In this document: positions 1-64,000 of the stretch, one piece after another
How the letters are laid out: the number at the start of each line of letters is the position of its first letter
Position numbering within the stretch: position 1 is the first letter of the stretch
Source of the DNA: Puniceicoccaceae bacterium
GTDB taxonomy: Bacteria > Verrucomicrobiota > Verrucomicrobiia > Opitutales > JAFGAQ01
Assembly: GCA_028285755.1 (NCBI GenBank)
Contig: JANQOQ010000014.1
Coordinates: 496,001 to 560,000 of the forward strand
Direction: 5' to 3'
Length of the DNA stretch: 64,000 nucleotides
Position numbers and translations under genes: made by a program
The notes under the pieces: generated by a model
Seen by the model: only the letters and a program-made list of their open reading frames with translations
Database searches by the model: none
What the model was told of the DNA's origin: nothing

Positions 1-246
1 AAAGCCGGGATTGTTTTCAATGTCACGTTGTACTTTGAAGGTATGCTCCCAGAAAGTGTCGCGATATTCATTGTCCTTCAACACTGAATAGGTAATCGCG
101 AGGATGACCGGATCATCCGGCGAAGCGGCTTTCACTCCGCCGGATGATTCACTATATCGGAAGGGTGTGGAAAATTCGCATGCGCTTAAAAGAACAGCGA
201 TCGCTAAAATACTGATGATGCGGAGGAGATTTTTTATCAATTGCAT
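1..246 (-). CDS. Lipoprotein, partial (possible antibiotic-biosynthesis-monooxygenase-like fold)
   Basis: The reading frame starts with ATG at 246 and stays open to the window edge, so the C-terminus is missing. The first 82 residues show a lipoprotein signal: charged MQLIKN, a hydrophobic stretch, then a lipobox LLSAC, so the mature protein should be lipidated and anchored in the cell envelope. After a short Ser/Gly-rich linker, the segment beginning DPVILAITYSVLKDNEY and ending in RDIENNPGF resembles the first strand and helix of small ABM-type ferredoxin-like domains; this is a weak guess on a fragment. It lies 9 bp after the membrane-protein gene, so the two are likely co-transcribed from the MarR-operator promoter near 980. 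Confidence 0.6.
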   Translation of the reverse strand, partial: MQLIKNLLRIISILAIAVLLSACEFSTPFRYSESSGGVKAASPDDPVILAITYSVLKDNEYRDTFWEHTFKVQRDIENNPGF

Positions 247-255
247 GATTAGTTA

Positions 256-960
256 CTATCTACCTTGGACTTTATCTCTTTGGAGCTGAGCGAGAGACAG
301 TATGTGTGCAACCGTTGCATACGGCACCAGAAATAGCGGAATGAGACCGGTTGGGTAATCGATTACGATATTGGGATGGTCATGAGAAAATAATTGCAAG
401 GGGCTCTCGGAGCTCAGAAAACCCAGGGTAAATGCCATCGTGAAATCTGCTATACCTACCACTGCTACCGTTATTACAGCTTTTGCAGGAATCGTTTTTC
501 CGTGATACTTTATCAGCACGTAGGCAGCGACGATGCCCGCAAGCAGGTCTCCCCAGCCTGCAGGATGAGCGAAGATCGCGGGCAGTATGCCTCGCTCGTG
601 CTCGAGCACAAATAGCATGCCCAATGGACGAAAAAGTTGCAGACCGATGAGCAGGCGCTGGGATACGCCGGCCCTATTGCCGAGTAGCCAGTTTCTCAGA
701 AAATATGACACGATAATTGCCATGATTAGATAGGCGAGGGGACGTCCGGGAAAGCCATCGAATAGCAGGGCATCCGCGTTGTAGCGGATAGCCGCATAGG
801 CAAACATCGTCCACGCAAACATAAACGTGGAGATGAGGATGATCTTGGGTTTAGAGGCCTTGGCCTCGAGCTGGATCATGAGCATATGCCAGAAAGGGGC
901 TGCCCATGCGAAAAGGACAATGGCCTCGGTGATGGGAGAGAATGGATGTATTGGATGCAT
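256..960 (-). CDS. Polytopic membrane protein of unknown function, MarR-linked
   Basis: A 234-residue protein with about six or seven hydrophobic helices separated by short loops, so an inner-membrane protein. I do not recognise a named family. The most distinctive part is the middle segment with LQLFRPLGMLF followed by LEHERGILPAIF and a HPAGWGD motif; the His, Glu and Arg residues in and next to membrane segments could be functional. The gene starts at ATG 960, 18 bp from the palindrome at 978-989, and is followed after 9 bp by a lipoprotein gene. It is very likely repressed by the adjacent MarR protein. Function might be transport or stress response, but nothing in the sequence decides this. 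Confidence 0.75.
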   Translation of the reverse strand: MHPIHPFSPITEAIVLFAWAAPFWHMLMIQLEAKASKPKIILISTFMFAWTMFAYAAIRYNADALLFDGFPGRPLAYLIMAIIVSYFLRNWLLGNRAGVSQRLLIGLQLFRPLGMLFVLEHERGILPAIFAHPAGWGDLLAGIVAAYVLIKYHGKTIPAKAVITVAVVGIADFTMAFTLGFLSSESPLQLFSHDHPNIVIDYPTGLIPLFLVPYATVAHILSLAQLQRDKVQGR

Positions 961-977
961 CGGATTGTGGATTAGAT

Positions 978-989
978 GTGTATATACAC
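978..989. promoter_or_regulatory. MarR operator, site 1
   Basis: The perfect 12-bp palindrome GTGTATATACAC lies 18 bp upstream of the membrane-protein start and downstream of marR. An identical copy lies in front of marR (1485-1496). Two identical perfect palindromes flanking a MarR gene, each just ahead of a start codon, are what a MarR autoregulatory circuit looks like. The symmetry is read directly; the binding protein is inferred. Confidence 0.7.
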
Positions 990-1014
990 GTATGGTTTAA
1001 AAAAAACTTACAAC

Positions 1015-1446
1015 CTACTGTATTTCTGCGATGGCTATCAGGTGGTTTTGAAAGTCCTTCCAGTTGTTTTCGCCCATGCGATCAACAAATTGTTTTTGTA
1101 GATCGTCCCAGAGTGGAATCGCCTTTTCCAGGATTTCCTTGCCGGATTCTGTGATGCGGATTGTGCGCTCACGGCGAAATCCCTCTTCACCCAGTGTAAT
1201 CCACCCCTGCTTCACCATGCGGTCCAAAGTGCGGATGAGTGAGGTGCGCTCCATATAGGCTGCCTCTGCCAGTTCGGTAATGGAGTCCGGCTCTATCCCA
1301 TACACCATGGCAAGCAGCGAAAATTGGGTGCCCTTGAGTCCGAGGGGCTTGTAAGCCTCATCGTATTTGCGCGAAAGCGTACGCGCCGCCGCCCGCTGCC
1401 AAAAGCAGGCACATTCCCTCAGGGCAACCATATCCTGACGTTCCAT
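1015..1446 (-). CDS. MarR-family transcriptional regulator
   Basis: A 143-residue winged-helix regulator. The dimerisation helix is at the N-terminus, then the DNA-binding part with SITELAEAAYMERTSLIRTLD as helix-turn-helix and a wing around GFRRERTIRITESG. The latter matches the R-x-R-x-I-x-L-T-x-G wing pattern typical of MarR proteins. Such proteins are usually homodimeric repressors released by small phenolic or oxidising ligands. It ends 55 bp before the membrane-protein gene, with an operator copy in the gap and another upstream of its own start, so it likely controls itself and that operon. The Cys residues near the N-terminus (ECACFW) could be redox-sensitive, but this is speculative. 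Confidence 0.9.
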   Translation of the reverse strand: MERQDMVALRECACFWQRAAARTLSRKYDEAYKPLGLKGTQFSLLAMVYGIEPDSITELAEAAYMERTSLIRTLDRMVKQGWITLGEEGFRRERTIRITESGKEILEKAIPLWDDLQKQFVDRMGENNWKDFQNHLIAIAEIQ

Positions 1447-1484
1447 AACATAACTGGTAGAACAGATAGAGCTGGATCGATCAA

Positions 1485-1496
1485 GTGTATATACAC
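1485..1496. promoter_or_regulatory. MarR operator, site 2
   Basis: Second copy of the palindrome GTGTATATACAC, 38 bp upstream of the marR start codon. It is identical to the site at 978-989. It should mediate autorepression. Confidence 0.7.
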
Positions 1497-1506
1497 ATTT
1501 GATATA

Positions 1507-1540
1507 AATAAAAAGTGCGCACTTGGAGAATGCGCACTTT
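1507..1540 (-). terminator. Rho-independent terminator of the DUF4914 gene
   Basis: Read on the minus strand, a perfect 10-bp stem (AAAGTGCGCA / TGCGCACTTT) closes a 9-nt loop and is followed by TTTTATTTAT. It lies 25 bp after the stop codon of the DUF4914 gene and separates it from marR downstream. Confidence 0.85.
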
Positions 1541-1565
1541 GATTGAGGAGGCTGCTATCTATTCA

Positions 1566-3485
1566 TTAACCTTTCGCCGGTTTCAAGACGGGATGGTTAA
1601 TCAGTCGGGTGTAATCATCGATGGTGCCGTTGTTCAAGCAGCACTCAATGATTTCACGACCGAGCGGATCAAGGTCATCCACCAGAAACTGGCTTAGCTC
1701 TTTGTGGAAGAAATTGGACAGCATTTCCGCACCCTGATCATAGGCGGCTTCGCCGACTTCCGGCTGCGTATCCACTTCGAACAGGCGTGCACCGATCTGG
1801 CGGCCTTCGACTACCACGCTGTTCGGGTGCCAGCCCAGGAGCGGGCAGCGAGATGCGGTGACGCGGTCTTCGGCAAACTCAGCACCACCCCGGCGTGCCA
1901 GGTACTCACGGGTTACCCACTGCGGCATGAAGCTGGTCTCCCAGGCTCCGATGTGCTGGTTGGGTATCAGGATGTAGCGCACTGCCGGTGTGTTCACGAT
2001 CTGGCGCAGCAAAAGATTTGCCTGATCCACCATGCGACCGGTCGCAAAGGGCCAGTAAGAGCCTACACCCTCAGAGGACATACCTGCGGTTTGCACGATA
2101 CTAGGGTTCGCATGTCCACGGGGAGCGACTAAGCGCCAGAGCCATGCCAGCGATGGCGGCAAAATGTGGAACATCCCGATGATGCCGTAGCTGGGTTGCT
2201 CCCGGGTACAGGGCGGGCAACGCACGCCGAAGCTGCGGATATCGACATCGACATCACCCTCCACAACATTGTCTACTACGTGTCGTGGAATAATTACACG
2301 CGGGTTCGGACAGGGGATGCCGGGGCTATCCTCAATATGCTCCCAAATCAGTGCGGTTGTATCTGGCTGTGCTTCAATATTCAGGAAAAGCAAAGGAGCT
2401 GGCGGGTTGATGGTCTTGGATTCCAGGTGCGGGTCTGTTCCGTATTTTTCAATGTGGTTGACCCGGACAAACCAGGCGTCCTCAGCATCCCTCAGCGATA
2501 ATTTACCATCTTCCTTTTTCAAATCGATGTGGTGGCATAGTGCCATATCATCCGTAACCGGATGGAGTGAGCATGAGCTTGGTAATGTGAGGGTGCGCAC
2601 GTCTCCGGTTACCACATTACGGCCCAGGAGCATCGATCCATCAGGCTGCCGGTGTACTTGCTCAAGCATTTCACTTTTACCGCCGCCGGAAGCACCCTCG
2701 TGGGAGATCACGATGGAACTTTCATAGGGGGTAACCACCTCTACGGTTGAACAGTGCATGGTGACCCACTCCTGAACTTCACCAAGCGTAAGCAATACTC
2801 CATAGATGCCCTTCTTTGCACTGGGACCCGGATACAGGTTGTAGCTGAAAAGCTCATGCATGTTTTCAATACGATTATGCACGACCACTTGCTTCCCCTC
2901 AAAATGAGTGTGGCGGAAAGGGGGTGCTACATAGATGATTGCTTTGGGATTAAAGTTTTCACCCAGCTGATCTACAGGCAGGATGCCCTGCAGCATGGAG
3001 AGGCCCATTGCGAAGAAACCGGCGTTTGCCGGTGCTATGGCAAGGGCGTCAGTCCCCTTATCCGGAGTGCCTGCGACAAAGCCAAACACAGCGAGGTCCT
3101 GGGATTTCATCCAGGCGATGGTTTCATCGCGCAAACCATCGAATGAAGTTCCGAAGCGGTCCTCAAATGTGGTTTTATCCGTTGGGCGTTTATCCCCGAT
3201 CACCATACAGTCCGGATCGCGACGACGCATGTAAGGGTCCATATAGTTTGCTGCGATGCCGTTCTTTACGTTGCACACCTTGAGTTCGATCACGCGACCG
3301 CGGCCCGGGACTTCATAGGCGACTTCATGCCAACCGTCGGGGCCGGCATCTACCGTTGCCAGTTCTGTGAGTTCCTCGACAGATCCTGCGACGGTAACGG
3401 AGGGTGCGGCTTCCAGAATTTCGGCGGCCAAACCCTCGAGCTTGAATGGTAAGGGAGGTTTTGTATTATCAGATCTCGTTTCCAT
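1566..3485 (-). CDS. DUF4914 family protein, PEPCK/HPr-kinase-like P-loop protein
   Basis: A 639-residue soluble protein without signal peptide, matching in length and motifs the uncharacterised DUF4914 family as I remember it. A P-loop, EGASGGGKSEM, sits at residues 263-273. Its GKSE ending resembles HPr kinase and PEP carboxykinase P-loops rather than ordinary AAA proteins. The N-terminal 200 residues include KVCNVKNGIAANYMDPYMRRRDP-type conserved runs and many His residues in the middle (HTHFEGK, CHHIDL), which could bind a metal or carboxylate substrate. I infer a nucleotide-dependent kinase or carboxykinase-type enzyme; the substrate is unknown. It is transcribed divergently from a PocR-AraC regulator (86 bp between starts), which probably controls it, and ends in a clear terminator. 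Confidence 0.75.
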   Translation of the reverse strand: METRSDNTKPPLPFKLEGLAAEILEAAPSVTVAGSVEELTELATVDAGPDGWHEVAYEVPGRGRVIELKVCNVKNGIAANYMDPYMRRRDPDCMVIGDKRPTDKTTFEDRFGTSFDGLRDETIAWMKSQDLAVFGFVAGTPDKGTDALAIAPANAGFFAMGLSMLQGILPVDQLGENFNPKAIIYVAPPFRHTHFEGKQVVVHNRIENMHELFSYNLYPGPSAKKGIYGVLLTLGEVQEWVTMHCSTVEVVTPYESSIVISHEGASGGGKSEMLEQVHRQPDGSMLLGRNVVTGDVRTLTLPSSCSLHPVTDDMALCHHIDLKKEDGKLSLRDAEDAWFVRVNHIEKYGTDPHLESKTINPPAPLLFLNIEAQPDTTALIWEHIEDSPGIPCPNPRVIIPRHVVDNVVEGDVDVDIRSFGVRCPPCTREQPSYGIIGMFHILPPSLAWLWRLVAPRGHANPSIVQTAGMSSEGVGSYWPFATGRMVDQANLLLRQIVNTPAVRYILIPNQHIGAWETSFMPQWVTREYLARRGGAEFAEDRVTASRCPLLGWHPNSVVVEGRQIGARLFEVDTQPEVGEAAYDQGAEMLSNFFHKELSQFLVDDLDPLGREIIECCLNNGTIDDYTRLINHPVLKPAKG

Positions 3486-3571
3486 GAGCGACGAAGATTA
3501 GTAAAAAAATATGAAATTAACTTCGCCTATTTTTATTGACTGTGCATAAATTGACCTCAATTTAGTTTTTA

Positions 3572-4480
3572 TTGCCAAATACAATTCGAAAGACTCTGCT
3601 CGCCAAGCTGCAAACCTCTCAAACGTTTGCAGAACTTGAGGCGGATTTTGAAGCAATCGCCGGCTTTCCGCTGAGATTGGTGGGTCCGTCGTGCATGGCT
3701 GCAGAAATGTCCGTGCCCTGCAGCAACAATGAATTATGCAAACATATCCGAAATCAGCCGAAGGGATTTGCGCATTGCCAGCGGTATGTCGAGGAGTTGG
3801 TGATCAAGGCCAACTCTCAGGATTTTTCGTGTAACCGGTGTGATGCGGGGCTAACCGGGTTTTGTGTACCTGTAAAGATTAACGGGGATACGCTGGGATA
3901 TCTCATTGCCGGCGGCTACCGGACTGGCGACTTAAATGCGAGTAACCGTAATCGCATGCGTCATCTGCTGAGGCGGATGAATATTCCGGATATCAATTCT
4001 GTTCTGGCGGAGTATGAACAATCGACACTTTCAGTAAGCGATGCTAAGCATGCGGCATTGCAGCGTTGGCTCAAGTTAGCGGCAGATACTTTGATCCGTA
4101 GCCTCGAACTGAGTGAGGATATGTCTGAGCGCCCCTTGCCGACATTCATTATAAAAATTTGCTCGGTTATCCAGCGGCAATATCAAAATCCCCCTAATCT
4201 GAAAGAGGCGGCAGAAATCTGTAATTTAAGTGAAGGCTATTTTTGCCGCGCTTTTCACAAGTTTACCGGACTGCGCTTTGTCGAGTATATTCATGCGGTG
4301 CGTATTGAGCATGTATGTGACTTACTGCTACATCGGGAAATGACCATTACCGATGCGGCATTTGAAGTAGGCTTTCACTCGCTTTCGCAGTTTAATCGTG
4401 TATTCCTGCGATTGAAGGGTATTTCGCCTCGCCAGTGGCGCAGTGAACAACTTTCGAAATTGAAACTTGAGGTAGCTTAG
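3572..4480 (+). CDS. PocR-domain AraC-family transcriptional regulator
   Basis: 302 residues. The N-terminal half (about 10-170) is a PocR ligand-binding domain. It shows the cysteine-rich pattern CSNNELCKHI and later CNRCDAGLTGFCVPV, then GYLIAGGYRTGD. The C-terminal 100 residues form an AraC-type double helix-turn-helix, with LKEAAEICNLSEGYFCRAFH and ITDAAFEVGFHSLSQFNRVF. The start is TTG at 3572; the next in-frame Met lies at residue 43, inside the PocR domain, so the TTG start is preferred. PocR domains are known from propanediol utilisation, where they sense small hydrocarbon derivatives. Here the neighbour to be regulated is most simply the divergent DUF4914 gene. Confidence 0.85.
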   Translation: MPNTIRKTLLAKLQTSQTFAELEADFEAIAGFPLRLVGPSCMAAEMSVPCSNNELCKHIRNQPKGFAHCQRYVEELVIKANSQDFSCNRCDAGLTGFCVPVKINGDTLGYLIAGGYRTGDLNASNRNRMRHLLRRMNIPDINSVLAEYEQSTLSVSDAKHAALQRWLKLAADTLIRSLELSEDMSERPLPTFIIKICSVIQRQYQNPPNLKEAAEICNLSEGYFCRAFHKFTGLRFVEYIHAVRIEHVCDLLLHREMTITDAAFEVGFHSLSQFNRVFLRLKGISPRQWRSEQLSKLKLEVA

Positions 4481-4526
4481 CGTCGAATGGCTGCCCGAAG
4501 ATATTGAAATACGAACTTTTCCCCCT

Positions 4527-4940
4527 ATGACTCTGGTCGTGGGAATCCCTCACTCCCGTTGGGGTGCAACTCCCTTCGTATCGTACCCATTTTGTTATCC
4601 TATTGACGTGGTCAGGGCAATAAAAGTAGTTGAGCCCGAGGCGGAAAGTATGCTTCATCCGATTCGCAGGGTTCTCGAACGGGAAACACGTCTATATCAG
4701 GAATCAAGCCTAAAGAAGTCTCATATTGCTGAATAAGAGAGACTTACAAAAGCACGAATCACCCAGCTATTCCAGCTCGCTGAACTTCCTGAGGAGGCAA
4801 ATTACTATTTGTGCGATCTTAGAGATCCCAAATCGATCCGTGCATTCAGCTTGAGAAAATTAGCCTTAATCGCAAAGGCACCCCCACAGAAACAGATGGA
4901 TTTGTTCCGAGAATTAAAGAACTCCAACGTCTCAAAATAG
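4527..4940 (+). pseudogene. Broken ParB-type helix-turn-helix gene with one in-frame stop
   Basis: The frame starting at ATG 4527 runs 69 codons to TAA at 4734-4736, then continues in the same frame for 67 more codons to TAG at 4938-4940. The part before the stop ends LYQESSLKKSHIAE, and the part after begins ERLTKARITQLFQLAELPEE. Read through, this is a continuous helix-turn-helix (SHIAE-x-ERLTKARITQLF) followed by a ParB/KorB-like helical part with KSIRAFSLRKLALIAK and PPQKQMDLFRELK. A single CAA or GAA to TAA change would explain the stop. No start codon exists after the stop. The likeliest reading is a recently inactivated gene; readthrough is possible but unsupported. Confidence 0.5.
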
Positions 4941-5189
4941 GCTGAAATGTGTCATTTAATTCTTTTCTCATAATTTATACATACTTACTCTTACACTCGA
5001 ATAATCCGTCTAGTTCTAGCAGTAATAAGATAATCGAGTATTTGGTAAAATGTGCTACATATATTGCTAAGAATCAGAGTCATTTAAATCCGCATATAGC
5101 TCACGGATTCTATCCTCACTCTATGTAAATACTGGAATTGAGAAGGAAAATGATTTGCCTGTTGGGATAGATCCGCTATATACTAAGCT
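4941..5189. other. AT-rich spacer without recognisable gene
   Basis: About 250 bp, rich in A and T with many stops in all frames. I see no tRNA, clear hairpin or coding pattern. It should hold the promoter of the small secreted-protein gene at 5190. Together with the broken gene before it, it makes the longest stretch of non-functional-looking DNA in the first 30 kb. Confidence 0.5.
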
Positions 5190-5633
5190 GTGTTATTTCG
5201 ATTTACAGTAACCTTGTTGATAGCCAATACAGCATTTGGCCTAAGCTTGCTAGAGCGTAGTCCATTTGCGCAATTAACAGTGGTTAAAAGCGAACCGGCT
5301 TTGAAGATTGAGAAGATTAATGAACTTGCTGAAGCGTTAGAATTTTGCGGTTCTTACTCTTTTGGGGAAAACCGAAGTTTTAGTCTTTTAATGATCCAGG
5401 AAAATCAAAGAATATGGGCTAACTTACAGGATGATGTATTGGGCTTTCAGCTTGTCGATTATGACCCCGCAGAACGGATTCTGTTTATCCGGAAAGATGA
5501 CAAAATAGATAAGCTCTCGTTGCGGACCAGGTCTTTAAATACAATTACATTCAAAAGCTCTCAAAACAACAAACCGCGGATACCCAGGCTCCAGCGCAGA
5601 TCGCAACGCACTGAACCTCAGGAGACTATTTAG
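5190..5633 (+). CDS. Small exported protein of unknown function
   Basis: 147 residues starting at GTG 5190. The first 18 residues (LFRFTVTLLIANTAFGLS) form a signal peptide or membrane anchor. The middle has alternating hydrophobic strands (FSLLMIQENQRIWANL, FQLVDYDPAERILFIRK), reminiscent of small beta domains such as GspC/PilP-type periplasmic domains; this is only a resemblance. The tail is basic and Pro/Arg-rich (PRIPRLQRRSQR), probably disordered. The gene is isolated: a broken gene precedes it, and a large hairpin and a convergent gene follow. Coding character is fair (strand-like periodicity, proper signal), but no family is recognised. Confidence 0.55.
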   Translation: MLFRFTVTLLIANTAFGLSLLERSPFAQLTVVKSEPALKIEKINELAEALEFCGSYSFGENRSFSLLMIQENQRIWANLQDDVLGFQLVDYDPAERILFIRKDDKIDKLSLRTRSLNTITFKSSQNNKPRIPRLQRRSQRTEPQETI

Positions 5634-5667
5634 CAGATTTGGAGTGTTTCTGAGTGAAGAAACAATA

Positions 5668-5708
5668 CCCTGAAGCCAGCAGCATTTTGGCTGCTATAAA
5701 CTTCAGGG
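5668..5708. terminator. Strong two-part hairpin between convergent genes
   Basis: An outer 8-bp stem (CCCTGAAG 5668-5675 / CTTCAGGG 5701-5708) encloses an inner 6-bp stem (AGCAGC 5678-5683 / GCTGCT 5690-5695). It lies between the ends of two convergent genes (5633 and 5739), where a bidirectional terminator is expected. There is no T-run on either side, so it may instead act as an mRNA 3'-end stabiliser. Confidence 0.55.
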
Positions 5709-5738
5709 CACTGATGGATTAGTAATGGAAATCGTAAA

Positions 5739-8700
5739 TTATAACTCTGAGACTTTTACGTCATCAAAAGTACCGGAGGTATTGAATGTAAAGAATCCGA
5801 CTTTACCAGAGGTAAGGTCACTATCGGTTGTAGCTCCGAGAATACGGTTTTCCAGGAAAGCGCGTATCTCGCTACCAACCACTTCAACCTTCAGTAAGTA
5901 AGTAGAATTCTCGTTTAGAGTCATCCCGGGTAACTCCCAGAGCACGGTTTGCACACCACTTACTTTCTTAAGTAAGACGAATTCATTCGTAGCATCCCGA
6001 TAGATGAGGGTATAGCGGTTATTGTTATCAGTATACCGCACGTTGATACCGATCGAATTACTCGAACCCGTGAATGCTGTTGGCGTTATATACGCTTCAA
6101 TCGCGTAGTCTGACCAGCCTAAGTCATCGAGAGTCGAGAATGCGGTGCCGCTGGTTGATGATTGTTCATATTCATTGGATGTATTTACTGCCCAGGTGCC
6201 ATTGGTGGCAGTCCATTTAGGCGCGGAACCTGATTCGAAATCATCGATGTAGCGACCCAAACGAACATCGTAGTTATCAAATGTGGCGGTTGTATTAAAC
6301 GTGTATAAACCGGTTTCACCGGAGGCCAGAGTAGTATCGGTATCCGTTACTTCCAGTTCAAGATTGTGATCCACATAGAGTTTTAAATTCTGATCGATCA
6401 TTACCAATTCAAACAGGTAATTTTGATTGGTATTCATGGTGTAGGAAGTGGTTGCCAGGGTAGTTTGGGTGCCACTGACTTTCCTTTGAATAATCAATTC
6501 ATTCGTACTATCACGATAGAGTGCTGTGTAACGGTTGTTGTTATCCGTGTATCTCGCCATGAGTCCCACGGAATTTCCACTTCCTGAAAATGCTGTAGGC
6601 GTGATTTCAACACTTACATGGCTATCCACTAGATTGACATTATCGAATTCAGTGTATCCGACCCCAGTCGTTTTCGTTTGGCTATAACGCTCCGGTGAAC
6701 TGGTGATGCTCCAGGTGCCCTGAACAGCGTTCCAGTTTCCGGTTCCATTTTCGAAATGATCGATCTTAACCTGATTTTCGGGAGCGGGTAGGGCTCGATC
6801 AATGTTCTGAAATTGCGTCACATAGGTGTGATTGGCTTGATACTCATTACTTGAGGAGAGATCAGCAGTCAGGTTTGCGTAGAGCTGCTTCATATCAAAT
6901 TTGGTGCTCCCATACTGCCTCATAGCTCCATAGCTAGTCAGAACAATCCCGGCCTGATTGAACAAATCTACCGCATTCTGCAGGTAGGTTTCGGTTAATG
7001 GAGAGGATTCAACGAAGTCACCCCATTCTGTGCCGGTGACCGGATTTTCGTAGCACGCCTTTACATAGTCTGCATTGGTACTGATGGTTGTCTTGACTGC
7101 GGCAGGTAATCCCGAATTGCTCAGAAATGTCGAGTCAATGCTTTGATTCATCCATGAGTTTAAAATCATCGCTTCAGACCACTCAGTGGCGATGATTGGT
7201 TTTTGTGCCCGGCTTTGGAGATATGCGATTTTGTTAGCGGATTCCTCAATATTGGCCTGGTGCATATGCAGGTCGATATAATCGATGTTGTCATCGGTAT
7301 TACCCCATTCGATCATGGCATCCAGGAATACACCGGGAACTCCGGCTCGGTAACTATTTTCATCGGTAAATGCTTTATAGGCGTCGTCCATGCTGCCTGT
7401 AGAGATTCTGAGATGCCCCAAATTGGCACTGTTGGCAGGATCATTAATGGTATCGTGCAGACGTTGGGCTATTTTTTTCATCCATTCTACTGCCGGGATA
7501 TCACCATTGGTATCGGGAGTGCGATCGGCCGTGGTGAATTTGTAGTTGGGTTCGTTTTCCACGGCTACGATTGAGTAGCTGCTGCCCACAGCTTCTACAA
7601 ATTCTTCTATAGTATCCAATACTTTGCTTTCCGTCGGATCGGATGTGGTCGTTGGGATTATGATCTTGCCTGCTGTAGTCGCATTCGATGGATCATAACT
7701 CGATAGTGAAAGCACTGCGGGGACATCCTCTGCTCCAATACTTGTGTCGTTCGCGTATGCGGTTGAATAGTTGGTAACCCATCCACTATCGCTTCCGGCT
7801 GTGCTGAAAGTATTGCTGTAAAGAACCGTGCTGGTTCCAATTTCAGTAACGGTTACATCATCAAATGAGGCATTCGTCCGGAAAGTGGATAGGCTGATTC
7901 CGCCCTCCGAGATGGAATCATCACTGTGGCTTAGCTCTAGCGTCCCATCAAAATATGCCTCTATGGTATCGGTGGTTGCGTTAACGACCAATTTATAGTC
8001 ATAGAATTGATCAAAATTAATAGTATATCCGTCTTCAGATACCAGTACCTGAGACACGCCATTATCAAATTGTTTGATTAGGCTGAGCTTTCCTCTGGAA
8101 GGATTTATCTCCAGTTTGTAAACACTCGCAGTTGTGTGGAAAGCGCCGATAGAAACATTGGAAGAATTCGTTCCGGTATCGATATTAATGGAGACTTCGA
8201 GCTCGTAGTCGGTCCAGGTGTTGGGGCTTGCGTGGTAATAGCTGCTTGATCCTGAATGGGGGAAGGGTTGATCATAAGTTCCACCGGATACCGACCACAC
8301 ATCATTGACTACGTCACGGTTGCTGGCAGCGACCTGGTCAAAAATGCCCTGTAGATTTGCAAAGCGTCTCGTGGTTTCTGCACCAAGGGTGCTTATGAAT
8401 GACGCGGGGTTTACATTAAATAGCCCGGTTTCCAGGCGAATTACGTCGATTTCATCCACATAAAACTTCAGTGCACCTGCATCGCTGGTAATCAGGAGGT
8501 AGATATCATCCGGTACATCATTGGTGTTGTAATCGTAGATCCCGTTAATGTAGTGCCACCCACTGCCTGAATCAGCTACCGAAAGACTGATACTTCCTGA
8601 CTGGGGGTAGGTTATCCCATTAACCTCGGCTACCACCCGAATGGAGATACGTCCCCGCGTTTCGCTGGAATCCAATTTGACCCTTCCGGAAAGCATGTAG

Positions 8701-8978
8701 GTGCGGCCCCAGTCCATTTTTCCGGCTAGATCCTGCTTAATCCCTGAACTGGAATCCTGAGTGTTAATATAGGCTGATTTGGAACCCCGATAAACATGGT
8801 TGGTCACTGTATTAATCGAGATCGTAGCATTACCTTGGGCACTCCAGTTATTTAAGTTTGTGGCATCTTCGAAACCGGAATTATCAAGAACAGATTCGGT
8901 GGGTACGATGGTCGCTTCTGAGCATAAGAGAAGCATAAATGCAAAGCTAGTGCATGTAAGTTTAGCTAACTTATTCAT
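5739..8978 (-). CDS. Secreted multidomain glycoside hydrolase-like protein (GH-A-type barrel with CBM/LamG-like modules)
   Basis: A 1079-residue protein with an N-terminal signal peptide (LAKLTCTSFAFMLLLCSEA). Modules in order: a CBM4/9-like jelly roll (about 30-180); a LamG/DUF1080-like concanavalin fold (about 225-380); a TIM-barrel-like catalytic segment (about 410-760); and two tandem related LamG-like modules (about 765-920 and 925-1079). The last two share NDNNRYT-LYRD and KVSG-QT. In the barrel segment VENEPNY (Glu476) fits a clan GH-A acid/base and ATEWSEA (Glu599) the nucleophile, 123 residues apart. The first barrel strands are not evident and a LamG-like module sits where they are expected. 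I cannot assign a GH family. A LacI-type operator lies upstream (9088-9102), so it belongs to the sulfated-glycan regulon. Confidence 0.7.
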   Translation of the reverse strand: MNKLAKLTCTSFAFMLLLCSEATIVPTESVLDNSGFEDATNLNNWSAQGNATISINTVTNHVYRGSKSAYINTQDSSSGIKQDLAGKMDWGRTYMLSGRVKLDSSETRGRISIRVVAEVNGITYPQSGSISLSVADSGSGWHYINGIYDYNTNDVPDDIYLLITSDAGALKFYVDEIDVIRLETGLFNVNPASFISTLGAETTRRFANLQGIFDQVAASNRDVVNDVWSVSGGTYDQPFPHSGSSSYYHASPNTWTDYELEVSINIDTGTNSSNVSIGAFHTTASVYKLEINPSRGKLSLIKQFDNGVSQVLVSEDGYTINFDQFYDYKLVVNATTDTIEAYFDGTLELSHSDDSISEGGISLSTFRTNASFDDVTVTEIGTSTVLYSNTFSTAGSDSGWVTNYSTAYANDTSIGAEDVPAVLSLSSYDPSNATTAGKIIIPTTTSDPTESKVLDTIEEFVEAVGSSYSIVAVENEPNYKFTTADRTPDTNGDIPAVEWMKKIAQRLHDTINDPANSANLGHLRISTGSMDDAYKAFTDENSYRAGVPGVFLDAMIEWGNTDDNIDYIDLHMHQANIEESANKIAYLQSRAQKPIIATEWSEAMILNSWMNQSIDSTFLSNSGLPAAVKTTISTNADYVKACYENPVTGTEWGDFVESSPLTETYLQNAVDLFNQAGIVLTSYGAMRQYGSTKFDMKQLYANLTADLSSSNEYQANHTYVTQFQNIDRALPAPENQVKIDHFENGTGNWNAVQGTWSITSSPERYSQTKTTGVGYTEFDNVNLVDSHVSVEITPTAFSGSGNSVGLMARYTDNNNRYTALYRDSTNELIIQRKVSGTQTTLATTSYTMNTNQNYLFELVMIDQNLKLYVDHNLELEVTDTDTTLASGETGLYTFNTTATFDNYDVRLGRYIDDFESGSAPKWTATNGTWAVNTSNEYEQSSTSGTAFSTLDDLGWSDYAIEAYITPTAFTGSSNSIGINVRYTDNNNRYTLIYRDATNEFVLLKKVSGVQTVLWELPGMTLNENSTYLLKVEVVGSEIRAFLENRILGATTDSDLTSGKVGFFTFNTSGTFDDVKVSEL

Positions 8979-9087
8979 AGTGCTATGGGTATATAGTGGG
9001 TAAGTGAGTTTTCCCTGCTAACCAATAAATGGCTGCCAGGGGTATAATAACCCAATATAGCGAGTCTGATAATCCAAATTTATTCTG

Positions 9088-9102
9088 GTATTATCGTAAT
9101 AC
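9088..9102. promoter_or_regulatory. LacI-type operator in front of the 1079-residue hydrolase gene
   Basis: GTATTA-TCG-TAATAC: two perfect 6-bp arms around a 3-nt centre, 109 bp upstream of the start at 8978. It is one of a family of matching sites across this locus (see 15263, 15302, 16757 and 20601). It implies that this gene has its own regulated promoter rather than relying on readthrough from the fucosidase operon. Confidence 0.65.
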
Positions 9103-9174
9103 AGGCCTGAGCTCTATACTGCCCTAAAGGGTAGGATAAGGCTAATAAGCAGCCTTTGGCTGAAGCGCTAATTC

Positions 9175-10632
9175 TTAATCCTGAATTCCGGATATTTTTA
9201 GAGTCCAGGCATATCTCCCAGCGAATTGGGAGGGATTCAGGCTCGGCATTTCAACTTCAAGATCATTTCCAACCTGAGACCACTTTAAGGGTCTCTCAAA
9301 GCCCAACAGGGTGATTTCACCATTTGAATCTACAACCACATCACGCACTCGCACCTTTTTATCGGGAAATTGGGTTAGGATCGCATAGACTGTGCTTTCC
9401 TTACGGGTGAACCACATTTCTTTGCGGGCAAACCCTTCATCCGGTTCCAGGGTGAGACTCATAATATCATACTCGATATTGTAATCGCCACGTTCCTGCT
9501 TGGGTATCTCACCTTCTGTCCACTGTACGGATTCCTTCCAAAGGGTGGTATCATAAATGGCTTCTCCATTTACGTTTAGCCATTCACCGATTTCCATGAG
9601 TCGCTCCTGCATGATAGTGGGGATGCGCCCGTCTGCGGTGGGTCCCACATTCAACAGGAAGTTGCCGCCCCGACTCACGATATCGACAAACATAAAGATG
9701 AGTTCCTGAGCCGAATTATAATCGTGGATGTTTTCAGCGCGGTTGTATCCGTAGGAAAAGCCCATACCCCGGCTTTCCTCCCAGGGTTTGTCAGTCGTAG
9801 AGAGGCCCGAAGTATACTCAGTAGTAAAATATCCGCCGTGATTATGTCGTGTTCCCTTACCCCAGCGGTCATTGATGACGATATGGTCCTTGCTGGGCGC
9901 TTCATTGTATAGCCATGCGAGCAGCTCTTCAGATCGCCAGGTTTCAGCGGGATGGTCCCATTCGCCATCACTAAAGATCACTGAAGGCGCATAGCGGCTT
10001 ACAACGTCCTTAAATTGGGGGATCATATGCTGATCTACGAAAAGGTCTACGTCGGCCTGGTAGAGTGGATTATACCATTCGTAGAGTGAATAATAGATGC
10101 CCATTTTTAGGGGAGTCTCGCGAACCGCATCGGTCAGCTCACCCAGCAAATCGCGCCCCGGTCCAGTATCAACGCTGTTCCAAGGCCGACCCCAGGATTG
10201 ATCTGCTTCTGCACTCGGCCAGAGGCAATACCCGTCGTGATGCTTGGACGTGAGAACCACATATTTTGCGCCCGAATCCTCAAAAAGCTGAGCCCATTCC
10301 TGGGGGTCAAAAAGTTCAGCAGTGAACTGAGGAATGAAGTCTGCATAGGTGAAACCCGGTCCATAATGGTCGTTGTGAAAGGTGGTTACCGCCTCATGAC
10401 CTTTGCGGCCTGGGTTCCTTAAGTCTTGCCAATACCACTCCGAATATTGCCCTACTTTTGTATATGCTGGGACAGCATACGGCCCCCAGTGTATGAAAAT
10501 ACCAAACTTCGCATCGCTCCACCATTCTGGCGTGGGCCGGCTATCAATGGACTCCCAATTCGCCTCATATTGAGTCGCTACTAAGATTGTGGATAATGAT
10601 AGGAAAAAAAAGCCACTTTGAATAATTTTCAT
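9175..10632 (-). CDS. GH29 alpha-L-fucosidase, secreted
   Basis: 485 residues. An N-terminal signal peptide (IIQSGFFFLSLSTILVAT) is followed by the GH29 barrel. Motifs typical of the family are visible: WWSDAKFGIFIHWGPYAVPAY (residues 37-57), the SKHHDGYCLW motif (129-138) and IFSDGEWD, whose Asp222 fits the catalytic nucleophile. LLNVGPTADGRIP is the late conserved loop, and a C-terminal beta-sandwich follows. GH29 enzymes remove alpha-L-fucose from glycan ends with retention. It is the last gene of a four-gene operon (sulfatase, sulfatase, GH29, GH29), 13 bp after its paralogue. A preference for sulfated fucans is inferred from the sulfatase neighbours. Confidence 0.93.
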   Translation of the reverse strand: MKIIQSGFFFLSLSTILVATQYEANWESIDSRPTPEWWSDAKFGIFIHWGPYAVPAYTKVGQYSEWYWQDLRNPGRKGHEAVTTFHNDHYGPGFTYADFIPQFTAELFDPQEWAQLFEDSGAKYVVLTSKHHDGYCLWPSAEADQSWGRPWNSVDTGPGRDLLGELTDAVRETPLKMGIYYSLYEWYNPLYQADVDLFVDQHMIPQFKDVVSRYAPSVIFSDGEWDHPAETWRSEELLAWLYNEAPSKDHIVINDRWGKGTRHNHGGYFTTEYTSGLSTTDKPWEESRGMGFSYGYNRAENIHDYNSAQELIFMFVDIVSRGGNFLLNVGPTADGRIPTIMQERLMEIGEWLNVNGEAIYDTTLWKESVQWTEGEIPKQERGDYNIEYDIMSLTLEPDEGFARKEMWFTRKESTVYAILTQFPDKKVRVRDVVVDSNGEITLLGFERPLKWSQVGNDLEVEMPSLNPSQFAGRYAWTLKISGIQD

Positions 10633-10645
10633 ATACTAGTATTTT

Positions 10646-12118
10646 CTAAAATTTTACCTCTATAACATAACCTAATTCAGCCTCAAAGCTATTAGGAATT
10701 TTAACGCTTAGGCCAGCCTTGGTTTGTTTGTAGTCTACAACTCCATAGCCCAAAATCTCTACGGATTGGATTTCACCGATACTTTGGGCAAAAGACTTGA
10801 TAACTACACTATCAGAGGGTGTCGCCAGGGAAATAGCAAAAAGGGTATTCTTTTTGTGGGTAAACCAAAAGTCCTCAGTGCTGAACTCGGCATTAAATCC
10901 ATCGACTTCACGAGCCCTTGTGCCTCCCATATTGATGTTTGTCGGTCCTTCCTTAAAAGTTGTCCACTTTTGTGTCCCGTAGATCGCTTCACCGTTTATT
11001 TTGAGCCATTCTCCAACGGTATTTAAGTTATGGATGCTTTCAACAGGAACTCCGCCCAACCCTGTTGGCCCAATATTGAGCATGTAATTACCCCCCTTGG
11101 AGACGATCTCGATGAGCCAGTATAAAATCTCAGTGGGTGATTTCCAATCCTGGTCGTAGCCATTGAATCCCCAGGAATTGTTGAAAGTTCCCACCGTTTC
11201 CCAAGGTTTTATCATTTCATCCAGATTCTCAGGGATTTTGTTATCACCCGGTATTGAATAATCCCCGAAGCCATTCCCAATGCGGTGATTGATAAGGATT
11301 TGAGGCTGGATATCGTAGACGATCTTGTAAAAATTCCAACTTTGTTCGGCATCCATCCTCCAGGGCATATCATACCAGAGTAGCTTCATATTGGGATATT
11401 GACGCATCAATTCCTTTACCTGAGGGTAGGCCTTGTTCTCCAGATACTCTTCAAAAGTATTCGGGCTGGGATCCCAGGTATTGGCACCAAAGTCAATGGG
11501 TCTATTAAATTCCAGAGTCCACCCTTTATTCCTGTATTCCTCGGTGCGTCCGTCTGAACCATCTGCCCAGTCAATATTGTGCGAATAATAGATTCCGAAC
11601 TCTATATCGGCCTTTTTGCAAGCTTCGTGAAGCTCAGCGATGATATCCCGCTTAAAGGGAGTGGCGTCCATTACATCGAACTCGCTGACTGCTGAATCGT
11701 AGAGTGCAAATCCATCGTGGTGCTTTGCCGTTATGACCAGGTATTTCATTCCCGCAGCCATGGCAAGTTCTGCAATTGCATCTGCATCAAAAAGAATGGG
11801 GTTAAAATTGGTAGCTAGTTGCGCATACTCCTCTCGTGGGATATGCGCTTTATATTGAATCCACTCGGATATGGTGGGTCCCCGGTTTTCCATATCGTGC
11901 GTTTTTACTCCATTCCAGACACCCGCTGGAATGGAATAAAGGCCCCAGTGAATAAACATGCCGTACTTGGCATCCTGAAACCACTCAAAGGTCTCCTGCT
12001 TGGAGGCGTTCATCGCTTTCCATTCGTCAGTATGAACTTCGGGAATTTTATCCTGGGGTGCGCTATTCAGGTTTAAGCTGATAAAGATAAGGGTGATTAG
12101 GAACAGACTTTTTTTCAT
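10646..12118 (-). CDS. GH29 alpha-L-fucosidase, secreted (second paralogue)
   Basis: 490 residues with a signal peptide (KKSLFLITLIFISLNLNS). Family motifs are WFQDAKYGMFIHWGLYSIPAG (46-66), AKHHDGFALYDS (131-142) and LLWYDMPWRM, whose Asp250 fits the nucleophile. MLNIGPTGLGGVP is the late loop. The nucleophile context (WYDMPW) differs from the neighbouring enzyme (FSDGEWD), so the two GH29 enzymes likely act on different linkages or sulfation patterns; this is an inference. It lies 5 bp downstream of a sulfatase gene and 13 bp ahead of the other fucosidase, within one operon read from about 15.2 kb. Confidence 0.93.
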   Translation of the reverse strand: MKKSLFLITLIFISLNLNSAPQDKIPEVHTDEWKAMNASKQETFEWFQDAKYGMFIHWGLYSIPAGVWNGVKTHDMENRGPTISEWIQYKAHIPREEYAQLATNFNPILFDADAIAELAMAAGMKYLVITAKHHDGFALYDSAVSEFDVMDATPFKRDIIAELHEACKKADIEFGIYYSHNIDWADGSDGRTEEYRNKGWTLEFNRPIDFGANTWDPSPNTFEEYLENKAYPQVKELMRQYPNMKLLWYDMPWRMDAEQSWNFYKIVYDIQPQILINHRIGNGFGDYSIPGDNKIPENLDEMIKPWETVGTFNNSWGFNGYDQDWKSPTEILYWLIEIVSKGGNYMLNIGPTGLGGVPVESIHNLNTVGEWLKINGEAIYGTQKWTTFKEGPTNINMGGTRAREVDGFNAEFSTEDFWFTHKKNTLFAISLATPSDSVVIKSFAQSIGEIQSVEILGYGVVDYKQTKAGLSVKIPNSFEAELGYVIEVKF

Positions 12119-12123
12119 AAATA

Positions 12124-13560
12124 CTAGCGTTTTGTAAGTGTGTGTGGGTCTATATAATGATTGATTGTACCCTCCAGCTCATCCGGACAGTCATAAATAT
12201 GTTTCATATTGGCTCTGATATCACCACTATCGACATCGAGCGGATGGGTGGTATCTAAATAAGGAATCTCACCTCCTTCGGTCAGGAAGTCATTTTGCTG
12301 TTTCATCCAGGTGAACATCTTATCTTTGAGCTCCAGCTTTATCGCTTTGTATTGAGGATCTTTGGCTAAATTGGTGAGCTCGTATGGGTCATTCCATGTG
12401 TCGTAAAGCTCCTCTTCGGGAATATCCGGGTGCTTCTGTGCACCCAATAAGCGAAAGGGGTCAATTGGTTTTCCCATTTCTTCATCCATCTTGATTCGCT
12501 CCAATGTATTGAAGTTGTGTATATAGTGATAGCGTGGGCCCCTGGCGGAACGTCTTGGGAATATATGAGCATTCCATACGCCTTGTTGGGTCATTACCCC
12601 GAAAACAGTGGTATTATGATCTGCTATATCCCCTTTGAGCACTCGATAAAAACTACTTCCATCTACTTCTTTGAGAGGCTTGCCACCTGCCAGCTCAACT
12701 ATTGTTGGAAGTATATCTACAAAACTGGTTAGTGCCTGGGTGCGTCCGGGTTTTATTTTATTGGGCCACCTTACTATAAAGGGAACATTCAGGCCACGGT
12801 CATAAACCGTAAATTTCTCAGTAGGTCCATTCCCGTGATCGGACGCATACATGAAGACTGTGTTCTCTTCCAGGTCATGCTTATTTAACAGAGTGAGTAT
12901 CTGCTCCAGTTCACCTTCTTTCGTTTTTACATTATCGTAGTAGCCGGGAAGACTTTTGATTTGTGCGGGAGTCATGTAAGGCCTGGTGATCACTTTATCA
13001 GCAGGGAAATCTGGATTATACGGATAAGGTCCGTGAGGGTAGGAGGAGGTTACAAACAAACAAAACGGCTTGTTTCCCACCTCAGATAAGTAGGTATCAA
13101 TTTCATCCAAATGGAGTGGTGAGTGGCCTCTTGAACCGATATACCTATCCCAGCGATAAACAGTCTCCGGTTTCACGTGAACCTTGCCCGCCAATACCAC
13201 TTCATAGCCTAAGGGTTTGAGTGCGTCATAGACCGTTTGGGTGCCATCCCGGGAGGCGGTGTGATTGATGAATAATCCATTGCGAATGGGATATTGGCCT
13301 GTAAATAGTGATGCGCGACTGGGGGCGCAAATCGCTTGAGTGGTGAACATTCGCTCGAATACCAAACCTTCCTTCGCCAGTTTATCCGTTACCGGGGTTA
13401 GGTTGATGGGCATTCCATAGCATCCATAATCTGCCTTGGATTGATCATCACTCAGAAAGAAGACAAAGTTGGGTTTATTGGCAGCAAATGTGCCTAATTT
13501 GCTGCATATCAATAAAAGAATGAGCAACCCAGGGAATCTCATAGGTGAAAAAATCCTCAT
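12124..13560 (-). CDS. Secreted sulfatase (S1 family, N-sulfoglucosamine-sulfohydrolase-like)
   Basis: 478 residues with a signal peptide (FPGLLILLLICSKLGTFAA). The metal-binding start FFLSDDQSKADYGCYG and the signature CAPSRASLFTG with Cys78 (to become formylglycine) are intact. The ASDHGN motif supplies further metal ligands. The C-terminal half has the ELYDTWNDPYELTNLA segment common in this S1 group. It hydrolyses sulfate esters in the periplasm or outside. A maturase (FGE or anSME) is needed but none is encoded in the window. It sits 15 bp after a second sulfatase and 5 bp before a fucosidase, in the same operon. Confidence 0.9.
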   Translation of the reverse strand: MRIFSPMRFPGLLILLLICSKLGTFAANKPNFVFFLSDDQSKADYGCYGMPINLTPVTDKLAKEGLVFERMFTTQAICAPSRASLFTGQYPIRNGLFINHTASRDGTQTVYDALKPLGYEVVLAGKVHVKPETVYRWDRYIGSRGHSPLHLDEIDTYLSEVGNKPFCLFVTSSYPHGPYPYNPDFPADKVITRPYMTPAQIKSLPGYYDNVKTKEGELEQILTLLNKHDLEENTVFMYASDHGNGPTEKFTVYDRGLNVPFIVRWPNKIKPGRTQALTSFVDILPTIVELAGGKPLKEVDGSSFYRVLKGDIADHNTTVFGVMTQQGVWNAHIFPRRSARGPRYHYIHNFNTLERIKMDEEMGKPIDPFRLLGAQKHPDIPEEELYDTWNDPYELTNLAKDPQYKAIKLELKDKMFTWMKQQNDFLTEGGEIPYLDTTHPLDVDSGDIRANMKHIYDCPDELEGTINHYIDPHTLTKR

Positions 13561-13575
13561 CCAACCACCAATCCT

Positions 13576-15189
13576 TTAATGAAAAAACCTTTCGGCTTCT
13601 TGCGGTTTGCCGGTATTTGCTGTGGCTCCCGCTTTTCGACTTTCTTCAAAGAAATCCTGCATGAGATTCTGGAGTTCTGAAAGTGTTTCACTGTAGTGAG
13701 GATCGGCAGCAACATTCGAGGTTTCCATGGGATCTTTGAGGTAGTCGTAGAGCTCTCGTCCATGGACTAACTCCGGGTCATACGGATCGGATGTTCGCCA
13801 ATTGTTTATCCATTCGGTATAGCGATACCTTTCAGTGCGAATTGAGTAGCCCATGAGATCTCCCCGCGGGTATTGACTGACTGCTATGGGTTTTACCGTT
13901 TGTTTTTGCCCCTTCATCAAGGGCGTTAGGCTGACACCATCGAGATCTACAGGGGCTTTAAGCCCGGCAAGTTCACAGAGGGTAGGGAACACATCGATAA
14001 ACTCTGTGGGTGCGCTGGTGACAACCTGTTTATCAATTCCGGGTGCACTTATGACTAGCGGTGATCGGGTCGCCTGTTCAAAGTTAGAATGCTTGTGCCA
14101 AAGCCCATGATCCCCTAAATGAAATCCGTGATCGCCCCACAAAACGATGATCGTATTATCTGCAATACCAATATCTTCCAAAGCGTCGAGCAACCTGCCC
14201 ACCTGAGCATCAATGTAGGAAGTGGCCGCATAGTAACCATGAATGAGTTCGATTTGTGTTTCTTCGGGTAGGTGATCTTCGTCGTTTTCGGAATAGCTGT
14301 CGAAGTTAGGAGGTATATTAGCGTATCCCTTCAGCTCACCATTAGTATGATAAGCGACATCCACTGCATTTTTACTCTTATGCTGATAGGGGTGGACGGA
14401 TATTTCCGATCGGTCATAGAGATCCCAGTATTTCTTTGGAGCGGTAAATGCCAGGTGAGGTTTCCAGAACCCCACGGCGAAAAAGAAGGGCTTTTCACGC
14501 TTGCTAAGGTCTTTCAGTATTTCAACCGCGCCCATCGCTATCCCTCCGTCCGTGTAGGCATTATCGGGCAAATTGTAATCAAGGCGTTCCACTGGAGGAT
14601 TGGCTTCCAGAGTTTTCATGAATCTGAAAATGTCATTAAATTGTGTTAATCCTTTGGCCCTGGCTTCGTTGTATGCATTACGTGCCTTATCGCTTTGGTA
14701 GTGACCTGGAATCGGTTCGGGGTGATCCGGATGAAATATATGGTCAGCGCGAGTCTTATGGGGGATACTCCAGGACTCGGGATCAACGCGGTCGTTTACA
14801 TTGCGCGGATCATAGATTTTCCCTATCGCGGTTGTCTCGTAACCACTATTTTTGAAGAATTCGGGCATAGTCACGGTTTCGGGTCGTATTTCCCGCATAC
14901 GCTGGCCGAAGAACCATATGCCCAGCGTATCCGGTCTTAAACCAGTCATAATACTGGCACGGGAGGGTCCGCATAACGCCTGCTGACAGTGATTATTTTG
15001 AAAAACGGTGCCTGTTTCGGCAAGACGATCAATATTCGGAGTGATGGCAAAATCATCCCCGAAACAATTTATGGAAGGTTTTAAGTCATCGACTGCGATG
15101 AAAAGGATGTTTGGAGGTTTTTTTGCGATCGATAGACCACTAATGAATGCAGCGATAAGCAATAGAGTGTAGGCTTGTTTTCGTTTCAT
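13576..15189 (-). CDS. Secreted sulfatase (S1 family, iduronate-2-sulfatase-like)
   Basis: 537 residues with a signal peptide (KQAYTLLLIAAFISGLSIA). The conserved start NILFIAVDDLKP and the signature CGPSRASIMTGLRPDT (Cys73 as formylglycine precursor) are typical of the iduronate-2-sulfatase-like group (S1_7). WGDHGFHLGDHGLWHKHSN gives the metal and sulfate-binding His/Asp set. It is the first gene of the four-gene operon; the promoter region upstream holds two LacI-type operators and the divergent sulfatase gene at 15.4 kb. In this context the substrate is more likely a 2-O-sulfated fucose or uronic acid than iduronate; this is an inference. Confidence 0.92.
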   Translation of the reverse strand: MKRKQAYTLLLIAAFISGLSIAKKPPNILFIAVDDLKPSINCFGDDFAITPNIDRLAETGTVFQNNHCQQALCGPSRASIMTGLRPDTLGIWFFGQRMREIRPETVTMPEFFKNSGYETTAIGKIYDPRNVNDRVDPESWSIPHKTRADHIFHPDHPEPIPGHYQSDKARNAYNEARAKGLTQFNDIFRFMKTLEANPPVERLDYNLPDNAYTDGGIAMGAVEILKDLSKREKPFFFAVGFWKPHLAFTAPKKYWDLYDRSEISVHPYQHKSKNAVDVAYHTNGELKGYANIPPNFDSYSENDEDHLPEETQIELIHGYYAATSYIDAQVGRLLDALEDIGIADNTIIVLWGDHGFHLGDHGLWHKHSNFEQATRSPLVISAPGIDKQVVTSAPTEFIDVFPTLCELAGLKAPVDLDGVSLTPLMKGQKQTVKPIAVSQYPRGDLMGYSIRTERYRYTEWINNWRTSDPYDPELVHGRELYDYLKDPMETSNVAADPHYSETLSELQNLMQDFFEESRKAGATANTGKPQEAERFFH

Positions 15190-15262
15190 GGGGTCAGGGT
15201 ATTAAGTTTTATTACCTAAAACTATTTATGCTCGCTTCCATTTTATCAACAAGCCCGTTTTT

Positions 15263-15277
15263 GTGTTATGGTAATAC
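15263..15277. promoter_or_regulatory. LacI-type operator between divergent sulfatase genes, site 1
   Basis: GTGTTA-TGG-TAATAC, one mismatch from the perfect GTATTA-N3-TAATAC form. It is 74 bp upstream of the start of the leftward sulfatase operon and the nearer of two sites to it. Confidence 0.6.
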
Positions 15278-15301
15278 GTTTGATAAAAGACAAATCTTTT
15301 A

Positions 15302-15316
15302 ATGTTACCATAATAC
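15302..15316. promoter_or_regulatory. LacI-type operator between divergent sulfatase genes, site 2
   Basis: ATGTTA-CCA-TAATAC, two mismatches in the left arm and a perfect right arm. It is 89 bp upstream of the ATG at 15406 of the rightward sulfatase. Its centre lies 39 bp from site 1, close to four helical turns, so the two sites are on nearly the same face and could bind cooperatively. Confidence 0.55.
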
Positions 15317-15405
15317 TCTTTAGGATTTGTAGCCCTTTAAGTTGGAGTTAACTTAGGATTAATGACTGAATGATTCTGTCGGAAATCAAGGAACCCCTAA
15401 TTGTA

Positions 15406-16719
15406 ATGAAAACTATTGCATTATTCTTTCTATATTCGATTGCTCTGCTTCCACAGCTTTTAGATGCGTCCAGCGGTCCGAAGGATCGGCCTAATATCTT
15501 ACTGATCATGGCGGATGACTGTGCAGCCGATGAACTGGCATGTTATGGAAATACTGAACATGAAACTCCGGTTTTAGATAAATTGGCAGAGATGGGGACC
15601 CGATTTGAGACATTTTGGTCTACCCCGATTTGCAGTCCTTCAAGGGCCTTGATCATGACGGGTCGTTATGGCTTCAGGACGGGCTGGTATCACAATAATA
15701 TGAAGAAGAATGTTCCGCTCTCGGACGAAAACATAATCTTCTCTCAGCTATTACAAGAAGCCGGGTATCGGACCGCCGTGGCGGGTAAGTGGCAATTACC
15801 GGGTACTACCATCGAATATGGATTTGATGAATCTTCGCTTTGGGCTTATGAGCATATGCTACCCGAGGGGGTGAAGCATGAGGGGTATGATAGCCTTAAT
15901 CCCGATGCCTATAACTACAAATACATGGCACGCTACTGGCATCCCAGTATAATCCATAATTATGACTATTTTCCAACAACGAACGATGATTACGGGCCAG
16001 ATGTGCACTCGGACTTCATTATCGATTTTGCGACCCGGGAAAGCGATAAACCCTTCTTTGCCTATTATCCAATGATCCTCACCCATGACCCCTTTTACCC
16101 AACACCCGATACGGTAGAGGGCGATGAAGGAAAATTGGGACCCACGGATATGAAGCGCAACTTTAAGTCCAATATGGAATATATGGATAAAATGGTCGGC
16201 AAGATTATCGATGCTTTGAAAGAAAGTGGGCAGCTTGAGAATACAGCCATTATCATTACCACTGATAATGGTACGGTTACCCGTGGAAAAGGAGTATCCA
16301 AGGAGATCGGAGTCTATGTGCCGCTGATCGTCTACTGGCCGGGAGTCATCGAAAACAAAGGAGTCAGGCGGGAGCTCGCAGACTTTTCGGATATCTTCCC
16401 TACACTCATGGATATTGCGGATGTCGAAATCCCAGAAGACTATGTTTATGATGGCAGAAGCTTTTTGCCTTTGCTCACGGGTGAAGCCTATGAAGAGCGT
16501 GAGTTTATCTTCTCCTATTTAGGAAAAGATCGTCTGGTTCGCGATAAGCGATGGCTGCTCGAAGGGGATGGGCGTTTCTTTGATTGCGGGGAAAACCGGA
16601 ACCCCAGGGATTACAAGGGATACAAGGACGTCACCGATTCCAAAGACCCGGAAGTGCTGGCGGCGATGGCTCGCTTCGAGATGTTCCTGAAAGACAAACC
16701 TGCACCTGTAGCAAACTAA
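15406..16719 (+). CDS. Secreted sulfatase (S1 family)
   Basis: 437 residues from ATG 15406, chosen because KTIALFFLYSIALLPQLLDA then forms a proper signal peptide; an upstream in-frame ATG at 15370 would add twelve residues before it. The metal-binding start NILLIMADDCAADELACYGN and the signature CSPSRALIMTGRYGFRTG (Cys76) are intact, and TTDNGT supplies late metal ligands. It is a single-gene unit between a divergent sulfatase operon and the TonB-dependent receptor, under the two LacI-type sites at 15263 and 15302. S1 subfamily not assigned. Confidence 0.9.
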   Translation: MKTIALFFLYSIALLPQLLDASSGPKDRPNILLIMADDCAADELACYGNTEHETPVLDKLAEMGTRFETFWSTPICSPSRALIMTGRYGFRTGWYHNNMKKNVPLSDENIIFSQLLQEAGYRTAVAGKWQLPGTTIEYGFDESSLWAYEHMLPEGVKHEGYDSLNPDAYNYKYMARYWHPSIIHNYDYFPTTNDDYGPDVHSDFIIDFATRESDKPFFAYYPMILTHDPFYPTPDTVEGDEGKLGPTDMKRNFKSNMEYMDKMVGKIIDALKESGQLENTAIIITTDNGTVTRGKGVSKEIGVYVPLIVYWPGVIENKGVRRELADFSDIFPTLMDIADVEIPEDYVYDGRSFLPLLTGEAYEEREFIFSYLGKDRLVRDKRWLLEGDGRFFDCGENRNPRDYKGYKDVTDSKDPEVLAAMARFEMFLKDKPAPVAN

Positions 16720-16756
16720 GTCGAGGATTAATCATTAATTGTGACTTCCTTTAAGA

Positions 16757-16783
16757 AATTGAGTATTACCATAATACTCAATT
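16757..16783. promoter_or_regulatory. LacI-type operator upstream of the TonB-dependent receptor gene
   Basis: A perfect palindrome with 12-bp arms (AATTGAGTATTA / TAATACTCAATT) around the centre CCA, 98 bp upstream of the receptor start. This is the best-formed member of the operator family and likely the strongest site. A promoter should lie between it and 16882. Confidence 0.75.
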
Positions 16784-16881
16784 AAAATTGTTATAAGTAA
16801 GTATTATTGATTTTCTCATAACATATCAAATTCCAATACCCTATTGGAACATTTACTTACCCTGAAATTAAACACTATATC

Positions 16882-19407
16882 ATGAATAAGCACGTAGGTG
16901 ATATGAACGTATATTCGATATACACTACCGCAAGGCGTGGTATTTTTTGCGCCTTTACTCTGCTCTTTTTAACCTTAATCGGTGTCCAGGCACAATCGGA
17001 TGATGACATCCTAATACTCGACCCATTCCTTATTGAGTCGGAAGATGAGGCGGTGCAAGTCACCCAATCGATCAGTGCGACGCGATTTGCATCCGACATC
17101 TCTGAATTGCCTTTCACCGTGAATGTTCTCACCGAACAACTCATTGAAGACACACTGGCCGTTGATCCGGAAGAAATGCTCCAGTTTGCGGGTAACGTTG
17201 TTACCGGTGAGGGGATAGGCAATTTTAACAGTCAATCGAATGGTCAGGTGCGCCTGCGTGGATTTCCTACCCAGTTTAATCTGGTGGATGGTTTTCGCGT
17301 GAATACCTCTTTTTCCATTCCTACGAGTGCTGTGGCACGGGTAGAAGTGGTAAAAGGACCTACATCACTCCTATACGGCGCGGTGCCACCGGGGGGTGTT
17401 GTGAACTATATCATGAAGATCCCTGAATCCGAGTTTGGAGGCAGAATTCAATATACGTACGGGCAATACGATCACCATCGTGCGGAAGCTCAAATCACAG
17501 GACCGATCAATGATAACATTCGCTACATGATTGTGGGTACCTGGGAGGACCGGGAGTATGAATTACCCGGCGCATCCCGAACGATTGAGAATTTCAACCC
17601 AATGCTTGAATTCGATTTTCTGGATAAGCGCGGAAACCTCCTGATTAGCTACTATAATCAGACTTTGGAACAAACAGGCATGCAATGGCGTCCCCCTTTA
17701 AAGCGCTTCACTTTTGAAGATGAGTATGGACGTTTGCATCATGAAGTGGATGAGGATTATCCGACCCTCAATTACAATCAAAGAGACAGTGGAGGAATCT
17801 CTGCGCGTGATAACGAATCTCTTTTTGCACGTTTGCGCTTTACCTTTAATGAGACCTACACGCTGCGTGCGGCATTCAGGCATGAAGTTGATGATTGGAA
17901 CAACGTCAATCAGACAGGAATGCCGGCGGTCTTCATTAATGGGGTTGCGAATGCTACGATGGACCCAAGCCACCCCAATTATGCTTCCAGCCAGGGACCT
18001 TTGTGGGATGTTGGAATCCAGGAAACGGACAATCAAAACTTTCAGTTAAACCTTTTGGCTGACTATGAAACCAAGTGGGGGCGTTTCCAGGTCATGCCGG
18101 GTATTGACTACAATAGTCAGGACTTTTGGTTCTATCGTGCACGTGCAGGCAGAATTGGCCCCAATGGACGTACCGGGAATTTCCGTTCACCCGGAAGAAG
18201 AAGTCTTTTCGATGATCCTTCTACCTGGAGCTGGGAACAGCCTACAGCAGTTCAATACGTAGTGGACGATCCCAATACTGCAGAGCTCGAAGGTTACGGC
18301 CTACTGCGTAATAATGAGGGTACGTCCGGTGAGTCTACTGACTTTTATATCTATACGGCAGGTTACTTCTTTGATGATAATCTCGTGCTGACTTATGGTT
18401 ATCGTCAGAGTGATTATGAATCAGAATCTATATCTTCGGATCGCGTAGTGCTAGCCCGTGGCAGTGATCGGTTTGTTTCCGATAGCAATGAGGATTCGGA
18501 ATCCATTCAACAGGCGGGCATTGTTTATAAGCTTATCCCGGACAAATTGCATATCTATGCGAACTATGCGGAGTCTTTTGAGCCTCAGTTCCGTTCGATT
18601 GAGCAAATCGACCCGGACAACAATCCATTCGATACCGATCTCAACGGGGACGGTATATTGGAGCCTGATTTTTCAGATAACAATATTGTTTTGGCTGCTC
18701 CTTTATTTGGAGAAGGCGCAGAACTTGGTTTAAAAACAGAATTCTTCGATGGCAAACTAACGGTTTCAGCGGCTCTCTTTGAGGCTACCAACAATAATCT
18801 GATTCGAAACATTATTGTGACTACGGATCCGGGTAGCTATTTACCCTGGTTTCCGAATCTGGATGATTCACTCGCTCAGGCCTATGCGGAAGCTGAAGGG
18901 GGAGGTAATGTGAGACTGGATGAATTCCAGGTCCAATCCGGAGAAGAGGAAGCAACCGGTTACGAAATTGAAGTAACTGCTACCCCACTGAGTAACTGGA
19001 ATGTTCGCATGACCTATACGAATCTGGATGCTAAGCTGATCAGTGATGTGACCCGACCTGAAGTAAATGGTCGTGTGTTGCCGAATTCTCCCGAGCACAA
19101 TTTTAACATCTACACCCGTTATGCCTTTAGGGAGGGTATTCTGGATGGGCTTTCTGTAGGGGGTACGGTTGATTACCTCAGTGGTCGCACCAGCAGAGCT
19201 CCACAGCAAGGCAATGGCGGCACATGGTTAGGTGAACGTACATTAATCAATGTATTCACCGGATATCGCTGGAGCACAGATAAGCTTACGTATCGTGTTA
19301 ACTTAAGTTTGGCAAATATCACCAATGAATTTACCTCCTCGGGTCCCGGTTTTGGACGCTTGGTTCCTCGATCAAGCTTCAGATTCCGATTTGGAATCGA
19401 TTTCTAA
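16882..19407 (+). CDS. TonB-dependent outer-membrane receptor
   Basis: 841 residues. The start may be ATG 16882 or the in-frame ATG at 16903; both leave a hydrophobic signal segment ending in GVQAQ. The mature N-terminus has an acidic stretch with ILILDPFLIESEDE, usual in Opitutae receptors, then the plug domain (ISELPFTVNVLTEQLIED, VRLRGFPTQFNLVDGFRV, VEVVKGPTSLLYGAVPPGGVVN). A 22-strand-type barrel follows, ending FRFRFGIDF with the C-terminal aromatic expected for BAM insertion. It imports a large ligand using TonB energy. In this setting that is likely a glycan fragment, although the plug resembles FhuE-type receptors and there is no SusD partner. It is a single-gene unit with an operator upstream and a strong terminator downstream. 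Confidence 0.92.
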   Translation: MNKHVGDMNVYSIYTTARRGIFCAFTLLFLTLIGVQAQSDDDILILDPFLIESEDEAVQVTQSISATRFASDISELPFTVNVLTEQLIEDTLAVDPEEMLQFAGNVVTGEGIGNFNSQSNGQVRLRGFPTQFNLVDGFRVNTSFSIPTSAVARVEVVKGPTSLLYGAVPPGGVVNYIMKIPESEFGGRIQYTYGQYDHHRAEAQITGPINDNIRYMIVGTWEDREYELPGASRTIENFNPMLEFDFLDKRGNLLISYYNQTLEQTGMQWRPPLKRFTFEDEYGRLHHEVDEDYPTLNYNQRDSGGISARDNESLFARLRFTFNETYTLRAAFRHEVDDWNNVNQTGMPAVFINGVANATMDPSHPNYASSQGPLWDVGIQETDNQNFQLNLLADYETKWGRFQVMPGIDYNSQDFWFYRARAGRIGPNGRTGNFRSPGRRSLFDDPSTWSWEQPTAVQYVVDDPNTAELEGYGLLRNNEGTSGESTDFYIYTAGYFFDDNLVLTYGYRQSDYESESISSDRVVLARGSDRFVSDSNEDSESIQQAGIVYKLIPDKLHIYANYAESFEPQFRSIEQIDPDNNPFDTDLNGDGILEPDFSDNNIVLAAPLFGEGAELGLKTEFFDGKLTVSAALFEATNNNLIRNIIVTTDPGSYLPWFPNLDDSLAQAYAEAEGGGNVRLDEFQVQSGEEEATGYEIEVTATPLSNWNVRMTYTNLDAKLISDVTRPEVNGRVLPNSPEHNFNIYTRYAFREGILDGLSVGGTVDYLSGRTSRAPQQGNGGTWLGERTLINVFTGYRWSTDKLTYRVNLSLANITNEFTSSGPGFGRLVPRSSFRFRFGIDF

Positions 19408-19471
19408 GTGAGGAAATTTTGATCTCAACCGTTTCCATTTCCTCATAATACAAGGAAATTAAGCTGGTTAT

Positions 19472-19508
19472 GGGATGTAGCCCGGTAGGGTTGCATCCCT
19501 TTCTTTTT
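19472..19508 (+). terminator. Rho-independent terminator of the TonB receptor gene
   Basis: A 12-bp stem with G-T wobbles (GGGATGTAGCCC / GGGTTGCATCCC) closes a GGTA loop, followed by TTTCTTTTT. It begins 64 bp after the receptor stop and directly abuts the end of the convergent lacI gene, so it may stop transcription from both sides. Confidence 0.88.
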
Positions 19509-20574
19509 AATTGAGCTGCTTAATGGAGGGGCCGTCTACCCAACGCACAGGGAAGCTCACTTCGATTGGGGACTCGGGTAGGCCAAACATGGAGTGGGCA
19601 ATTTTGGTTGTAAGCCTCTCCACGGCATAAGCACCCTGTAGATTCTTCTGGTGGTCTATTCCGGCAAATTCGACACCTGGCTTATAAACATAGTCATATT
19701 GTACTATGCCTACATCTTCAGGAACGTTTAGGCCCATGTTATCTTCCAGTATGGCTTTGACTGATACTCCGAGGCAGATGATCGCATCCGGTTTGTATTT
19801 TTTAAACCAGGGTATGAATTCTTCCTCAAGCTTACCCGCATCGGTAATGTCCTTTTGGGTCTTTTGGTTTTCTGAGATACCTATCGGGATGTTATCAATG
19901 CCTTCAACATGCTTTTGGCTGTAGAGTGCCCCCATTTCCAGGCGGTTTAATGACTGCGCCAGTGCCCAACGGGAAAAGAAATACCCAATTTTGCGGTATC
20001 CCCTCCGATGCAGGACCTTAGTCGCCAGGTAAACACTGTCCGCATCATCAGCCGCCACCGTATCAATTCGGGGTGACCAAAGCGTGCGACCCAGTTGAAC
20101 GGATGCTACCCGGCTTAGATCCATGTGAAGCCGGGCAGGCCCGCCTGACATCGGCATAACTACGACTCCGCGTATTCCCCGGCTTCGAATGATCGAATCC
20201 ATACGCTTCTCAGTCATGCCCGGGGAGGAAATAAATAAATAATCAAAGCCATAACCAAGCTCTTCTGCACGCTTTTCAAAGGAATTGAAGAAAAGTTGAA
20301 GGTGCTGATGATAGGCCAAGTCGGATTTTTGTGCGGCGGGCCAGTCCACTAATATTCCAAGGGTCTCGGCAATGCGCTTCTTTTTGTGCGTGCGCACATA
20401 CTTCATGGCTTCATTGACTCGTGCATTCGGAGCATAGCCCATTTCTTGAGCCACCTTATTAACGCGCACGCGAGTAGCCTTAGAAATCCGGGGCGAATTC
20501 CTGAGCGCCAGACTGACTGTGTTTTTGGAACATCCCACTAAGTCAGCGATCTGTTTCAACGTGGGGGGTTGCAT
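19507..20574 (-). CDS. LacI-family transcriptional regulator of the glycan locus
   Basis: 355 residues. The N-terminal HTH is clear: TLKQIADLVGCSKNTVSLALRN and then the hinge region RVNKVAQEMGYAPNARVNEA. A periplasmic-binding-protein-like sensor domain follows (about 70-340). LacI proteins of carbohydrate loci usually repress until a sugar or oligosaccharide binds. The gene sits in the middle of the locus, between the receptor and the rightward six-gene operon. A degenerate copy of the shared palindrome lies 27 bp ahead of its start. It is the only LacI-type regulator in the window and so the natural candidate to bind the GTATTA-N3-TAATAC sites. Confidence 0.92.
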   Translation of the reverse strand: MQPPTLKQIADLVGCSKNTVSLALRNSPRISKATRVRVNKVAQEMGYAPNARVNEAMKYVRTHKKKRIAETLGILVDWPAAQKSDLAYHQHLQLFFNSFEKRAEELGYGFDYLFISSPGMTEKRMDSIIRSRGIRGVVVMPMSGGPARLHMDLSRVASVQLGRTLWSPRIDTVAADDADSVYLATKVLHRRGYRKIGYFFSRWALAQSLNRLEMGALYSQKHVEGIDNIPIGISENQKTQKDITDAGKLEEEFIPWFKKYKPDAIICLGVSVKAILEDNMGLNVPEDVGIVQYDYVYKPGVEFAGIDHQKNLQGAYAVERLTTKIAHSMFGLPESPIEVSFPVRWVDGPSIKQLN

Positions 20575-20600
20575 GATGAGCTACAGAAGAATCTGCAGCT

Positions 20601-20615
20601 ATATTACCATCATAC
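20601..20615. promoter_or_regulatory. Degenerate LacI-type operator between lacI and the rightward operon
   Basis: ATATTA-CCA-TCATAC. It keeps the CCA centre and the spacing, with two mismatches between arms. It is 27 bp upstream of lacI and 87 bp upstream of the beta-helix gene start at 20702, so it could serve autoregulation and control of the rightward operon. It is weaker than the other sites. Confidence 0.45.
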
Positions 20616-20701
20616 AGATTTGTTTTTGTAAAGTCCTTAATGGTTTTTGATACATGAAGAATAGGTTGGTTGTCAGCCGAGTTTACAGCTACACTTACCC
20701 C

Positions 20702-22987
20702 ATGAAATTACATCTTATATTCTTACTCCTGGCCATGTGCCTGAATTCGTTTTTATTCGGAAATGAGTATTTTGTTTCCAAATCCGGGAACGATTCTAAT
20801 GAGGGCACTGTAGAAAAACCTTTTTTAACGATCAGTAAGGCTGCAGCGGTGATGCAGGCGGGTGACCTATGTTATGTCGGCGATGGCATTTACAGTGAGA
20901 CGGTAAGACCTCAAAATTCAGGAAACCTGAATGCGCCGATAAGCTTTAAGAAGCTTAATCCAAATGGGAAGGTAGTCATTAGCGGTGTCGATGTGATTTC
21001 GAGAGATCGTTGGGAGCAGGTATCCGAGACTCAATTTAAAGCATCTGTTGAAATGCCTCTGGATCATGAAAATCAGGTGTTCCTCGGTGATCAGATGCTC
21101 TTTGAAGCCCGCTGGCCAAACACAGGCAATGTATTGCTTGAACCAACATTGGCCACAATGGAAGCGGATACCACAAAGGCACTCATTGTGGATTCAAATC
21201 TGCCGGATTACGATTACACCGATGCTGAAGTATGGATTCACGCAAAGTATTATTGGTCGAATTGGACTACCTTCATAACATCAAATCCAAATCAAGGTGA
21301 GCTGGAAATTATAGATACGGCACCCTTTCATCCGGGTCGTAGACATGTGGCGGCTGAAGGCGCCGATTACTATGTCTTTGGAATCAAGGATGCCCTCGAT
21401 GCGGATAATGAGTGGTACTACGATGATCAGGAAAAAGCGCTCTATGTTTCGAGAAATGATGGTGAATTGCCACTTGGTAATTACTATACCAAACAGAGAA
21501 TGGTGGCTTTGGATCTTCGGGATCGCGCTCACATACACTTTGAGGGAATTGATGTATTTGCGGCTACGATAGAAACAGATGCAAGCTCATACAGGTTGGT
21601 TCTCGACCGCATGCAACTCCTGTATCCTTACTTTTCCTCTAGGGCAAAGAATAGTGGCTCACAGGGGGATAAAGGGGTACGCATGCTTGGAAAAGAGTGT
21701 ATCATTAAAAACAGTGAAATCGCATACAGCTCGGGCACCGGAGTTGCTCTGTTTGGCGAAGGAAACCAAATCCTCAACTGCTATATTCATGATCATGATT
21801 TTATCGGAACTTATGCAAGCTGTGTTCAATTGGGTGGCAAGGGGAATGTTATCAGCCACAGCACTCTGACGCGGAGTGGGCGCAGTGTGATCGATTACCG
21901 GGCGATGTATCAGGCTCTGATCCAATACTGTGATATGAGCCATGCAGGCATGCTGACCAGTGACCTGGGGCTTACTTATGGAAATGTGATAGAGGGAGGG
22001 AACTCGGTAGTCAGATATAATTTACTGCGGAATAATGACGGCAGTCATTATAATATGGGATTATACTATGATCACGGAACGCAGAATATAATTTCACATC
22101 ATAATATTGTTTATGGGGTTAATTACTCTGGATTTCAGCTCAACCAATATGCCTCGTATCACCTGGTCTACAACAATACTTTCATCTCGAGCAGATATGG
22201 ATTTCGTAATGTTTGGGGAAATCAGTATGATCCTGAGCTGAATGGGGTTCGTTTCGCAAATAACGTATTCAGCAATACCGCTGAAACGGCAGCCAGCAAT
22301 TATCATTGGAGCCATAATCTCACGGAGTATGATGGCTTTGATACCTCTTCGCCCTTTAAGGTAGACGAAAGCCTCTTAGGCAGGGGAAAATACCTGGAAG
22401 GTATTTCGGAAGTTGAAGAAGGGGTCCGTCCGGGATTGGGTGCGCTTGAAACGCCAGATTCGGCATTCAAGGTCGGCCACGATTTTGAAAATCCACCCGT
22501 AATTGATACTACGCGCAGTAAGCCGTTGCATCGCAACCTGATCGTAAATTCGGCTTTTGAGCATGAGGATAATCTATCGCCCTGGAAGGCAGTGGGTGAA
22601 GTAGAAAAAATCAGTCATGGCTTAAAAGAGCAGATGCATGAAGATACCTGGGAAGGGCGCATGGGGCGTCATTCCATCAAACTTTCGGCTGCTGGCAGTG
22701 AGGTATACCAGGAGATTTCCGGTTTTGAGCCCAATGCAACCTATCAGTTTATCGCTTACCTCCGGGTCGATAGCGAAGAGCAGGCGATCATCGGAGTCCG
22801 CTACGCAGATGGTAGCCAGTTTCAGTCCCCCCATGTCACCTTTGGGGCTCCCGGTTGGCGACGTGTGAACCTCTCTTTCGATACCTATAACGCTGACGAA
22901 GCTATCACCGTTTTTGTTAAGCGGCAAAGTGATGGTGAAGGCAGTGTATTTCTCGATGACACCGGCCTGGTGCTGGTGAGCAAATAA
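20702..22987 (+). CDS. Secreted right-handed beta-helix protein with C-terminal CBM-like domain
   Basis: 761 residues from ATG 20702, chosen because KLHLIFLLLAMCLNSFLFG is then an N-terminal signal peptide; an in-frame ATG at 20654 would place 16 extra residues before it. The mature start YFVSKSGNDSNEGTVEKPF and DLCYVGDGIYSETV are the DUF1565-type opening of many beta-helix polysaccharide-active proteins. The coils run to about residue 560 (NVISHSTLTRSGRSVIDYR, SHHNIVYGVNYSGFQLNQY). A CBM4/9-like jelly roll closes the protein (about 620-760). GH141-like (fucosidase or xylanase) or a lyase are candidates; I cannot fix the family. It heads the rightward operon, 13 bp before a sulfatase. Confidence 0.82.
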   Translation: MKLHLIFLLLAMCLNSFLFGNEYFVSKSGNDSNEGTVEKPFLTISKAAAVMQAGDLCYVGDGIYSETVRPQNSGNLNAPISFKKLNPNGKVVISGVDVISRDRWEQVSETQFKASVEMPLDHENQVFLGDQMLFEARWPNTGNVLLEPTLATMEADTTKALIVDSNLPDYDYTDAEVWIHAKYYWSNWTTFITSNPNQGELEIIDTAPFHPGRRHVAAEGADYYVFGIKDALDADNEWYYDDQEKALYVSRNDGELPLGNYYTKQRMVALDLRDRAHIHFEGIDVFAATIETDASSYRLVLDRMQLLYPYFSSRAKNSGSQGDKGVRMLGKECIIKNSEIAYSSGTGVALFGEGNQILNCYIHDHDFIGTYASCVQLGGKGNVISHSTLTRSGRSVIDYRAMYQALIQYCDMSHAGMLTSDLGLTYGNVIEGGNSVVRYNLLRNNDGSHYNMGLYYDHGTQNIISHHNIVYGVNYSGFQLNQYASYHLVYNNTFISSRYGFRNVWGNQYDPELNGVRFANNVFSNTAETAASNYHWSHNLTEYDGFDTSSPFKVDESLLGRGKYLEGISEVEEGVRPGLGALETPDSAFKVGHDFENPPVIDTTRSKPLHRNLIVNSAFEHEDNLSPWKAVGEVEKISHGLKEQMHEDTWEGRMGRHSIKLSAAGSEVYQEISGFEPNATYQFIAYLRVDSEEQAIIGVRYADGSQFQSPHVTFGAPGWRRVNLSFDTYNADEAITVFVKRQSDGEGSVFLDDTGLVLVSK

Positions 22988-23000
22988 CAAAAAAACCTTA

Positions 23001-24512
23001 GTGAACAATACCCAAACGAATACCTCTGATAAGAAAAATGTAGTGATGATCGTCACCGACGAGCTCAATATATCCTGTTTGGGCTGTTATGGGGACCCTT
23101 TTATAAAGACTCCCAATATTGACCGCATTGCAAAGAATGGTATTCGCTTTGATGAGGCCTACTGCATCATGCCGCTATGCACTCCGTCTCGGGTATCCAT
23201 GTTTACGGGGCAGTATCCCAGTACCCATAAGCGATTTTTTGTAGATGAAGCGTCTCATATTGGTGCTGAAGTCCCCACTTTGGTAAGCAGCCTCAAGGAG
23301 CGTGGATATACCACAGCCCTCATCGGTAAAAACCACTGCTTTAACCAATCGTTTCTGGATAAATGGTTTGATGTGATAGAAGAGTATCACCATTGGGGCA
23401 AAGTCCGGGGTGAAATGCGACCCTCCGATCAGGCGGTATTTGATTGGCGTCATAATGACAAGCGTCCGATGTTTGATAAGCTGGAACAGCGGGGTGGCAA
23501 GATGGGCATGGGCGAGGGCTTAATCGAAGACCCCGAGCCGTTTCCGCCGGAAGAGTGCATGACGTTTAGAATCGCTGAAGATACGGAGAGTTTCTTAAGT
23601 AAGCAGGGGGATAAGCCGTTCTTCCTTAAGTATTCATTTCCTGATCCGCATTGGCCTATTACGGTTTGCGAACCCTATTACTCCATGTATTCTCCCGATC
23701 TTTTTGATAAATTGCCCGGATATAATGAAGTGGATTGGGAAAGGCATCCTTTTAAGCATTTTATCCAATCCATGGCGGCTGGCTTTGATCAATATAGTGA
23801 GCACGACCGCAAGCGTATGTTGGCGATCTATTATGGTATGATCACCTTTATAGATGATGCAGTGGGTCGCCTTCTGGATGCTCTTGAACAGAATGGGTTG
23901 ATGGATAACACACTTATTATGTTTACCTCAGATCATGGTTGTTTTGCAGGTCATTTGGGCATGCTGGGGAAAACAGGGGGCTTTTATGATTCGCTCATGC
24001 GTATCCCGCTCATCGTTTCAGGCCCTGGGGTTGAATCCGGTAAGACTTCGAGCAGTATGATTAGCAATATCGACTTTTTGCCCACGATCCATGAATGGTT
24101 GGGTTTTGAGCCGCCCGATTATTCTCAGGGGATTGCTTTTAATCATTTATTTGAATCGCCTACGAGTGAGCACCGCACTGAGGTTTATGCTGAATGTGGT
24201 ACGCTTAAAGCGCCCCCGCCCCCTTTCCCATTCTCTGATTTTGAAGCAGAGAATAACCGCAGAAGTGCGGAAATCGGTTGGCAGTGGTTTGTCGATTATA
24301 CAACGAATGGCCACAGTGCGATGATCAAAAAAGATGGTTGGAAATACTGTTTTAATCATTCGGATATGGAAGAACTCTACCATACTGAAGTCGACCCCCA
24401 TGAGCTGAATAATCTGGCAGATGATGGGGGCTGTTATAAGATCAAGGAGACGTTGAAAAACAAGCTCATGGAATGGTTGTTGGTAGAGCCCCACACGGTT
24501 AACTCTAAATAG
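23001..24512 (+). CDS. Cytoplasmic sulfatase (S1 family)
   Basis: 503 residues from GTG 23001. The N-terminus (NNTQTNTSDKKNVVMIVTDEL) goes straight into the first catalytic strand and has no signal peptide, unlike every other sulfatase here. The signature CTPSRVSMFTGQYPSTHKRF (Cys60) is intact, and FTSDHGCFAGHLGMLGKTG gives the metal and sulfate ligands. It must act in the cytoplasm, so sulfated sugars have to be imported first. The next gene, 4 bp downstream, is a GPH-type sugar transporter that could bring them in. No upstream in-frame start would add a signal sequence: the preceding gene ends 13 bp before. Confidence 0.9.
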   Translation: MNNTQTNTSDKKNVVMIVTDELNISCLGCYGDPFIKTPNIDRIAKNGIRFDEAYCIMPLCTPSRVSMFTGQYPSTHKRFFVDEASHIGAEVPTLVSSLKERGYTTALIGKNHCFNQSFLDKWFDVIEEYHHWGKVRGEMRPSDQAVFDWRHNDKRPMFDKLEQRGGKMGMGEGLIEDPEPFPPEECMTFRIAEDTESFLSKQGDKPFFLKYSFPDPHWPITVCEPYYSMYSPDLFDKLPGYNEVDWERHPFKHFIQSMAAGFDQYSEHDRKRMLAIYYGMITFIDDAVGRLLDALEQNGLMDNTLIMFTSDHGCFAGHLGMLGKTGGFYDSLMRIPLIVSGPGVESGKTSSSMISNIDFLPTIHEWLGFEPPDYSQGIAFNHLFESPTSEHRTEVYAECGTLKAPPPPFPFSDFEAENNRRSAEIGWQWFVDYTTNGHSAMIKKDGWKYCFNHSDMEELYHTEVDPHELNNLADDGGCYKIKETLKNKLMEWLLVEPHTVNSK

Positions 24513-24516
24513 TCGG

Positions 24517-25944
24517 ATGAATAACGAAAACGCAGAGAGTAGCTCCGAAACTTCAACTGAAGCGAAAGAGTCCAAGCTGAAATCGGTTCTACACAAGAGT
24601 GCCTACGGTTCGGGAGCTGTGCCGGAGGGTATCCTCAACCAGGCCATGCAGCAGTTTGGGAATAATGTATTTACGATAACTCTGGGTGTAAATCCAGCCT
24701 TGGTAGGAACCGGTTTAGCAATATCGAGGCTGTGGGATGCTATTTTTGACCCGATTGTAGGAAACTGGAGTGATAAGCTCGAAACCCGATGGGGTAGACG
24801 TAAGCCCCTGATGCTGGGTGGAATCTTTGGAGCAGCACTGGTTTTTGCTTCTATGTTCTTTGTGAATCCGGATTGGGCGGATACCACTAAGTTTACCTTC
24901 CTGATGATAGGAACCATCCTGTTTTTCAGTTTTGCAACCATGTTTTGCATCCCCTTTGTGGCCATGGGATATGAGTACACTGATAACTATGATGAGCGTA
25001 GCCGGCTGATGGCATACCGGGCCGTGATGGCTCCCTTAACTGCCTTCATCATTATGTGGCTGTTTCCGCTGACTCAATCGGGGATATTCAATAATCCATT
25101 GGAAGGGGCCAGGTATGTCGCAATCGGAGTCGCTGTTCTATTGATCGTGTTAGCCCTTATCCCGATCCTTTTTGTACCCACCCGCAAACGGGAGAAGCTT
25201 CAGAAACCGAAGATGAACATCCTGGCGATGCTGAAGGTTACGATTACCAACAAGGCCTTTTTGTATACGCTGGTTCCCTGTGTGATTGTCGCAATGAGCA
25301 TCAATTATCGTGCACAGTTTTTCCTGTATGTGAATGTTTATCATGTATTCGAAGGGGACCTTGCCAAGGGCTCGGCCTATGCAGCGACATTCTTTACGAT
25401 TTCAAACATTGTTTCGATGATGTTAGCTCCGGTTTTTGCATCATTGGCGACTCGTACGAGCAAGAAGACTGCAATGATGATCGTGCTCTCAATGCTGACG
25501 CTCGGTTCTCTTTCTTCATACTTACTCATGACACCGGAAATGCCCTATCTGGCAATAGTCCCTCAGCTGTTGGTAGACCCGGCAATTGCCGCCATATTTA
25601 TGCTGTATCACTCGATGATTGCGGACGTTTGCGACCTGGATGAAGTCAATACAGGTTCCAGGCGCGAGGGGAGTTTTGGTGCAGTTGCCGGGTGGGTCTA
25701 TAAGACGGGATCATCGATTGCGGTTTTACTCTCGGGGATTGGGTTATGGCTCGGTGGGTTTAATGTAGATCTTGGAGCGAATCAGACAGAAGGTTTCATT
25801 ATGAGCTCTCGTATACAATTTGCCTTAATCCCGGCCGTAGCCGGCATTATTGGCCTTATCGTTTTCAGTAAATATCCGATCACTCGCGAACTTATCATGG
25901 AGATCCGGAAAAAGCTGGATGCCAAGCTGGATGAGCCCGCTTAA
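24517..25944 (+). CDS. MFS sugar transporter of the GPH (MelB-like) family
   Basis: 475 residues, about 12 membrane helices. The N-terminal half has the GPH hallmark ISRLWDAIFDPIVGNWSDK followed by GRRKP, where the Asp residues form the cation-coupling site in MelB-type carriers. A later conserved segment is ADVCDLDEVNTGSRREGSFGA. These carriers are symporters for glycosides and oligosaccharides driven by Na+ or H+. Lying between a cytoplasmic sulfatase and a GH3 enzyme without signal peptide, it probably imports the (sulfated) oligosaccharide on which those enzymes act. The start codon is 4 bp after the sulfatase stop. Confidence 0.93.
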   Translation: MNNENAESSSETSTEAKESKLKSVLHKSAYGSGAVPEGILNQAMQQFGNNVFTITLGVNPALVGTGLAISRLWDAIFDPIVGNWSDKLETRWGRRKPLMLGGIFGAALVFASMFFVNPDWADTTKFTFLMIGTILFFSFATMFCIPFVAMGYEYTDNYDERSRLMAYRAVMAPLTAFIIMWLFPLTQSGIFNNPLEGARYVAIGVAVLLIVLALIPILFVPTRKREKLQKPKMNILAMLKVTITNKAFLYTLVPCVIVAMSINYRAQFFLYVNVYHVFEGDLAKGSAYAATFFTISNIVSMMLAPVFASLATRTSKKTAMMIVLSMLTLGSLSSYLLMTPEMPYLAIVPQLLVDPAIAAIFMLYHSMIADVCDLDEVNTGSRREGSFGAVAGWVYKTGSSIAVLLSGIGLWLGGFNVDLGANQTEGFIMSSRIQFALIPAVAGIIGLIVFSKYPITRELIMEIRKKLDAKLDEPA

Positions 25945-25948
25945 GCAC

Positions 25949-28111
25949 ATGGGTTCTATGCAGATTGATACGAACGAATTGCTGGCCGAACGACCTTGGT
26001 TGGACTCTACAAAGTCCTTTTCTGAAAGAGCGAAACTCATCGTCGGCGAAATGACGGTTGAGGAAAAGTTGAGTCAGCTCAACTATCGTAATAAGGGGAT
26101 TCCACGTCTGGATATCCCCCCCTATGTGTGGTGGAATGAAGCGCTGCACGGGCTCGCCCGTTCGGGTACGGCAACGGTGTTTCCCCAAGCCATAGGGATG
26201 GCCGCTACCTTTAATCCCAGGCGTCTGAGGCAGATGGGGGAGATCATTGCCAAAGAAGCACGGGCGCGCCATCACGAGAGTGTGCGACAAGGGGATTATG
26301 GCACTTACAAAGGCCTGACCTTTTGGTCGCCCAATATCAATATTTTTCGGGATCCCCGGTGGGGCCGTGGGCATGAAACCTATGGGGAAGATCCCTGCCT
26401 AACAGCTACCATGGGGGTTGCCTATGTAGAGGGGTTGCAGGGAGATCACCCAAAATACCTGAAGGCCGTTGCTACACCGAAGCATTATGCGGTACACTCA
26501 GGTCCTGAGCTTGACCGCTTATCCTTTAATAGCGAAGCCGATGAGCGGGATTTGCAGGAAACCTATTTACCTGCATTCAAGGCTTGTTTTAAAGCAGGCG
26601 CGCAATCCGTGATGACTGCTTATAATGCCTTGAATGGTGAGCCTTGTAGTACCAGTGATTATCTGATCAATCAAATCCTCAGGAAAGAATGGGGATTTCA
26701 GGGCGCAGTCGTTACCGATGCCGGAGCAGGGGAGGCACTCTACAAAGAACATCAAACGGTCAATGATTACCCCGAAGCGCTGGCTATGGAGCTGAGCCGG
26801 GGCGTAGACGTCATTGTCGATTGGGAAGATGGGGCCAACGAGGCCTGGCAACGAGGCCTGATCAACGAAAACGATCTCGATCGGGCGATTTATAACCAAA
26901 TCATGGTTAAGCTGAAGCTCGGATTCTTTGACGAAACGCAGGAAGTTCCTTTTTCGGACACCTCCACTGAAGTCATTGAATGTGACGAGCATCTTGCCGC
27001 TGCCCGTGAAGCAACCCGGGAAAGTTTGGTACTGCTTAAAAATGCAGATACCCTGCTTCCATTGAGTAAGAAAAAACTAAAGACAATCGCAGTAATCGGG
27101 CCGAATGCGGATGCACGGGATGTTTTGTTAGGCAATTATCACGGTACTCCATCCCGACAGGTAACACTGCTTCAGGGAATTCAAAATGAAGTTGGAACGG
27201 ATTGTCGGGTTTTATACGCGAAGGGGTGCGAACTGAATACATACAGGACTGAGGAATGGGCGGAAGATAATGATCGCTATTCAGAAGCCGTGAACATTGC
27301 TTCACGCGCCGATGTCGCGATATTGTGCCTGGGTTTAAATCCTAAGATTGAAGGTGAATCCGGGGATACCTTCAATGTTGAGGCAGGAGGCGATAAGCTC
27401 CAAATAGAGCTCCATGAAGCCCAGGATGAACTCGTTAACCGAGTGGCATCTACTGGCACTCCAATTATTGTTCTCATGTTTGCAGGCTCAGCGGTTATCA
27501 GCAATGCGGTCGAAGAAAAGGCGAGCGCATTACTGCATTGCTGGTACCCGGGGGCTGAAGCAGGAACCGTGATTGCCAAAATGCTGTTGGGTGAATATAA
27601 TCCTTCGGGACGATTGCCAGTCACCTTCTACAAAAGGACATCGGATCTTCCTCCTTTTGAAGACTACTCAATGGAAAACCGCACGTATCGATTTTTTAAG
27701 GGGGAGGTTGCTTATCCCTTTGGGTTTGGACTGTCCTATTCAACTTTCCATTATTTGAATTTTGAACTCGAAAGCAAAGAGGACAAAATAATTGCGACCG
27801 TAACCGTTATTAACACGGGAGATAGTGCCGGAGATGAGGTCGTCCAAATCTACGCAAGTCAGACGGCGGAATTTCGCACCCCCATTAGAAGTTTGGTAGC
27901 CTTTGAGCGGGTCTTCCTGCATCCCCAGCAGTTAAAAAGGTTAAAGTTGGAAATTGATTTCGAATCCCTGAAATTAACAGCACCCAACGGAGAGCAGAGT
28001 CTCTATCCCGGCACTGTTAAATTAACTGTAGGGGGTACACAGCCTGATGAACGTTCTCTTGAGCTGGCTTCTATAAAACCTCTGAAGGGTAATATCGAAA
28101 TTAAAAGTTAG
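25949..28111 (+). CDS. GH3 glycosidase, beta-xylosidase/glucosidase type, cytoplasmic
   Basis: 720 residues from ATG 25949 (ATG 25958 also possible); the frame is open further upstream but only inside the transporter gene. There is no signal peptide. The domain order is the usual GH3 one: barrel (PYVWWNEALHGLARSG at 58-73, FWSPNINIFRDPRWGRGHETYGEDP, KHYAVHSGPE), then the alpha/beta sandwich and a fibronectin-III-like end. VVTDAGAGE places the nucleophile at Asp257. The WWNEALHG motif is characteristic of the beta-xylosidase-like subgroup. It probably cleaves oligosaccharides imported by the preceding transporter. Substrate is inferred; GH3 also includes glucosidases and others. Confidence 0.92.
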   Translation: MGSMQIDTNELLAERPWLDSTKSFSERAKLIVGEMTVEEKLSQLNYRNKGIPRLDIPPYVWWNEALHGLARSGTATVFPQAIGMAATFNPRRLRQMGEIIAKEARARHHESVRQGDYGTYKGLTFWSPNINIFRDPRWGRGHETYGEDPCLTATMGVAYVEGLQGDHPKYLKAVATPKHYAVHSGPELDRLSFNSEADERDLQETYLPAFKACFKAGAQSVMTAYNALNGEPCSTSDYLINQILRKEWGFQGAVVTDAGAGEALYKEHQTVNDYPEALAMELSRGVDVIVDWEDGANEAWQRGLINENDLDRAIYNQIMVKLKLGFFDETQEVPFSDTSTEVIECDEHLAAAREATRESLVLLKNADTLLPLSKKKLKTIAVIGPNADARDVLLGNYHGTPSRQVTLLQGIQNEVGTDCRVLYAKGCELNTYRTEEWAEDNDRYSEAVNIASRADVAILCLGLNPKIEGESGDTFNVEAGGDKLQIELHEAQDELVNRVASTGTPIIVLMFAGSAVISNAVEEKASALLHCWYPGAEAGTVIAKMLLGEYNPSGRLPVTFYKRTSDLPPFEDYSMENRTYRFFKGEVAYPFGFGLSYSTFHYLNFELESKEDKIIATVTVINTGDSAGDEVVQIYASQTAEFRTPIRSLVAFERVFLHPQQLKRLKLEIDFESLKLTAPNGEQSLYPGTVKLTVGGTQPDERSLELASIKPLKGNIEIKS

Positions 28112-28147
28112 CGCATATTGAAATCACTTTATCGAATGATTACCGCC

Positions 28148-29620
28148 ATGAAATTAATATTACCCACGAGTTCTGCTACAAACCAACCCAGAAACCTGTT
28201 CCGTCTAATATGCTTTATCGTCATAGGGTATTTGTTGATTACGTCACAACTTGCTTGTGCGGATGATAAATCTGATCGTCCCAATTTTGTATTCATTTTG
28301 GCGGATGATCTGGCCTGGAATGATACGTCATTTGCAATGGACCCCAATGATCCGCTGTCCAAATCGGATTACATAGAAACCCCGAACCTGAATCGCCTCG
28401 CAAGTGAAGGTATGGTTTTTTCTCATGCCTATGCGCCTGCTCCCTTATGCACACCGACACGGCGCAGCATTCAGTTTGGGATGACACCTGCCAGGCAAAA
28501 AGGCACCGAATTTTTAGGTTCTTTTGATCCAGCCCCGCACTTATCGATAGCACAAATGCTCAAGAAGATCGATCCCGACTACGCTTGTGCACACTTCGGG
28601 AAATGGGGTGAGGTGATGACTGGTATCTTTCAGGATCGCAGTACCGAAGAGCCCGGTTTACCCCATAATCTGGCTTATGATATCAGTGACGGCAGAACGG
28701 GGAACATGACCGGTACGTATTATCACCAACGACTGAATAAAGAGAATTATCACCGGAATTTTAAGAATGAGATCTACGATGATCCAAAGCTCACATTTTC
28801 AGTTTCGGAAAGGGCCAGTCGTTTTCTGAAAGATCAGAAAAAATCCAGGAAGCCGTTTTACCTGCAGGTAAGCTATTATGCGGTGCATACTGCGGCACAG
28901 TCCAAAAAGGAAACGTTCGAGAAATACTCAAAGAAGGGACCAATCCCCGTGCAGGCGAGTGATGGTATCGCGCCGATGACCGATGATATGGACCAGGGCA
29001 TCGGTATGATTTTGGACACCCTGCGATCACTAGGTTTGGATGAAAATACCTACGTTATTTTTACTTCTGACAATGGGGGTGAAGTGCTGCCTCCTAAATA
29101 TCTGTCCACCGAGGACAAGACACGTTTACCCAGAAATCATCCTTTAAGGGAGTCCAAGCATTGGTTGTATGAAGGCGGGATTCGAGTGCCATTCATTGTA
29201 GCGGGACCTGGGATCAGGGCGGGAAGTCATTCCAGTGAGCCCATCGTGGGTTATGATTTATGGACTACCCTCTATGATCTGGCGGGGGGTGAGTTCGAAA
29301 TCTCGGATGAAGTCGATGCGATTAGCATCACAGCCGCCTTGTTTGAAGTAAATGAAGGCAAATTAAAACGCCCTGAGCCAGGCATTGTATTTCATCGTCC
29401 CAAGAGCTTCATTCAACCGGTATCCGCATTACGCAAAGGAGACTATAAACTTGTTGTTCATTGGGAGACAGGGGAGAAGGAGCTTTATGATTTAAGCTCC
29501 GATATTGGAGAGAGCAACGATATCGCTTCAAAGCAACCCGACATTGCCGACGCGCTTTATTCCGCCTTAGTCGCTTATCTCAAGTCTGTCGAGGCAGAGG
29601 GGGCAGAATATTACCAATAA
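28148..29620 (+). CDS. Secreted sulfatase with variant signature CTPTR
   Basis: 490 residues from ATG 28148; TTG 28118 and ATG 28136 are in frame but would add residues before the signal anchor. The signal peptide is long (hydrophobic core LFRLICFIVIGYLLITS, ending LACA). The metal-binding strand FVFILADDLAWND is normal. The signature reads CTPTRRSIQFG (Cys101), with Thr instead of Ser at the fourth position and FG instead of the usual TG. FTSDNGG gives late metal ligands. It forms a pair with the following gene, which shares the same variant. Operon position is fifth, 36 bp after GH3. Confidence 0.88.
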   Translation: MKLILPTSSATNQPRNLFRLICFIVIGYLLITSQLACADDKSDRPNFVFILADDLAWNDTSFAMDPNDPLSKSDYIETPNLNRLASEGMVFSHAYAPAPLCTPTRRSIQFGMTPARQKGTEFLGSFDPAPHLSIAQMLKKIDPDYACAHFGKWGEVMTGIFQDRSTEEPGLPHNLAYDISDGRTGNMTGTYYHQRLNKENYHRNFKNEIYDDPKLTFSVSERASRFLKDQKKSRKPFYLQVSYYAVHTAAQSKKETFEKYSKKGPIPVQASDGIAPMTDDMDQGIGMILDTLRSLGLDENTYVIFTSDNGGEVLPPKYLSTEDKTRLPRNHPLRESKHWLYEGGIRVPFIVAGPGIRAGSHSSEPIVGYDLWTTLYDLAGGEFEISDEVDAISITAALFEVNEGKLKRPEPGIVFHRPKSFIQPVSALRKGDYKLVVHWETGEKELYDLSSDIGESNDIASKQPDIADALYSALVAYLKSVEAEGAEYYQ

Positions 29621-29654
29621 TGGGTAACCCGTAGATTCTAAGGATAGGCTGGCC

Positions 29655-31007
29655 ATGATGAATTTTCGCAAATTATTTTCCTGCATTTTGCTATTAATAA
29701 TGGGGGCATCTGTTGAATGTGCCGAAAACCCCAAGGCTCCGAATATTGTTCTGATTCTGCTGGATGATATTGGGTGGAATACACTGTCAATCCCCATGGA
29801 TGATCGGGTGCCGAATTCCAGGAGCGATTATTTCCAGACCCCGAATCTTAATAGAATTGCACTGGCAGGGATGCGCTTCACACAGGGGTATGCGTCATCC
29901 CCGATATGCTCACCGACTCGATACGCGATCCAGTTCGGCCAGTCACCCAGTAAACTGGGTCGGGTGAGTAACTTTAAGGACGAGACTGAACTCATCGACC
30001 ATGAGAGCCTCCTGAGCATACCTAAAGCAATAAAGGCGGCGAATCCTGAATACGTAACCGCTCATTTTGGTAAGTGGCATATGGACGTCATGCCGGCAGT
30101 GGTTGGCTACGATGAGAGTGACGGCCTCACATCCAATGTGGAGGGACTCTATACCGGCTATCAGACGGAGCATAAGGATAAGTTCATCATGAAAGATCCT
30201 AAGCTGTCCTATAGCTTAAGTGCGCGATCAGCAGACTTTATCGAGCGACAGACTCGTGAAGGAGCCCCTTTCTTCCTTCAGGTTTCCTATTATGCAAATC
30301 ATACAAATGCAGTTTGTTCGCCTGAGGAGTATGCGAAGTTCAGCAAGCTCGAACCGGGTAGGGTGCATTCGGATGTCCACTATGCAGCCATGACTGCCGA
30401 TCTTGATAACGGAATTGGCATCATTATGAAGCGTCTTCTGAAGCTTGGGATAGAAAGCAATACCTACATCATAGTAGTTTCGGATAACGGAGCAATTCCG
30501 GGCTTCCCGCCTAAACCTGATGCCAAGGTGAGCTTCAATTATCCGCTTAAAATGGGAAAATGGAATGTCTATGAAGGGGGTATCCGAATCCCTTTTTTCA
30601 TCAAAGGGCCCGGGATTGAAGCAGGTTCCATGAATCATACACCGGTAATCACCCATGATCTGCTACCAACGATTTCTTCACTTGTCGACCCAAGTGCTCC
30701 GATACCTGATATAATAGAAGGAATTAGCCTTCATCCGATGCTCTTTAATAATGAAACCGATCCCGATCGCTTGATCGTAGTGAACCTTCCTTTCGAATCA
30801 AACTGGGAAATGCGGACACCCAGCACCTCATTACGCAAGGGAGACCACAAAATCATCAAGTATCTCGAAAAGGGTCGTATCGAACTCTTTGATCTGTCTT
30901 CCGACATATCTGAACAGCATGATTTGTCTGCGAAAATGCCTAAAAAGGCACAAGAATTAAATGGGAAATTAGACGAATATTTCCAAATGATTGAATATAC
31001 GTATTAG
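29655..31007 (+). CDS. Secreted sulfatase with variant signature CSPTR
   Basis: 450 residues, starting at ATG 29655 (a second ATG follows at once). Signal peptide RKLFSCILLLIMGASVECA. The metal-binding strand is NIVLILLDDIGWN; the signature is CSPTRYAIQFG (Cys85), with the same Thr and FG changes as its neighbour; VVSDNGA follows later. Shared features such as KSDYIETPNLNR/RSDYFQTPNLNR and the ETPNLNR-x2-x-G-M pattern point to a tandem duplication with later divergence. It closes the six-gene operon. A hairpin with a short T-run lies about 150 bp downstream (31156-31185). Confidence 0.88.
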   Translation: MMNFRKLFSCILLLIMGASVECAENPKAPNIVLILLDDIGWNTLSIPMDDRVPNSRSDYFQTPNLNRIALAGMRFTQGYASSPICSPTRYAIQFGQSPSKLGRVSNFKDETELIDHESLLSIPKAIKAANPEYVTAHFGKWHMDVMPAVVGYDESDGLTSNVEGLYTGYQTEHKDKFIMKDPKLSYSLSARSADFIERQTREGAPFFLQVSYYANHTNAVCSPEEYAKFSKLEPGRVHSDVHYAAMTADLDNGIGIIMKRLLKLGIESNTYIIVVSDNGAIPGFPPKPDAKVSFNYPLKMGKWNVYEGGIRIPFFIKGPGIEAGSMNHTPVITHDLLPTISSLVDPSAPIPDIIEGISLHPMLFNNETDPDRLIVVNLPFESNWEMRTPSTSLRKGDHKIIKYLEKGRIELFDLSSDISEQHDLSAKMPKKAQELNGKLDEYFQMIEYTY

Positions 31008-31155
31008 AAAATAATGAACCTGCGAACTATGCGACAGCATGCTGGATCTTAGCGCTTTTTAATCTCCTTATTGACTTGTAAGATGTTGGTATATAGGTTC
31101 TTAAGTAATTAGTCGTTTAGCTTGATGAAGTCGCTGGTTAGAGTCCTGTAATTGC
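31008..31155. other. Spacer after the glycan operon, no gene seen
   Basis: About 150 bp of non-coding DNA between the last sulfatase and the likely terminator. It contains a short inverted CAGCATGCTG and a run CGCTTTTTAATC, neither making a convincing structure. Between the terminator and tRNA-Asn (31186-31335) I also see nothing but a weak GGGA-AATA-TCCC hairpin followed by GTTTTTT. Confidence 0.5.
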
Positions 31156-31185
31156 AATATCCCTTCAAAGTGGAGGGATATTTTT
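31156..31185 (+). terminator. Likely terminator of the rightward glycan operon
   Basis: An 11-bp stem (AATATCCCTTC / GGAGGGATATT, one G-T pair) closes an AAAGT loop and runs into TTTGG, so the T-run is five bases counting the stem end. It is about 150 bp after the last sulfatase stop. No gene lies between. Confidence 0.65.
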
Positions 31186-31335
31186 GGTTGGAATTCCCCA
31201 GCAAAATAGTGGGAAATATCCCGTTTTTTACCCTGGGAGCATGAAGTTGATTGGCAAAAAATATCCTCGTATTATGCTGCAGAGGGATACTTTTCAGTAC
31301 GGTTCGTGAAACATTCCATCTACAAAATGAGGAAA

Positions 31336-31410
31336 TGGCTGCTCCGGCTGGATTCGAACCAGCGACCAAGTGGTTAACAGCCACCTGCTCTACCACTGAG
31401 CTACGGAGCA
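31336..31410 (-). tRNA. tRNA-Asn (GTT)
   Basis: On the minus strand a 75-nt cloverleaf: acceptor stem TGCTCCG (31410-31404) with CGGAGCA (31346-31340), D-arm AGCTCAGTGGTAGAGC, anticodon stem-loop GGTGG-CTGTTAA-CCACT with anticodon GTT, and T-arm GCTGGTTCGAATCCAGC. The discriminator is G and CCA is encoded (31338-31336). It lies in the gap between the glycan locus and the ribosomal-protein genes; tRNA genes are common island borders, but I found no duplicated 3' end elsewhere. Confidence 0.95.
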
Positions 31411-31599
31411 ATGAAGTTTTCTCAGCGAAAAGTGTGGTTAAAACTGAAATTGACAGCCTCGTCAAGTGATCATTCGAAAATCAGGGGCTTTTTTATGATA
31501 ATCGGGAGCAGATGAAAACTTAGGATTGCTTTTTCGTATAATTCACCTTTCTTTGAATCTTTTTCGCTAAAAACAAAGAGTTATCCTTAGCGTATAGTC

Positions 31600-32220
31600 A
31601 TGGAAGATTTAGTTATAGAAGTAGAAAGCAGAGAGGCCACGGGGCGCATCGCAAACAAGGCCTTGAGGGCAGAGGGGCGCGTACCGGTTAATTTATATGG
31701 GCCCAGCGGCAATAAGAATTTGAGCGCTTTGAAGTCAGATGTGCGCAACTTAATAAAATCCATCGGCGGGCAAACCGCGCTTTTTGAGATTTCTGAAGGC
31801 GGCACTCGTACCCGTACACTGATTCAGGAAATTCAGAAGGATTCGATTTCCGGGGAGTTTATACATCTGGATTTGCGGGAGATTGCAAAGGGTGTGGAGA
31901 TTACTACCAACGTGGTTGTTCATACAAAGGGCGCGGCATTTGGCGTGAAAAACGAAGGGGGTATTATTGAAATCGTAGCCCACGAGCTGGAGGTAAAGTG
32001 TCTACCACGAAATCTTCCCAGTGAAATCACCGTGGATGTTACTGAGCTGCACATCAATGATTCGATTCATATTGGAGAATTGCCGGAGATTGAAGGCGTG
32101 ACTTTAACGGGCGACCCCCAACAGGTGGTAGTGACTTGTGCACCTTCATCCAAGTCCGTTGCCGCAACTGAAGTTGAAGAAGAGGAAGTGGCTGAAGCTG
32201 AAGAAGAAAGCACTGAATAA
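31600..32220 (+). CDS. rplY: 50S ribosomal protein L25/general stress protein Ctc
   Basis: 206 residues. The N-terminal L25 domain (EVESREATGRIANKALRAEGRVPVNLYG) binds 5S rRNA, and the C-terminal TL5/Ctc domain (about 100-190; HELEVKCLPRNLPSEITVDV) makes this the long, two-domain form. The tail is very acidic (EVEEEEVAEAEEE). It heads a housekeeping run rplY-pth-rpsF-ssb-rplI, with pth 43 bp downstream. A TATAAT at 31537-31542 about 60 bp ahead of the start may be its -10 element, though no good -35 is seen. Confidence 0.95.
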   Translation: MEDLVIEVESREATGRIANKALRAEGRVPVNLYGPSGNKNLSALKSDVRNLIKSIGGQTALFEISEGGTRTRTLIQEIQKDSISGEFIHLDLREIAKGVEITTNVVVHTKGAAFGVKNEGGIIEIVAHELEVKCLPRNLPSEITVDVTELHINDSIHIGELPEIEGVTLTGDPQQVVVTCAPSSKSVAATEVEEEEVAEAEEESTE

Positions 32221-32263
32221 CGCGCTTTTATTAAGCCATATTAACCTATGAGGACAGATTGCC

Positions 32264-32860
32264 ATGAGTTCATCGATTCAAAGCCAGGACATTCGCGTCG
32301 TGGTGGGGCTCGGCAATCCGGGAAAGCAATATGTGGCTACCCGGCACAATCTGGGTTTTATGATAATCGATGCGCTTGCCGAACAGGAATCGCTTGGTTG
32401 GAAGCGCAGTCTGCGATTTCACGGTGAATGGTGCCAATGGATAAGAAATGACATGATGATCCATCTATTAAAGCCCCATACCTTTATGAATCGTTCCGCC
32501 AAGAGCGTGCATGCACTGCTTAAGTATCATAAGCTGGCGCCTTCACAAGTGCTGTGCATCCAGGATGATATTACGCTGGAGGTAGGTGATACAAAACTCT
32601 CTGTAGGTGGGGGTGCAGGTGGACACAATGGCATTAAGGATTTACAGGCAGTATTGGGCAATGAGTTTGCCCGCTATAAGGTAGGCATTGGTCAAAAGCA
32701 ACCTGCCCAGATGGCGCTCTCGGACTTTGTGTTGGGCGTCTTTCCAGAAGCTCACAGACAAATAATCTGGGATCGCATGCAGGCCTACCGGGAGCAGATT
32801 GCACTTATATTGGATGAGGGCATCACCCCAGCAATGAATTTAATAAACCAGAAAATTTAA
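32264..32860 (+). CDS. pth: Peptidyl-tRNA hydrolase
   Basis: 198 residues. The family opening VVGLGNPGKQYVATRHNLGF includes the catalytic His (RHN). LLKPHTFMNRSAKSV and the GGAGGHNGIKDLQ loop are also conserved. It frees tRNA from peptidyl-tRNA lost by ribosomes, in the cytoplasm. Start at ATG 32264 is preferred; the next in-frame start would cut the first strand. Placement between rplY and rpsF is a common bacterial order (rplY-pth pairs). Confidence 0.96.
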   Translation: MSSSIQSQDIRVVVGLGNPGKQYVATRHNLGFMIIDALAEQESLGWKRSLRFHGEWCQWIRNDMMIHLLKPHTFMNRSAKSVHALLKYHKLAPSQVLCIQDDITLEVGDTKLSVGGGAGGHNGIKDLQAVLGNEFARYKVGIGQKQPAQMALSDFVLGVFPEAHRQIIWDRMQAYREQIALILDEGITPAMNLINQKI

Positions 32861-32874
32861 GGAATAAAAATATT

Positions 32875-33177
32875 ATGGCGGTAAAAACCAACAGTAACTA
32901 CCGGGCGACCTTTTTGCTCGATACACGCGGAGTCGAAGAATCTGTGGACTCGCTTTATGAAAACATCACCCAGACTTTGGTAGACCTGGGCGGTGAAGTC
33001 ACCCAGGTGAATAACCACGGTACACTTGAGATGTCCCGCAAGTCTCGCAATACGAAGCAGTCCTCTGCAGTATATGTGCAGTATGAATTCCAGGCGGGGC
33101 CTGAAGTGCCAGCATCCGTGCACAAGAAGTTTGAGCTCGATACACGCATCGATCGCATTATCATCGAGAAAATTTAA
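32875..33177 (+). CDS. rpsF: 30S ribosomal protein S6
   Basis: 100 residues of the S6 ferredoxin-like fold: YRATFLLDTRGVEESVDSLYENI, GEVTQVNNHGTLEMS and VYVQYEFQAGPEVPASVHKKF. It begins 14 bp after pth and is followed by ssb after 29 bp. The usual neighbour rpsR (S18), which pairs with S6 on the 30S platform, is not in this cluster. Confidence 0.93.
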   Translation: MAVKTNSNYRATFLLDTRGVEESVDSLYENITQTLVDLGGEVTQVNNHGTLEMSRKSRNTKQSSAVYVQYEFQAGPEVPASVHKKFELDTRIDRIIIEKI

Positions 33178-33206
33178 CCTATTTATTCTAAGCAAAAGGA
33201 GGACCT

Positions 33207-33653
33207 ATGGCCAATTTTAATAAAACCATTCTGCTCGGCAATTTAACACGCGACCCAGAGCTGCGCGTAACGCCTCAAGGTCTTTCGATTTGTAAACTCA
33301 GCCTGGCAGTAAATCGTACTTACAAGGATTCTTCCGGAGCAGACCAGGAAGAAACCACCTACATTGATGTAGATGCATTTGGTAAGCCTGCTGAGATTAT
33401 TTCCAAATACATGATGAAGGGTCGGCCCATCCTCGTGGAAGGCCGTCTGAAGACGGACAGCTGGACGAGCCAGTCCGGTGAAAAGCGCTCCAAGCTGAAA
33501 GTCGTACTCGAAAATTTCCAATTTGTTGGCGGTCGGGGTGACGCCGTATCAGAGCCTGGTCGTGATAGCTACCAATCCGCCCCCCGCAGCAATCAACCCG
33601 TTGAGCCGGGTAATTATGAGAGCAAGGATATGGATGAGGACGTTCCTTTTTAA
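33207..33653 (+). CDS. ssb: Single-stranded DNA-binding protein
   Basis: 148 residues. The OB-fold (NFNKTILLGNLTRDPELRVTPQG, then YIDVDAFGKPAEIISKYMMKGR and LVEGRLKTDSW) covers the first 110 residues. A disordered linker leads to the acidic tip MDEDVPF, which matches the SSB interaction tail (usually D-D-x-P-F) that recruits replication and repair proteins. A strong ribosome-binding site, AGGAGG, lies at 33197-33202 before the ATG. Confidence 0.96.
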   Translation: MANFNKTILLGNLTRDPELRVTPQGLSICKLSLAVNRTYKDSSGADQEETTYIDVDAFGKPAEIISKYMMKGRPILVEGRLKTDSWTSQSGEKRSKLKVVLENFQFVGGRGDAVSEPGRDSYQSAPRSNQPVEPGNYESKDMDEDVPF

Positions 33654-33684
33654 TCTACCCTTTGAATTTTAAAACTATACGAAT

Positions 33685-34176
33685 ATGGCAACCACAGAAG
33701 TACTTTTATTAAAACCCGTAGAAAGCCTGGGCGCTGAGGGCGATCAAGTCACCGTAAAGGCGGGCTACGCACGCAATTACCTGCTACCGCAAAAAATGGC
33801 ACTCCCCATTACCCAGGGTAATCGCAAGTATATAGAGTCTTTGCAAAAGCAGCGCGCGGAGCGTGAAGCAAAAGAAATCGCCGGTGCAGAGGCAATCCGG
33901 CAGAAGATCGAGAAGCTGGAGTTCACCTTTGAGGTGAAGACTGGTGAAGAGGGTAAGATGTTTGGCGCGGTCACAGCAGGGGATTTGCTTGAGCGCTTCA
34001 AGGAAAACGGTATCGAGCTCGATAAGAAACAGGTGGCTCTCTATTCGCCCATTAAGTCACTCGGTAAGCACACTACTAAGATTAAGCTCCATAAGGAAGT
34101 GAGCATCGAATTTGAATTTGATGTGGTATCCGAAGACGGCGAAGTAGAAGCTGCTGAGGAAGAGACAGAGTCGTAG
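33685..34176 (+). CDS. rplI: 50S ribosomal protein L9
   Basis: 163 residues. The N-terminal domain EVLLLKPVESLGAEGDQVTVKAGYARNYLLPQKMA is the L9 signature; a long connecting helix (KQRAEREAKEIAGAEAIRQKIEK) and a C-terminal rRNA-binding domain follow. The acidic extension (VEAAEEETES) is extra. It lies 31 bp after ssb; dnaB follows after 84 bp. Confidence 0.96.
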   Translation: MATTEVLLLKPVESLGAEGDQVTVKAGYARNYLLPQKMALPITQGNRKYIESLQKQRAEREAKEIAGAEAIRQKIEKLEFTFEVKTGEEGKMFGAVTAGDLLERFKENGIELDKKQVALYSPIKSLGKHTTKIKLHKEVSIEFEFDVVSEDGEVEAAEEETES

Positions 34177-34260
34177 TTTGTTAATAACTACCAATAAGTC
34201 TAATAAGAATAACATCTTAGTCTTGGCATCTGTGGCTCCAGCGCATTCGTTCTAAACTCT

Positions 34261-35682
34261 ATGGCAGAACGAGATGAGCTCAATAGTACGCAAGGTATGC
34301 AGGATCCGCATAATCTGGATGCGGAGCAAGGACTGATAGCGAGTTGCCTGCTGGACGGAAGCAACGAGGTCCTTTCGGAAGCATTTGCCAAGGGTATCAC
34401 GCCAGAGTCATTCTACAGCCCAGCACATAAAGTGCTGTTTCAGGCGGTTAGCGATATCAATGCAGAGGGGAAGCCGCCGGACCTCATTCTGCTCATTGAT
34501 CACCTGCGCAATACCAAGACACTGGAGAGTGTCGGGGGTGTGCAATATGTGAATCAGATATCCAGCCGCATTGAGACCCCTGCGTATGCCCGCTACTGGA
34601 TCGATATCGTGCGCGAGAAGTATATGCTCCGCCAGCTTAAGCGCACATCCGAGTCTGTCATCCAGGAGATTTATGATACACCCCCCAAGATCGCTGAATT
34701 TCTCGGTAGCGTTGAGGAGCGGATATTCAAAATTGGGGATGACCTTATCGACAAAACGGCGGTTCATATCTCTGCAGCCGTTGAGGATGCCTCGACACAG
34801 ATCAATAAACTCATCAAGCGGGAGGGGAGTGATACCGGTATCATGAGTGGATTTGCCGACCTGGATAAAATGACTTTTGGCCTGCACCCGCAGGAAATGA
34901 TTGTGCTCGCTGCTCGACCCTCAGTGGGCAAAACAAGCTTTGTAATGAATATCGCCGAAAATGCGGCCTGTGGTATTCCTGCGAACAAATCCGAAAAGTA
35001 TGGTACGCTGGTATTCAGCCTGGAAATGGGTGCCGACCAGCTCGCCATGCGCTTGCTCTGTTGCCGTGCGAAAGTGGATATGAAGCGGATACGGGACGGA
35101 TTTGCCAGCCGGGAGGAGCAAAAGTCGCTTGCCAGTGCTGCCACTGAGCTCAGCCAGGCACCCATCTGGATCGATGATTCCGGTTCTACCAAGATTCTGG
35201 AGTTGCGTGCGAAAGCACGACGATTGACACAAAAGGAGAAGATCAAGCTGATTGTGATCGATTACCTGCAGTTGATCGGGGGTGACTCGAAAATTCCCCG
35301 GGAGAACCAGATTGCGGATATTTCCCGGCAGATCAAAGCGATGGCGAAGGAGCTTAAAGTACCCGTGATCGTGCTAAGCCAGCTCAACCGGGAATCTGAG
35401 AAAGAACGACGGGACCCGCGCCTTTCCGACCTCCGGGAGTCCGGCTCCATCGAGCAGGATGCTGACCTGGTCATGCTTTTGAGCCGGCCACGGCAAAAGG
35501 AGAATGAGCGTGAAGGCAATGAGGGTGAGGCCACCTTCCCGAGTGATAATGAACATATTAAATTGATCGTGGCCAAGCAGAGAAATGGGCCCACCGGTAT
35601 CGTGGATCTCAACTTCCTGCGGCGGTTTACACGCTTCGAAAACTTCACGCGTTTTGAACATGATCTCGAATCGAATCTCTAA
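34261..35682 (+). CDS. dnaB: Replicative DNA helicase DnaB
   Basis: 473 residues. The N-terminal helical domain begins QDPHNLDAEQGLIASCLLDG; the RecA-like motor has Walker A ARPSVGKTSFVMN (about residue 218-230), the LIVIDYLQLIGG Walker B with H2-like segment, and the SQLNRESEKERRDPRLSDLRESGSIEQDADLVML run typical of DnaB. It forms the hexamer that unwinds DNA at the fork. No intein is present at the usual P-loop site. The link to rpsF-ssb-rplI matches a widespread gene order. Confidence 0.96.
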   Translation: MAERDELNSTQGMQDPHNLDAEQGLIASCLLDGSNEVLSEAFAKGITPESFYSPAHKVLFQAVSDINAEGKPPDLILLIDHLRNTKTLESVGGVQYVNQISSRIETPAYARYWIDIVREKYMLRQLKRTSESVIQEIYDTPPKIAEFLGSVEERIFKIGDDLIDKTAVHISAAVEDASTQINKLIKREGSDTGIMSGFADLDKMTFGLHPQEMIVLAARPSVGKTSFVMNIAENAACGIPANKSEKYGTLVFSLEMGADQLAMRLLCCRAKVDMKRIRDGFASREEQKSLASAATELSQAPIWIDDSGSTKILELRAKARRLTQKEKIKLIVIDYLQLIGGDSKIPRENQIADISRQIKAMAKELKVPVIVLSQLNRESEKERRDPRLSDLRESGSIEQDADLVMLLSRPRQKENEREGNEGEATFPSDNEHIKLIVAKQRNGPTGIVDLNFLRRFTRFENFTRFEHDLESNL

Positions 35683-35751
35683 TATTGAGTAGCTGTAATT
35701 TAAAATTATCTGAATAAGTTCTTTACTAACGGCGGCGGATAAACATTTTGC

Positions 35752-38142
35752 ATGTTTAAAGCACATCGAATTATGCCCATTCCCATAAAACGTCTTTTAA
35801 GTCTGGTTGCTTGCGTCTACGTTTGCTTAGGCACTGGAGTTATAACCGCACAAACTCCCCCCAATCCCCCAACAGTGGTCTCCGTGGAAATCGTTTTTGA
35901 CGGCTTCAAAGTGGTCAGTGAACAGTACATTCGGGGTAACATCCAGGTGAAGCCGGGGGATGTCTATGACCAACTGAAGATCGATGACTCTGTTGAGAGT
36001 CTGTATCGGACAGCTCTTTTTGAGTTTATTGATGTGGATGTAGATCGTGAATCCGAAGAGCGGGTAGCGATTACCTTTAACGTGCGGCCGAAGTATCGGG
36101 TGGGGGATATTGAGTTTGAAGGTAATGATCGTGCAAGTGATCGCCGTCTTCTTCAGGAAGTCGGTATGCGCACGGGGGTGTTTATTGATGAATTTGTGAT
36201 CAAGTCGAATGCGGATAAACTGGTAGAGTACTATCAGGGACGCGGGTTTTCGGATGTCAGCGTAGATTATCGTATTGATCGGGATCTGGAAACCGGAGTG
36301 GGCGATGTAATCTTTCTCGTGGATGAGGGAGATAAAATTAAAATTGATAATATTCGATTCAGCGGGAACGAGTATTTCAGCAATCGCAAGTTGCGTGGTG
36401 CGATGGAGACCAAAGAGTGGAGCTATATTTCCTGGCTAACCGGTAATGGTAAGTTTGATACGGATGAGTTTCGCGAAAGTATCGACGCGATATTGAATCT
36501 TTATCGCGAGGAAGGGTTTCTGGATGTTTTTATTGATGAAGAAGCCATCACCCAGGAGTTTCCGGATAATGAGCGCAACATGATCATCACGATCCCCATT
36601 ACCGAGGGTGAGCAGTATTATCTGGGTAGTATCAGCATTGAGGGCAACACAGTCTACACCGATGGTGAATTACTACGCTTGGCGCCACTGGTGCCCGGCA
36701 GTGTATTTTCTCCGGAGTCTATCGATGAAGCCCAAAAGAATATTAACGACTACTACGGCTCCCGGGGATATCTCGATAGCTTTGTACGCGCGGAACGCAT
36801 TCCGAATATGACTACCGGCCGCATCGACATCGAGTTTCAGGTGCGTGAGTCAGAGAAGATCTTTGTAGAGAATATTAACATCGAGGGAAATACCACGACG
36901 AAGACTATTGTTATTCTTCGTGAACTCGCCCTGGCACCCGGGGATGTATTTGACATGGTGACGATGGAGCGGGATAAGCTGCGGCTTGAGAACTCCCGGT
37001 ACTTCGAGAATGTAAATATCTCTCCAGAAGATACGAATATCCCGGGCCGTAAAAACCTAAGGATCGTCGTGCAGGAAGGGCGCACGGGTAACTTTACTTT
37101 TGGAGCAGGTTTCAGCTCATTGGAGCAGGCCTCATTTTTTACGGAAGTCAGTATGGGTAACTTCGACCTTTTCAACTGGAGAAGCTTTTTCCAGGGAGAC
37201 GGGCAGAAGTTCCGCTTGAGGCTTTCCATCGGTTCACGTCGGAACTCTTTCGTGATTGATTTTCAGGAGCCCTGGTTGTTTGAGCGGCGCCTGGCATTCG
37301 GGGTGCAGCTCTTCCGGGAGGAAACGGAGAATCTGTTTACCGAGTATAACCAGGATGCGACTGGTTTCAGCCTGTCGTTACGACAGCGATTGATAGAGCT
37401 TGTGGAAGGGATTTATTCCTATCGATTGGAGCAGATTGAATTTAGTGGTGTGGATCCCCAGTTATTAGATCAATTTGGTCCGAACGCCTTTGATGACTTT
37501 ACGGCCTCTCGCGTGGGATTCACGTTATTGCGCGATACGCGGGATCGCATCATCTTTACCCGACGCGGTAATCGGGTGAGTATCTCAAACCAGGTTTCCG
37601 GGACTGCCTTCGGAGGCAATATTGATAACTTGAGAACGGAGATTCGCATTGCACAGTTTATTCCCACATTCGATTTATTAAACCAGTCTCTTGCGGTTTT
37701 GATACGAACTGGCAGTGTGGTGGAACTTGAGGAGCAACAGTTTATTCGCCCATCCGAGCGTTTCTATCTCGGGGGTCCGGATGATCTGCGTGGTTTTGAT
37801 TTTCGTAGAGTAGGTCCGAAAATACCTCTGCCACCCGATGAAAATGGTGTCATTCGTGACTCAAATATATCACTCGGAGGTCAGTCCTACAACTTCCTGA
37901 GTCTGCAATATGGATTCCAGATCGGGGAGCAGTTTCAGTTTGTGACCTTTTATGACTGGGGGGTAGTGAATGACACTGAGTATGATTTCGGATTTGAAGG
38001 CTACAATGACAACGTAGGCTTCGGTATCCGTATTATGGTCATGGGAGCCCCCATGCGCCTGGACTACGGAATTCCATTGACGACTGATGATAGTAATGAT
38101 GAAGGTGGACAATTCCACTTTACATTTGGAACCAGATTTTAG
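35752..38142 (+). CDS. bamA: Outer-membrane protein assembly factor BamA
   Basis: 796 residues with a signal peptide (VACVYVCLGTGVITAQ). About five POTRA domains occupy residues 45-430 (repeated GDVYDQLKIDDSVESLY and GNEYFSNRKLRGAM type motifs), and the Omp85 barrel follows to the C-terminus. The barrel has the GGPDDLRGFDFRRVGP loop with the conserved RGF and ends FHFTFGTRF. It inserts beta-barrel proteins into the outer membrane, among them the TonB receptor and the polysaccharide barrel of this window. Skp and lpxD follow, the classical bamA-skp-lpxD order. An in-frame ATG at 35773 is an alternative start. Confidence 0.96.
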   Translation: MFKAHRIMPIPIKRLLSLVACVYVCLGTGVITAQTPPNPPTVVSVEIVFDGFKVVSEQYIRGNIQVKPGDVYDQLKIDDSVESLYRTALFEFIDVDVDRESEERVAITFNVRPKYRVGDIEFEGNDRASDRRLLQEVGMRTGVFIDEFVIKSNADKLVEYYQGRGFSDVSVDYRIDRDLETGVGDVIFLVDEGDKIKIDNIRFSGNEYFSNRKLRGAMETKEWSYISWLTGNGKFDTDEFRESIDAILNLYREEGFLDVFIDEEAITQEFPDNERNMIITIPITEGEQYYLGSISIEGNTVYTDGELLRLAPLVPGSVFSPESIDEAQKNINDYYGSRGYLDSFVRAERIPNMTTGRIDIEFQVRESEKIFVENINIEGNTTTKTIVILRELALAPGDVFDMVTMERDKLRLENSRYFENVNISPEDTNIPGRKNLRIVVQEGRTGNFTFGAGFSSLEQASFFTEVSMGNFDLFNWRSFFQGDGQKFRLRLSIGSRRNSFVIDFQEPWLFERRLAFGVQLFREETENLFTEYNQDATGFSLSLRQRLIELVEGIYSYRLEQIEFSGVDPQLLDQFGPNAFDDFTASRVGFTLLRDTRDRIIFTRRGNRVSISNQVSGTAFGGNIDNLRTEIRIAQFIPTFDLLNQSLAVLIRTGSVVELEEQQFIRPSERFYLGGPDDLRGFDFRRVGPKIPLPPDENGVIRDSNISLGGQSYNFLSLQYGFQIGEQFQFVTFYDWGVVNDTEYDFGFEGYNDNVGFGIRIMVMGAPMRLDYGIPLTTDDSNDEGGQFHFTFGTRF

Positions 38143-38157
38143 ATTAACAACAAGATA

Positions 38158-38718
38158 ATGAATATTAAGAAAATACTTATTAGTATCGCACTTTGCAGCT
38201 TGATGAGTTCTGCATTTGCCCAAAAGACCCCGACAGTTGTAACGGTAAACATCCGCGAGGCACTTGCGGGTTATACTCGCCTGCAGGAGGCTCAGGTGAA
38301 GCTGGAATCTTCGGTGCAGGAAGCGAATGAAGAACTGGAAGTAGAACGTGAGGAATTACGCGTCGTTGCTGAGGATCTCAGAGCCCTCCAGGAGCAATCT
38401 CAGAATCCGAGCCTTACTGAGGAAAAGATCGAGGAGCTCAGAGCGGAGTTTGAAACCAAGGCGGCCGACTTTCAGCAAATGCAGAATGAGTTTAATCAGT
38501 TTGCACAGCGCACCCAGAATGCCCTGCAGGAGCGCGAAGCCAATATCCTGAATCTGCACCTGGAAGAGGTAAAGGACGCGATCCGCCAGGTATGTCGTGA
38601 TAAAGGCGCTGATCTCGCTTTAAACACTGAAGGCAACCAGGTACTATACTCCGATAAGGAGTTCGATATCACTGGAGATGTGCTTCAAGTGCTGAATGCG
38701 GATATTCCGACTGAATAA
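38158..38718 (+). CDS. Periplasmic chaperone of the Skp/OmpH family
   Basis: 186 residues with signal peptide NIKKILISIALCSLMSSAFAQ. The mature protein is dominated by a long coiled coil (about 40-135, rich in Glu, Gln, Leu), the tentacle arms of Skp, between short beta segments (VVTVNIREALAGYTRL and ADLALNTEGNQVLYSDKEFDIT). It holds unfolded outer-membrane proteins in the periplasm for BamA, encoded 15 bp upstream. A terminator follows 26 bp after the stop. Confidence 0.9.
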   Translation: MNIKKILISIALCSLMSSAFAQKTPTVVTVNIREALAGYTRLQEAQVKLESSVQEANEELEVEREELRVVAEDLRALQEQSQNPSLTEEKIEELRAEFETKAADFQQMQNEFNQFAQRTQNALQEREANILNLHLEEVKDAIRQVCRDKGADLALNTEGNQVLYSDKEFDITGDVLQVLNADIPTE

Positions 38719-38744
38719 AAAACGCATACGGACTTTATGGAATA

Positions 38745-38776
38745 AGCCTTGCTCCCCAACGAGCAGGGCTTTTTTT
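38745..38776 (+). terminator. Rho-independent terminator after skp
   Basis: A 10-bp stem (AGCCTTGCTC / GAGCAGGGCT, one T-G pair) closes a CCCAAC loop, followed by a run of six further T. It separates bamA-skp from lpxD-prs, so lpxD needs its own promoter or readthrough. Confidence 0.9.
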
Positions 38777-38808
38777 ATAGTTACGCGTAGTAAAACACTT
38801 AGAGATAG

Positions 38809-39867
38809 ATGTTGAAAGAAATCAATATACAGGAAGTTCTCAGTTGGATACAGGCTCCTTACGAAGTGCTGGGGCAGTCCGATGTGGATTTTCTGGGCAT
38901 CGCTCCCATACATCGTGCGCAGGTTGGCGATTTGAGCTTTATCACTGATAAGCGGGGATTGCCCGCACTGGAATCCAGCCGGGCGAGCTGGGTGATCGCT
39001 CCTGAGTCCATGAACCTGAGCCCGGAGAATGGTAGGGTGATCATTGCAACTAAAGATCCATCCGTTGCGATTACTGATATTTGTGAAAAACTGGAATCCT
39101 TAATCTTTGAGCCTGCGACTGGTGGAGTCGATACGCATACATCGATCCATGAGTCCGTGGGAATCGATGAATCGGCCTCGGTAGGGGCATTTACAAGCAT
39201 TGGTGAAGGTACTCAAATAGCAGCGAGCGTTGGGATCGGGTCCAACGTCTCTATTGGGCGAAACTGCCGTATTGGAGAAGGCACGCAAATCGGCCCTCAG
39301 GTCAGTCTCTCCGATAATACTGAAATCGGGACGAATTGCAGGCTATACCCAGGTGTGGTGATTGGAGCTCCCGGGTTTGGATATCAATTTGTGGCCGAAA
39401 AGGGATATCACCGCAGAATTCCCCAAATCGGTCGGGTGATCATTGGAGACCATGTGGACATTGGCGCGAATTCAGCGGTGGACCGCGCCCGTATCGGGGA
39501 GACCCGCATCGGTAGTGGTACCAAGATTGATAATCTGGTGCAGGTCGGCCACAACGTGACAATCGGGCAGCATTGTATCCTATGCGCCCATGTCGGAATA
39601 AGCGGGAGTGTAACAATCGGTAATTATGTGGTGCTGGCTGGTAAGGTGGGCATCGCGGATCATGTAAGTATTGCAGATCAGGTGCAGATTGGGGGAGATT
39701 CGGGAGTAATGTCAGACTTGAATGAGGTAGGAGCAAAGTACCTTGGAGTTCCTGCTATGGACTATCGGTTGGCTACCAAGATCTGGGTACTGCAGAAAAA
39801 ACTACCGGATTTGTTTAAACGTTTTGGGGAGCTTGAGAGTATCGTAAAGAAGGGGAGTCATGGGTGA
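38809..39867 (+). CDS. lpxD: UDP-3-O-acylglucosamine N-acyltransferase LpxD
   Basis: 352 residues. The N-terminal uridine-binding domain (about 1-100; [22 protein letters not shown]) is followed by hexapeptide repeats of the left-handed beta-helix ([20 protein letters not shown] and on) and a C-terminal helix. [21 protein letters not shown] contains the His at the catalytic position (GHNV). It adds the N-linked acyl chain in lipid A synthesis at the cytoplasmic side of the inner membrane, so this organism should make lipopolysaccharide. It overlaps prs by 8 bp. Confidence 0.95.
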
Positions 39868-40813
39868 GCAGGCGCTGAAAGTATTTGCCGGGACGTCGAA
39901 TGTTCCCTTGGCGGAAAAGATTTGTGAGGAAATCGGTATGCCTTTGGGTAAGGCGTTGATAAAGTCCTTTCCCGATGGGGAGATATTTGTGCAGATACAG
40001 GAAAACGTGCGGGGTGCGGATGTGTTTATCATCCAGTCTACCAGTGCGCCTGCGAATCAGAATATCATGGAGCTTTTGATCATGATTGATGCGGCCCGGC
40101 GTGCTTCGGCAGCCCGGATAACGGTCGTGATCCCCTTTTATGGTTATGCGCGGCAGGATCGTAAGGATAAATCCCGTGTGCCGATTACGGCAAAGCTGGT
40201 TGCCAATATACTCGTAGCTGCCGGTGCAAATCGGGTACTCGCAGTAGATCTGCATGCGCCGCAGATCCAGGGTTTCTTTGATATCCCGGTGGATATGCTT
40301 TTTGCATCACCTGTGATCTACCAGTATCTCAAAGATAAGGTAGGGGATCAGCTTTGCGTATGCTCGCCGGACGTAGGGGGAACTAAGCTGGCCACTATGT
40401 ATGCAGACTTGTTCGGGTGCCCGCTGGCGCTTATCGCGAAACGCCGTGTAAGCGATACTACGGTACAGTCTTTTAATCTGGTAGGGGATGTAAAGGGGTG
40501 CGATGTGCTGGTCGTGGATGATATGACGGAGTCTGGCGGGACGTTGCTTTCGGCTGCAGAATTACTGCTTGAGAATGGTGCACGCTCAGTTCGGGCAGCC
40601 GTAAGTCATGGTGCCTTGAATCACATCGGCTATGAACGTCTCAATAAGTGTGTGATTGAAGAGCTGATAACGACTAACACGATCGACTTTGATCCTCAGG
40701 ATTTACCCATTACCGTGGTCAATATTGCTCCAATGCTCGCTAAAGCAATCAAACGCATCCACAGTAATGAGAGTGTGACCGGTTTGTTTAAGATCAAGGG
40801 CTACAATGTGTAG
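39860..40813 (+). CDS. prs: Ribose-phosphate pyrophosphokinase
   Basis: 317 residues. The conserved sequence [20 protein letters not shown], the RQDRKDKSR flexible loop and the PRPP-binding [14 protein letters not shown] are all present. It makes PRPP from ribose 5-phosphate and ATP for nucleotide, His and Trp synthesis. The start ATG at 39860 overlaps the end of lpxD, suggesting translational coupling. It ends 3 bp before the convergent lspA gene. Confidence 0.96.
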
Positions 40814-40816
40814 TCA

Positions 40817-41341
40817 CTAGCATTCGGATTTAACCGAACTATTGGTTTCTGGAACGGTCTTCTTGCCTCGAAAGCTGAGAATAAAATAAAAGAAAACGGC
40901 GACACAGATCGCACTGTCAGCAATGTTGAATGCCGGCCAGCGGTAAAAAGGCAGATGCACATCAATAAAGTCAGTAACATGCCCGATAACCAGGCGGTCA
41001 TACAAATTACCAAGAATGCCGCCGATCAGTAGCCCAAAGGTGACTTGCATGGGAAGCTGTTGTAAATGCAGGGATTTACGAAATACGATGACCAGGGCGA
41101 TGGTTGCGATTGCAATGGTGGCAAGAAATGTACCTGCCCCTTCCAGTAAGCCCCAGGCGGCCCCTTTGTTCCCAATGTGTACCCAGTAAAGAAAGCCGGG
41201 AATAACACTTATGGGGTTATGATAGGTGCCGTAGGGAATATTTTGGATGACAATCCACTTGGTCAATTGATCGGATGCAAATATGCACGCGATCAATATT
41301 AACAGGAGACGATAATTATTGAGACCCTTCAGGAATTTCAT
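40817..41341 (-). CDS. lspA: Lipoprotein signal peptidase
   Basis: 174 residues, four membrane helices. The two catalytic Asp regions are visible: GGILGNLYDRL and FNIADSAICVAV. It cuts signal peptides of diacylglyceryl-modified prolipoproteins such as the partial lipoprotein at the window start. It is the last gene of ileS-dksA-like-lspA, an order close to the ileS-lspA pair of other bacteria, with 6 bp to the preceding gene. Confidence 0.95.
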   Translation of the reverse strand: MKFLKGLNNYRLLLILIACIFASDQLTKWIVIQNIPYGTYHNPISVIPGFLYWVHIGNKGAAWGLLEGAGTFLATIAIATIALVIVFRKSLHLQQLPMQVTFGLLIGGILGNLYDRLVIGHVTDFIDVHLPFYRWPAFNIADSAICVAVFFYFILSFRGKKTVPETNSSVKSEC

Positions 41342-41347
41342 TCGGGC

Positions 41348-42079
41348 CTATTCGTCGGAATCATCATCGGATGTAAAGGCAGCCGTGTCTTCAACAGTCT
41401 CTACGAATACGCCGCCGCGCTGAATTGTCTTCTTCTGGGTTCTTTCAAATTCTTCCTGCCCTTCTACTGAGAAACGGGTAAAGGGAACTGCTTTTAAACG
41501 CTCTTTGTTGATGGGCTTACCTGTGATTTTACAAATACCGTAGGTGCCGTCAAAAATACGTTCGATCGCCTTTTGGATTTCGTGCAGTGCTTCTTTTTCC
41601 GAAGAAACAAGGCTCAATGCGAAATCGCGGTCAAAACTTTCAGTGCCGGCATCGCCCATGTGTTGCCCATAGCTGGAAATATCTCCGGAGTCATCCTTCG
41701 CTGAGCGGTGTAAAGTCTCCTGTGTATGATAATCGAGTCCCGAAAGTACGTGGTTGCGCAGGTCGATCAGCATGCGGTAATAGGGCAGGAATTTCTTCGG
41801 CACATCTTTCTCAGACTTTTCTTCCGTGGTTTCAGGCGTTTCATCCGGTGAAAAACCGAGGATATCCATTGCTGAGACGGCTGAGAGTCGTTGCTTTTTG
41901 ATCTGTATATCGCCTTCGGCAACTTCCTTTTTCTTGGTTTTACTCTGGGCTTGAGAGTCCTGAGTTTTTACCTCAGATTCTGCGGTAGCCGTGGAGGTCT
42001 GTTTCTGGAGAATTTCTTCGACATCATCCAGGCTGAAGAGAGGGGTATTGGATTTTGCGTTGTTATCTTTTTCGCTCAT
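41348..42079 (-). CDS. DksA/TraR-like protein lacking the zinc finger cysteines
   Basis: 243 residues. The first 110 are low-complexity, charged and probably disordered, with a KKKEVAEGDIQIKK basic patch. The C-terminal half is DksA-like: a helical hairpin (YYRMLIDLRNHVLSGLDYHTQE, SSEKEALHEIQKAIERI) and a globular end DGTYGICKITGKPINKERLKAVPFTRFSVEGQEEFE. The four zinc ligands of canonical DksA reduce to one, Cys183; the others are Thr, Ser and Gly. The GKPI and RL-x-A-x-P core is kept, so the fold should persist without metal. It may act on RNA polymerase secondary channel as DksA does. It lies 20 bp after ileS and 6 bp before lspA. Confidence 0.85.
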   Translation of the reverse strand: MSEKDNNAKSNTPLFSLDDVEEILQKQTSTATAESEVKTQDSQAQSKTKKKEVAEGDIQIKKQRLSAVSAMDILGFSPDETPETTEEKSEKDVPKKFLPYYRMLIDLRNHVLSGLDYHTQETLHRSAKDDSGDISSYGQHMGDAGTESFDRDFALSLVSSEKEALHEIQKAIERIFDGTYGICKITGKPINKERLKAVPFTRFSVEGQEEFERTQKKTIQRGGVFVETVEDTAAFTSDDDSDE

Positions 42080-42099
42080 ATTAAAAATTCTGTGGTTAA

Positions 42100-44904
42100 T
42101 TATTTTGAGTAGAGTGTGTCATGCACTGCTTTATCCCGAGGAGATACTCTACCCCAGTTTTCCGTTTCGACCAACTCGGGAACCCATCGCCAACTGCGCG
42201 GGCACCTTTCTCCGCCTGCGCGTGCTACGGCCACTTGGTCTTCGCTTGAACTGGTTTCTAGTATTACAGAGGACACAATGAATAATTCTGCAAGATCATC
42301 ACTGTATTTTTGAAGTATATCTGCAATAGGGTTTGACGCCTGAAGTGCAACCTTTATTTCCGCATCGAGGGATTGTCCGATCGTTTTTTCCTGCCGGAGT
42401 TTCTCAAGCTTCTCGTTAATTTGCTCCGATTTGAACTTGAGCAGGTCATTCACCTCCTGAGCTTCGGTTTCAAAAACCGGGTAATTGTCAGCAATTGGCC
42501 AGTCCTGCAGGGTGGCTAGGTTTTCGGAGAAATCCTCGTCATTCTCGTAGTATGCTATGGCTTCATCTGCTGTAAATGGTAATACAGGCACGAGCAGCTT
42601 GGTGAGTGCTTCGAAGATCGCGTAAATAACCGTTTGCGAAGATCGGCGTTTGGGATCATCTGGCGCGAGTGTGTAGAGCCGATCCTTAATAATGTCGTGA
42701 TAGGTTGCCGAGAGCGTGTTATTACAGAAGAGCTGGATCAGTTGGAAAACCTTCGGGAAATCATAGTTATCGTAGGCCTTCGTTACTTGCTGGATAAGCT
42801 GGCGTGTCTCTTCAAGCGCCCATTTGTCGAGTATGTGCAAATCATCTCTTTCAACGGTGTCCGTTGCGGGATCAAAGTCGTAAAGGCTGCCAATCTGGAA
42901 GCGCAGGGTATTGCGGATGAGCCGGTAGATACCGGAAATCTGCTTGATGATGTTATTCCCGATCGGAATGTCCCCCCGGTAATCCTCGGAAAGAATGAGC
43001 AGACGCAGGATGTCAGCACCATATTGTTTGAGCCATTCTGTGGCCGTCTTGGCCCCCTGGCTTTTCGACATTTTGCGACCGTTCTCATCTACGACGAAGC
43101 CGTGGGTGAGCACTGTCTTGTAGGGCGCATTACCATTCTCAATCACTGAAGTCCAGATGGATGACTGGAACCAGCCACGGTGTTGATCACTGCCCTCAAG
43201 GTAAAGGTCTGCCGGACGGTGCAGACCATCGAAGCGGTTGAGCACCGCTGCGTGGCTGCTACCACTGTCGAACCACACATCCAGGGTGTCTTCACCCTTT
43301 TTGATGTCCTCAAGTGACCAACCCTCGGGTAGTTCCACTCCATGGAGTAGCTCTTCTTCGCTTTGTGTAAACCAGATGTCCGAGCCTTCTGTTGCAAATT
43401 TTTGGGCAATGGCTTCGATTACATCCTCCTGTAAGAGCACATCGCCGGCTTCGTTATAGAATACTGGAATGGGCACCCCCCAGGAACGCTGGCGTGAGAT
43501 ACACCAGTCCGGGCGGTTTTCCACTGCAGAGTGTATACGATTCTTTCCCCAGTCGGGTATCCAGATCACCTTATCGATCTCATTGAGCACCTTTTGGCGG
43601 CTGTCGTTATGATCGAGTCGCATGAAAAATTGATCCATCGCGCGGAAAATCACCGGTGTTTTGGATCGCCAGCAATGCGGATACTGGTGTGTAAACTGCG
43701 TATGCTGGATGAGCGAACCATTCTCCTGTAGGAGCTTTAAAACTTCCTCATTGGCCTGGCTCGCTCCGTTCTTTTTTTCAAATACGGATTTACCAACCAG
43801 GGATTCCGGAATTTGCCCATCATCAACATAGCGCGAGTTTTCATCGAGCGGGCTGTAAACTTCGAGCCCATACTTGAGACCGGTGATGTAGTCATCGTGG
43901 CCATGCCCGGGTGCAGTGTGCACGCAGCCCGTGCCTGTTTCCAGGGTCACATACTCAGCAAGCACAATCGGGCTCTCGCGATCGATAAACGGATGCTGGT
44001 TTCGCAGTCCCTCCAGTTTCTCCCCTTTGATAGAAACATCCGTAATCTTCACTTTGCCCTCCCACTCAACGTCCTTAATAAAGGTCTCAGCGAGCTCTCT
44101 GGCGACCAGGTAATTGTGCCCCTCATATTCAATGAGTGTGTATTCAAAGCGCGGGTGTACCGCGATTGCCAGATTTGCCGGCAAGGTCCACGGTGTAGTG
44201 GTCCAGATGACTGTGGAAGTGTTTTCAGGCAGTCCGTATTCCTTTGCGTTTAATGATTTAAAAGGAACCCAGATCGAATTGCTGATGTGCTCCGCGTATT
44301 CGATTTCGGCTTCGGCAAGTGCGGTTTTATAGGGGATGGACCAATACACGGGCTTCTTGCTACGGTACACAAGACCCTCCTTTACGAATGCTGCAAAAGT
44401 GCGCAGGATGTCCGCCTCATAGGTCGGGTTCATCGTGCGGTAATGGTTTTCCCAATCCGTATGGATGCCCAGGCGCTTAAACTGCTCGAGCTGGATATCG
44501 ATGTATTTTTCCGCGAAAGCCGTGCAGTCTCTGCGTATGGTTACCGGATCGAGCTCCGTCGTGTTTTTCTGCAGGTTTTTAGTCACCGCATGCTCAATGG
44601 GCAGACCGTGGCAGTCCCAGCCGGTCACATAATTGACCTCATAGCCCCGCATGGTTTTGTAGCGCACCACGATGTCCTTGAGCACTTTATTTAAAACGTG
44701 GCCCAGGTGGATGTCCCCATTTGCAAAGGGCGGGCCATCATGCAAAATAAACGGCTCAGCATCTTTTCGGGCCTCCAGGGCTTTGTAATAGGCATTCTGC
44801 TTTTCCCAGTGCGCAAGGCGCTGGGGTTCCCGCTCCACGAGGTTTGCCTTCATGGGAAATCGGGTTTGTGGCAGGTTTAAGGTGTCCTTTAAATTGACGC
44901 TCAT
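42100..44904 (-). CDS. ileS: Isoleucyl-tRNA synthetase
   Basis: 934 residues, type-1 bacterial IleRS. HIGH motif as HLGH in DGPPFANGDIHLGHVLNK, KMSKS in ENGRKMSKSQG, the editing domain with CVHTAPGHGHDDY, and WDCHGLPIEHAV are in order. The C-terminal region normally carries a Cys4 zinc finger; here only the first Cys (Cys901 in ERCPRSW) survives and the others are Ser, Val or absent. The enzyme charges tRNA-Ile with isoleucine. It is the first gene of ileS-dksA-like-lspA, divergent from the S55 peptidase gene. Confidence 0.96.
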   Translation of the reverse strand: MSVNLKDTLNLPQTRFPMKANLVEREPQRLAHWEKQNAYYKALEARKDAEPFILHDGPPFANGDIHLGHVLNKVLKDIVVRYKTMRGYEVNYVTGWDCHGLPIEHAVTKNLQKNTTELDPVTIRRDCTAFAEKYIDIQLEQFKRLGIHTDWENHYRTMNPTYEADILRTFAAFVKEGLVYRSKKPVYWSIPYKTALAEAEIEYAEHISNSIWVPFKSLNAKEYGLPENTSTVIWTTTPWTLPANLAIAVHPRFEYTLIEYEGHNYLVARELAETFIKDVEWEGKVKITDVSIKGEKLEGLRNQHPFIDRESPIVLAEYVTLETGTGCVHTAPGHGHDDYITGLKYGLEVYSPLDENSRYVDDGQIPESLVGKSVFEKKNGASQANEEVLKLLQENGSLIQHTQFTHQYPHCWRSKTPVIFRAMDQFFMRLDHNDSRQKVLNEIDKVIWIPDWGKNRIHSAVENRPDWCISRQRSWGVPIPVFYNEAGDVLLQEDVIEAIAQKFATEGSDIWFTQSEEELLHGVELPEGWSLEDIKKGEDTLDVWFDSGSSHAAVLNRFDGLHRPADLYLEGSDQHRGWFQSSIWTSVIENGNAPYKTVLTHGFVVDENGRKMSKSQGAKTATEWLKQYGADILRLLILSEDYRGDIPIGNNIIKQISGIYRLIRNTLRFQIGSLYDFDPATDTVERDDLHILDKWALEETRQLIQQVTKAYDNYDFPKVFQLIQLFCNNTLSATYHDIIKDRLYTLAPDDPKRRSSQTVIYAIFEALTKLLVPVLPFTADEAIAYYENDEDFSENLATLQDWPIADNYPVFETEAQEVNDLLKFKSEQINEKLEKLRQEKTIGQSLDAEIKVALQASNPIADILQKYSDDLAELFIVSSVILETSSSEDQVAVARAGGERCPRSWRWVPELVETENWGRVSPRDKAVHDTLYSK

Positions 44905-45068
44905 GAAATATGTACAGAGGCGGAAATAATGCCCCAGCTCTGATCGAAGTCAAGAAATCAAGTTTCAGGAATGAACAACTCAGTCGTATTCAAATCAAAT
45001 AAACAGTTGAGATTGGCAGGATTTACGCTAATTATTGAGCTTTTGTAACGTTATATAAGACATCCGAA

Positions 45069-46892
45069 GTGATCCAAAAATTTAAAATTACCCTTTCATT
45101 TATTCTCTTTATGCAGCTTTGTGCGCTTAGCTTTGCAGAGACCTATTGGGACGTAGAGGATATTGAGCCCGGCATGCAGGGAGAGTGGCATACGGTAGTT
45201 CAGGGTAATGAGATACGGGTATTCCCGCTACGAGTCTTGGGAGTATCCCGCAATTTTGCAGGACCTAGAAACCCGGTAATCATTTGCGAAGCCCTGGATG
45301 CAGAAAATGTGCTGAGTGGACCCGTTGCTGGCATGAGTGGTAGCCCCGTGTATATCGATGGTAAACTCGTGGGTGCTTACGCATATGGGTATACTTGGGC
45401 GAAGGAACAGGCGATCATCGGGGTAACGCCGATTGACAGCATGATCGAGATTATTGAGCGCTTTCCGCCTATGCCGATTGGTGAACGCTATCGCAGAGCC
45501 TTTAATAACGGTACGGAAGGGTTGCCCGAACCTTATCGGCCGAATCCAACCGTTGAGGACATGGGCGAGTTGCTTGATAGCGGAAATCTGGATAAGGCAG
45601 CCCTGCGGCTCAATGATTTTGCAGGTTCACGCACCCCGCTCTTTGTTTCAGGATTTTCGCAGGAAGTAATCGACGCCTTTGGGGATGAGTTTCACCAGGT
45701 AGGTGTCGAGTTGGTAAATGCACCTACGGCAAGCTCCGGTGACATGAGCGACTGGAGTGATGAGGATGCCAAGAACTTTGAGCCGGGAATGCCCATTGCA
45801 GGTGTATTAATGGATGGTGATTTTAGTGTAACTGGTGTCGGCACTGTAACCTGGAATAAGGGTAATGAAGTTTTGGGTTTTGGTCACCCGTTTTTTGGTG
45901 AGGGGGATGTTGAAATCCCAATGGCGTCTGCAAATATTCTCACGGTAGTTCGTTCGTATCAGATTTCTTTTAAACTCTCTGAGATTGGCCCCGTGGTAGG
46001 TTCTATTTATCAGGACCGCCTTACGGGTATTGCCGGGCAAATTGGCAGGCAAGCGCCCACTACAGAGGTGGAGTATCACATTACTAATGAGAGTGGGGTG
46101 GAGACCATTTATCACTCCAGTGTTTTTGAGCATCCTAAGCTTTCTCCGCGATTAGCCGCGATTGGTTTGCTGCAAACACTCCAAAGCTCTTTGGATCGCG
46201 ATGAGGAGCAGACGATGTATATGGATGTCGAGATGCACATCCAGGGGCGTGAGCCGATTAGTTTTTCAAATGTAGGGGTAGGTTCACTCGGCTCCATGAA
46301 TCTCGCTACTCAGCTGCTTCAGGTGTTCAGTGCCGTGTCGGATAATCCCTTTCAGTTTCCCCGTATTGAAAAGCTGATTTGCAAGGTCGACCTCAAAAAA
46401 CAACAACGTTACAGCTTTTTTGATGAGGTCATCGTCGATAGCAGCGTTCCCCGGCCGGGTGAGACGCTGGACCTTGTTATCAACATCCGTAGTTTTCTCG
46501 GGGAGCCGGAGCAATTTAAGCTGCAGGTGCCCATCCCCATCGGTACGAAAGGTGAGACCTTCACGATCCAAATCGCGGACGCTAATCGTGTAAATCCGGA
46601 AAATAATCTGATCATCCGGGCGGATATGGATACCCTTGGGGATATCTTACGCCAGGTGGAGCAACTAAAATCCCGCCAGAATATCTATGTGCAGCTCATC
46701 CGTCAGTCGACGGGTTTTCAGGTACAGGGAGATACCCTTTATGATGTGCCGCCTTCAGTCGCCCATTTATTTACAACCCCTAAAAACGCACAATACAGCA
46801 GCGAACTCACTGAAGTCGTATTGTGGGAAACTGAGATTCCCCTCTCGGGAGTATTTGAAGGCTCTTATCGCCTGAATGTTGAAATCCGCTAA
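45069..46892 (+). CDS. SpoIVB-type (S55) serine peptidase domain protein, exported
   Basis: 607 residues from GTG 45069, with signal peptide FKITLSFILFMQLCALSFA. The S55 domain has the characteristic VAGMSGSPVYIDGKLVGAYAYG, Ser90 or Ser92 being in the catalytic position, and the second conserved segment VLGFGHPFFGEGDVEIPM with its His. The rest (about 350-607) is beta-rich and of unknown role. In spore formers SpoIVB signals across the forespore envelope; here no sporulation is expected, so the target is unknown. No PDZ domain is evident. The following beta-propeller gene (17 bp later) may encode a partner. Confidence 0.82.
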   Translation: MIQKFKITLSFILFMQLCALSFAETYWDVEDIEPGMQGEWHTVVQGNEIRVFPLRVLGVSRNFAGPRNPVIICEALDAENVLSGPVAGMSGSPVYIDGKLVGAYAYGYTWAKEQAIIGVTPIDSMIEIIERFPPMPIGERYRRAFNNGTEGLPEPYRPNPTVEDMGELLDSGNLDKAALRLNDFAGSRTPLFVSGFSQEVIDAFGDEFHQVGVELVNAPTASSGDMSDWSDEDAKNFEPGMPIAGVLMDGDFSVTGVGTVTWNKGNEVLGFGHPFFGEGDVEIPMASANILTVVRSYQISFKLSEIGPVVGSIYQDRLTGIAGQIGRQAPTTEVEYHITNESGVETIYHSSVFEHPKLSPRLAAIGLLQTLQSSLDRDEEQTMYMDVEMHIQGREPISFSNVGVGSLGSMNLATQLLQVFSAVSDNPFQFPRIEKLICKVDLKKQQRYSFFDEVIVDSSVPRPGETLDLVINIRSFLGEPEQFKLQVPIPIGTKGETFTIQIADANRVNPENNLIIRADMDTLGDILRQVEQLKSRQNIYVQLIRQSTGFQVQGDTLYDVPPSVAHLFTTPKNAQYSSELTEVVLWETEIPLSGVFEGSYRLNVEIR

Positions 46893-46909
46893 AGCTTTGG
46901 AATTTATAT

Positions 46910-49051
46910 ATGAATAGTATGCGTAATGGTCTATACATTCTCTTAATTGCCTTTCTCGCGGGCTCTTTAAGTGCAGTTCGCACTGAGAACCGTATTCTCG
47001 AAGGCTTCAATACCTTCAATAAAGGAGAATTCCGGGATGTTGGTATCACCCATGATGGTAAGCTCTTTCCCTCTCCCAGTTTGACAGAATTTGCAAAACT
47101 ACCCTCGCCGATCGTTTGGGAGACTGCCCTGATGGGAGATGGTAGTTTGATTGTAAGTACGGGCAATAATGGCACCGTCTACCGAGTCCTCGCAGACGGA
47201 GAAAGCGAGGTGCTGTTTCAGCCTGAGGAATCCCTGTCACGTGCATTAGTGGTGGATGAGAAGGGGCGTGTATACATCGGCACATCACCCAAAGGCCGCA
47301 TCTATCGCATCCTTGAGGATGGCAGCAGTGAACTATTCTTCGATCCTACCGAGCTCTATATTTGGGATATGGTCATTGGCCCGGATGGATATCTCTATGT
47401 GGCTACCGGGGGTCGCGGCAAAATTTACAAACTCAGCTTGAGCTACCGTCTCGGCGAAGATGTTTCACCCCTGTACGAAGCTTCAGAAACCCATATCAAT
47501 ACGATTGCATTTAATGCAAATGGTGAGCTGGTGATAGGTACTGGCCCGGGAGGCAATCTATACAAAGTTTCGCCTGACGGTGAATCGGTAGAAGGTCTTT
47601 TTCATGCAGGTGCAGAGGAAGTAAAGGGTATTTACCCGCAGGCGGATGGCAGCGTGGTATTTTCAACCTTCTCAACTAAAAGTTCCGGAGCCAGTGACTC
47701 TTCAAGCAACGATTCCAATAATAATTCTCAGAACCCGTTTCAATTTACGGTCTTTGCCAATGATCTACCCGAATACAACGGTTTGATGCGTCTTGATCCT
47801 GAGGGTAATCTGGAGACCATCTGGTCGTTGAATCCCCACAAAATCTTTTCGGTGTATCCCTTGGAAACGGGCGAATGGTTTATTGGTAGTGGCACCAATG
47901 GTCGCTTATTCAAAGTGAAAGACCCGTTTAACTGGAGTAATTTACTTACAGTGCCTTCCGGAGGTGAAATTACGCAAATTGTACCCATGGCTGAAGCGGG
48001 TGGTTACTACGTGATAGCCAGTAATCCGGCCCGCATCTATACGATGCGTAACGAGGTTAGCACTACCAGCCGCTATACCAGTGAAGTTGTAGATGTGGGG
48101 AAAACAGTGAAATGGGGGAACTTACGATACCTTTCGGTCAACGGCACTTTTGAAAACCACGTGACTGTCTCTACCCGCACGGGTAATATTGAAGACCCCA
48201 ACCGTTCCTGGAGTGACTGGTCGCCCCTGAACGGAAGAAGCATCGTGAGCAATAACTCACGTTTTATCCAATATCGGCTGGATATCTCTGCAGAAAGCCC
48301 GGGGGTTCAAAGAGTGCAAATTTTTTACCAGGAGCAGAATCTAGCTCCTCGCATTGGCCAGATACGTATTTTGCCTGGGGCTTATCGTATGTATACTGCC
48401 CCCAAACCCTCGCAGACAGTGACTTTCACTAAAGTTTTTCAGGCGGGTAGTAATGATTTGGACCTTGGCACCAATCGCGTGCCCCAGCTCATCCTCGAAA
48501 AGGAGGAAGCAGCCGTAACGGCAGTATGGATGCCATCTGACCCGAATCGGGATCGTATGCTTTACGATCTGTTCGTGCGTAAGGTGGGTGATGAAGATTG
48601 GATTCTTGCGGCCAAGGAAATCAATGAACCGCTCTATGCCATGGATATCCGGGGTCTTGAAGAAGGGTTTTATCAGCTGAAAATTGTTGCCAAGGATAAA
48701 CTGGATAACACCGCAGAGGACGCACTGACCTTTGAAAAAGCGAGTGATCCGTTCCTCATCGACTTTACATCCCCGGCAGTCATGGTTGAAAGCATTGAAA
48801 TTGTCGGACGCTCTGCGAATGTGAAAGTGAGCGTTGAGGATCGCTTTGGGGTCATCGAGCGCACCTATTACAGTCTGAATGGGGAGAACCTTCAGAGAGC
48901 CATCCCAACAGATGGTCTGTTTGATGCTGAGCTCGAGCAGTTTGACATCCAGTTTTCAGAGCTGGAGCTGGGCACCTACAGCCTGATCATGCAGGCCTAT
49001 GACGAAAATGGAAATGTGGGCATATCCACTTCCAATTTCATCATCGAGTAG
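46910..49051 (+). CDS. Exported beta-propeller protein of unknown function
   Basis: 713 residues with signal peptide LYILLIAFLAGSLSAV. Repeated blades read like NHL or SMP-30 propeller strands (MGDGSLIVSTGNNGTVYRVL, EKGRVYIGTSPKGRIYRIL, PDGYLYVATGGRGKIYKL, ETGEWFIGSGTNGRLFKV), about seven across residues 60-380. Two beta-sandwich regions follow, the last resembling a fibronectin-III or Ig-like fold. No catalytic motif is recognised. It is the second gene after the S55 peptidase and likely shares its operon and location in the periplasm. The end lies 1 bp from the convergent murJ. Confidence 0.75.
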   Translation: MNSMRNGLYILLIAFLAGSLSAVRTENRILEGFNTFNKGEFRDVGITHDGKLFPSPSLTEFAKLPSPIVWETALMGDGSLIVSTGNNGTVYRVLADGESEVLFQPEESLSRALVVDEKGRVYIGTSPKGRIYRILEDGSSELFFDPTELYIWDMVIGPDGYLYVATGGRGKIYKLSLSYRLGEDVSPLYEASETHINTIAFNANGELVIGTGPGGNLYKVSPDGESVEGLFHAGAEEVKGIYPQADGSVVFSTFSTKSSGASDSSSNDSNNNSQNPFQFTVFANDLPEYNGLMRLDPEGNLETIWSLNPHKIFSVYPLETGEWFIGSGTNGRLFKVKDPFNWSNLLTVPSGGEITQIVPMAEAGGYYVIASNPARIYTMRNEVSTTSRYTSEVVDVGKTVKWGNLRYLSVNGTFENHVTVSTRTGNIEDPNRSWSDWSPLNGRSIVSNNSRFIQYRLDISAESPGVQRVQIFYQEQNLAPRIGQIRILPGAYRMYTAPKPSQTVTFTKVFQAGSNDLDLGTNRVPQLILEKEEAAVTAVWMPSDPNRDRMLYDLFVRKVGDEDWILAAKEINEPLYAMDIRGLEEGFYQLKIVAKDKLDNTAEDALTFEKASDPFLIDFTSPAVMVESIEIVGRSANVKVSVEDRFGVIERTYYSLNGENLQRAIPTDGLFDAELEQFDIQFSELELGTYSLIMQAYDENGNVGISTSNFIIE

Positions 49052-49052
49052 C

Positions 49053-50585
49053 CTAACGTAAGCCGCGATATATTTTATTCAGGCGCAAGAGGAAAAACAA
49101 TCCCAGGTATATCATCACCGATACGCCTATTACGCCGATCACTTCCATTGCCAGGACTGCCTTACTCACGTTCATCTCGATGATATGCATGCCTAGCAGA
49201 TAGGTGGCAGCTACCATGGTGACAGAGATGACGGCGAGCTTGAGCAGATTGGGTATCAATTGTAAAAATCGAAAATCCGGGCGTATCCGCTTAAATAGAT
49301 AAAGGAGCAAAAAATTATGCACGACCGCAGCAGTGGTATTTGCAATGGCTAGGCCGGCAGCACCCCAGATATTCATAAATACCAGGCTTAGCAATGTATT
49401 GACGATGAGCGCGATGACTGAAACGCGTACAGGCGCCCTCATGTTTTTAGTGGCATGAAATGCTCGCGTTAAGAGTGCACTCAATGCGATGGGAAGAATT
49501 GAAAAACTGTAGATGATCAAGAGACGGCTAACTTCAATCACATCAGATTCACCAAATTCTCCCCATTCAAAGAGCAAACGCGTTGTTGGCTCTGCCAAAA
49601 GTATCAGTCCCAGACTGGCGGGCAGGGAGATCGCAGTGATTAATAATATTCCTTTTTCAAAAGTAGTGTTAAACGAAGTTGATTCATCGCGGGTGGCTTG
49701 TTTTGAAAGGAGTGGAAACAAAACCGTATAAATGGCTACCGAAAAGATTCCAAGTGGCAGTTCAGTGATCCGGTTCGATAAATAGAGGTGTGAGACCGCG
49801 TCGTCAGACACCTGGTAGGCCAGTATTCTTGAGATCAGGTGATTAAGCTGCACGACCGCAGCACCGAGCCCAGCGCCCAGAAAGAGGGTTTGTACTTCGC
49901 GGCTGTCTTCATTAAGTTTTGGAGTCCATTGGGGTTTCCAGCCCATAGACATCAGTTGTACTGCCGGGAGCAACATCTGTAATGCACCGCCAATCAGCAC
50001 GCCGATGCATAAAGTCATGGCGAGGTTTTGGGTGGATTGATTTAAAATTAGATTCCCAATGATGACCGCGGTAATCATCGACACATTCAGGATAATGGGT
50101 GATAATGAGGGAACGGCAAATTTGCTATGGCTGTTGAGCGCGCCGGTTAAAATGGCGGCGATGCAAATCAATACGACGTAATGGATTAACCATTGAGTGT
50201 AGGGGATGGCGGTTTGCCAGTTTTCAGGCAATATGGACAGATGTTTGAGCCCCTCAAAAAAAAGCAATGTAATCAATGCTATGGCACTTGTGATAATCAA
50301 GAGTCGCGATATCACGCTGTTTAACAATGCCCATGATTTACCGGAGGTCGCATCCGAAAGCGTCCTTGTAAATACGGGTATAAACGCTGAATTCAAAGCG
50401 CCCTCACCCAGTAGTCGGCGAAAAAGATTGGGCAGCGTGAAGGCGACCAGAAATGCAGAAGTATACAAACCCGTGCCCATGGCAGATACCATCACCACGT
50501 CGCGTACCAGTCCCAGCACACGCGAAGCACTGGTGGATCCCGCGAGGGTTAGGATGTGTTGAACTGTCTTGGGTAAGTTGGGCAT
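49053..50585 (-). CDS. murJ: Lipid II flippase MurJ
   Basis: 510 residues, about 14 membrane helices. The opening STSASRVLGLVRDVVMVSAMGTG and FTLPNLFRRLLGEGALNSAFIPVF are the MviN/MurJ signature with its conserved Arg residues. It moves lipid II across the inner membrane for peptidoglycan synthesis, consistent with a Gram-negative cell. Gene ends meet the propeller gene with 1 bp between stops; the start is divergent from pta with 132 bp between. Confidence 0.94.
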   Translation of the reverse strand: MPNLPKTVQHILTLAGSTSASRVLGLVRDVVMVSAMGTGLYTSAFLVAFTLPNLFRRLLGEGALNSAFIPVFTRTLSDATSGKSWALLNSVISRLLIITSAIALITLLFFEGLKHLSILPENWQTAIPYTQWLIHYVVLICIAAILTGALNSHSKFAVPSLSPIILNVSMITAVIIGNLILNQSTQNLAMTLCIGVLIGGALQMLLPAVQLMSMGWKPQWTPKLNEDSREVQTLFLGAGLGAAVVQLNHLISRILAYQVSDDAVSHLYLSNRITELPLGIFSVAIYTVLFPLLSKQATRDESTSFNTTFEKGILLITAISLPASLGLILLAEPTTRLLFEWGEFGESDVIEVSRLLIIYSFSILPIALSALLTRAFHATKNMRAPVRVSVIALIVNTLLSLVFMNIWGAAGLAIANTTAAVVHNFLLLYLFKRIRPDFRFLQLIPNLLKLAVISVTMVAATYLLGMHIIEMNVSKAVLAMEVIGVIGVSVMIYLGLFFLLRLNKIYRGLR

Positions 50586-50717
50586 ACTTGGCCTGGAGCA
50601 GAATGCGTGTTTTTAAACCTTTGGATTTATGTGGTTTGTGAAATGCTTGTCATCTAAAATATCCAAGATTGATAAATGTGTGCTTATTTACTTTGATGCT
50701 AACTGGCTACAAAAAAG

Positions 50718-51773
50718 ATGAGTGTTACCTTTCTCGACAGTTTAAAAACTAAATTACAGCGACACCCCAAACGAATCGTGTTTCCGGAAGGGGGCGACCC
50801 GCGTATTATTCAGGCTTCGCGCCAAATTGTTACCCAGGAGCTCGGTGTGCCGATACTGCTGGGCGATCGTGCGGAAATTAAAAAACGGGCGCTTCAGCTA
50901 AATATAAATCTGCAGGGCATGCGCATTATTGAACCGGTACGAACTGATGAGGCCCAGGAATATGCGGAGCTTCTTGCAAACTACCGGCATTTTTCGGAAT
51001 CCAGTCGGGAAGAACGCCAAAAAGTTGTGCTGGATACCAATTACTATGCAGCGCTCATGGTCGCCAACGGCCATGCGGACGGAGTGGTTTCCGGGGCAAC
51101 CTCTTCGGCCTCGAGTGCGTTGCGGCCGCTTATACGAATCCTCCCCAAGCAAGAAGGCTTTAACACCATCTCATCACTCCTAATCCTGGATGTCGCAGCC
51201 GATGAAGACGAGAGGCGCGTGCTCTTTTTAGCGGACACCGCAGTAATCCCGGATCCGCGTGCAGATCAACTGAGCGATATCGCTATTACCACAGCGAAGC
51301 TATCCTATCACTTGACCAACGAGAAACCTAAAATCGCATTCCTGAGTTACACCACCCATTCCGAAACGAGCCAATCTTCGACCGTAGCCAAACTTAAAGA
51401 GGCTACTGAGATTACAAAGGCTAAGTTGCATACACTGCCGCTTGAAATCGCGCTGGATGGTGAAATCCAGGCAGATGCCGCACTTGATCCTTTCACTGCG
51501 CGTATCAAGAACGTTCCGTCAGAGGTTGCCGGCCATGCAAACGTGCTGATTTTCCCTGACCTTTTTTCAAGCAACATTGCATCCAAAATGGTGCAATTTC
51601 TTGCAAGCTGCCGCTCTTATGGCCAAATATTAACCGGGTTTGACAAACCCGCAGCTGAAATCAGCCGTAGTGCCAGCGCCCATGATATACTCGGAACGGC
51701 GGTAATCGTAGCTGCCCAGGCTATTGACATGCACCTGCTTTTTGAAGATATGAAGACGCTCGACGATATCTAA
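50718..51773 (+). CDS. pta: Phosphate acetyltransferase, catalytic (PTA_PTB) domain only
   Basis: 351 residues of the phosphotransacetylase fold: KRIVFPEGGDPRIIQASR, VSGATSSASSALRPLIRIL, VLFLADTAVIPDPRADQLSDIA and NVLIFPDLFSSNIASKMVQ. It interconverts acetyl-CoA and acetyl phosphate. Long Pta enzymes carry an N-terminal AAA_26-DRTGG part; here that part is a separate gene starting 3 bp downstream. This makes the split reversed relative to the fused gene. No acetate kinase gene is seen in the window. Confidence 0.93.
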   Translation: MSVTFLDSLKTKLQRHPKRIVFPEGGDPRIIQASRQIVTQELGVPILLGDRAEIKKRALQLNINLQGMRIIEPVRTDEAQEYAELLANYRHFSESSREERQKVVLDTNYYAALMVANGHADGVVSGATSSASSALRPLIRILPKQEGFNTISSLLILDVAADEDERRVLFLADTAVIPDPRADQLSDIAITTAKLSYHLTNEKPKIAFLSYTTHSETSQSSTVAKLKEATEITKAKLHTLPLEIALDGEIQADAALDPFTARIKNVPSEVAGHANVLIFPDLFSSNIASKMVQFLASCRSYGQILTGFDKPAAEISRSASAHDILGTAVIVAAQAIDMHLLFEDMKTLDDI

Positions 51774-51776
51774 CCC

Positions 51777-52922
51777 ATGAGTAACCGGGAAAAACCGTTT
51801 CTTAAAAAACCCCGTAATCGCTCCACAAAGCGCATATTCGTTGCGGGAACACGTATGAATGAGGGCAAAACTACGACCTGCCTGGGTCTGTTTTCCGCGC
51901 TTCAAACGATGGTGCCGCGCATCGGATACATCAAACCCGTTGGGCAGCGTTTTATCGAAATTGATGGTTCGATGATCGATGAAGACACGGTCCTCTTTGA
52001 CCGCACCTACGAGATTGCAGCCCCCATTAAGGCAATGAGCCCCCTTGCTATCGATCCTACGCTTACCCGCCGTTTTCTCGATGATCCCGATAAGCATTCC
52101 AAGCATCTGGTCGATTCCATCAGCCGCGGGTTCGACCGGGCTGCTTACGAAAAGGATTACATCATTATTGAAGGCAGCGGGCATGCAGGTGTTGGCAGTG
52201 TGATCGATATGTCCAATGCTTCGGTTGCCCGCCTTTTGGGGGCAAAGGTCATCATAGTGTCTTCGGGGGGAATCGGGCGCCCGACGGATGAGATTTCGAT
52301 GAATCGAGCCCTTTTTCGGGAACATGGAGTGGAAGTCATTGGCGCGATCATTAATAAGGTTTACCCTGAGAAAATTGATTTTATACGCGAATATACTCAA
52401 AAGGCACTCACACGCCTCGGCATTGATTTACTGGGAGTTATCCCTGTAGTGGAGGAGCTCTCCCGGCCAAACCTCTCCCAGGTGGTTAAGGAAATCGGGG
52501 GTCGCTGGCTCAATGGCGAGGCCAATGCAAAAAACAACCATGTTTTGAATGTTGTTATTGGGGCGATGACCGCACGTGCGATTATGGACTACTTCAAGCC
52601 CGGAGTGCTGATTATTGTGCCCGGAGATCGTGAGGACGTGCTCTTTGCGGCGATGTCGTCGATGCGTTTTTTCAGCAATCAGGCAGGTATCAGTGGGTTA
52701 ATCCTTACTCGCAATGTACTCCCGAGCCCCAAAATGATGGAGCTGATTAAAGATACCGATCTGCCGGTCATCATTTCCGAGGATGAGAGCTACACGGTTG
52801 CATCCAAAATCAATAACATGACCATCAAGACCCAACCGGAAGATGCTGTGAAAATCCCCATAATCCAAAAGACGATTATGGACAATATCGACTACCAGAA
52901 GATTTTCGAAGCCTTTGAATAG
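51777..52922 (+). CDS. AAA_26 (BioD-like) plus DRTGG domain protein, split N-terminal half of long Pta
   Basis: 381 residues. A dethiobiotin-synthetase-like ATPase part (about 15-220) has a P-loop GTRMNEGKTTTCLG and IIIEGSGHAGVG; a DRTGG domain (about 235-345) follows, with LNVVIGAMTARAIMDYF and LIIVPGDREDVLFAAM. In E. coli-type Pta these two domains precede the catalytic one and serve regulation by NADH, pyruvate and PEP. The gene begins 3 bp after the pta stop, so coupled translation is likely and the product may form a complex with Pta. A stand-alone ATPase role is also possible. Confidence 0.85.
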   Translation: MSNREKPFLKKPRNRSTKRIFVAGTRMNEGKTTTCLGLFSALQTMVPRIGYIKPVGQRFIEIDGSMIDEDTVLFDRTYEIAAPIKAMSPLAIDPTLTRRFLDDPDKHSKHLVDSISRGFDRAAYEKDYIIIEGSGHAGVGSVIDMSNASVARLLGAKVIIVSSGGIGRPTDEISMNRALFREHGVEVIGAIINKVYPEKIDFIREYTQKALTRLGIDLLGVIPVVEELSRPNLSQVVKEIGGRWLNGEANAKNNHVLNVVIGAMTARAIMDYFKPGVLIIVPGDREDVLFAAMSSMRFFSNQAGISGLILTRNVLPSPKMMELIKDTDLPVIISEDESYTVASKINNMTIKTQPEDAVKIPIIQKTIMDNIDYQKIFEAFE

Positions 52923-52931
52923 AGAATATCG

Positions 52932-53648
52932 TTAACGTTTGGTAATGATCAACGTGGATTCTCCTACTTCGATTCGTTGAATATCAGGCCATATATTCTG
53001 GATCTTTTGGAACTCATCAGTATCAGCGATTAACCCGATCAGGGCAGGCTGCAGGGCTGTGAAAATTGCTGCACTGAAGGGTATAGGTGCTGAGTTGAGA
53101 TACAAACGGTTGGCAATCAATATGGGTCCGTTAGAGCTTTCCTCAAACCTCCCTCCCACCTGAACCGCAATTTTTTGAGCAGTCCCGATAATATCGATCT
53201 CAATAGGGATGAGGATGTTGAGCTGCCCTGGCTCTATGTGCGCACTCGGACTTGCCATTTTCAGGCCAACTACGGCAGATGCCGGTGTCTCGATGTTCTG
53301 ATTTTCAATATCTGCAAAAATGTTGTTGGACCAATCATTCAGATCTGCTGCAGACAGGCTGATCTGCCCATTTGCAATTGCAATCAAACGTTCACGTAAC
53401 ATTTGCCAGCGAAAGCCCGCCAACTCCTTGCGGTGGTAAGTGACTTCTTTGTCGAGCTGAAAAAAGGGGCTGATTTCCTCGGTTTCCTCCGTCTGGGCGG
53501 TTCGTTGGGTCCGTTCTGCTTCTGGATACTTGGAAACCAGGAAAACAAACCCAATGAGCAACCCAAATATCACAAGAACTATAAACAGAAATAGACTTTT
53601 AAGAAGTTGGCCAAAATTGGATTGCGAGGGCTTACCGTAAGAGTTCAT
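52932..53648 (-). CDS. Single-pass membrane protein of unknown function
   Basis: 238 residues. One N-terminal membrane helix (LLKSLFLFIVLVIFGLLIGFVFLVS) and a large soluble part, probably periplasmic. The soluble part has mixed helices and strands (ISLSAADLNDWSNNIF, LNILIPIEIDIIGTAQKIAVQVGGRFE), somewhat like lipid- or ligand-binding folds with SRPBCC or LEA-like character; I do not recognise a family. Its ATG overlaps the stop region of the FmdB-like gene by 4 bp, so translation is coupled. It ends 9 bp from the convergent AAA_26 gene. Confidence 0.65.
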   Translation of the reverse strand: MNSYGKPSQSNFGQLLKSLFLFIVLVIFGLLIGFVFLVSKYPEAERTQRTAQTEETEEISPFFQLDKEVTYHRKELAGFRWQMLRERLIAIANGQISLSAADLNDWSNNIFADIENQNIETPASAVVGLKMASPSAHIEPGQLNILIPIEIDIIGTAQKIAVQVGGRFEESSNGPILIANRLYLNSAPIPFSAAIFTALQPALIGLIADTDEFQKIQNIWPDIQRIEVGESTLIITKR

Positions 53649-53935
53649 GGTTTGGAGGTGCTTTCTTTTTTCTTCGATTCAGTCTTGGGGGTATCTGCCT
53701 TTGCTTCGGTGGAGCTACTGTCATTCTTCTTATTTTCCTGAGGGCTTTTTTTGTAATCAGTCTCGTAAAAACCGCTACCTTTAAAAATGATTCCTGCCCC
53801 CAGGCCAATTTTACGCTGTAGAGTGGGTTGCTCACAGGTAGGGCAGTCCGTCAAACTATCGTCCTTCATCGACTGAAATACCTCAAACTCGTGGTTACAG
53901 TCCTGATTTTTACAAAAATATTCGTAGGTGGGCAT
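53645..53935 (-). CDS. FmdB-family zinc ribbon protein
   Basis: 96 residues. The first 60 form the FmdB/CxxC_CXXC_SSSS zinc ribbon: MPTYEYFCKNQDCNHEFEV, then DCPTCEQPTLQRKIG and GIIFKGSGFYETDYKK, the usual signature of this small regulatory family. The Cys pairs are intact. The tail is Lys/Ser/Glu-rich and likely disordered. It lies between two membrane-protein genes, with a 4-bp overlap to the next and 3 bp after the previous one. The role is unknown; early annotation as an FmdB regulator is not proof of DNA binding. Confidence 0.9.
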   Translation of the reverse strand: MPTYEYFCKNQDCNHEFEVFQSMKDDSLTDCPTCEQPTLQRKIGLGAGIIFKGSGFYETDYKKSPQENKKNDSSSTEAKADTPKTESKKKESTSKP

Positions 53936-53938
53936 AAT

Positions 53939-54529
53939 CTACTCTGATTGCGGATGCTCAAAATAAGTAATGAGAAAGGATAAATATATCAGTATGCCGA
54001 AAGGTATGCTGAATCCAAACAGTGGGAAGCCCAGATAAATAAACCCCCAGAAGGCAATAGTTGGCAGCAGCATTGAGATGCTATGCAACTGCAGGATTTT
54101 CCAGATATCTTGCAAATAGAACAAAGCCGCCAAAGTTCGTTTCTCCAGATATACATAATAGGCACAGACCGAAAGGATAGGACACACTAGCAAGAGTACG
54201 CTATAGGGTAGCCACATCACAAATTCAAGTACTCCGAATAAGGGAGCGGTTAAACTGGTCAGCCAATGGACAAGGATAATCGGTATGACATTGTATAGCA
54301 GGATAATAATAATCAGCTCTATACTCTCAACCAGTAGGGTGATCCACCCCTCCCATTGAGGTAAGGTATATTCCCTTTTATCTTTTACTTGGCTAATGTA
54401 ACGCGCAATATATCCCAAAACCAATGGAATACCCAGTATAGAAAAAAACAAGGCAGCCATGATCAACACTTTGGGTAAAAAGCGCTCGGATTCTACGATA
54501 TGTTTAATGTAAGCCTCTAAAGGTTGCAT
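53939..54529 (-). CDS. DUF4013-like membrane protein
   Basis: 196 residues with four or five membrane helices. The segment LGYIARYISQVKDKREYTLPQWEGWITLL matches the DUF4013 pattern of a helix followed by a P-x-W-x-x-W amphipathic element near the membrane. It is the first gene of a compact three-gene operon (this, FmdB-like, single-pass protein). I infer an inner-membrane location; the function is unknown. Its start is divergent from ispA with 35 bp between, so both promoters must overlap or lie in a neighbouring gene. Confidence 0.75.
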   Translation of the reverse strand: MQPLEAYIKHIVESERFLPKVLIMAALFFSILGIPLVLGYIARYISQVKDKREYTLPQWEGWITLLVESIELIIIILLYNVIPIILVHWLTSLTAPLFGVLEFVMWLPYSVLLLVCPILSVCAYYVYLEKRTLAALFYLQDIWKILQLHSISMLLPTIAFWGFIYLGFPLFGFSIPFGILIYLSFLITYFEHPQSE

Positions 54530-54564
54530 ACGTGTAATACTATATTAATGAAAGTTAGGAATAA

Positions 54565-55449
54565 GTGAACATTGATACTGAATTGCAAGTTTTTCGAGAC
54601 AATATTGAGGCTGCCCTCAATCGTTGGGTGCCTATTGATCCAAAAACTCCGGGGGGTCTCACTGAGGCGATGCGTTACAGCCTGTTTGCGGGAGGGAAGC
54701 GCATCCGTCCGCTTATGTTATTGGGTGCTGCGCGGATTAATGCTCAGCTACTGGAGCCTTATCCCGCTGCGGTTGCGATTGAGTGCATTCATACGTATTC
54801 ACTCATACACGATGACTTACCCGCGATGGACGATAGTAAACTGCGGAGGGGCTTGCCGACAAACCACGTTAAGTTTGATGAGGCAACCGCCATCCTTGCG
54901 GGGGATGCTCTGCTGACGCTTGCATTCGAAGTGATCGCACAAGCTTACTGCGATAGCCCCGGTATAGCGATAGCCCTCACGCAGGAGCTAGGCCGGGCAG
55001 CGGGCAGTGCACAGCTCGTAGGCGGGCAATTTCGGGATTTGGCGCTCGAAAAGGGGGAAAGTGAAGTTTCTCTGCAGGCTATAAATGAAATTGAAAATGC
55101 TAAGACCGGGGCGCTCTTTGTTGCTTGCTTGAGAATGGGTCTGCTAACCACCGAATATGCTCAATCGCAATGGGAGGTGGTCACTGAGCTTGGTCAGACG
55201 TTTGGTCAGGCCTTCCAGGTTATTGATGATATCCTCGATGTTGTGGGGGATGAGGCAACGGTCGGAAAATCTCTGAGATTAGATACTCACAATAACAAGG
55301 CAACTGCAGTCACTGAATATGGGCTTGAGGGCGCCTACAAAATAGCAGACGAGCTCACCCAAAAGGCACTTGATCATTGCCAGGCATTAGGTGAGGGTGC
55401 TTCCTTCTTACGCTACCTCATTCAAAAAATGCGCAAACGCGTCAATTAA
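54565..55449 (+). CDS. ispA: Polyprenyl (geranyl/farnesyl) diphosphate synthase
   Basis: 294 residues from GTG 54565. The first Asp-rich motif is IHDDLPAMDDSKLRRG, with the long insertion typical of short-chain bacterial FPP synthases, and the second is FQVIDDILDVVGD. GGKRIRPLMLLGA and QLVGGQFRDLAL are also conserved. It condenses IPP with DMAPP to farnesyl diphosphate for quinones, undecaprenol and hopanoids. Its 3' end overlaps the convergent thioesterase gene by 8 bp. Confidence 0.93.
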   Translation: MNIDTELQVFRDNIEAALNRWVPIDPKTPGGLTEAMRYSLFAGGKRIRPLMLLGAARINAQLLEPYPAAVAIECIHTYSLIHDDLPAMDDSKLRRGLPTNHVKFDEATAILAGDALLTLAFEVIAQAYCDSPGIAIALTQELGRAAGSAQLVGGQFRDLALEKGESEVSLQAINEIENAKTGALFVACLRMGLLTTEYAQSQWEVVTELGQTFGQAFQVIDDILDVVGDEATVGKSLRLDTHNNKATAVTEYGLEGAYKIADELTQKALDHCQALGEGASFLRYLIQKMRKRVN

Positions 55450-55864
55450 TGAAACTCTGCAATTTCAAGAGAGTTTCTTCGGGGATCAGGCGTGATTCAA
55501 GCTTATCTTCCGCCAAATCTGAGCTCGCATAAACCGTTTTCATGTTACCCTTTGCAACAGCCGCATCCCTACAATAAAACCCGAATTGGTAATCCAGAGA
55601 ATAATCCTTAACCGCAAGCGTCTCGATGCATATGCGGAGTGTGTCACCCAGGCGTAAAGGATGGAGGAAACTGCAATGGGCTTGCACACGGGGCCAGCCG
55701 GTTACCAATGTGCCTTCCTTATAAATGAGCGGGATTTCGAGTGAACTTAGCAGCGCAAGTTCAGCCTTTTCCATGAATTTATAAAAATTCGAAAAGTGTA
55801 CCAGACCTGCCATATCGGTTTCAGAGAATTGTACGGTGTGTTCTATTTCAAATAAGGCTTGCAT
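55442..55864 (-). CDS. Acyl-CoA thioesterase, 4HBT/YbgC-like hotdog fold
   Basis: 140 residues from ATG 55864; the open frame begins at a TTG at 55927 that would add 21 residues absent from the fold. The hotdog motif FSETDMAGLVHFSNFYKFMEKAE carries the catalytic Asp region (E-T-D-M-A-G), and VQAHCSFLHPLRLGDTLRI is the strand that follows. Such enzymes cleave short acyl-CoA or 4-hydroxybenzoyl-type thioesters. In Gram-negatives they are often in the tol-pal operon, but here the gene stands alone between ispA and the exopolysaccharide genes. Confidence 0.87.
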   Translation of the reverse strand: MQALFEIEHTVQFSETDMAGLVHFSNFYKFMEKAELALLSSLEIPLIYKEGTLVTGWPRVQAHCSFLHPLRLGDTLRICIETLAVKDYSLDYQFGFYCRDAAVAKGNMKTVYASSDLAEDKLESRLIPEETLLKLQSFIN

Positions 55865-55928
55865 GAACTTAGGTGCTGATATGACCTCTCTCAGAGTCAA
55901 AACATAGCTTTTCTTTAAAATTGACAAT

Positions 55929-55961
55929 AGTTATTCACCGATACACACTGAGTTATTCACA
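55929..55961. repeat. Two direct repeats resembling DnaA boxes ahead of the exopolysaccharide operon
   Basis: AGTTATTCAC occurs at 55929-55938 and again at 55951-55960, 22 bp apart, about two helical turns. The second with its next base reads TTATTCACA (55953-55961), an exact fit to the DnaA box TTATNCACA; the first differs at the last base. They lie 30-62 bp before the ATG at 55991. They might be bound by DnaA or by another regulator of the operon. Confidence 0.45.
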
Positions 55962-55990
55962 ATTTAGATGGAATTAGTAGCTTTGATAAA

Positions 55991-57430
55991 ATGAAAAATG
56001 GTATTTGCCTGAAATTTGCCTATCTGACAGGCTTACTCGCCCTACTCATCAAGCCTTTTACTGCTCTTGCTCAATCTGACGATTACAACATCAGGATTGG
56101 CGACTTGCTCATGGACTTCTCCGTTTATGTGGAATACGCCTATGATGACAACGTCACAAAAGTAGAAGAGGGTGTTCCGGACATCATTGATCCCACCATT
56201 GTTGGCCCCAGAGATGATTTTATTCTTACATTCGGTGCGGATATTGGCTTTGACTGGCAAATAACCGATTTCAATGCACTGACTTTTACTTTGGGCTTTG
56301 GCTACCGCGATTATCAGGACCTTAACTACCTCGATACGAACGAAACCTTTTTTAGCATTAATCCGGAATCCGAGCTGGATTTTACTATCCTTGCCGGGCC
56401 GGTTGAAGCCCGTATATATGATCGTTTTGGGTACACGGTAGATGGCTCAAACGCGGCATTGATCGAGCAGGTTCCCGGCGGCGGAACTGTAATTAACGAT
56501 CCGGAACTTGGAGATGACTTGGTAGCCGGTGAGGCGCTGCGCACTCAGGTAGATCGCTACTCTGGCTGGGAAAATGAGCTGGGCCTGGAATTACTCACCC
56601 TCTTGAATCCATTCGAGTTTACCTTTGGTATACGCCGCCTCGATATTATGCCGGATGATAACGGTGACTTTGTAGAAAGCCAGGGACCCACACTTCAGCC
56701 GGATCGTTGGGAATTTCTGCGACGTAATGAGTTGATTATCGATGCTCAGCTCTATTATCCAATGGGCCGTAACAATGGAGTTGGAGTGGTTGCCGCTTAT
56801 TCTGATAACAACTACAAGCGCAATGTTTTATCTGACTCGCAGGGTTGGTATTTTGGAGGAGTCGTTGATTGGACACTCGGTGAGTCTACCACAGTTCAGG
56901 TCACTGCTGGCTATGATTATCGTGAATTTGAAGAATCTACGACTGCAAGATTCCTGAGCGTTAGCGATTTGCTCTCTCCGGAGCAGCTGGGCCAGTTTGC
57001 TGATATTACTGAAGGTAGTAACTTCGTCTATTCGGTGGAGCTACTCAATCTATTGGGGGAAAGCTTCAATCATAAAATTTCGTTCACACGCGCAGTTGGC
57101 TATGGCCGTACCATTAATGAGCAGCTGACTACCACGCTCGCATATGATTTCCTCTTTGAGGGGATTCGTAACGTAGACTTCACCGGTAATTTCCAATGGG
57201 TTACGGTGGATGATTCCGCGATCGATCCGATCTTTGTGGATGGTGTTGTTGGCGTAAATCCGTTTGGCGAGGACTATGATTTGTTCTTTGCGAGCCTCGG
57301 ACTTGATTTTCAGATCACTGAAAGCTTAAATTCTTTGCTAAGTTACCGATATGTAGATAAGAACTCAGACAATGAAAACCGTAGCTTTGAACAAAGCTTG
57401 GCTAGCATTAGTCTACACTACGATTTCTAA
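55991..57430 (+). CDS. Outer-membrane beta-barrel protein of exopolysaccharide locus
   Basis: 479 residues with signal peptide FAYLTGLLALLIKPFTALAQ. After it come alternating amphipathic strands with many aromatic residues (FSVYVEYAYDDNVTKVEEG, LTFTLGFGYRDYQDLNYL, SLNSLLSYRYVDKN), ending in SISLHYDF with the C-terminal Phe that BamA recognises. It is of the type encoded first in many PEP-CTERM/exopolysaccharide clusters, where it is thought to form the outer-membrane pore or accessory. It starts the operon with Wza-like, Wzc-like and Wzy-like genes downstream (19 bp to the next). Confidence 0.8.
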   Translation: MKNGICLKFAYLTGLLALLIKPFTALAQSDDYNIRIGDLLMDFSVYVEYAYDDNVTKVEEGVPDIIDPTIVGPRDDFILTFGADIGFDWQITDFNALTFTLGFGYRDYQDLNYLDTNETFFSINPESELDFTILAGPVEARIYDRFGYTVDGSNAALIEQVPGGGTVINDPELGDDLVAGEALRTQVDRYSGWENELGLELLTLLNPFEFTFGIRRLDIMPDDNGDFVESQGPTLQPDRWEFLRRNELIIDAQLYYPMGRNNGVGVVAAYSDNNYKRNVLSDSQGWYFGGVVDWTLGESTTVQVTAGYDYREFEESTTARFLSVSDLLSPEQLGQFADITEGSNFVYSVELLNLLGESFNHKISFTRAVGYGRTINEQLTTTLAYDFLFEGIRNVDFTGNFQWVTVDDSAIDPIFVDGVVGVNPFGEDYDLFFASLGLDFQITESLNSLLSYRYVDKNSDNENRSFEQSLASISLHYDF

Positions 57431-57449
57431 TACATAAAATTTACAGATT

Positions 57450-58355
57450 ATGGGTTATAACCCGCAAAGATGGGCTCTTCAGCTTTTATTACTGCTAAGC
57501 GTTTGTAACTTAGGCACTGCGCAAAATTCAGAATTTAGCCGTATGGATCTGCTTGAGGATGAAATTCAACTCAAGTCAGGGGATCGCATACAGTATTTTG
57601 TTATTGAAGAACAAAATAGCCCCGTAGTAATCCAAATAGATGCGGATGGCCAATTGCGTATCCCTTACATAGGCAATGTATATGCAAACGGAAAAACACC
57701 GAAGTTGTTGGCACAGGAAGTGAAATCCAGACTTGAGGTGGATTTTTTCTACCGGGCAACCGTTATTATGAATCTGGCCCAGGCCGACATACGTGAGTTA
57801 ATAACCATTTACGGCCAGGTCATGAAGCAAGGTAAGCTCGCGCTCCCGGAAACGGGCTCAATGAGCTTGAGTACCGCAATCACTCAGGCCGGCGGCTTCA
57901 ATACCGGTGCGGACTTGCAGACGGTTACAGTTGTACGCAGGGATGTTGAGAACCCTGACCTTGAAGAACGCATCGTTGTGAACATGGAAGAAGTGATGCG
58001 ACAGGGGCGAGTCGATATGGATATTGACCTGCAGCCGGATGATGTAGTGATCGTGGCGAAATTGGATGATATCGGCGGTCAATATTCAGTCCATGGAGCT
58101 GTCAATAATCCCGGCCTGTATCCCATCCAGTCCAGAGACCTTACCGTGTTTGACGCTATTCTCCTGGCAGGAGGATTTACAGAGGTTGCTCGTACAAGTC
58201 GTGTTAAATTAACACGTGCGAGTAAGGAAGAAGAAGGTGAAGTCGAAACACTCTATATCAACGTGGCTCGTATCATCGATGGAGATCGCTCCCTGGATGT
58301 GAACGTAGAGCCTGATGATATAATTAAAGTGGACGAAAGAATCATTGTATTTTAA
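57450..58355 (+). CDS. Wza-like polysaccharide export protein
   Basis: 301 residues. A signal peptide (LQLLLLLSVCNLGTAQ) is followed by the Poly_export domain (LKSGDRIQYFVIEE, then DGQLRIPYIGNVYANGKT) and two SLBB domains (about 120-190 and 210-290; ITIYGQVMKQGKLAL and YSVHGAVNNPGLYPI). There is no lipobox Cys. It forms the periplasmic and outer-membrane channel for polysaccharide export with the Wzc-like protein encoded next. Confidence 0.92.
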   Translation: MGYNPQRWALQLLLLLSVCNLGTAQNSEFSRMDLLEDEIQLKSGDRIQYFVIEEQNSPVVIQIDADGQLRIPYIGNVYANGKTPKLLAQEVKSRLEVDFFYRATVIMNLAQADIRELITIYGQVMKQGKLALPETGSMSLSTAITQAGGFNTGADLQTVTVVRRDVENPDLEERIVVNMEEVMRQGRVDMDIDLQPDDVVIVAKLDDIGGQYSVHGAVNNPGLYPIQSRDLTVFDAILLAGGFTEVARTSRVKLTRASKEEEGEVETLYINVARIIDGDRSLDVNVEPDDIIKVDERIIVF

Positions 58356-58410
58356 GTTAATAAGAGTACCTTTTAAGCGATTATTATAATAGCGAATTGG
58401 CCTACTTATA

Positions 58411-60522
58411 ATGGACGAGGATTTTCTAGCAAGTAATTCGAGCCAAAAGGAAGAATCTACCGATTTAGGGGATACTATCCGTAAGGTCTACTACCGTGTG
58501 CGCTCGTTGCTGGGCTCATACTGGTGGATTTTGCTGTTTACTCTTTCGGTGGGCATCGCCTACAAGGCACTGCAAGTGCGGGATATACATGACTCTTATC
58601 ACTCCAGTGCTCAACTCATGATCCGTGGACAAATTGAAATTTCCGAAGCGGATCGTATGCGAGAGGTTGCTACTAATTTTCATGAGAACCAGCTGCACCT
58701 CATGAATAGCGGTTGGGTACGCCAGCGAGCGCATGAGCGGGTAGCAGCGCTCCATCCCGAATTGGAAAGAGGGCACGTGAACCTTCATGCTGCGGTTAAG
58801 GGCAATACCGATATTTTTATTTTGTCTGCCTATGGTGGGCTGGCTGATTATACGCGTGAATATCTCGATGAGGTTATTGAGGCTTACCTTGAATACCGCA
58901 GACAGGCCCGGCATGAAAAATCAGATGATGTGATGCTCTCGATTGATGAGGAAATTCGGGAACTGGACATCGAAATCCAGCAAACTCAGCGTAAAGTGCG
59001 GGAATTTCAGCAAAATCACAATATCGTAGCGATCCAGCAGTTGAACGACAGTGCTACCGAACGCCTCGCAGAAGTGAAGGAGCTGGTTGAAGATTATCGC
59101 ACCCAGCTTCGTATTCTGGAGTCATTTGATGAGCGCGCTTCCCTGGATCAAATTGCAGACATTATTGATCTCAACGCACTGCAAAGTGCACAAAACTACC
59201 AGACTACCAAGCGTCAGCTTCAGCAATACATCACATTGCGCGATCAATTTGCCATTTATCTGAAGCCCAAGCATCCGAAGATGATCGGGTTTAATGAAGA
59301 GATAGAAAATCTTCAAAACCGTATCGATATTTTGCGCAATCAGGCCTTTGTCCAGATTGAGGAGCGCAAGGACAATCTCAGAAAACGCGTCACCGCTGTT
59401 CAACCGGAACTGGATAAATGGCGCACCGAAGTGCTCGCAAATAGCAGCATCATGGATGAGTTTGATACTCTGAACAGCCAGCTGAAACGGGCTCAAACCA
59501 GCCGGGATAACTTGATAGTCCGCCAGGATCGCCTGGAATTTGGTAAAGACGTAGATACTGAAATCATCGATATTCTCTCACGTGCATCTCCTCCGATACT
59601 TCAGCAGGTGAACAAGCAGAAGGAAATCATGATGGGCGGGATCATGGGGTTGATGGCAGGTGCAGCGATCATTTTCCTGATAGCAATCCTCAATAACAAG
59701 ATTAGTACCGCAGATGATATTAAGCGCCAATTTGACGGTAAGGTCGTGGGGTTGATCCCTCTCGCAAAAAGTCGCATTACCCTCGTAAAAAAGGATTCGA
59801 ATCACGTGTTCGCAGAAGGATTTCGGGCTTTACGATCTTCGATTCTACTGAGTCAGCAGGATGCTAAAACAAAGCAACAGATTCTGTTGGTAACCAGCTC
59901 TGCACCATCGGAGGGGAAATCTACCGTATCGAGTAACCTTGCAGCCACACTGGCCTATTCCGGCGCGAAGACCTTGCTGGTTGACTGCGATTTAAGGAGA
60001 GGGCACTTGCACGATAAGTTTGGCATTTCCCGGGAACCCGGGCTGGCTGAGCTGCTTGAAAACCCGTTTCTCGATATAGGTGAAATCACCCTCAATGGGG
60101 ATAAGTCATTCGCAAACCTGAGCGTAATCACCGCTGGCAAAGCCAATGACAACCCGGGAGATTTGTTTTTAAGTGAGCGCATGGATGAAATACTGGCTTA
60201 CTGCCGAACTCAGTATGATTATGTTATTCTCGATACAGCCCCATTGCTTGCTGTCGATGATACGATCGGTATGCTTAAGAAATCGGATGCCATTCTGTTT
60301 GTTGCACGTGCGAATAAGACCACTTTCCGGCAATTAAAACAGGCATTGGAGCGCCTGGGAGTATCTGGACGCAGAGTCTGGGGCTTCGTGTTGAATTATG
60401 TCAATTCCAGTGGTGGGGATTATTACTATTATAGCCGATATAAGAGCTACCGCTATCACGAGCAGGATAAAAAGAAAATGAAATCCAAGCCTCGTAAAAA
60501 AGTCACGGTGACCCGGACTTAA
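58411..60522 (+). CDS. Wzc-like polysaccharide co-polymerase with BY-kinase domain
   Basis: 703 residues. An N-terminal Wzz domain with a first membrane helix (SYWWILLFTLSVGIAYKAL), a periplasmic coiled coil (about 180-370) and a second helix (MMGGIMGLMAGAAIIFLIAIL) lead to the cytoplasmic tyrosine kinase. Walker A SSAPSEGKST lies near 496-505, LLVDCDLRRGHLH is Walker A' and YVILDTAP is Walker B. The C-tail has a tyrosine cluster, YYYYSRYKSYRYH, the autophosphorylation site of BY-kinases. It couples chain-length control to export. The fused form is that of Gram-negatives; Firmicutes split the kinase off. Confidence 0.93.
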   Translation: MDEDFLASNSSQKEESTDLGDTIRKVYYRVRSLLGSYWWILLFTLSVGIAYKALQVRDIHDSYHSSAQLMIRGQIEISEADRMREVATNFHENQLHLMNSGWVRQRAHERVAALHPELERGHVNLHAAVKGNTDIFILSAYGGLADYTREYLDEVIEAYLEYRRQARHEKSDDVMLSIDEEIRELDIEIQQTQRKVREFQQNHNIVAIQQLNDSATERLAEVKELVEDYRTQLRILESFDERASLDQIADIIDLNALQSAQNYQTTKRQLQQYITLRDQFAIYLKPKHPKMIGFNEEIENLQNRIDILRNQAFVQIEERKDNLRKRVTAVQPELDKWRTEVLANSSIMDEFDTLNSQLKRAQTSRDNLIVRQDRLEFGKDVDTEIIDILSRASPPILQQVNKQKEIMMGGIMGLMAGAAIIFLIAILNNKISTADDIKRQFDGKVVGLIPLAKSRITLVKKDSNHVFAEGFRALRSSILLSQQDAKTKQQILLVTSSAPSEGKSTVSSNLAATLAYSGAKTLLVDCDLRRGHLHDKFGISREPGLAELLENPFLDIGEITLNGDKSFANLSVITAGKANDNPGDLFLSERMDEILAYCRTQYDYVILDTAPLLAVDDTIGMLKKSDAILFVARANKTTFRQLKQALERLGVSGRRVWGFVLNYVNSSGGDYYYYSRYKSYRYHEQDKKKMKSKPRKKVTVTRT

Positions 60523-60542
60523 AACGACAGAGCTTAGTAGAC

Positions 60543-62882
60543 GTGCATAAAATTTCGAGCTCCCTGGCCTTTTATATCTATGCACTCAGCGGAGTCATCC
60601 TTCTCATTATTACAGGAGGTGGCACCAATGTTTACAGCGAAGGGTTTGCGTTTGCCTGGGTTGGCGTTGGTTTGATCTTGTTTCCCATTAAGAGTATTCC
60701 CGGCTACAAGCTCACTATCCTATTATCGCTGCTTTTTGTCTGGATAGTGGGTGCAGCATTCCTGCCTTTTAATTTTTTGAGGCCTGATTGGTTTAGCCAG
60801 GCTGAGACGCAGGGGCTGAAAACTCATTTTGCTTTATCCATACACCCCAGTATCACGCTGGAAAAATCGATATTCTTCATAACCGGCCTCTGCTGGCTTT
60901 TGTTATGTATGGGGAATATACTTGGTAGGCACGATCGTTATCGAATATTTAAGTATGCCACTATCGCATTGGGCTCATTAGGATTAATCGTAGTCGCAGG
61001 CTTAAATTTTAACTTCCAACACCCCCTAACCTGGGGCACCCATAAGTTTAGTTTCTTTCCGAATCATAACCAAAACGGTATCGTCCTTGCCATAGGTGCG
61101 ATTCTTGCCATGGGCTTATTGGTAAGGGCAATTCGTCGCAAAGAATGGAAAGGTGCACTGTATTTTATCATCGTAAGTGTTATAACACTCGCGCTGATGC
61201 AAGGCATGTCACGCGGGGCGTTGTTGGCTCTAGGATTGGGAGTGATCCTGATACTACTTTTGACGATGGAAAATCAAAGTTTTAGCTTTTATGTGAAAGT
61301 GGGGCTGCCTTTGATTCTCGTATTTGCATCGTTCTTTATCATATATGGGCAGAGTCTGCTTTTTGAGTTTATATCCTTAATCTATGCAGGCACCGGCGAT
61401 GAGGAAATCCGTTTTCAAATATACAAGGATACATTCGCGTATCTCTTTCAGAATCCCTGGTTGGGTGTGGGTATAGGTAATTTTCGATACGTATTCCCGT
61501 TTATGCGTGAGAATACGCTTACCCCGCAAAGTGTACATCACCCGGAAAGTGATTTCCTTTGGATATGGGGTGAGACTGGCCTGCCGGGCTTGATTCTTGT
61601 CTGTGCTGCTCTGGTATTGTTGGTGAGCCGGTTACACATGAAGGACCTGTTTTTTCTGAAAGGGCTTCGGTTAATCGGGTTTATTGCTTTTGCTGTATTT
61701 TTAGTCAGTGCATTAATTGAAGTCTCAGGCCATCGTCTGGGTACAGTGATGCTTGCCATATTGATTTATGGTATGATCCAGTCTGATCATGCTGAAATCA
61801 TTCGGATCTCGTTTTTACCTATACTATCCCGCTTTGTGGGAATCTGCCTTATGGTTACATCCACGGTCTGGTTGCTGAATGATCTAATCGGCTGGGACCT
61901 TAAAACTCAATCCGCAATTGATGTTACACAATCCACCCTGGAGACGCAGTTTGAACATCATTCACCCGAAGAGTTGCAACAGGTCTTGGAGAGATACGCG
62001 GAAATCTATCCGTTCATGAGCTCAATTTATCAAATGCAGGGCTTATTGCACTTGTATCAAATCAGTGAAATCGAAGAAGTGGATCAGGCATTTCAGCGGG
62101 CATCTTTTCTTAGGCCTAATGATCCTCAAATCTTTTTGCAACAAGGTATCGCGTGGATTAACTATGATCACCGGAAAGCCGTCAACTCCTGGTACAATGC
62201 ATTGAACCTGTCCGAAAATCGACAGGAGTTATTCCGTAGGATTCTCATCGCCACCCCGGAATTTCAATTGCAACATTTAAGGCCGCTGACTCTCGATTTT
62301 GTGGAAGTAAGGTTTAGCTATTTCAGATATTTAAAGGGGTTTAAAGATGCCTATCTGCGGCAGGTGAATCTTGAGCTGGCGGTGAATCCTACTTTGGAAG
62401 GTTTCTCCTCCGAACAAAAAGAACTGATTTTGCTGCTCCTTACGCAATACGATGACCAGGGCCAGCTCGGCCGACTCATTACCAATTTTCCCATACTTGG
62501 GAGTGAAAACTGGTCATTAAAGGCGTATGCAGCCAGTAATGAGGGTAACTATCAGGAGGCAAGCAGACTCGCTATGCTGAATATAGGTAAACCCGAGATG
62601 ATCGACTTAATGCGCGGGCGCACCTATGCGGACATTCGTTCCGACTATCTGAGCAACAGTGAAGATGTTTTGAAGATCATTGCGCTCATCCAAAAGCTTG
62701 AGGAGGAAGAGCGCTATGACGAGGCGGAGATAATCATTAAGGTCGCCTATGGAAGAAGCATTGAAAACGCATACCTTGAGTATATGTATGCCAAAGTAAG
62801 TTATCTATTGGGGAACTATGAGGATTCGTGGAAAATCTTTTCCAGAATCATTCACTCGAATCTGGATTGGCAGAGGTACTAG
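60543..62882 (+). CDS. O-antigen ligase/polymerase (Wzy/WaaL-like) with C-terminal TPR region
   Basis: 779 residues from GTG 60543. About 11 or 12 membrane helices fill the first 450 residues, with the Wzy_C core around FPNHNQNGIVLAIGA and QGMSRGALLALGLGV, and a large periplasmic loop with GVGIGNFRYVFPFMRE. The last 320 residues are helical repeats of TPR type (SIYQMQGLLHLYQISEIEE, PNDPQIFLQQGIAWINYDH). The protein probably polymerises exopolysaccharide repeats or ligates them. Its end overlaps the convergent exosortase gene by 35 bp. Confidence 0.83.
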   Translation: MHKISSSLAFYIYALSGVILLIITGGGTNVYSEGFAFAWVGVGLILFPIKSIPGYKLTILLSLLFVWIVGAAFLPFNFLRPDWFSQAETQGLKTHFALSIHPSITLEKSIFFITGLCWLLLCMGNILGRHDRYRIFKYATIALGSLGLIVVAGLNFNFQHPLTWGTHKFSFFPNHNQNGIVLAIGAILAMGLLVRAIRRKEWKGALYFIIVSVITLALMQGMSRGALLALGLGVILILLLTMENQSFSFYVKVGLPLILVFASFFIIYGQSLLFEFISLIYAGTGDEEIRFQIYKDTFAYLFQNPWLGVGIGNFRYVFPFMRENTLTPQSVHHPESDFLWIWGETGLPGLILVCAALVLLVSRLHMKDLFFLKGLRLIGFIAFAVFLVSALIEVSGHRLGTVMLAILIYGMIQSDHAEIIRISFLPILSRFVGICLMVTSTVWLLNDLIGWDLKTQSAIDVTQSTLETQFEHHSPEELQQVLERYAEIYPFMSSIYQMQGLLHLYQISEIEEVDQAFQRASFLRPNDPQIFLQQGIAWINYDHRKAVNSWYNALNLSENRQELFRRILIATPEFQLQHLRPLTLDFVEVRFSYFRYLKGFKDAYLRQVNLELAVNPTLEGFSSEQKELILLLLTQYDDQGQLGRLITNFPILGSENWSLKAYAASNEGNYQEASRLAMLNIGKPEMIDLMRGRTYADIRSDYLSNSEDVLKIIALIQKLEEEERYDEAEIIIKVAYGRSIENAYLEYMYAKVSYLLGNYEDSWKIFSRIIHSNLDWQRY

Positions 62883-64000
62883 AGATGGCGACCAGATTGT
62901 CCAATACAGCTGCTTGGGCTTCATGGATAGTTGGATAACCGCTTAGAATCCACTGCAGGGAATGTCTGCCATCCACAATGCGTCCTGCCCATGCATCTTC
63001 GATGCGTTCCCAGGCAGTTTCTGAGAGGCGGGCATTTTCAACATGATCGTTCCAAACGGTGAAAAATACATGCAGTCGCTGATCACTTAAGGCGAAACTG
63101 AGTCGCCGAATGCTTATCGTCTGGCCATTGGGTAATGGATAAGCAATGGGCTCGTGCTCTTCGATCAACCGAAAACCTGCTGATGGCAAACAGTTTTCAG
63201 GACGGTGCACCCCTGCATGCGATGATATATTGCCAGCTTCCCACTTGAAGTAAAATAACGACCACAGGTAGCGTGCATCTTCCACCCATATATAGTGATA
63301 GCCTTCGGTGTATTTGAGCTGGGCTTTGATCAGCGGGTCGATTTCATTTTCAAACGCATCGATTTCAACAATGGGCGCCTTATTAAATGCATATTCATTG
63401 AGATTTGCGTCCTTGCTGCTGCCTCGTGCATACCAAAGCCAATCAACCCCAAGGCTAAGGGCTGCGATAATTATCCCAACCATTGCGGGCATGATGCCCA
63501 GACTCTTGAGGGCTTCGGCTTTGGCTTCTGTTTCGGTCTCAGCAGGCTCTTCCGTTGCTTTTTTACGAATCCAGAACGCAAGTAGCCAAACCCCGATAAA
63601 ACCAACTATGCTGACAGCATTTCCGATGGGATCGTGCCAGTCCTCAAAAACGGATTCCCCCTGGAAGTAAGTGATAAAAGTTAAGGTAAGCGTGCGTATG
63701 ATATTCAGCAGAAAGGTGAATGCGATGCTGATTGCGATGAGCAATGCTCGTCTCACGATGGACATCCTGAAAAGCTCACCAAATAAGTAACCCGCCATGA
63801 GTGAAGACTGCAGAGAGCGCACTCCGCTGCACGCTTCTTCAATGCCTATAAGGGCTCCGGATAGCTCAATCACACTGCCGCGTTGCACTGCATAGATACC
63901 CAGGAGATTGAGGATTTCCACGGTAATCGTAGCGACTACCTGCATTAGCTCCAAGGTTACCCGCGTTTCCAGATTAATGGGCCATGCTACCGCAAACAGG
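62848..64000 (-). CDS. Exosortase with fused EpsI domain, 5' end beyond window
   Basis: The frame remains open to the window edge (encoding ...VAWPINLETRVTLELMQ upstream of a TTG at 63954), so the true start lies outside. Membrane helices hold the exosortase triad: EEACSGVRSL (Cys codon 63829-63831), NIIRTLTLT (Arg) and EDWHDPIGN (His). After a Glu/Ala-rich linker and another helix there is an EpsI/DUF3485 domain with HRPENCLPSAGF, ending at 62848. Exosortases process proteins with PEP-CTERM-like tails in strains making exopolysaccharide, which fits the facing operon. No protein in the window shows a PEP-CTERM tail. Confidence 0.88.
   Translation of the reverse strand, partial: LFAVAWPINLETRVTLELMQVVATITVEILNLLGIYAVQRGSVIELSGALIGIEEACSGVRSLQSSLMAGYLFGELFRMSIVRRALLIAISIAFTFLLNIIRTLTLTFITYFQGESVFEDWHDPIGNAVSIVGFIGVWLLAFWIRKKATEEPAETETEAKAEALKSLGIMPAMVGIIIAALSLGVDWLWYARGSSKDANLNEYAFNKAPIVEIDAFENEIDPLIKAQLKYTEGYHYIWVEDARYLWSLFYFKWEAGNISSHAGVHRPENCLPSAGFRLIEEHEPIAYPLPNGQTISIRRLSFALSDQRLHVFFTVWNDHVENARLSETAWERIEDAWAGRIVDGRHSLQWILSGYPTIHEAQAAVLDNLVAISSTSANPDSSE

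What the first reader, a model, noticed from the sequence alone, without database searches (positions are those of the whole stretch)
9088..20615. One palindrome family links all glycan-degradation units into a LacI-type regulon
GTATTA-N3-TAATAC sites lie at 9088 (perfect), 15263 (1 mismatch), 15302 (2), 16757 (perfect, arms extend to 12 bp) and 20601 (degenerate). Each is in the promoter region of a separate unit: GH-A-like protein, sulfatase-GH29 operon, single sulfatase, TonB receptor, and lacI/rightward operon. The centre is three bases, often CCA, giving an odd-length site unlike the even, CG-centred operator classical for LacI/GalR. The sites are seen; binding by the protein encoded at 19507-20574 is inferred.
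Basis: partly seen in the sequence, partly recalled or inferred. Interest (0 to 1): 0.75.

Follow-up and report, generated by a model that had tools for sequence, protein, structure and literature searches.

The report
Local sugar-gene switch with odd operator
Five copies of one short mirror-image DNA site sit in front of every gene unit of a sulfated-sugar degradation cluster and next to a LacI-type repressor gene; the switch is ordinary, but its site has an odd-numbered centre without the usual CG, a design that turns out to be a rule for one LacI subgroup in this bacterial lineage although it is rare (4%) among the LacI regulators surveyed so far.

Summary
GTATTA-N3-TAATAC sites are at 9088, 15263, 15302, 16763 (inside a 27-bp palindrome starting at 16757) and 20601. 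Together they cover all six transcription units of a sulfatase / GH29 / TonB-receptor cluster, including the lacI / rightward-operon divergence. The clustering is far beyond chance (about 0.06 sites expected in the intergenic DNA, 5 found; P about 4e-9). The genome holds only two perfect sites, both here, and all nine other one-mismatch sites lie inside coding frames: a local regulon, not a global one. Best reading: a local LacI-family repressor of sulfated, fucose-containing glycan use; binding and inducer are inferred. Around about 140 LacI-type genes of the class I found locus-specific operators that rarely carry the central CpG. One subgroup (recognition helix M-[TSA]-[VA]-S-R) uses TGTTA-N3-TAACA: 11 of 35 promoters perfect, 20 of 35 within one mismatch, no perfect hit at any other spacing and none in 106 other LacI promoters. 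Odd centres are known elsewhere (lacO1; 4% of surveyed LacI regulators), so this is a new variant of a known kind. Hinge type alone does not fix the parity.

The parts
9088..9102 (-). operator 1, GTATTACGATAATAC read towards the target gene; 117 bp before the 5739-8978 start
   Evidence: perfect match, one of only two in the genome
15263..15277 (-). operator 2, GTATTACCATAACAC read towards the leftward operon 15189->9175
   Evidence: 1 mismatch
15302..15316 (+). operator 3, ATGTTACCATAATAC, read towards the sulfatase at 15370; centre 39 bp from operator 2
   Evidence: 2 mismatches
16757..16783 (+). operator 4, 27-bp palindrome AATTGAGTATTA-CCA-TAATACTCAATT, core 16763-16777, before the TonB receptor
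   Evidence: perfect core, one of only two in the genome
20601..20615 (+). operator 5, ATATTACCATCATAC, between lacI (34 bp) and the rightward operon (45 bp)
   Evidence: 2 mismatches
19507..20574 (-). LacI-family regulator, HTH CSKNTVSLALR, hinge PNARVNEAMKYVR (Ala-Met where the canonical lever Leu lies)
   Evidence: no relative above 35% identity among the listed hits from 373 genomes of the order
5739..8978 (-). secreted 1079-aa protein with LamG / GH32C-like beta-sandwich modules; central domain unassigned
9175..10632 (-). GH29 alpha-L-fucosidase, closest solved relative 7pls (named tissue alpha-L-fucosidase)
10646..12118 (-). second GH29 alpha-L-fucosidase
12124..13560 (-). sulfatase
13576..15189 (-). 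sulfatase, first gene of the leftward operon
15370..16719 (+). sulfatase, single unit
16882..19407 (+). TonB-dependent outer-membrane receptor
20654..22987 (+). right-handed beta-helix protein, probably glycan-active (N-terminal match to xylosidase 3vst; Beta_helix)
23001..24512 (+). sulfatase
24517..25944 (+). MFS_2 sugar:cation symporter
25964..28111 (+). GH3 glycoside hydrolase
28118..29620 (+). sulfatase
29655..31007 (+). sulfatase, last gene of the rightward operon

Best explanation
The five palindromes are the operators of a local LacI-family repressor encoded at 19507-20574. A dimer is expected to bind each site through two HTH heads reading GTATT(A) half-sites placed around a single central base (TATTAC-C-ATAATA), keeping all six units of a sulfated, fucose-containing glycan degradation cluster, its own gene included, off until a sugar released by the fucosidases and sulfatases and taken up by the cell releases it. 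Shown: the sites, their promoter positions, their statistical clustering, the LacI gene and the absence of a genome-wide set. Inferred: binding by this LacI, repression rather than activation, and the inducer. The odd, CpG-less centre is not a quirk of this locus: in the class a LacI subgroup uses odd-centred 13-bp operators (shown statistically for the M-[TSA]-[VA]-S-R type, TGTTA-N3-TAACA).
For: Five sites in the promoter regions of all six units, P about 4e-9; only two perfect sites in 4.25 Mb, both here, and the other nine one-mismatch sites all in coding frames. LacI-family gene in the middle with a site in its own promoter. Independent LacI loci of the lineage carry their own local palindrome family that includes the lacI promoter. 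Half-site follows recognition-helix position 22: Arg with TG (L068, L093, L129, L109, L139), Gln with CC (L074), Glu with TC (L096), Leu with TT or TA (L108, L091, window). In 35 LacI genes with M.VSR-type helices, TGTTA-N3-TAACA stands in 20 promoters within one mismatch (11 perfect) against a shuffled mean of 0.15, with no perfect hit at any other spacing and none in 106 other LacI promoters; about half of these genes come from an out-of-sample test on new genomes.
Against: No binding data. No ortholog above 35% identity was found, so there is no phylogenetic footprint of these exact sites. An AraC-type regulator lies about 4.6 kb from the first site (3572-4480). The operator at 20601 is among the weakest, so autoregulation is the least certain part.
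Confidence: 0.82

Rival explanations
1. The palindromes are operators of a different regulator (for example the AraC/PocR-type protein at 3572-4480 or a regulator elsewhere), and the lacI gene only sits nearby.
For: Binding has not been shown; an AraC/PocR-domain gene lies at the edge of the cluster.
Against: AraC-type proteins usually bind asymmetric or direct-repeat sites (general knowledge), and no site lies near the araC gene. Other lacI loci of the lineage have analogous odd palindromes in the lacI promoter itself, spelled according to the LacI recognition helix. There is no genome-wide set as expected for a distant global regulator.
Confidence: 0.12
2. The palindromes are chance or structural elements (AT-rich promoter DNA, terminators).
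For: The bare pattern is only slightly over-represented in the whole window (31 against 23.7).
Against: Five sites in promoter intergenic DNA, P about 4e-9; 2 of 1000 shuffles reach the family score; the terminator scan does not list them.
Confidence: 0.03
3. LacI binds the sites but acts as an activator or dual regulator rather than a repressor.
For: The sites lie 34-117 bp upstream of start codons and no clear -35/-10 pair around them could be identified, so their place relative to the promoter is unknown.
Against: Most LacI-family regulators of catabolic genes are repressors (general knowledge). In the M.VSR relatives the operator begins 12-17 bp after a TTGAC box, that is on the -10 region, the place of a repressor.
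Confidence: 0.12

Closest known systems
Local LacI-family sugar regulons (Ravcheev et al. 2014, PMC4052901)
   Same: One LacI gene inside the target cluster, palindromic operators in target promoters and in its own, sugar catabolic targets, sites mostly 30-140 bp before start codons.
   Different: 96% of surveyed LacI regulators have even operators and most of those have a central CpG; here the centre is odd, C-C/G-A. The string 'Verrucomicro' does not occur in that paper's text.
E. coli lac operator O1 and the odd motifs of LacR, GalR and EbgR (4% of the survey)
   Same: Odd-centred pseudo-palindrome bound by a LacI-family dimer.
   Different: lacO1 is one base longer than the ideal even operator; the 13-mers here (TGTTAnnnTAACA, TATTACCATAATA) are one base shorter than the canonical 14-mer TGTAAACGTTTACA, if the TG contact is taken as register (inference).
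Polysaccharide utilisation loci
   Same: TonB receptor, sulfatases, glycoside hydrolases and sugar importer in one cluster, apparently co-regulated.
   Different: No SusD partner among the cluster proteins scanned with Pfam; the regulator is LacI-type rather than a hybrid two-component system, SusR or a sigma/anti-sigma pair.

Membership tests
LacI/GalR transcription factor family | N-terminal LacI HTH domain (PF00356) | tested here: met
   54.1 bits, cut-off 27, residues 5-50
LacI/GalR transcription factor family | C-terminal periplasmic-binding-protein-like sensor domain | tested here: met
   Peripla_BP_3 26.9 bits, just over the cut-off of 26.5; phmmer matches to LacI-family chains 5ysz, PurR, CcpA over both domains
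LacI/GalR transcription factor family | Hinge helix with lever Leu (LacI L56) that opens the central base step (typical, not strictly defining) | tested here: not met
   Hinge reads P-N-A-R-V-N-E-A-M-K: Ala at the Leu position, then Met; most relatives in the lineage have Leu-Met or Val-Met there. Alignment by the Pro; recalled LacI numbering
LacI/GalR operator (canonical) | Even-length palindrome with central CpG (typical: 1173 of 1303 surveyed regulators, PMC4052901) | tested here: not met
   All five sites have a three-base centre between 6-bp arms, CCA or CGA
Local LacI regulon | Operators confined to the cluster around the regulator gene | tested here: met
   Other one-mismatch sites all in coding frames; total at control level
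Local LacI regulon | Autoregulation site | tested here: inconclusive
   20601 lies 34 bp before lacI but also 45 bp before the divergent operon and is degenerate
Local LacI regulon | The protein binds the sites and is released by a pathway sugar | not testable with these tools
   Needs gel shift or footprint and expression data

The most novel reading that the evidence does not exclude
In this bacterial class LacI-type regulators have largely given up the central-CpG operator. A subgroup with a changed hinge (Met after the lever position) binds odd, 13-bp operators one base shorter than canonical, which would require a different hinge geometry and a different way of bending the operator centre than in LacI, PurR and CcpA. 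The window's regulator, with Ala-Met at the lever, is an extreme case.
Probability: 0.4. Interest if true: 0.62.

Novelty: new variant of a known kind. Interest (0 to 1): 0.46.

Why it matters
Regulon searches that assume even, CG-centred LacI operators would miss many regulons in this class. The operator rules found here (TGTTA-N3-TAACA for M.VSR regulators; a separate local palindrome for each lacI locus) give a way to assign the many sulfatase and glycoside-hydrolase clusters of these polysaccharide degraders to regulators and inducers. They also pose a direct structural question: how does a LacI dimer with a changed hinge read a 13-bp, CpG-free operator?

Tried and rejected
Global regulon: rejected, hits elsewhere are at control level. 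Close orthologs for footprinting: none; genome contigs gave two relatives at 26-28% identity, and the listed hits from 373 genomes of the order were at 35% or less. 'Hinge type alone sets parity': rejected as a strict rule. Genes with an xM..R hinge show an excess of perfect palindromes in the lacI promoter at spacing 1 (20 against 5.4) and also at spacing 2 (14 against 4.5); the ..L..YR hinge group shows its excess only at even spacings. 'The CCA centre is a -10 box': not supported, no convincing -35 partner at proper spacing was found, although in the M.VSR relatives the operator does overlap a -10 region. L069 AGTGTA-TACACT is a strong local family but absent from its lacI promoter, so not counted. 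Several top-scoring families (L109, L115, L157, L184) look like tandem or dispersed repeats and were set aside.

Full report
Observation. The only correction is that 16757 is the start of the full 27-bp palindrome and the 15-bp core starts at 16763. The units served are: the 1079-aa secreted protein (5739-8978), the leftward operon with two sulfatases and two GH29 fucosidases (15189 to 9175), a single sulfatase (15370), the TonB receptor (16882), lacI (20574 leftward) and the rightward operon (20654 to 31007: beta-helix protein, three sulfatases, MFS_2 symporter, GH3). The fucosidases and the six sulfatases point to a sulfated fucose-containing glycan; this is inference from family content.

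Chance. The genome (4.25 Mb, unnamed, 97% complete) has two perfect matches to GTATTANNNTAATAC, both in this cluster, and twelve with at most one mismatch, three of them here. All nine others lie inside predicted reading frames (two of these frames are short, 96 and 142 aa). In the cluster's 1428 bp of intergenic DNA 0.056 sites with up to two mismatches are expected and five are found (P 4.5e-9); an unbiased palindrome search ranks this family first, with 2 of 1000 shuffles as good. Genome-wide totals do not exceed the reversed-pattern control. So the family is real and local.

Regulator. The 355-aa protein is LacI-family by both domains. The genome has 18 matches to the LacI HTH family, 17 over the cut-off. 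It has no close ortholog: the listed relatives from 373 genomes of the order are at 35% identity or less. Its hinge, PNARVNEAMKYVR, has Ala where LacI has Leu56, followed by Met (LacI numbering recalled).

What the lineage shows. I fetched up to 20 kb around about 100 LacI-type genes of the order and looked for the best local palindrome family at each, with shuffles as control. Clear families that include the lacI promoter: TGTTAC-n-GTAACA (7 sites) and TCTAAC-n-GTTAGA (4 sites) at two other clusters of this same genome (L093, L096); CCTATC-n-GATAGG (L074), TTTGAC-n-GTCAAA (L108), TGTTA-nnn-TAACA (L129, L068, weaker L109, L139). All are odd. Others are even but without a consistent central CpG: GCTTTA-ta/ca-TAAAGT (L119), TTCAAA-nn-TTTGAA (L126), CTCATC-nn-GATGAG (L163), CTTACA-nn-TGTAAG (L166), GTCTAA-nn-TTAGAC (L130). 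The spelling differs from one lacI type to another, and the second base of the half-site in the odd families follows residue 22 of the recognition helix (Arg with G, Glu or Gln with C, Leu with T or A), which is what direct reading by the local LacI predicts.

Focused test. LacI genes whose recognition helix reads M-[TSA]-[VA]-S-R were tested for TGTTA-Nd-TAACA in their own promoters. In the first set perfect matches were at d=3 only. I then drew new genes from 384 genomes of the class and it held again. Pooled over 35 genes: 11 perfect and 20 within one mismatch at d=3; 0 perfect at d=0-2 and 4-8; 0 of 106 other LacI promoters perfect; shuffled promoters 0.15 on average; permuted half-sites 0 or 1. 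The odd centre is therefore a consistent property of this LacI subgroup across several families of the class. The genes are related, so 35 is not 35 independent events. The window's regulator (helix KNTVSL) is not in that subgroup but shares the odd centre and a Met-containing hinge.

Limits on the hinge idea. Genes with an xM..[VILMT]R hinge have an excess of perfect 6-bp-arm palindromes in their promoter at spacing 1 (20 against 5.4), but also at spacing 2 (14 against 4.5); genes with the ..L..YR hinge have it at even spacings only (spacing 1: 1 against 2.6; spacings 2 and 4: 8 each against 3.4 and 4.2). So hinge type is associated with parity but does not decide it alone.

Known context. 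In the large comparative survey of LacI regulators (PMC4052901) 1251 of 1303 have even operators, 1173 with a central CpG, 4% odd, about 90% local regulons, 72% autoregulated; the text has no occurrence of 'Verrucomicro'. My literature searches found no paper on LacI operators of that phylum in the held library.

Mechanism. Shown: sites, positions, clustering, regulator gene, class-wide association of one LacI type with odd operators. Inferred: binding, repression, inducer, dimer geometry. If the TG contact of Arg22 sets the register, the 13-mers are one base shorter than the canonical 14-mer, whereas lacO1 is one base longer; this is a hypothesis.

Noticed in passing
L039, L041, L044, L052, L129, L139, L189, L204 (lacI promoters of M.VSR regulators): TTGAC box, 12-17 bp, TGTTATnATAACA-type site, then ATG/GTG 0-7 bp later: the operator lies on the -10 region and the lacI mRNA would be leaderless or nearly so.
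   Followed up: partly
L093 (own genome C13:34300-54200): Second local LacI regulon of this genome: seven TGTTAC-n-GTAACA-type sites around lacI, a GH141 beta-helix protein, a TonB receptor and an MFS_2 symporter; in every site only one half keeps the C next to the central base.
   Followed up: partly
L096 (own genome C6:3000-22900): Third local regulon: TCTAAC-n-GTTAGA sites at lacI, sulfatase, GH28 and TonB-receptor genes.
   Followed up: partly
L091 (own genome C13:215200-235100), 9657, 9842 and 10930: CTTTAC-a-GTAAAG, CTTGAC-t-GTCAAG and ATTAAC-a-GTAAAG around a lacI gene in a cluster whose genes look like arabinose isomerase and ribulokinase by eye.
   Followed up: no
L249 (own genome C10:1222): GAATTACCATAATAA, intergenic, about 121 bp before a secreted protein with an F5/8 type C domain cut by the contig end; possible distant member of the window's regulon or chance.
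   Followed up: partly
L085, L119, L177: A separate LacI group (hinge WM/HM/RM) with the even operator family CTTTA-TA/CA-TAAAG or TTTTACATAAAA, no CpG.
   Followed up: partly
L069, 2178, 5102, 12198, 19613: AGTGTA-TACACT family at four promoters but not in the local lacI promoter; probably another regulator's operator.
   Followed up: no
window 1566-3485 and 3572-4480: DUF4914 protein and a PocR-domain AraC-type regulator just left of the cluster, without a close GTATTA-N3-TAATAC site.
   Followed up: no
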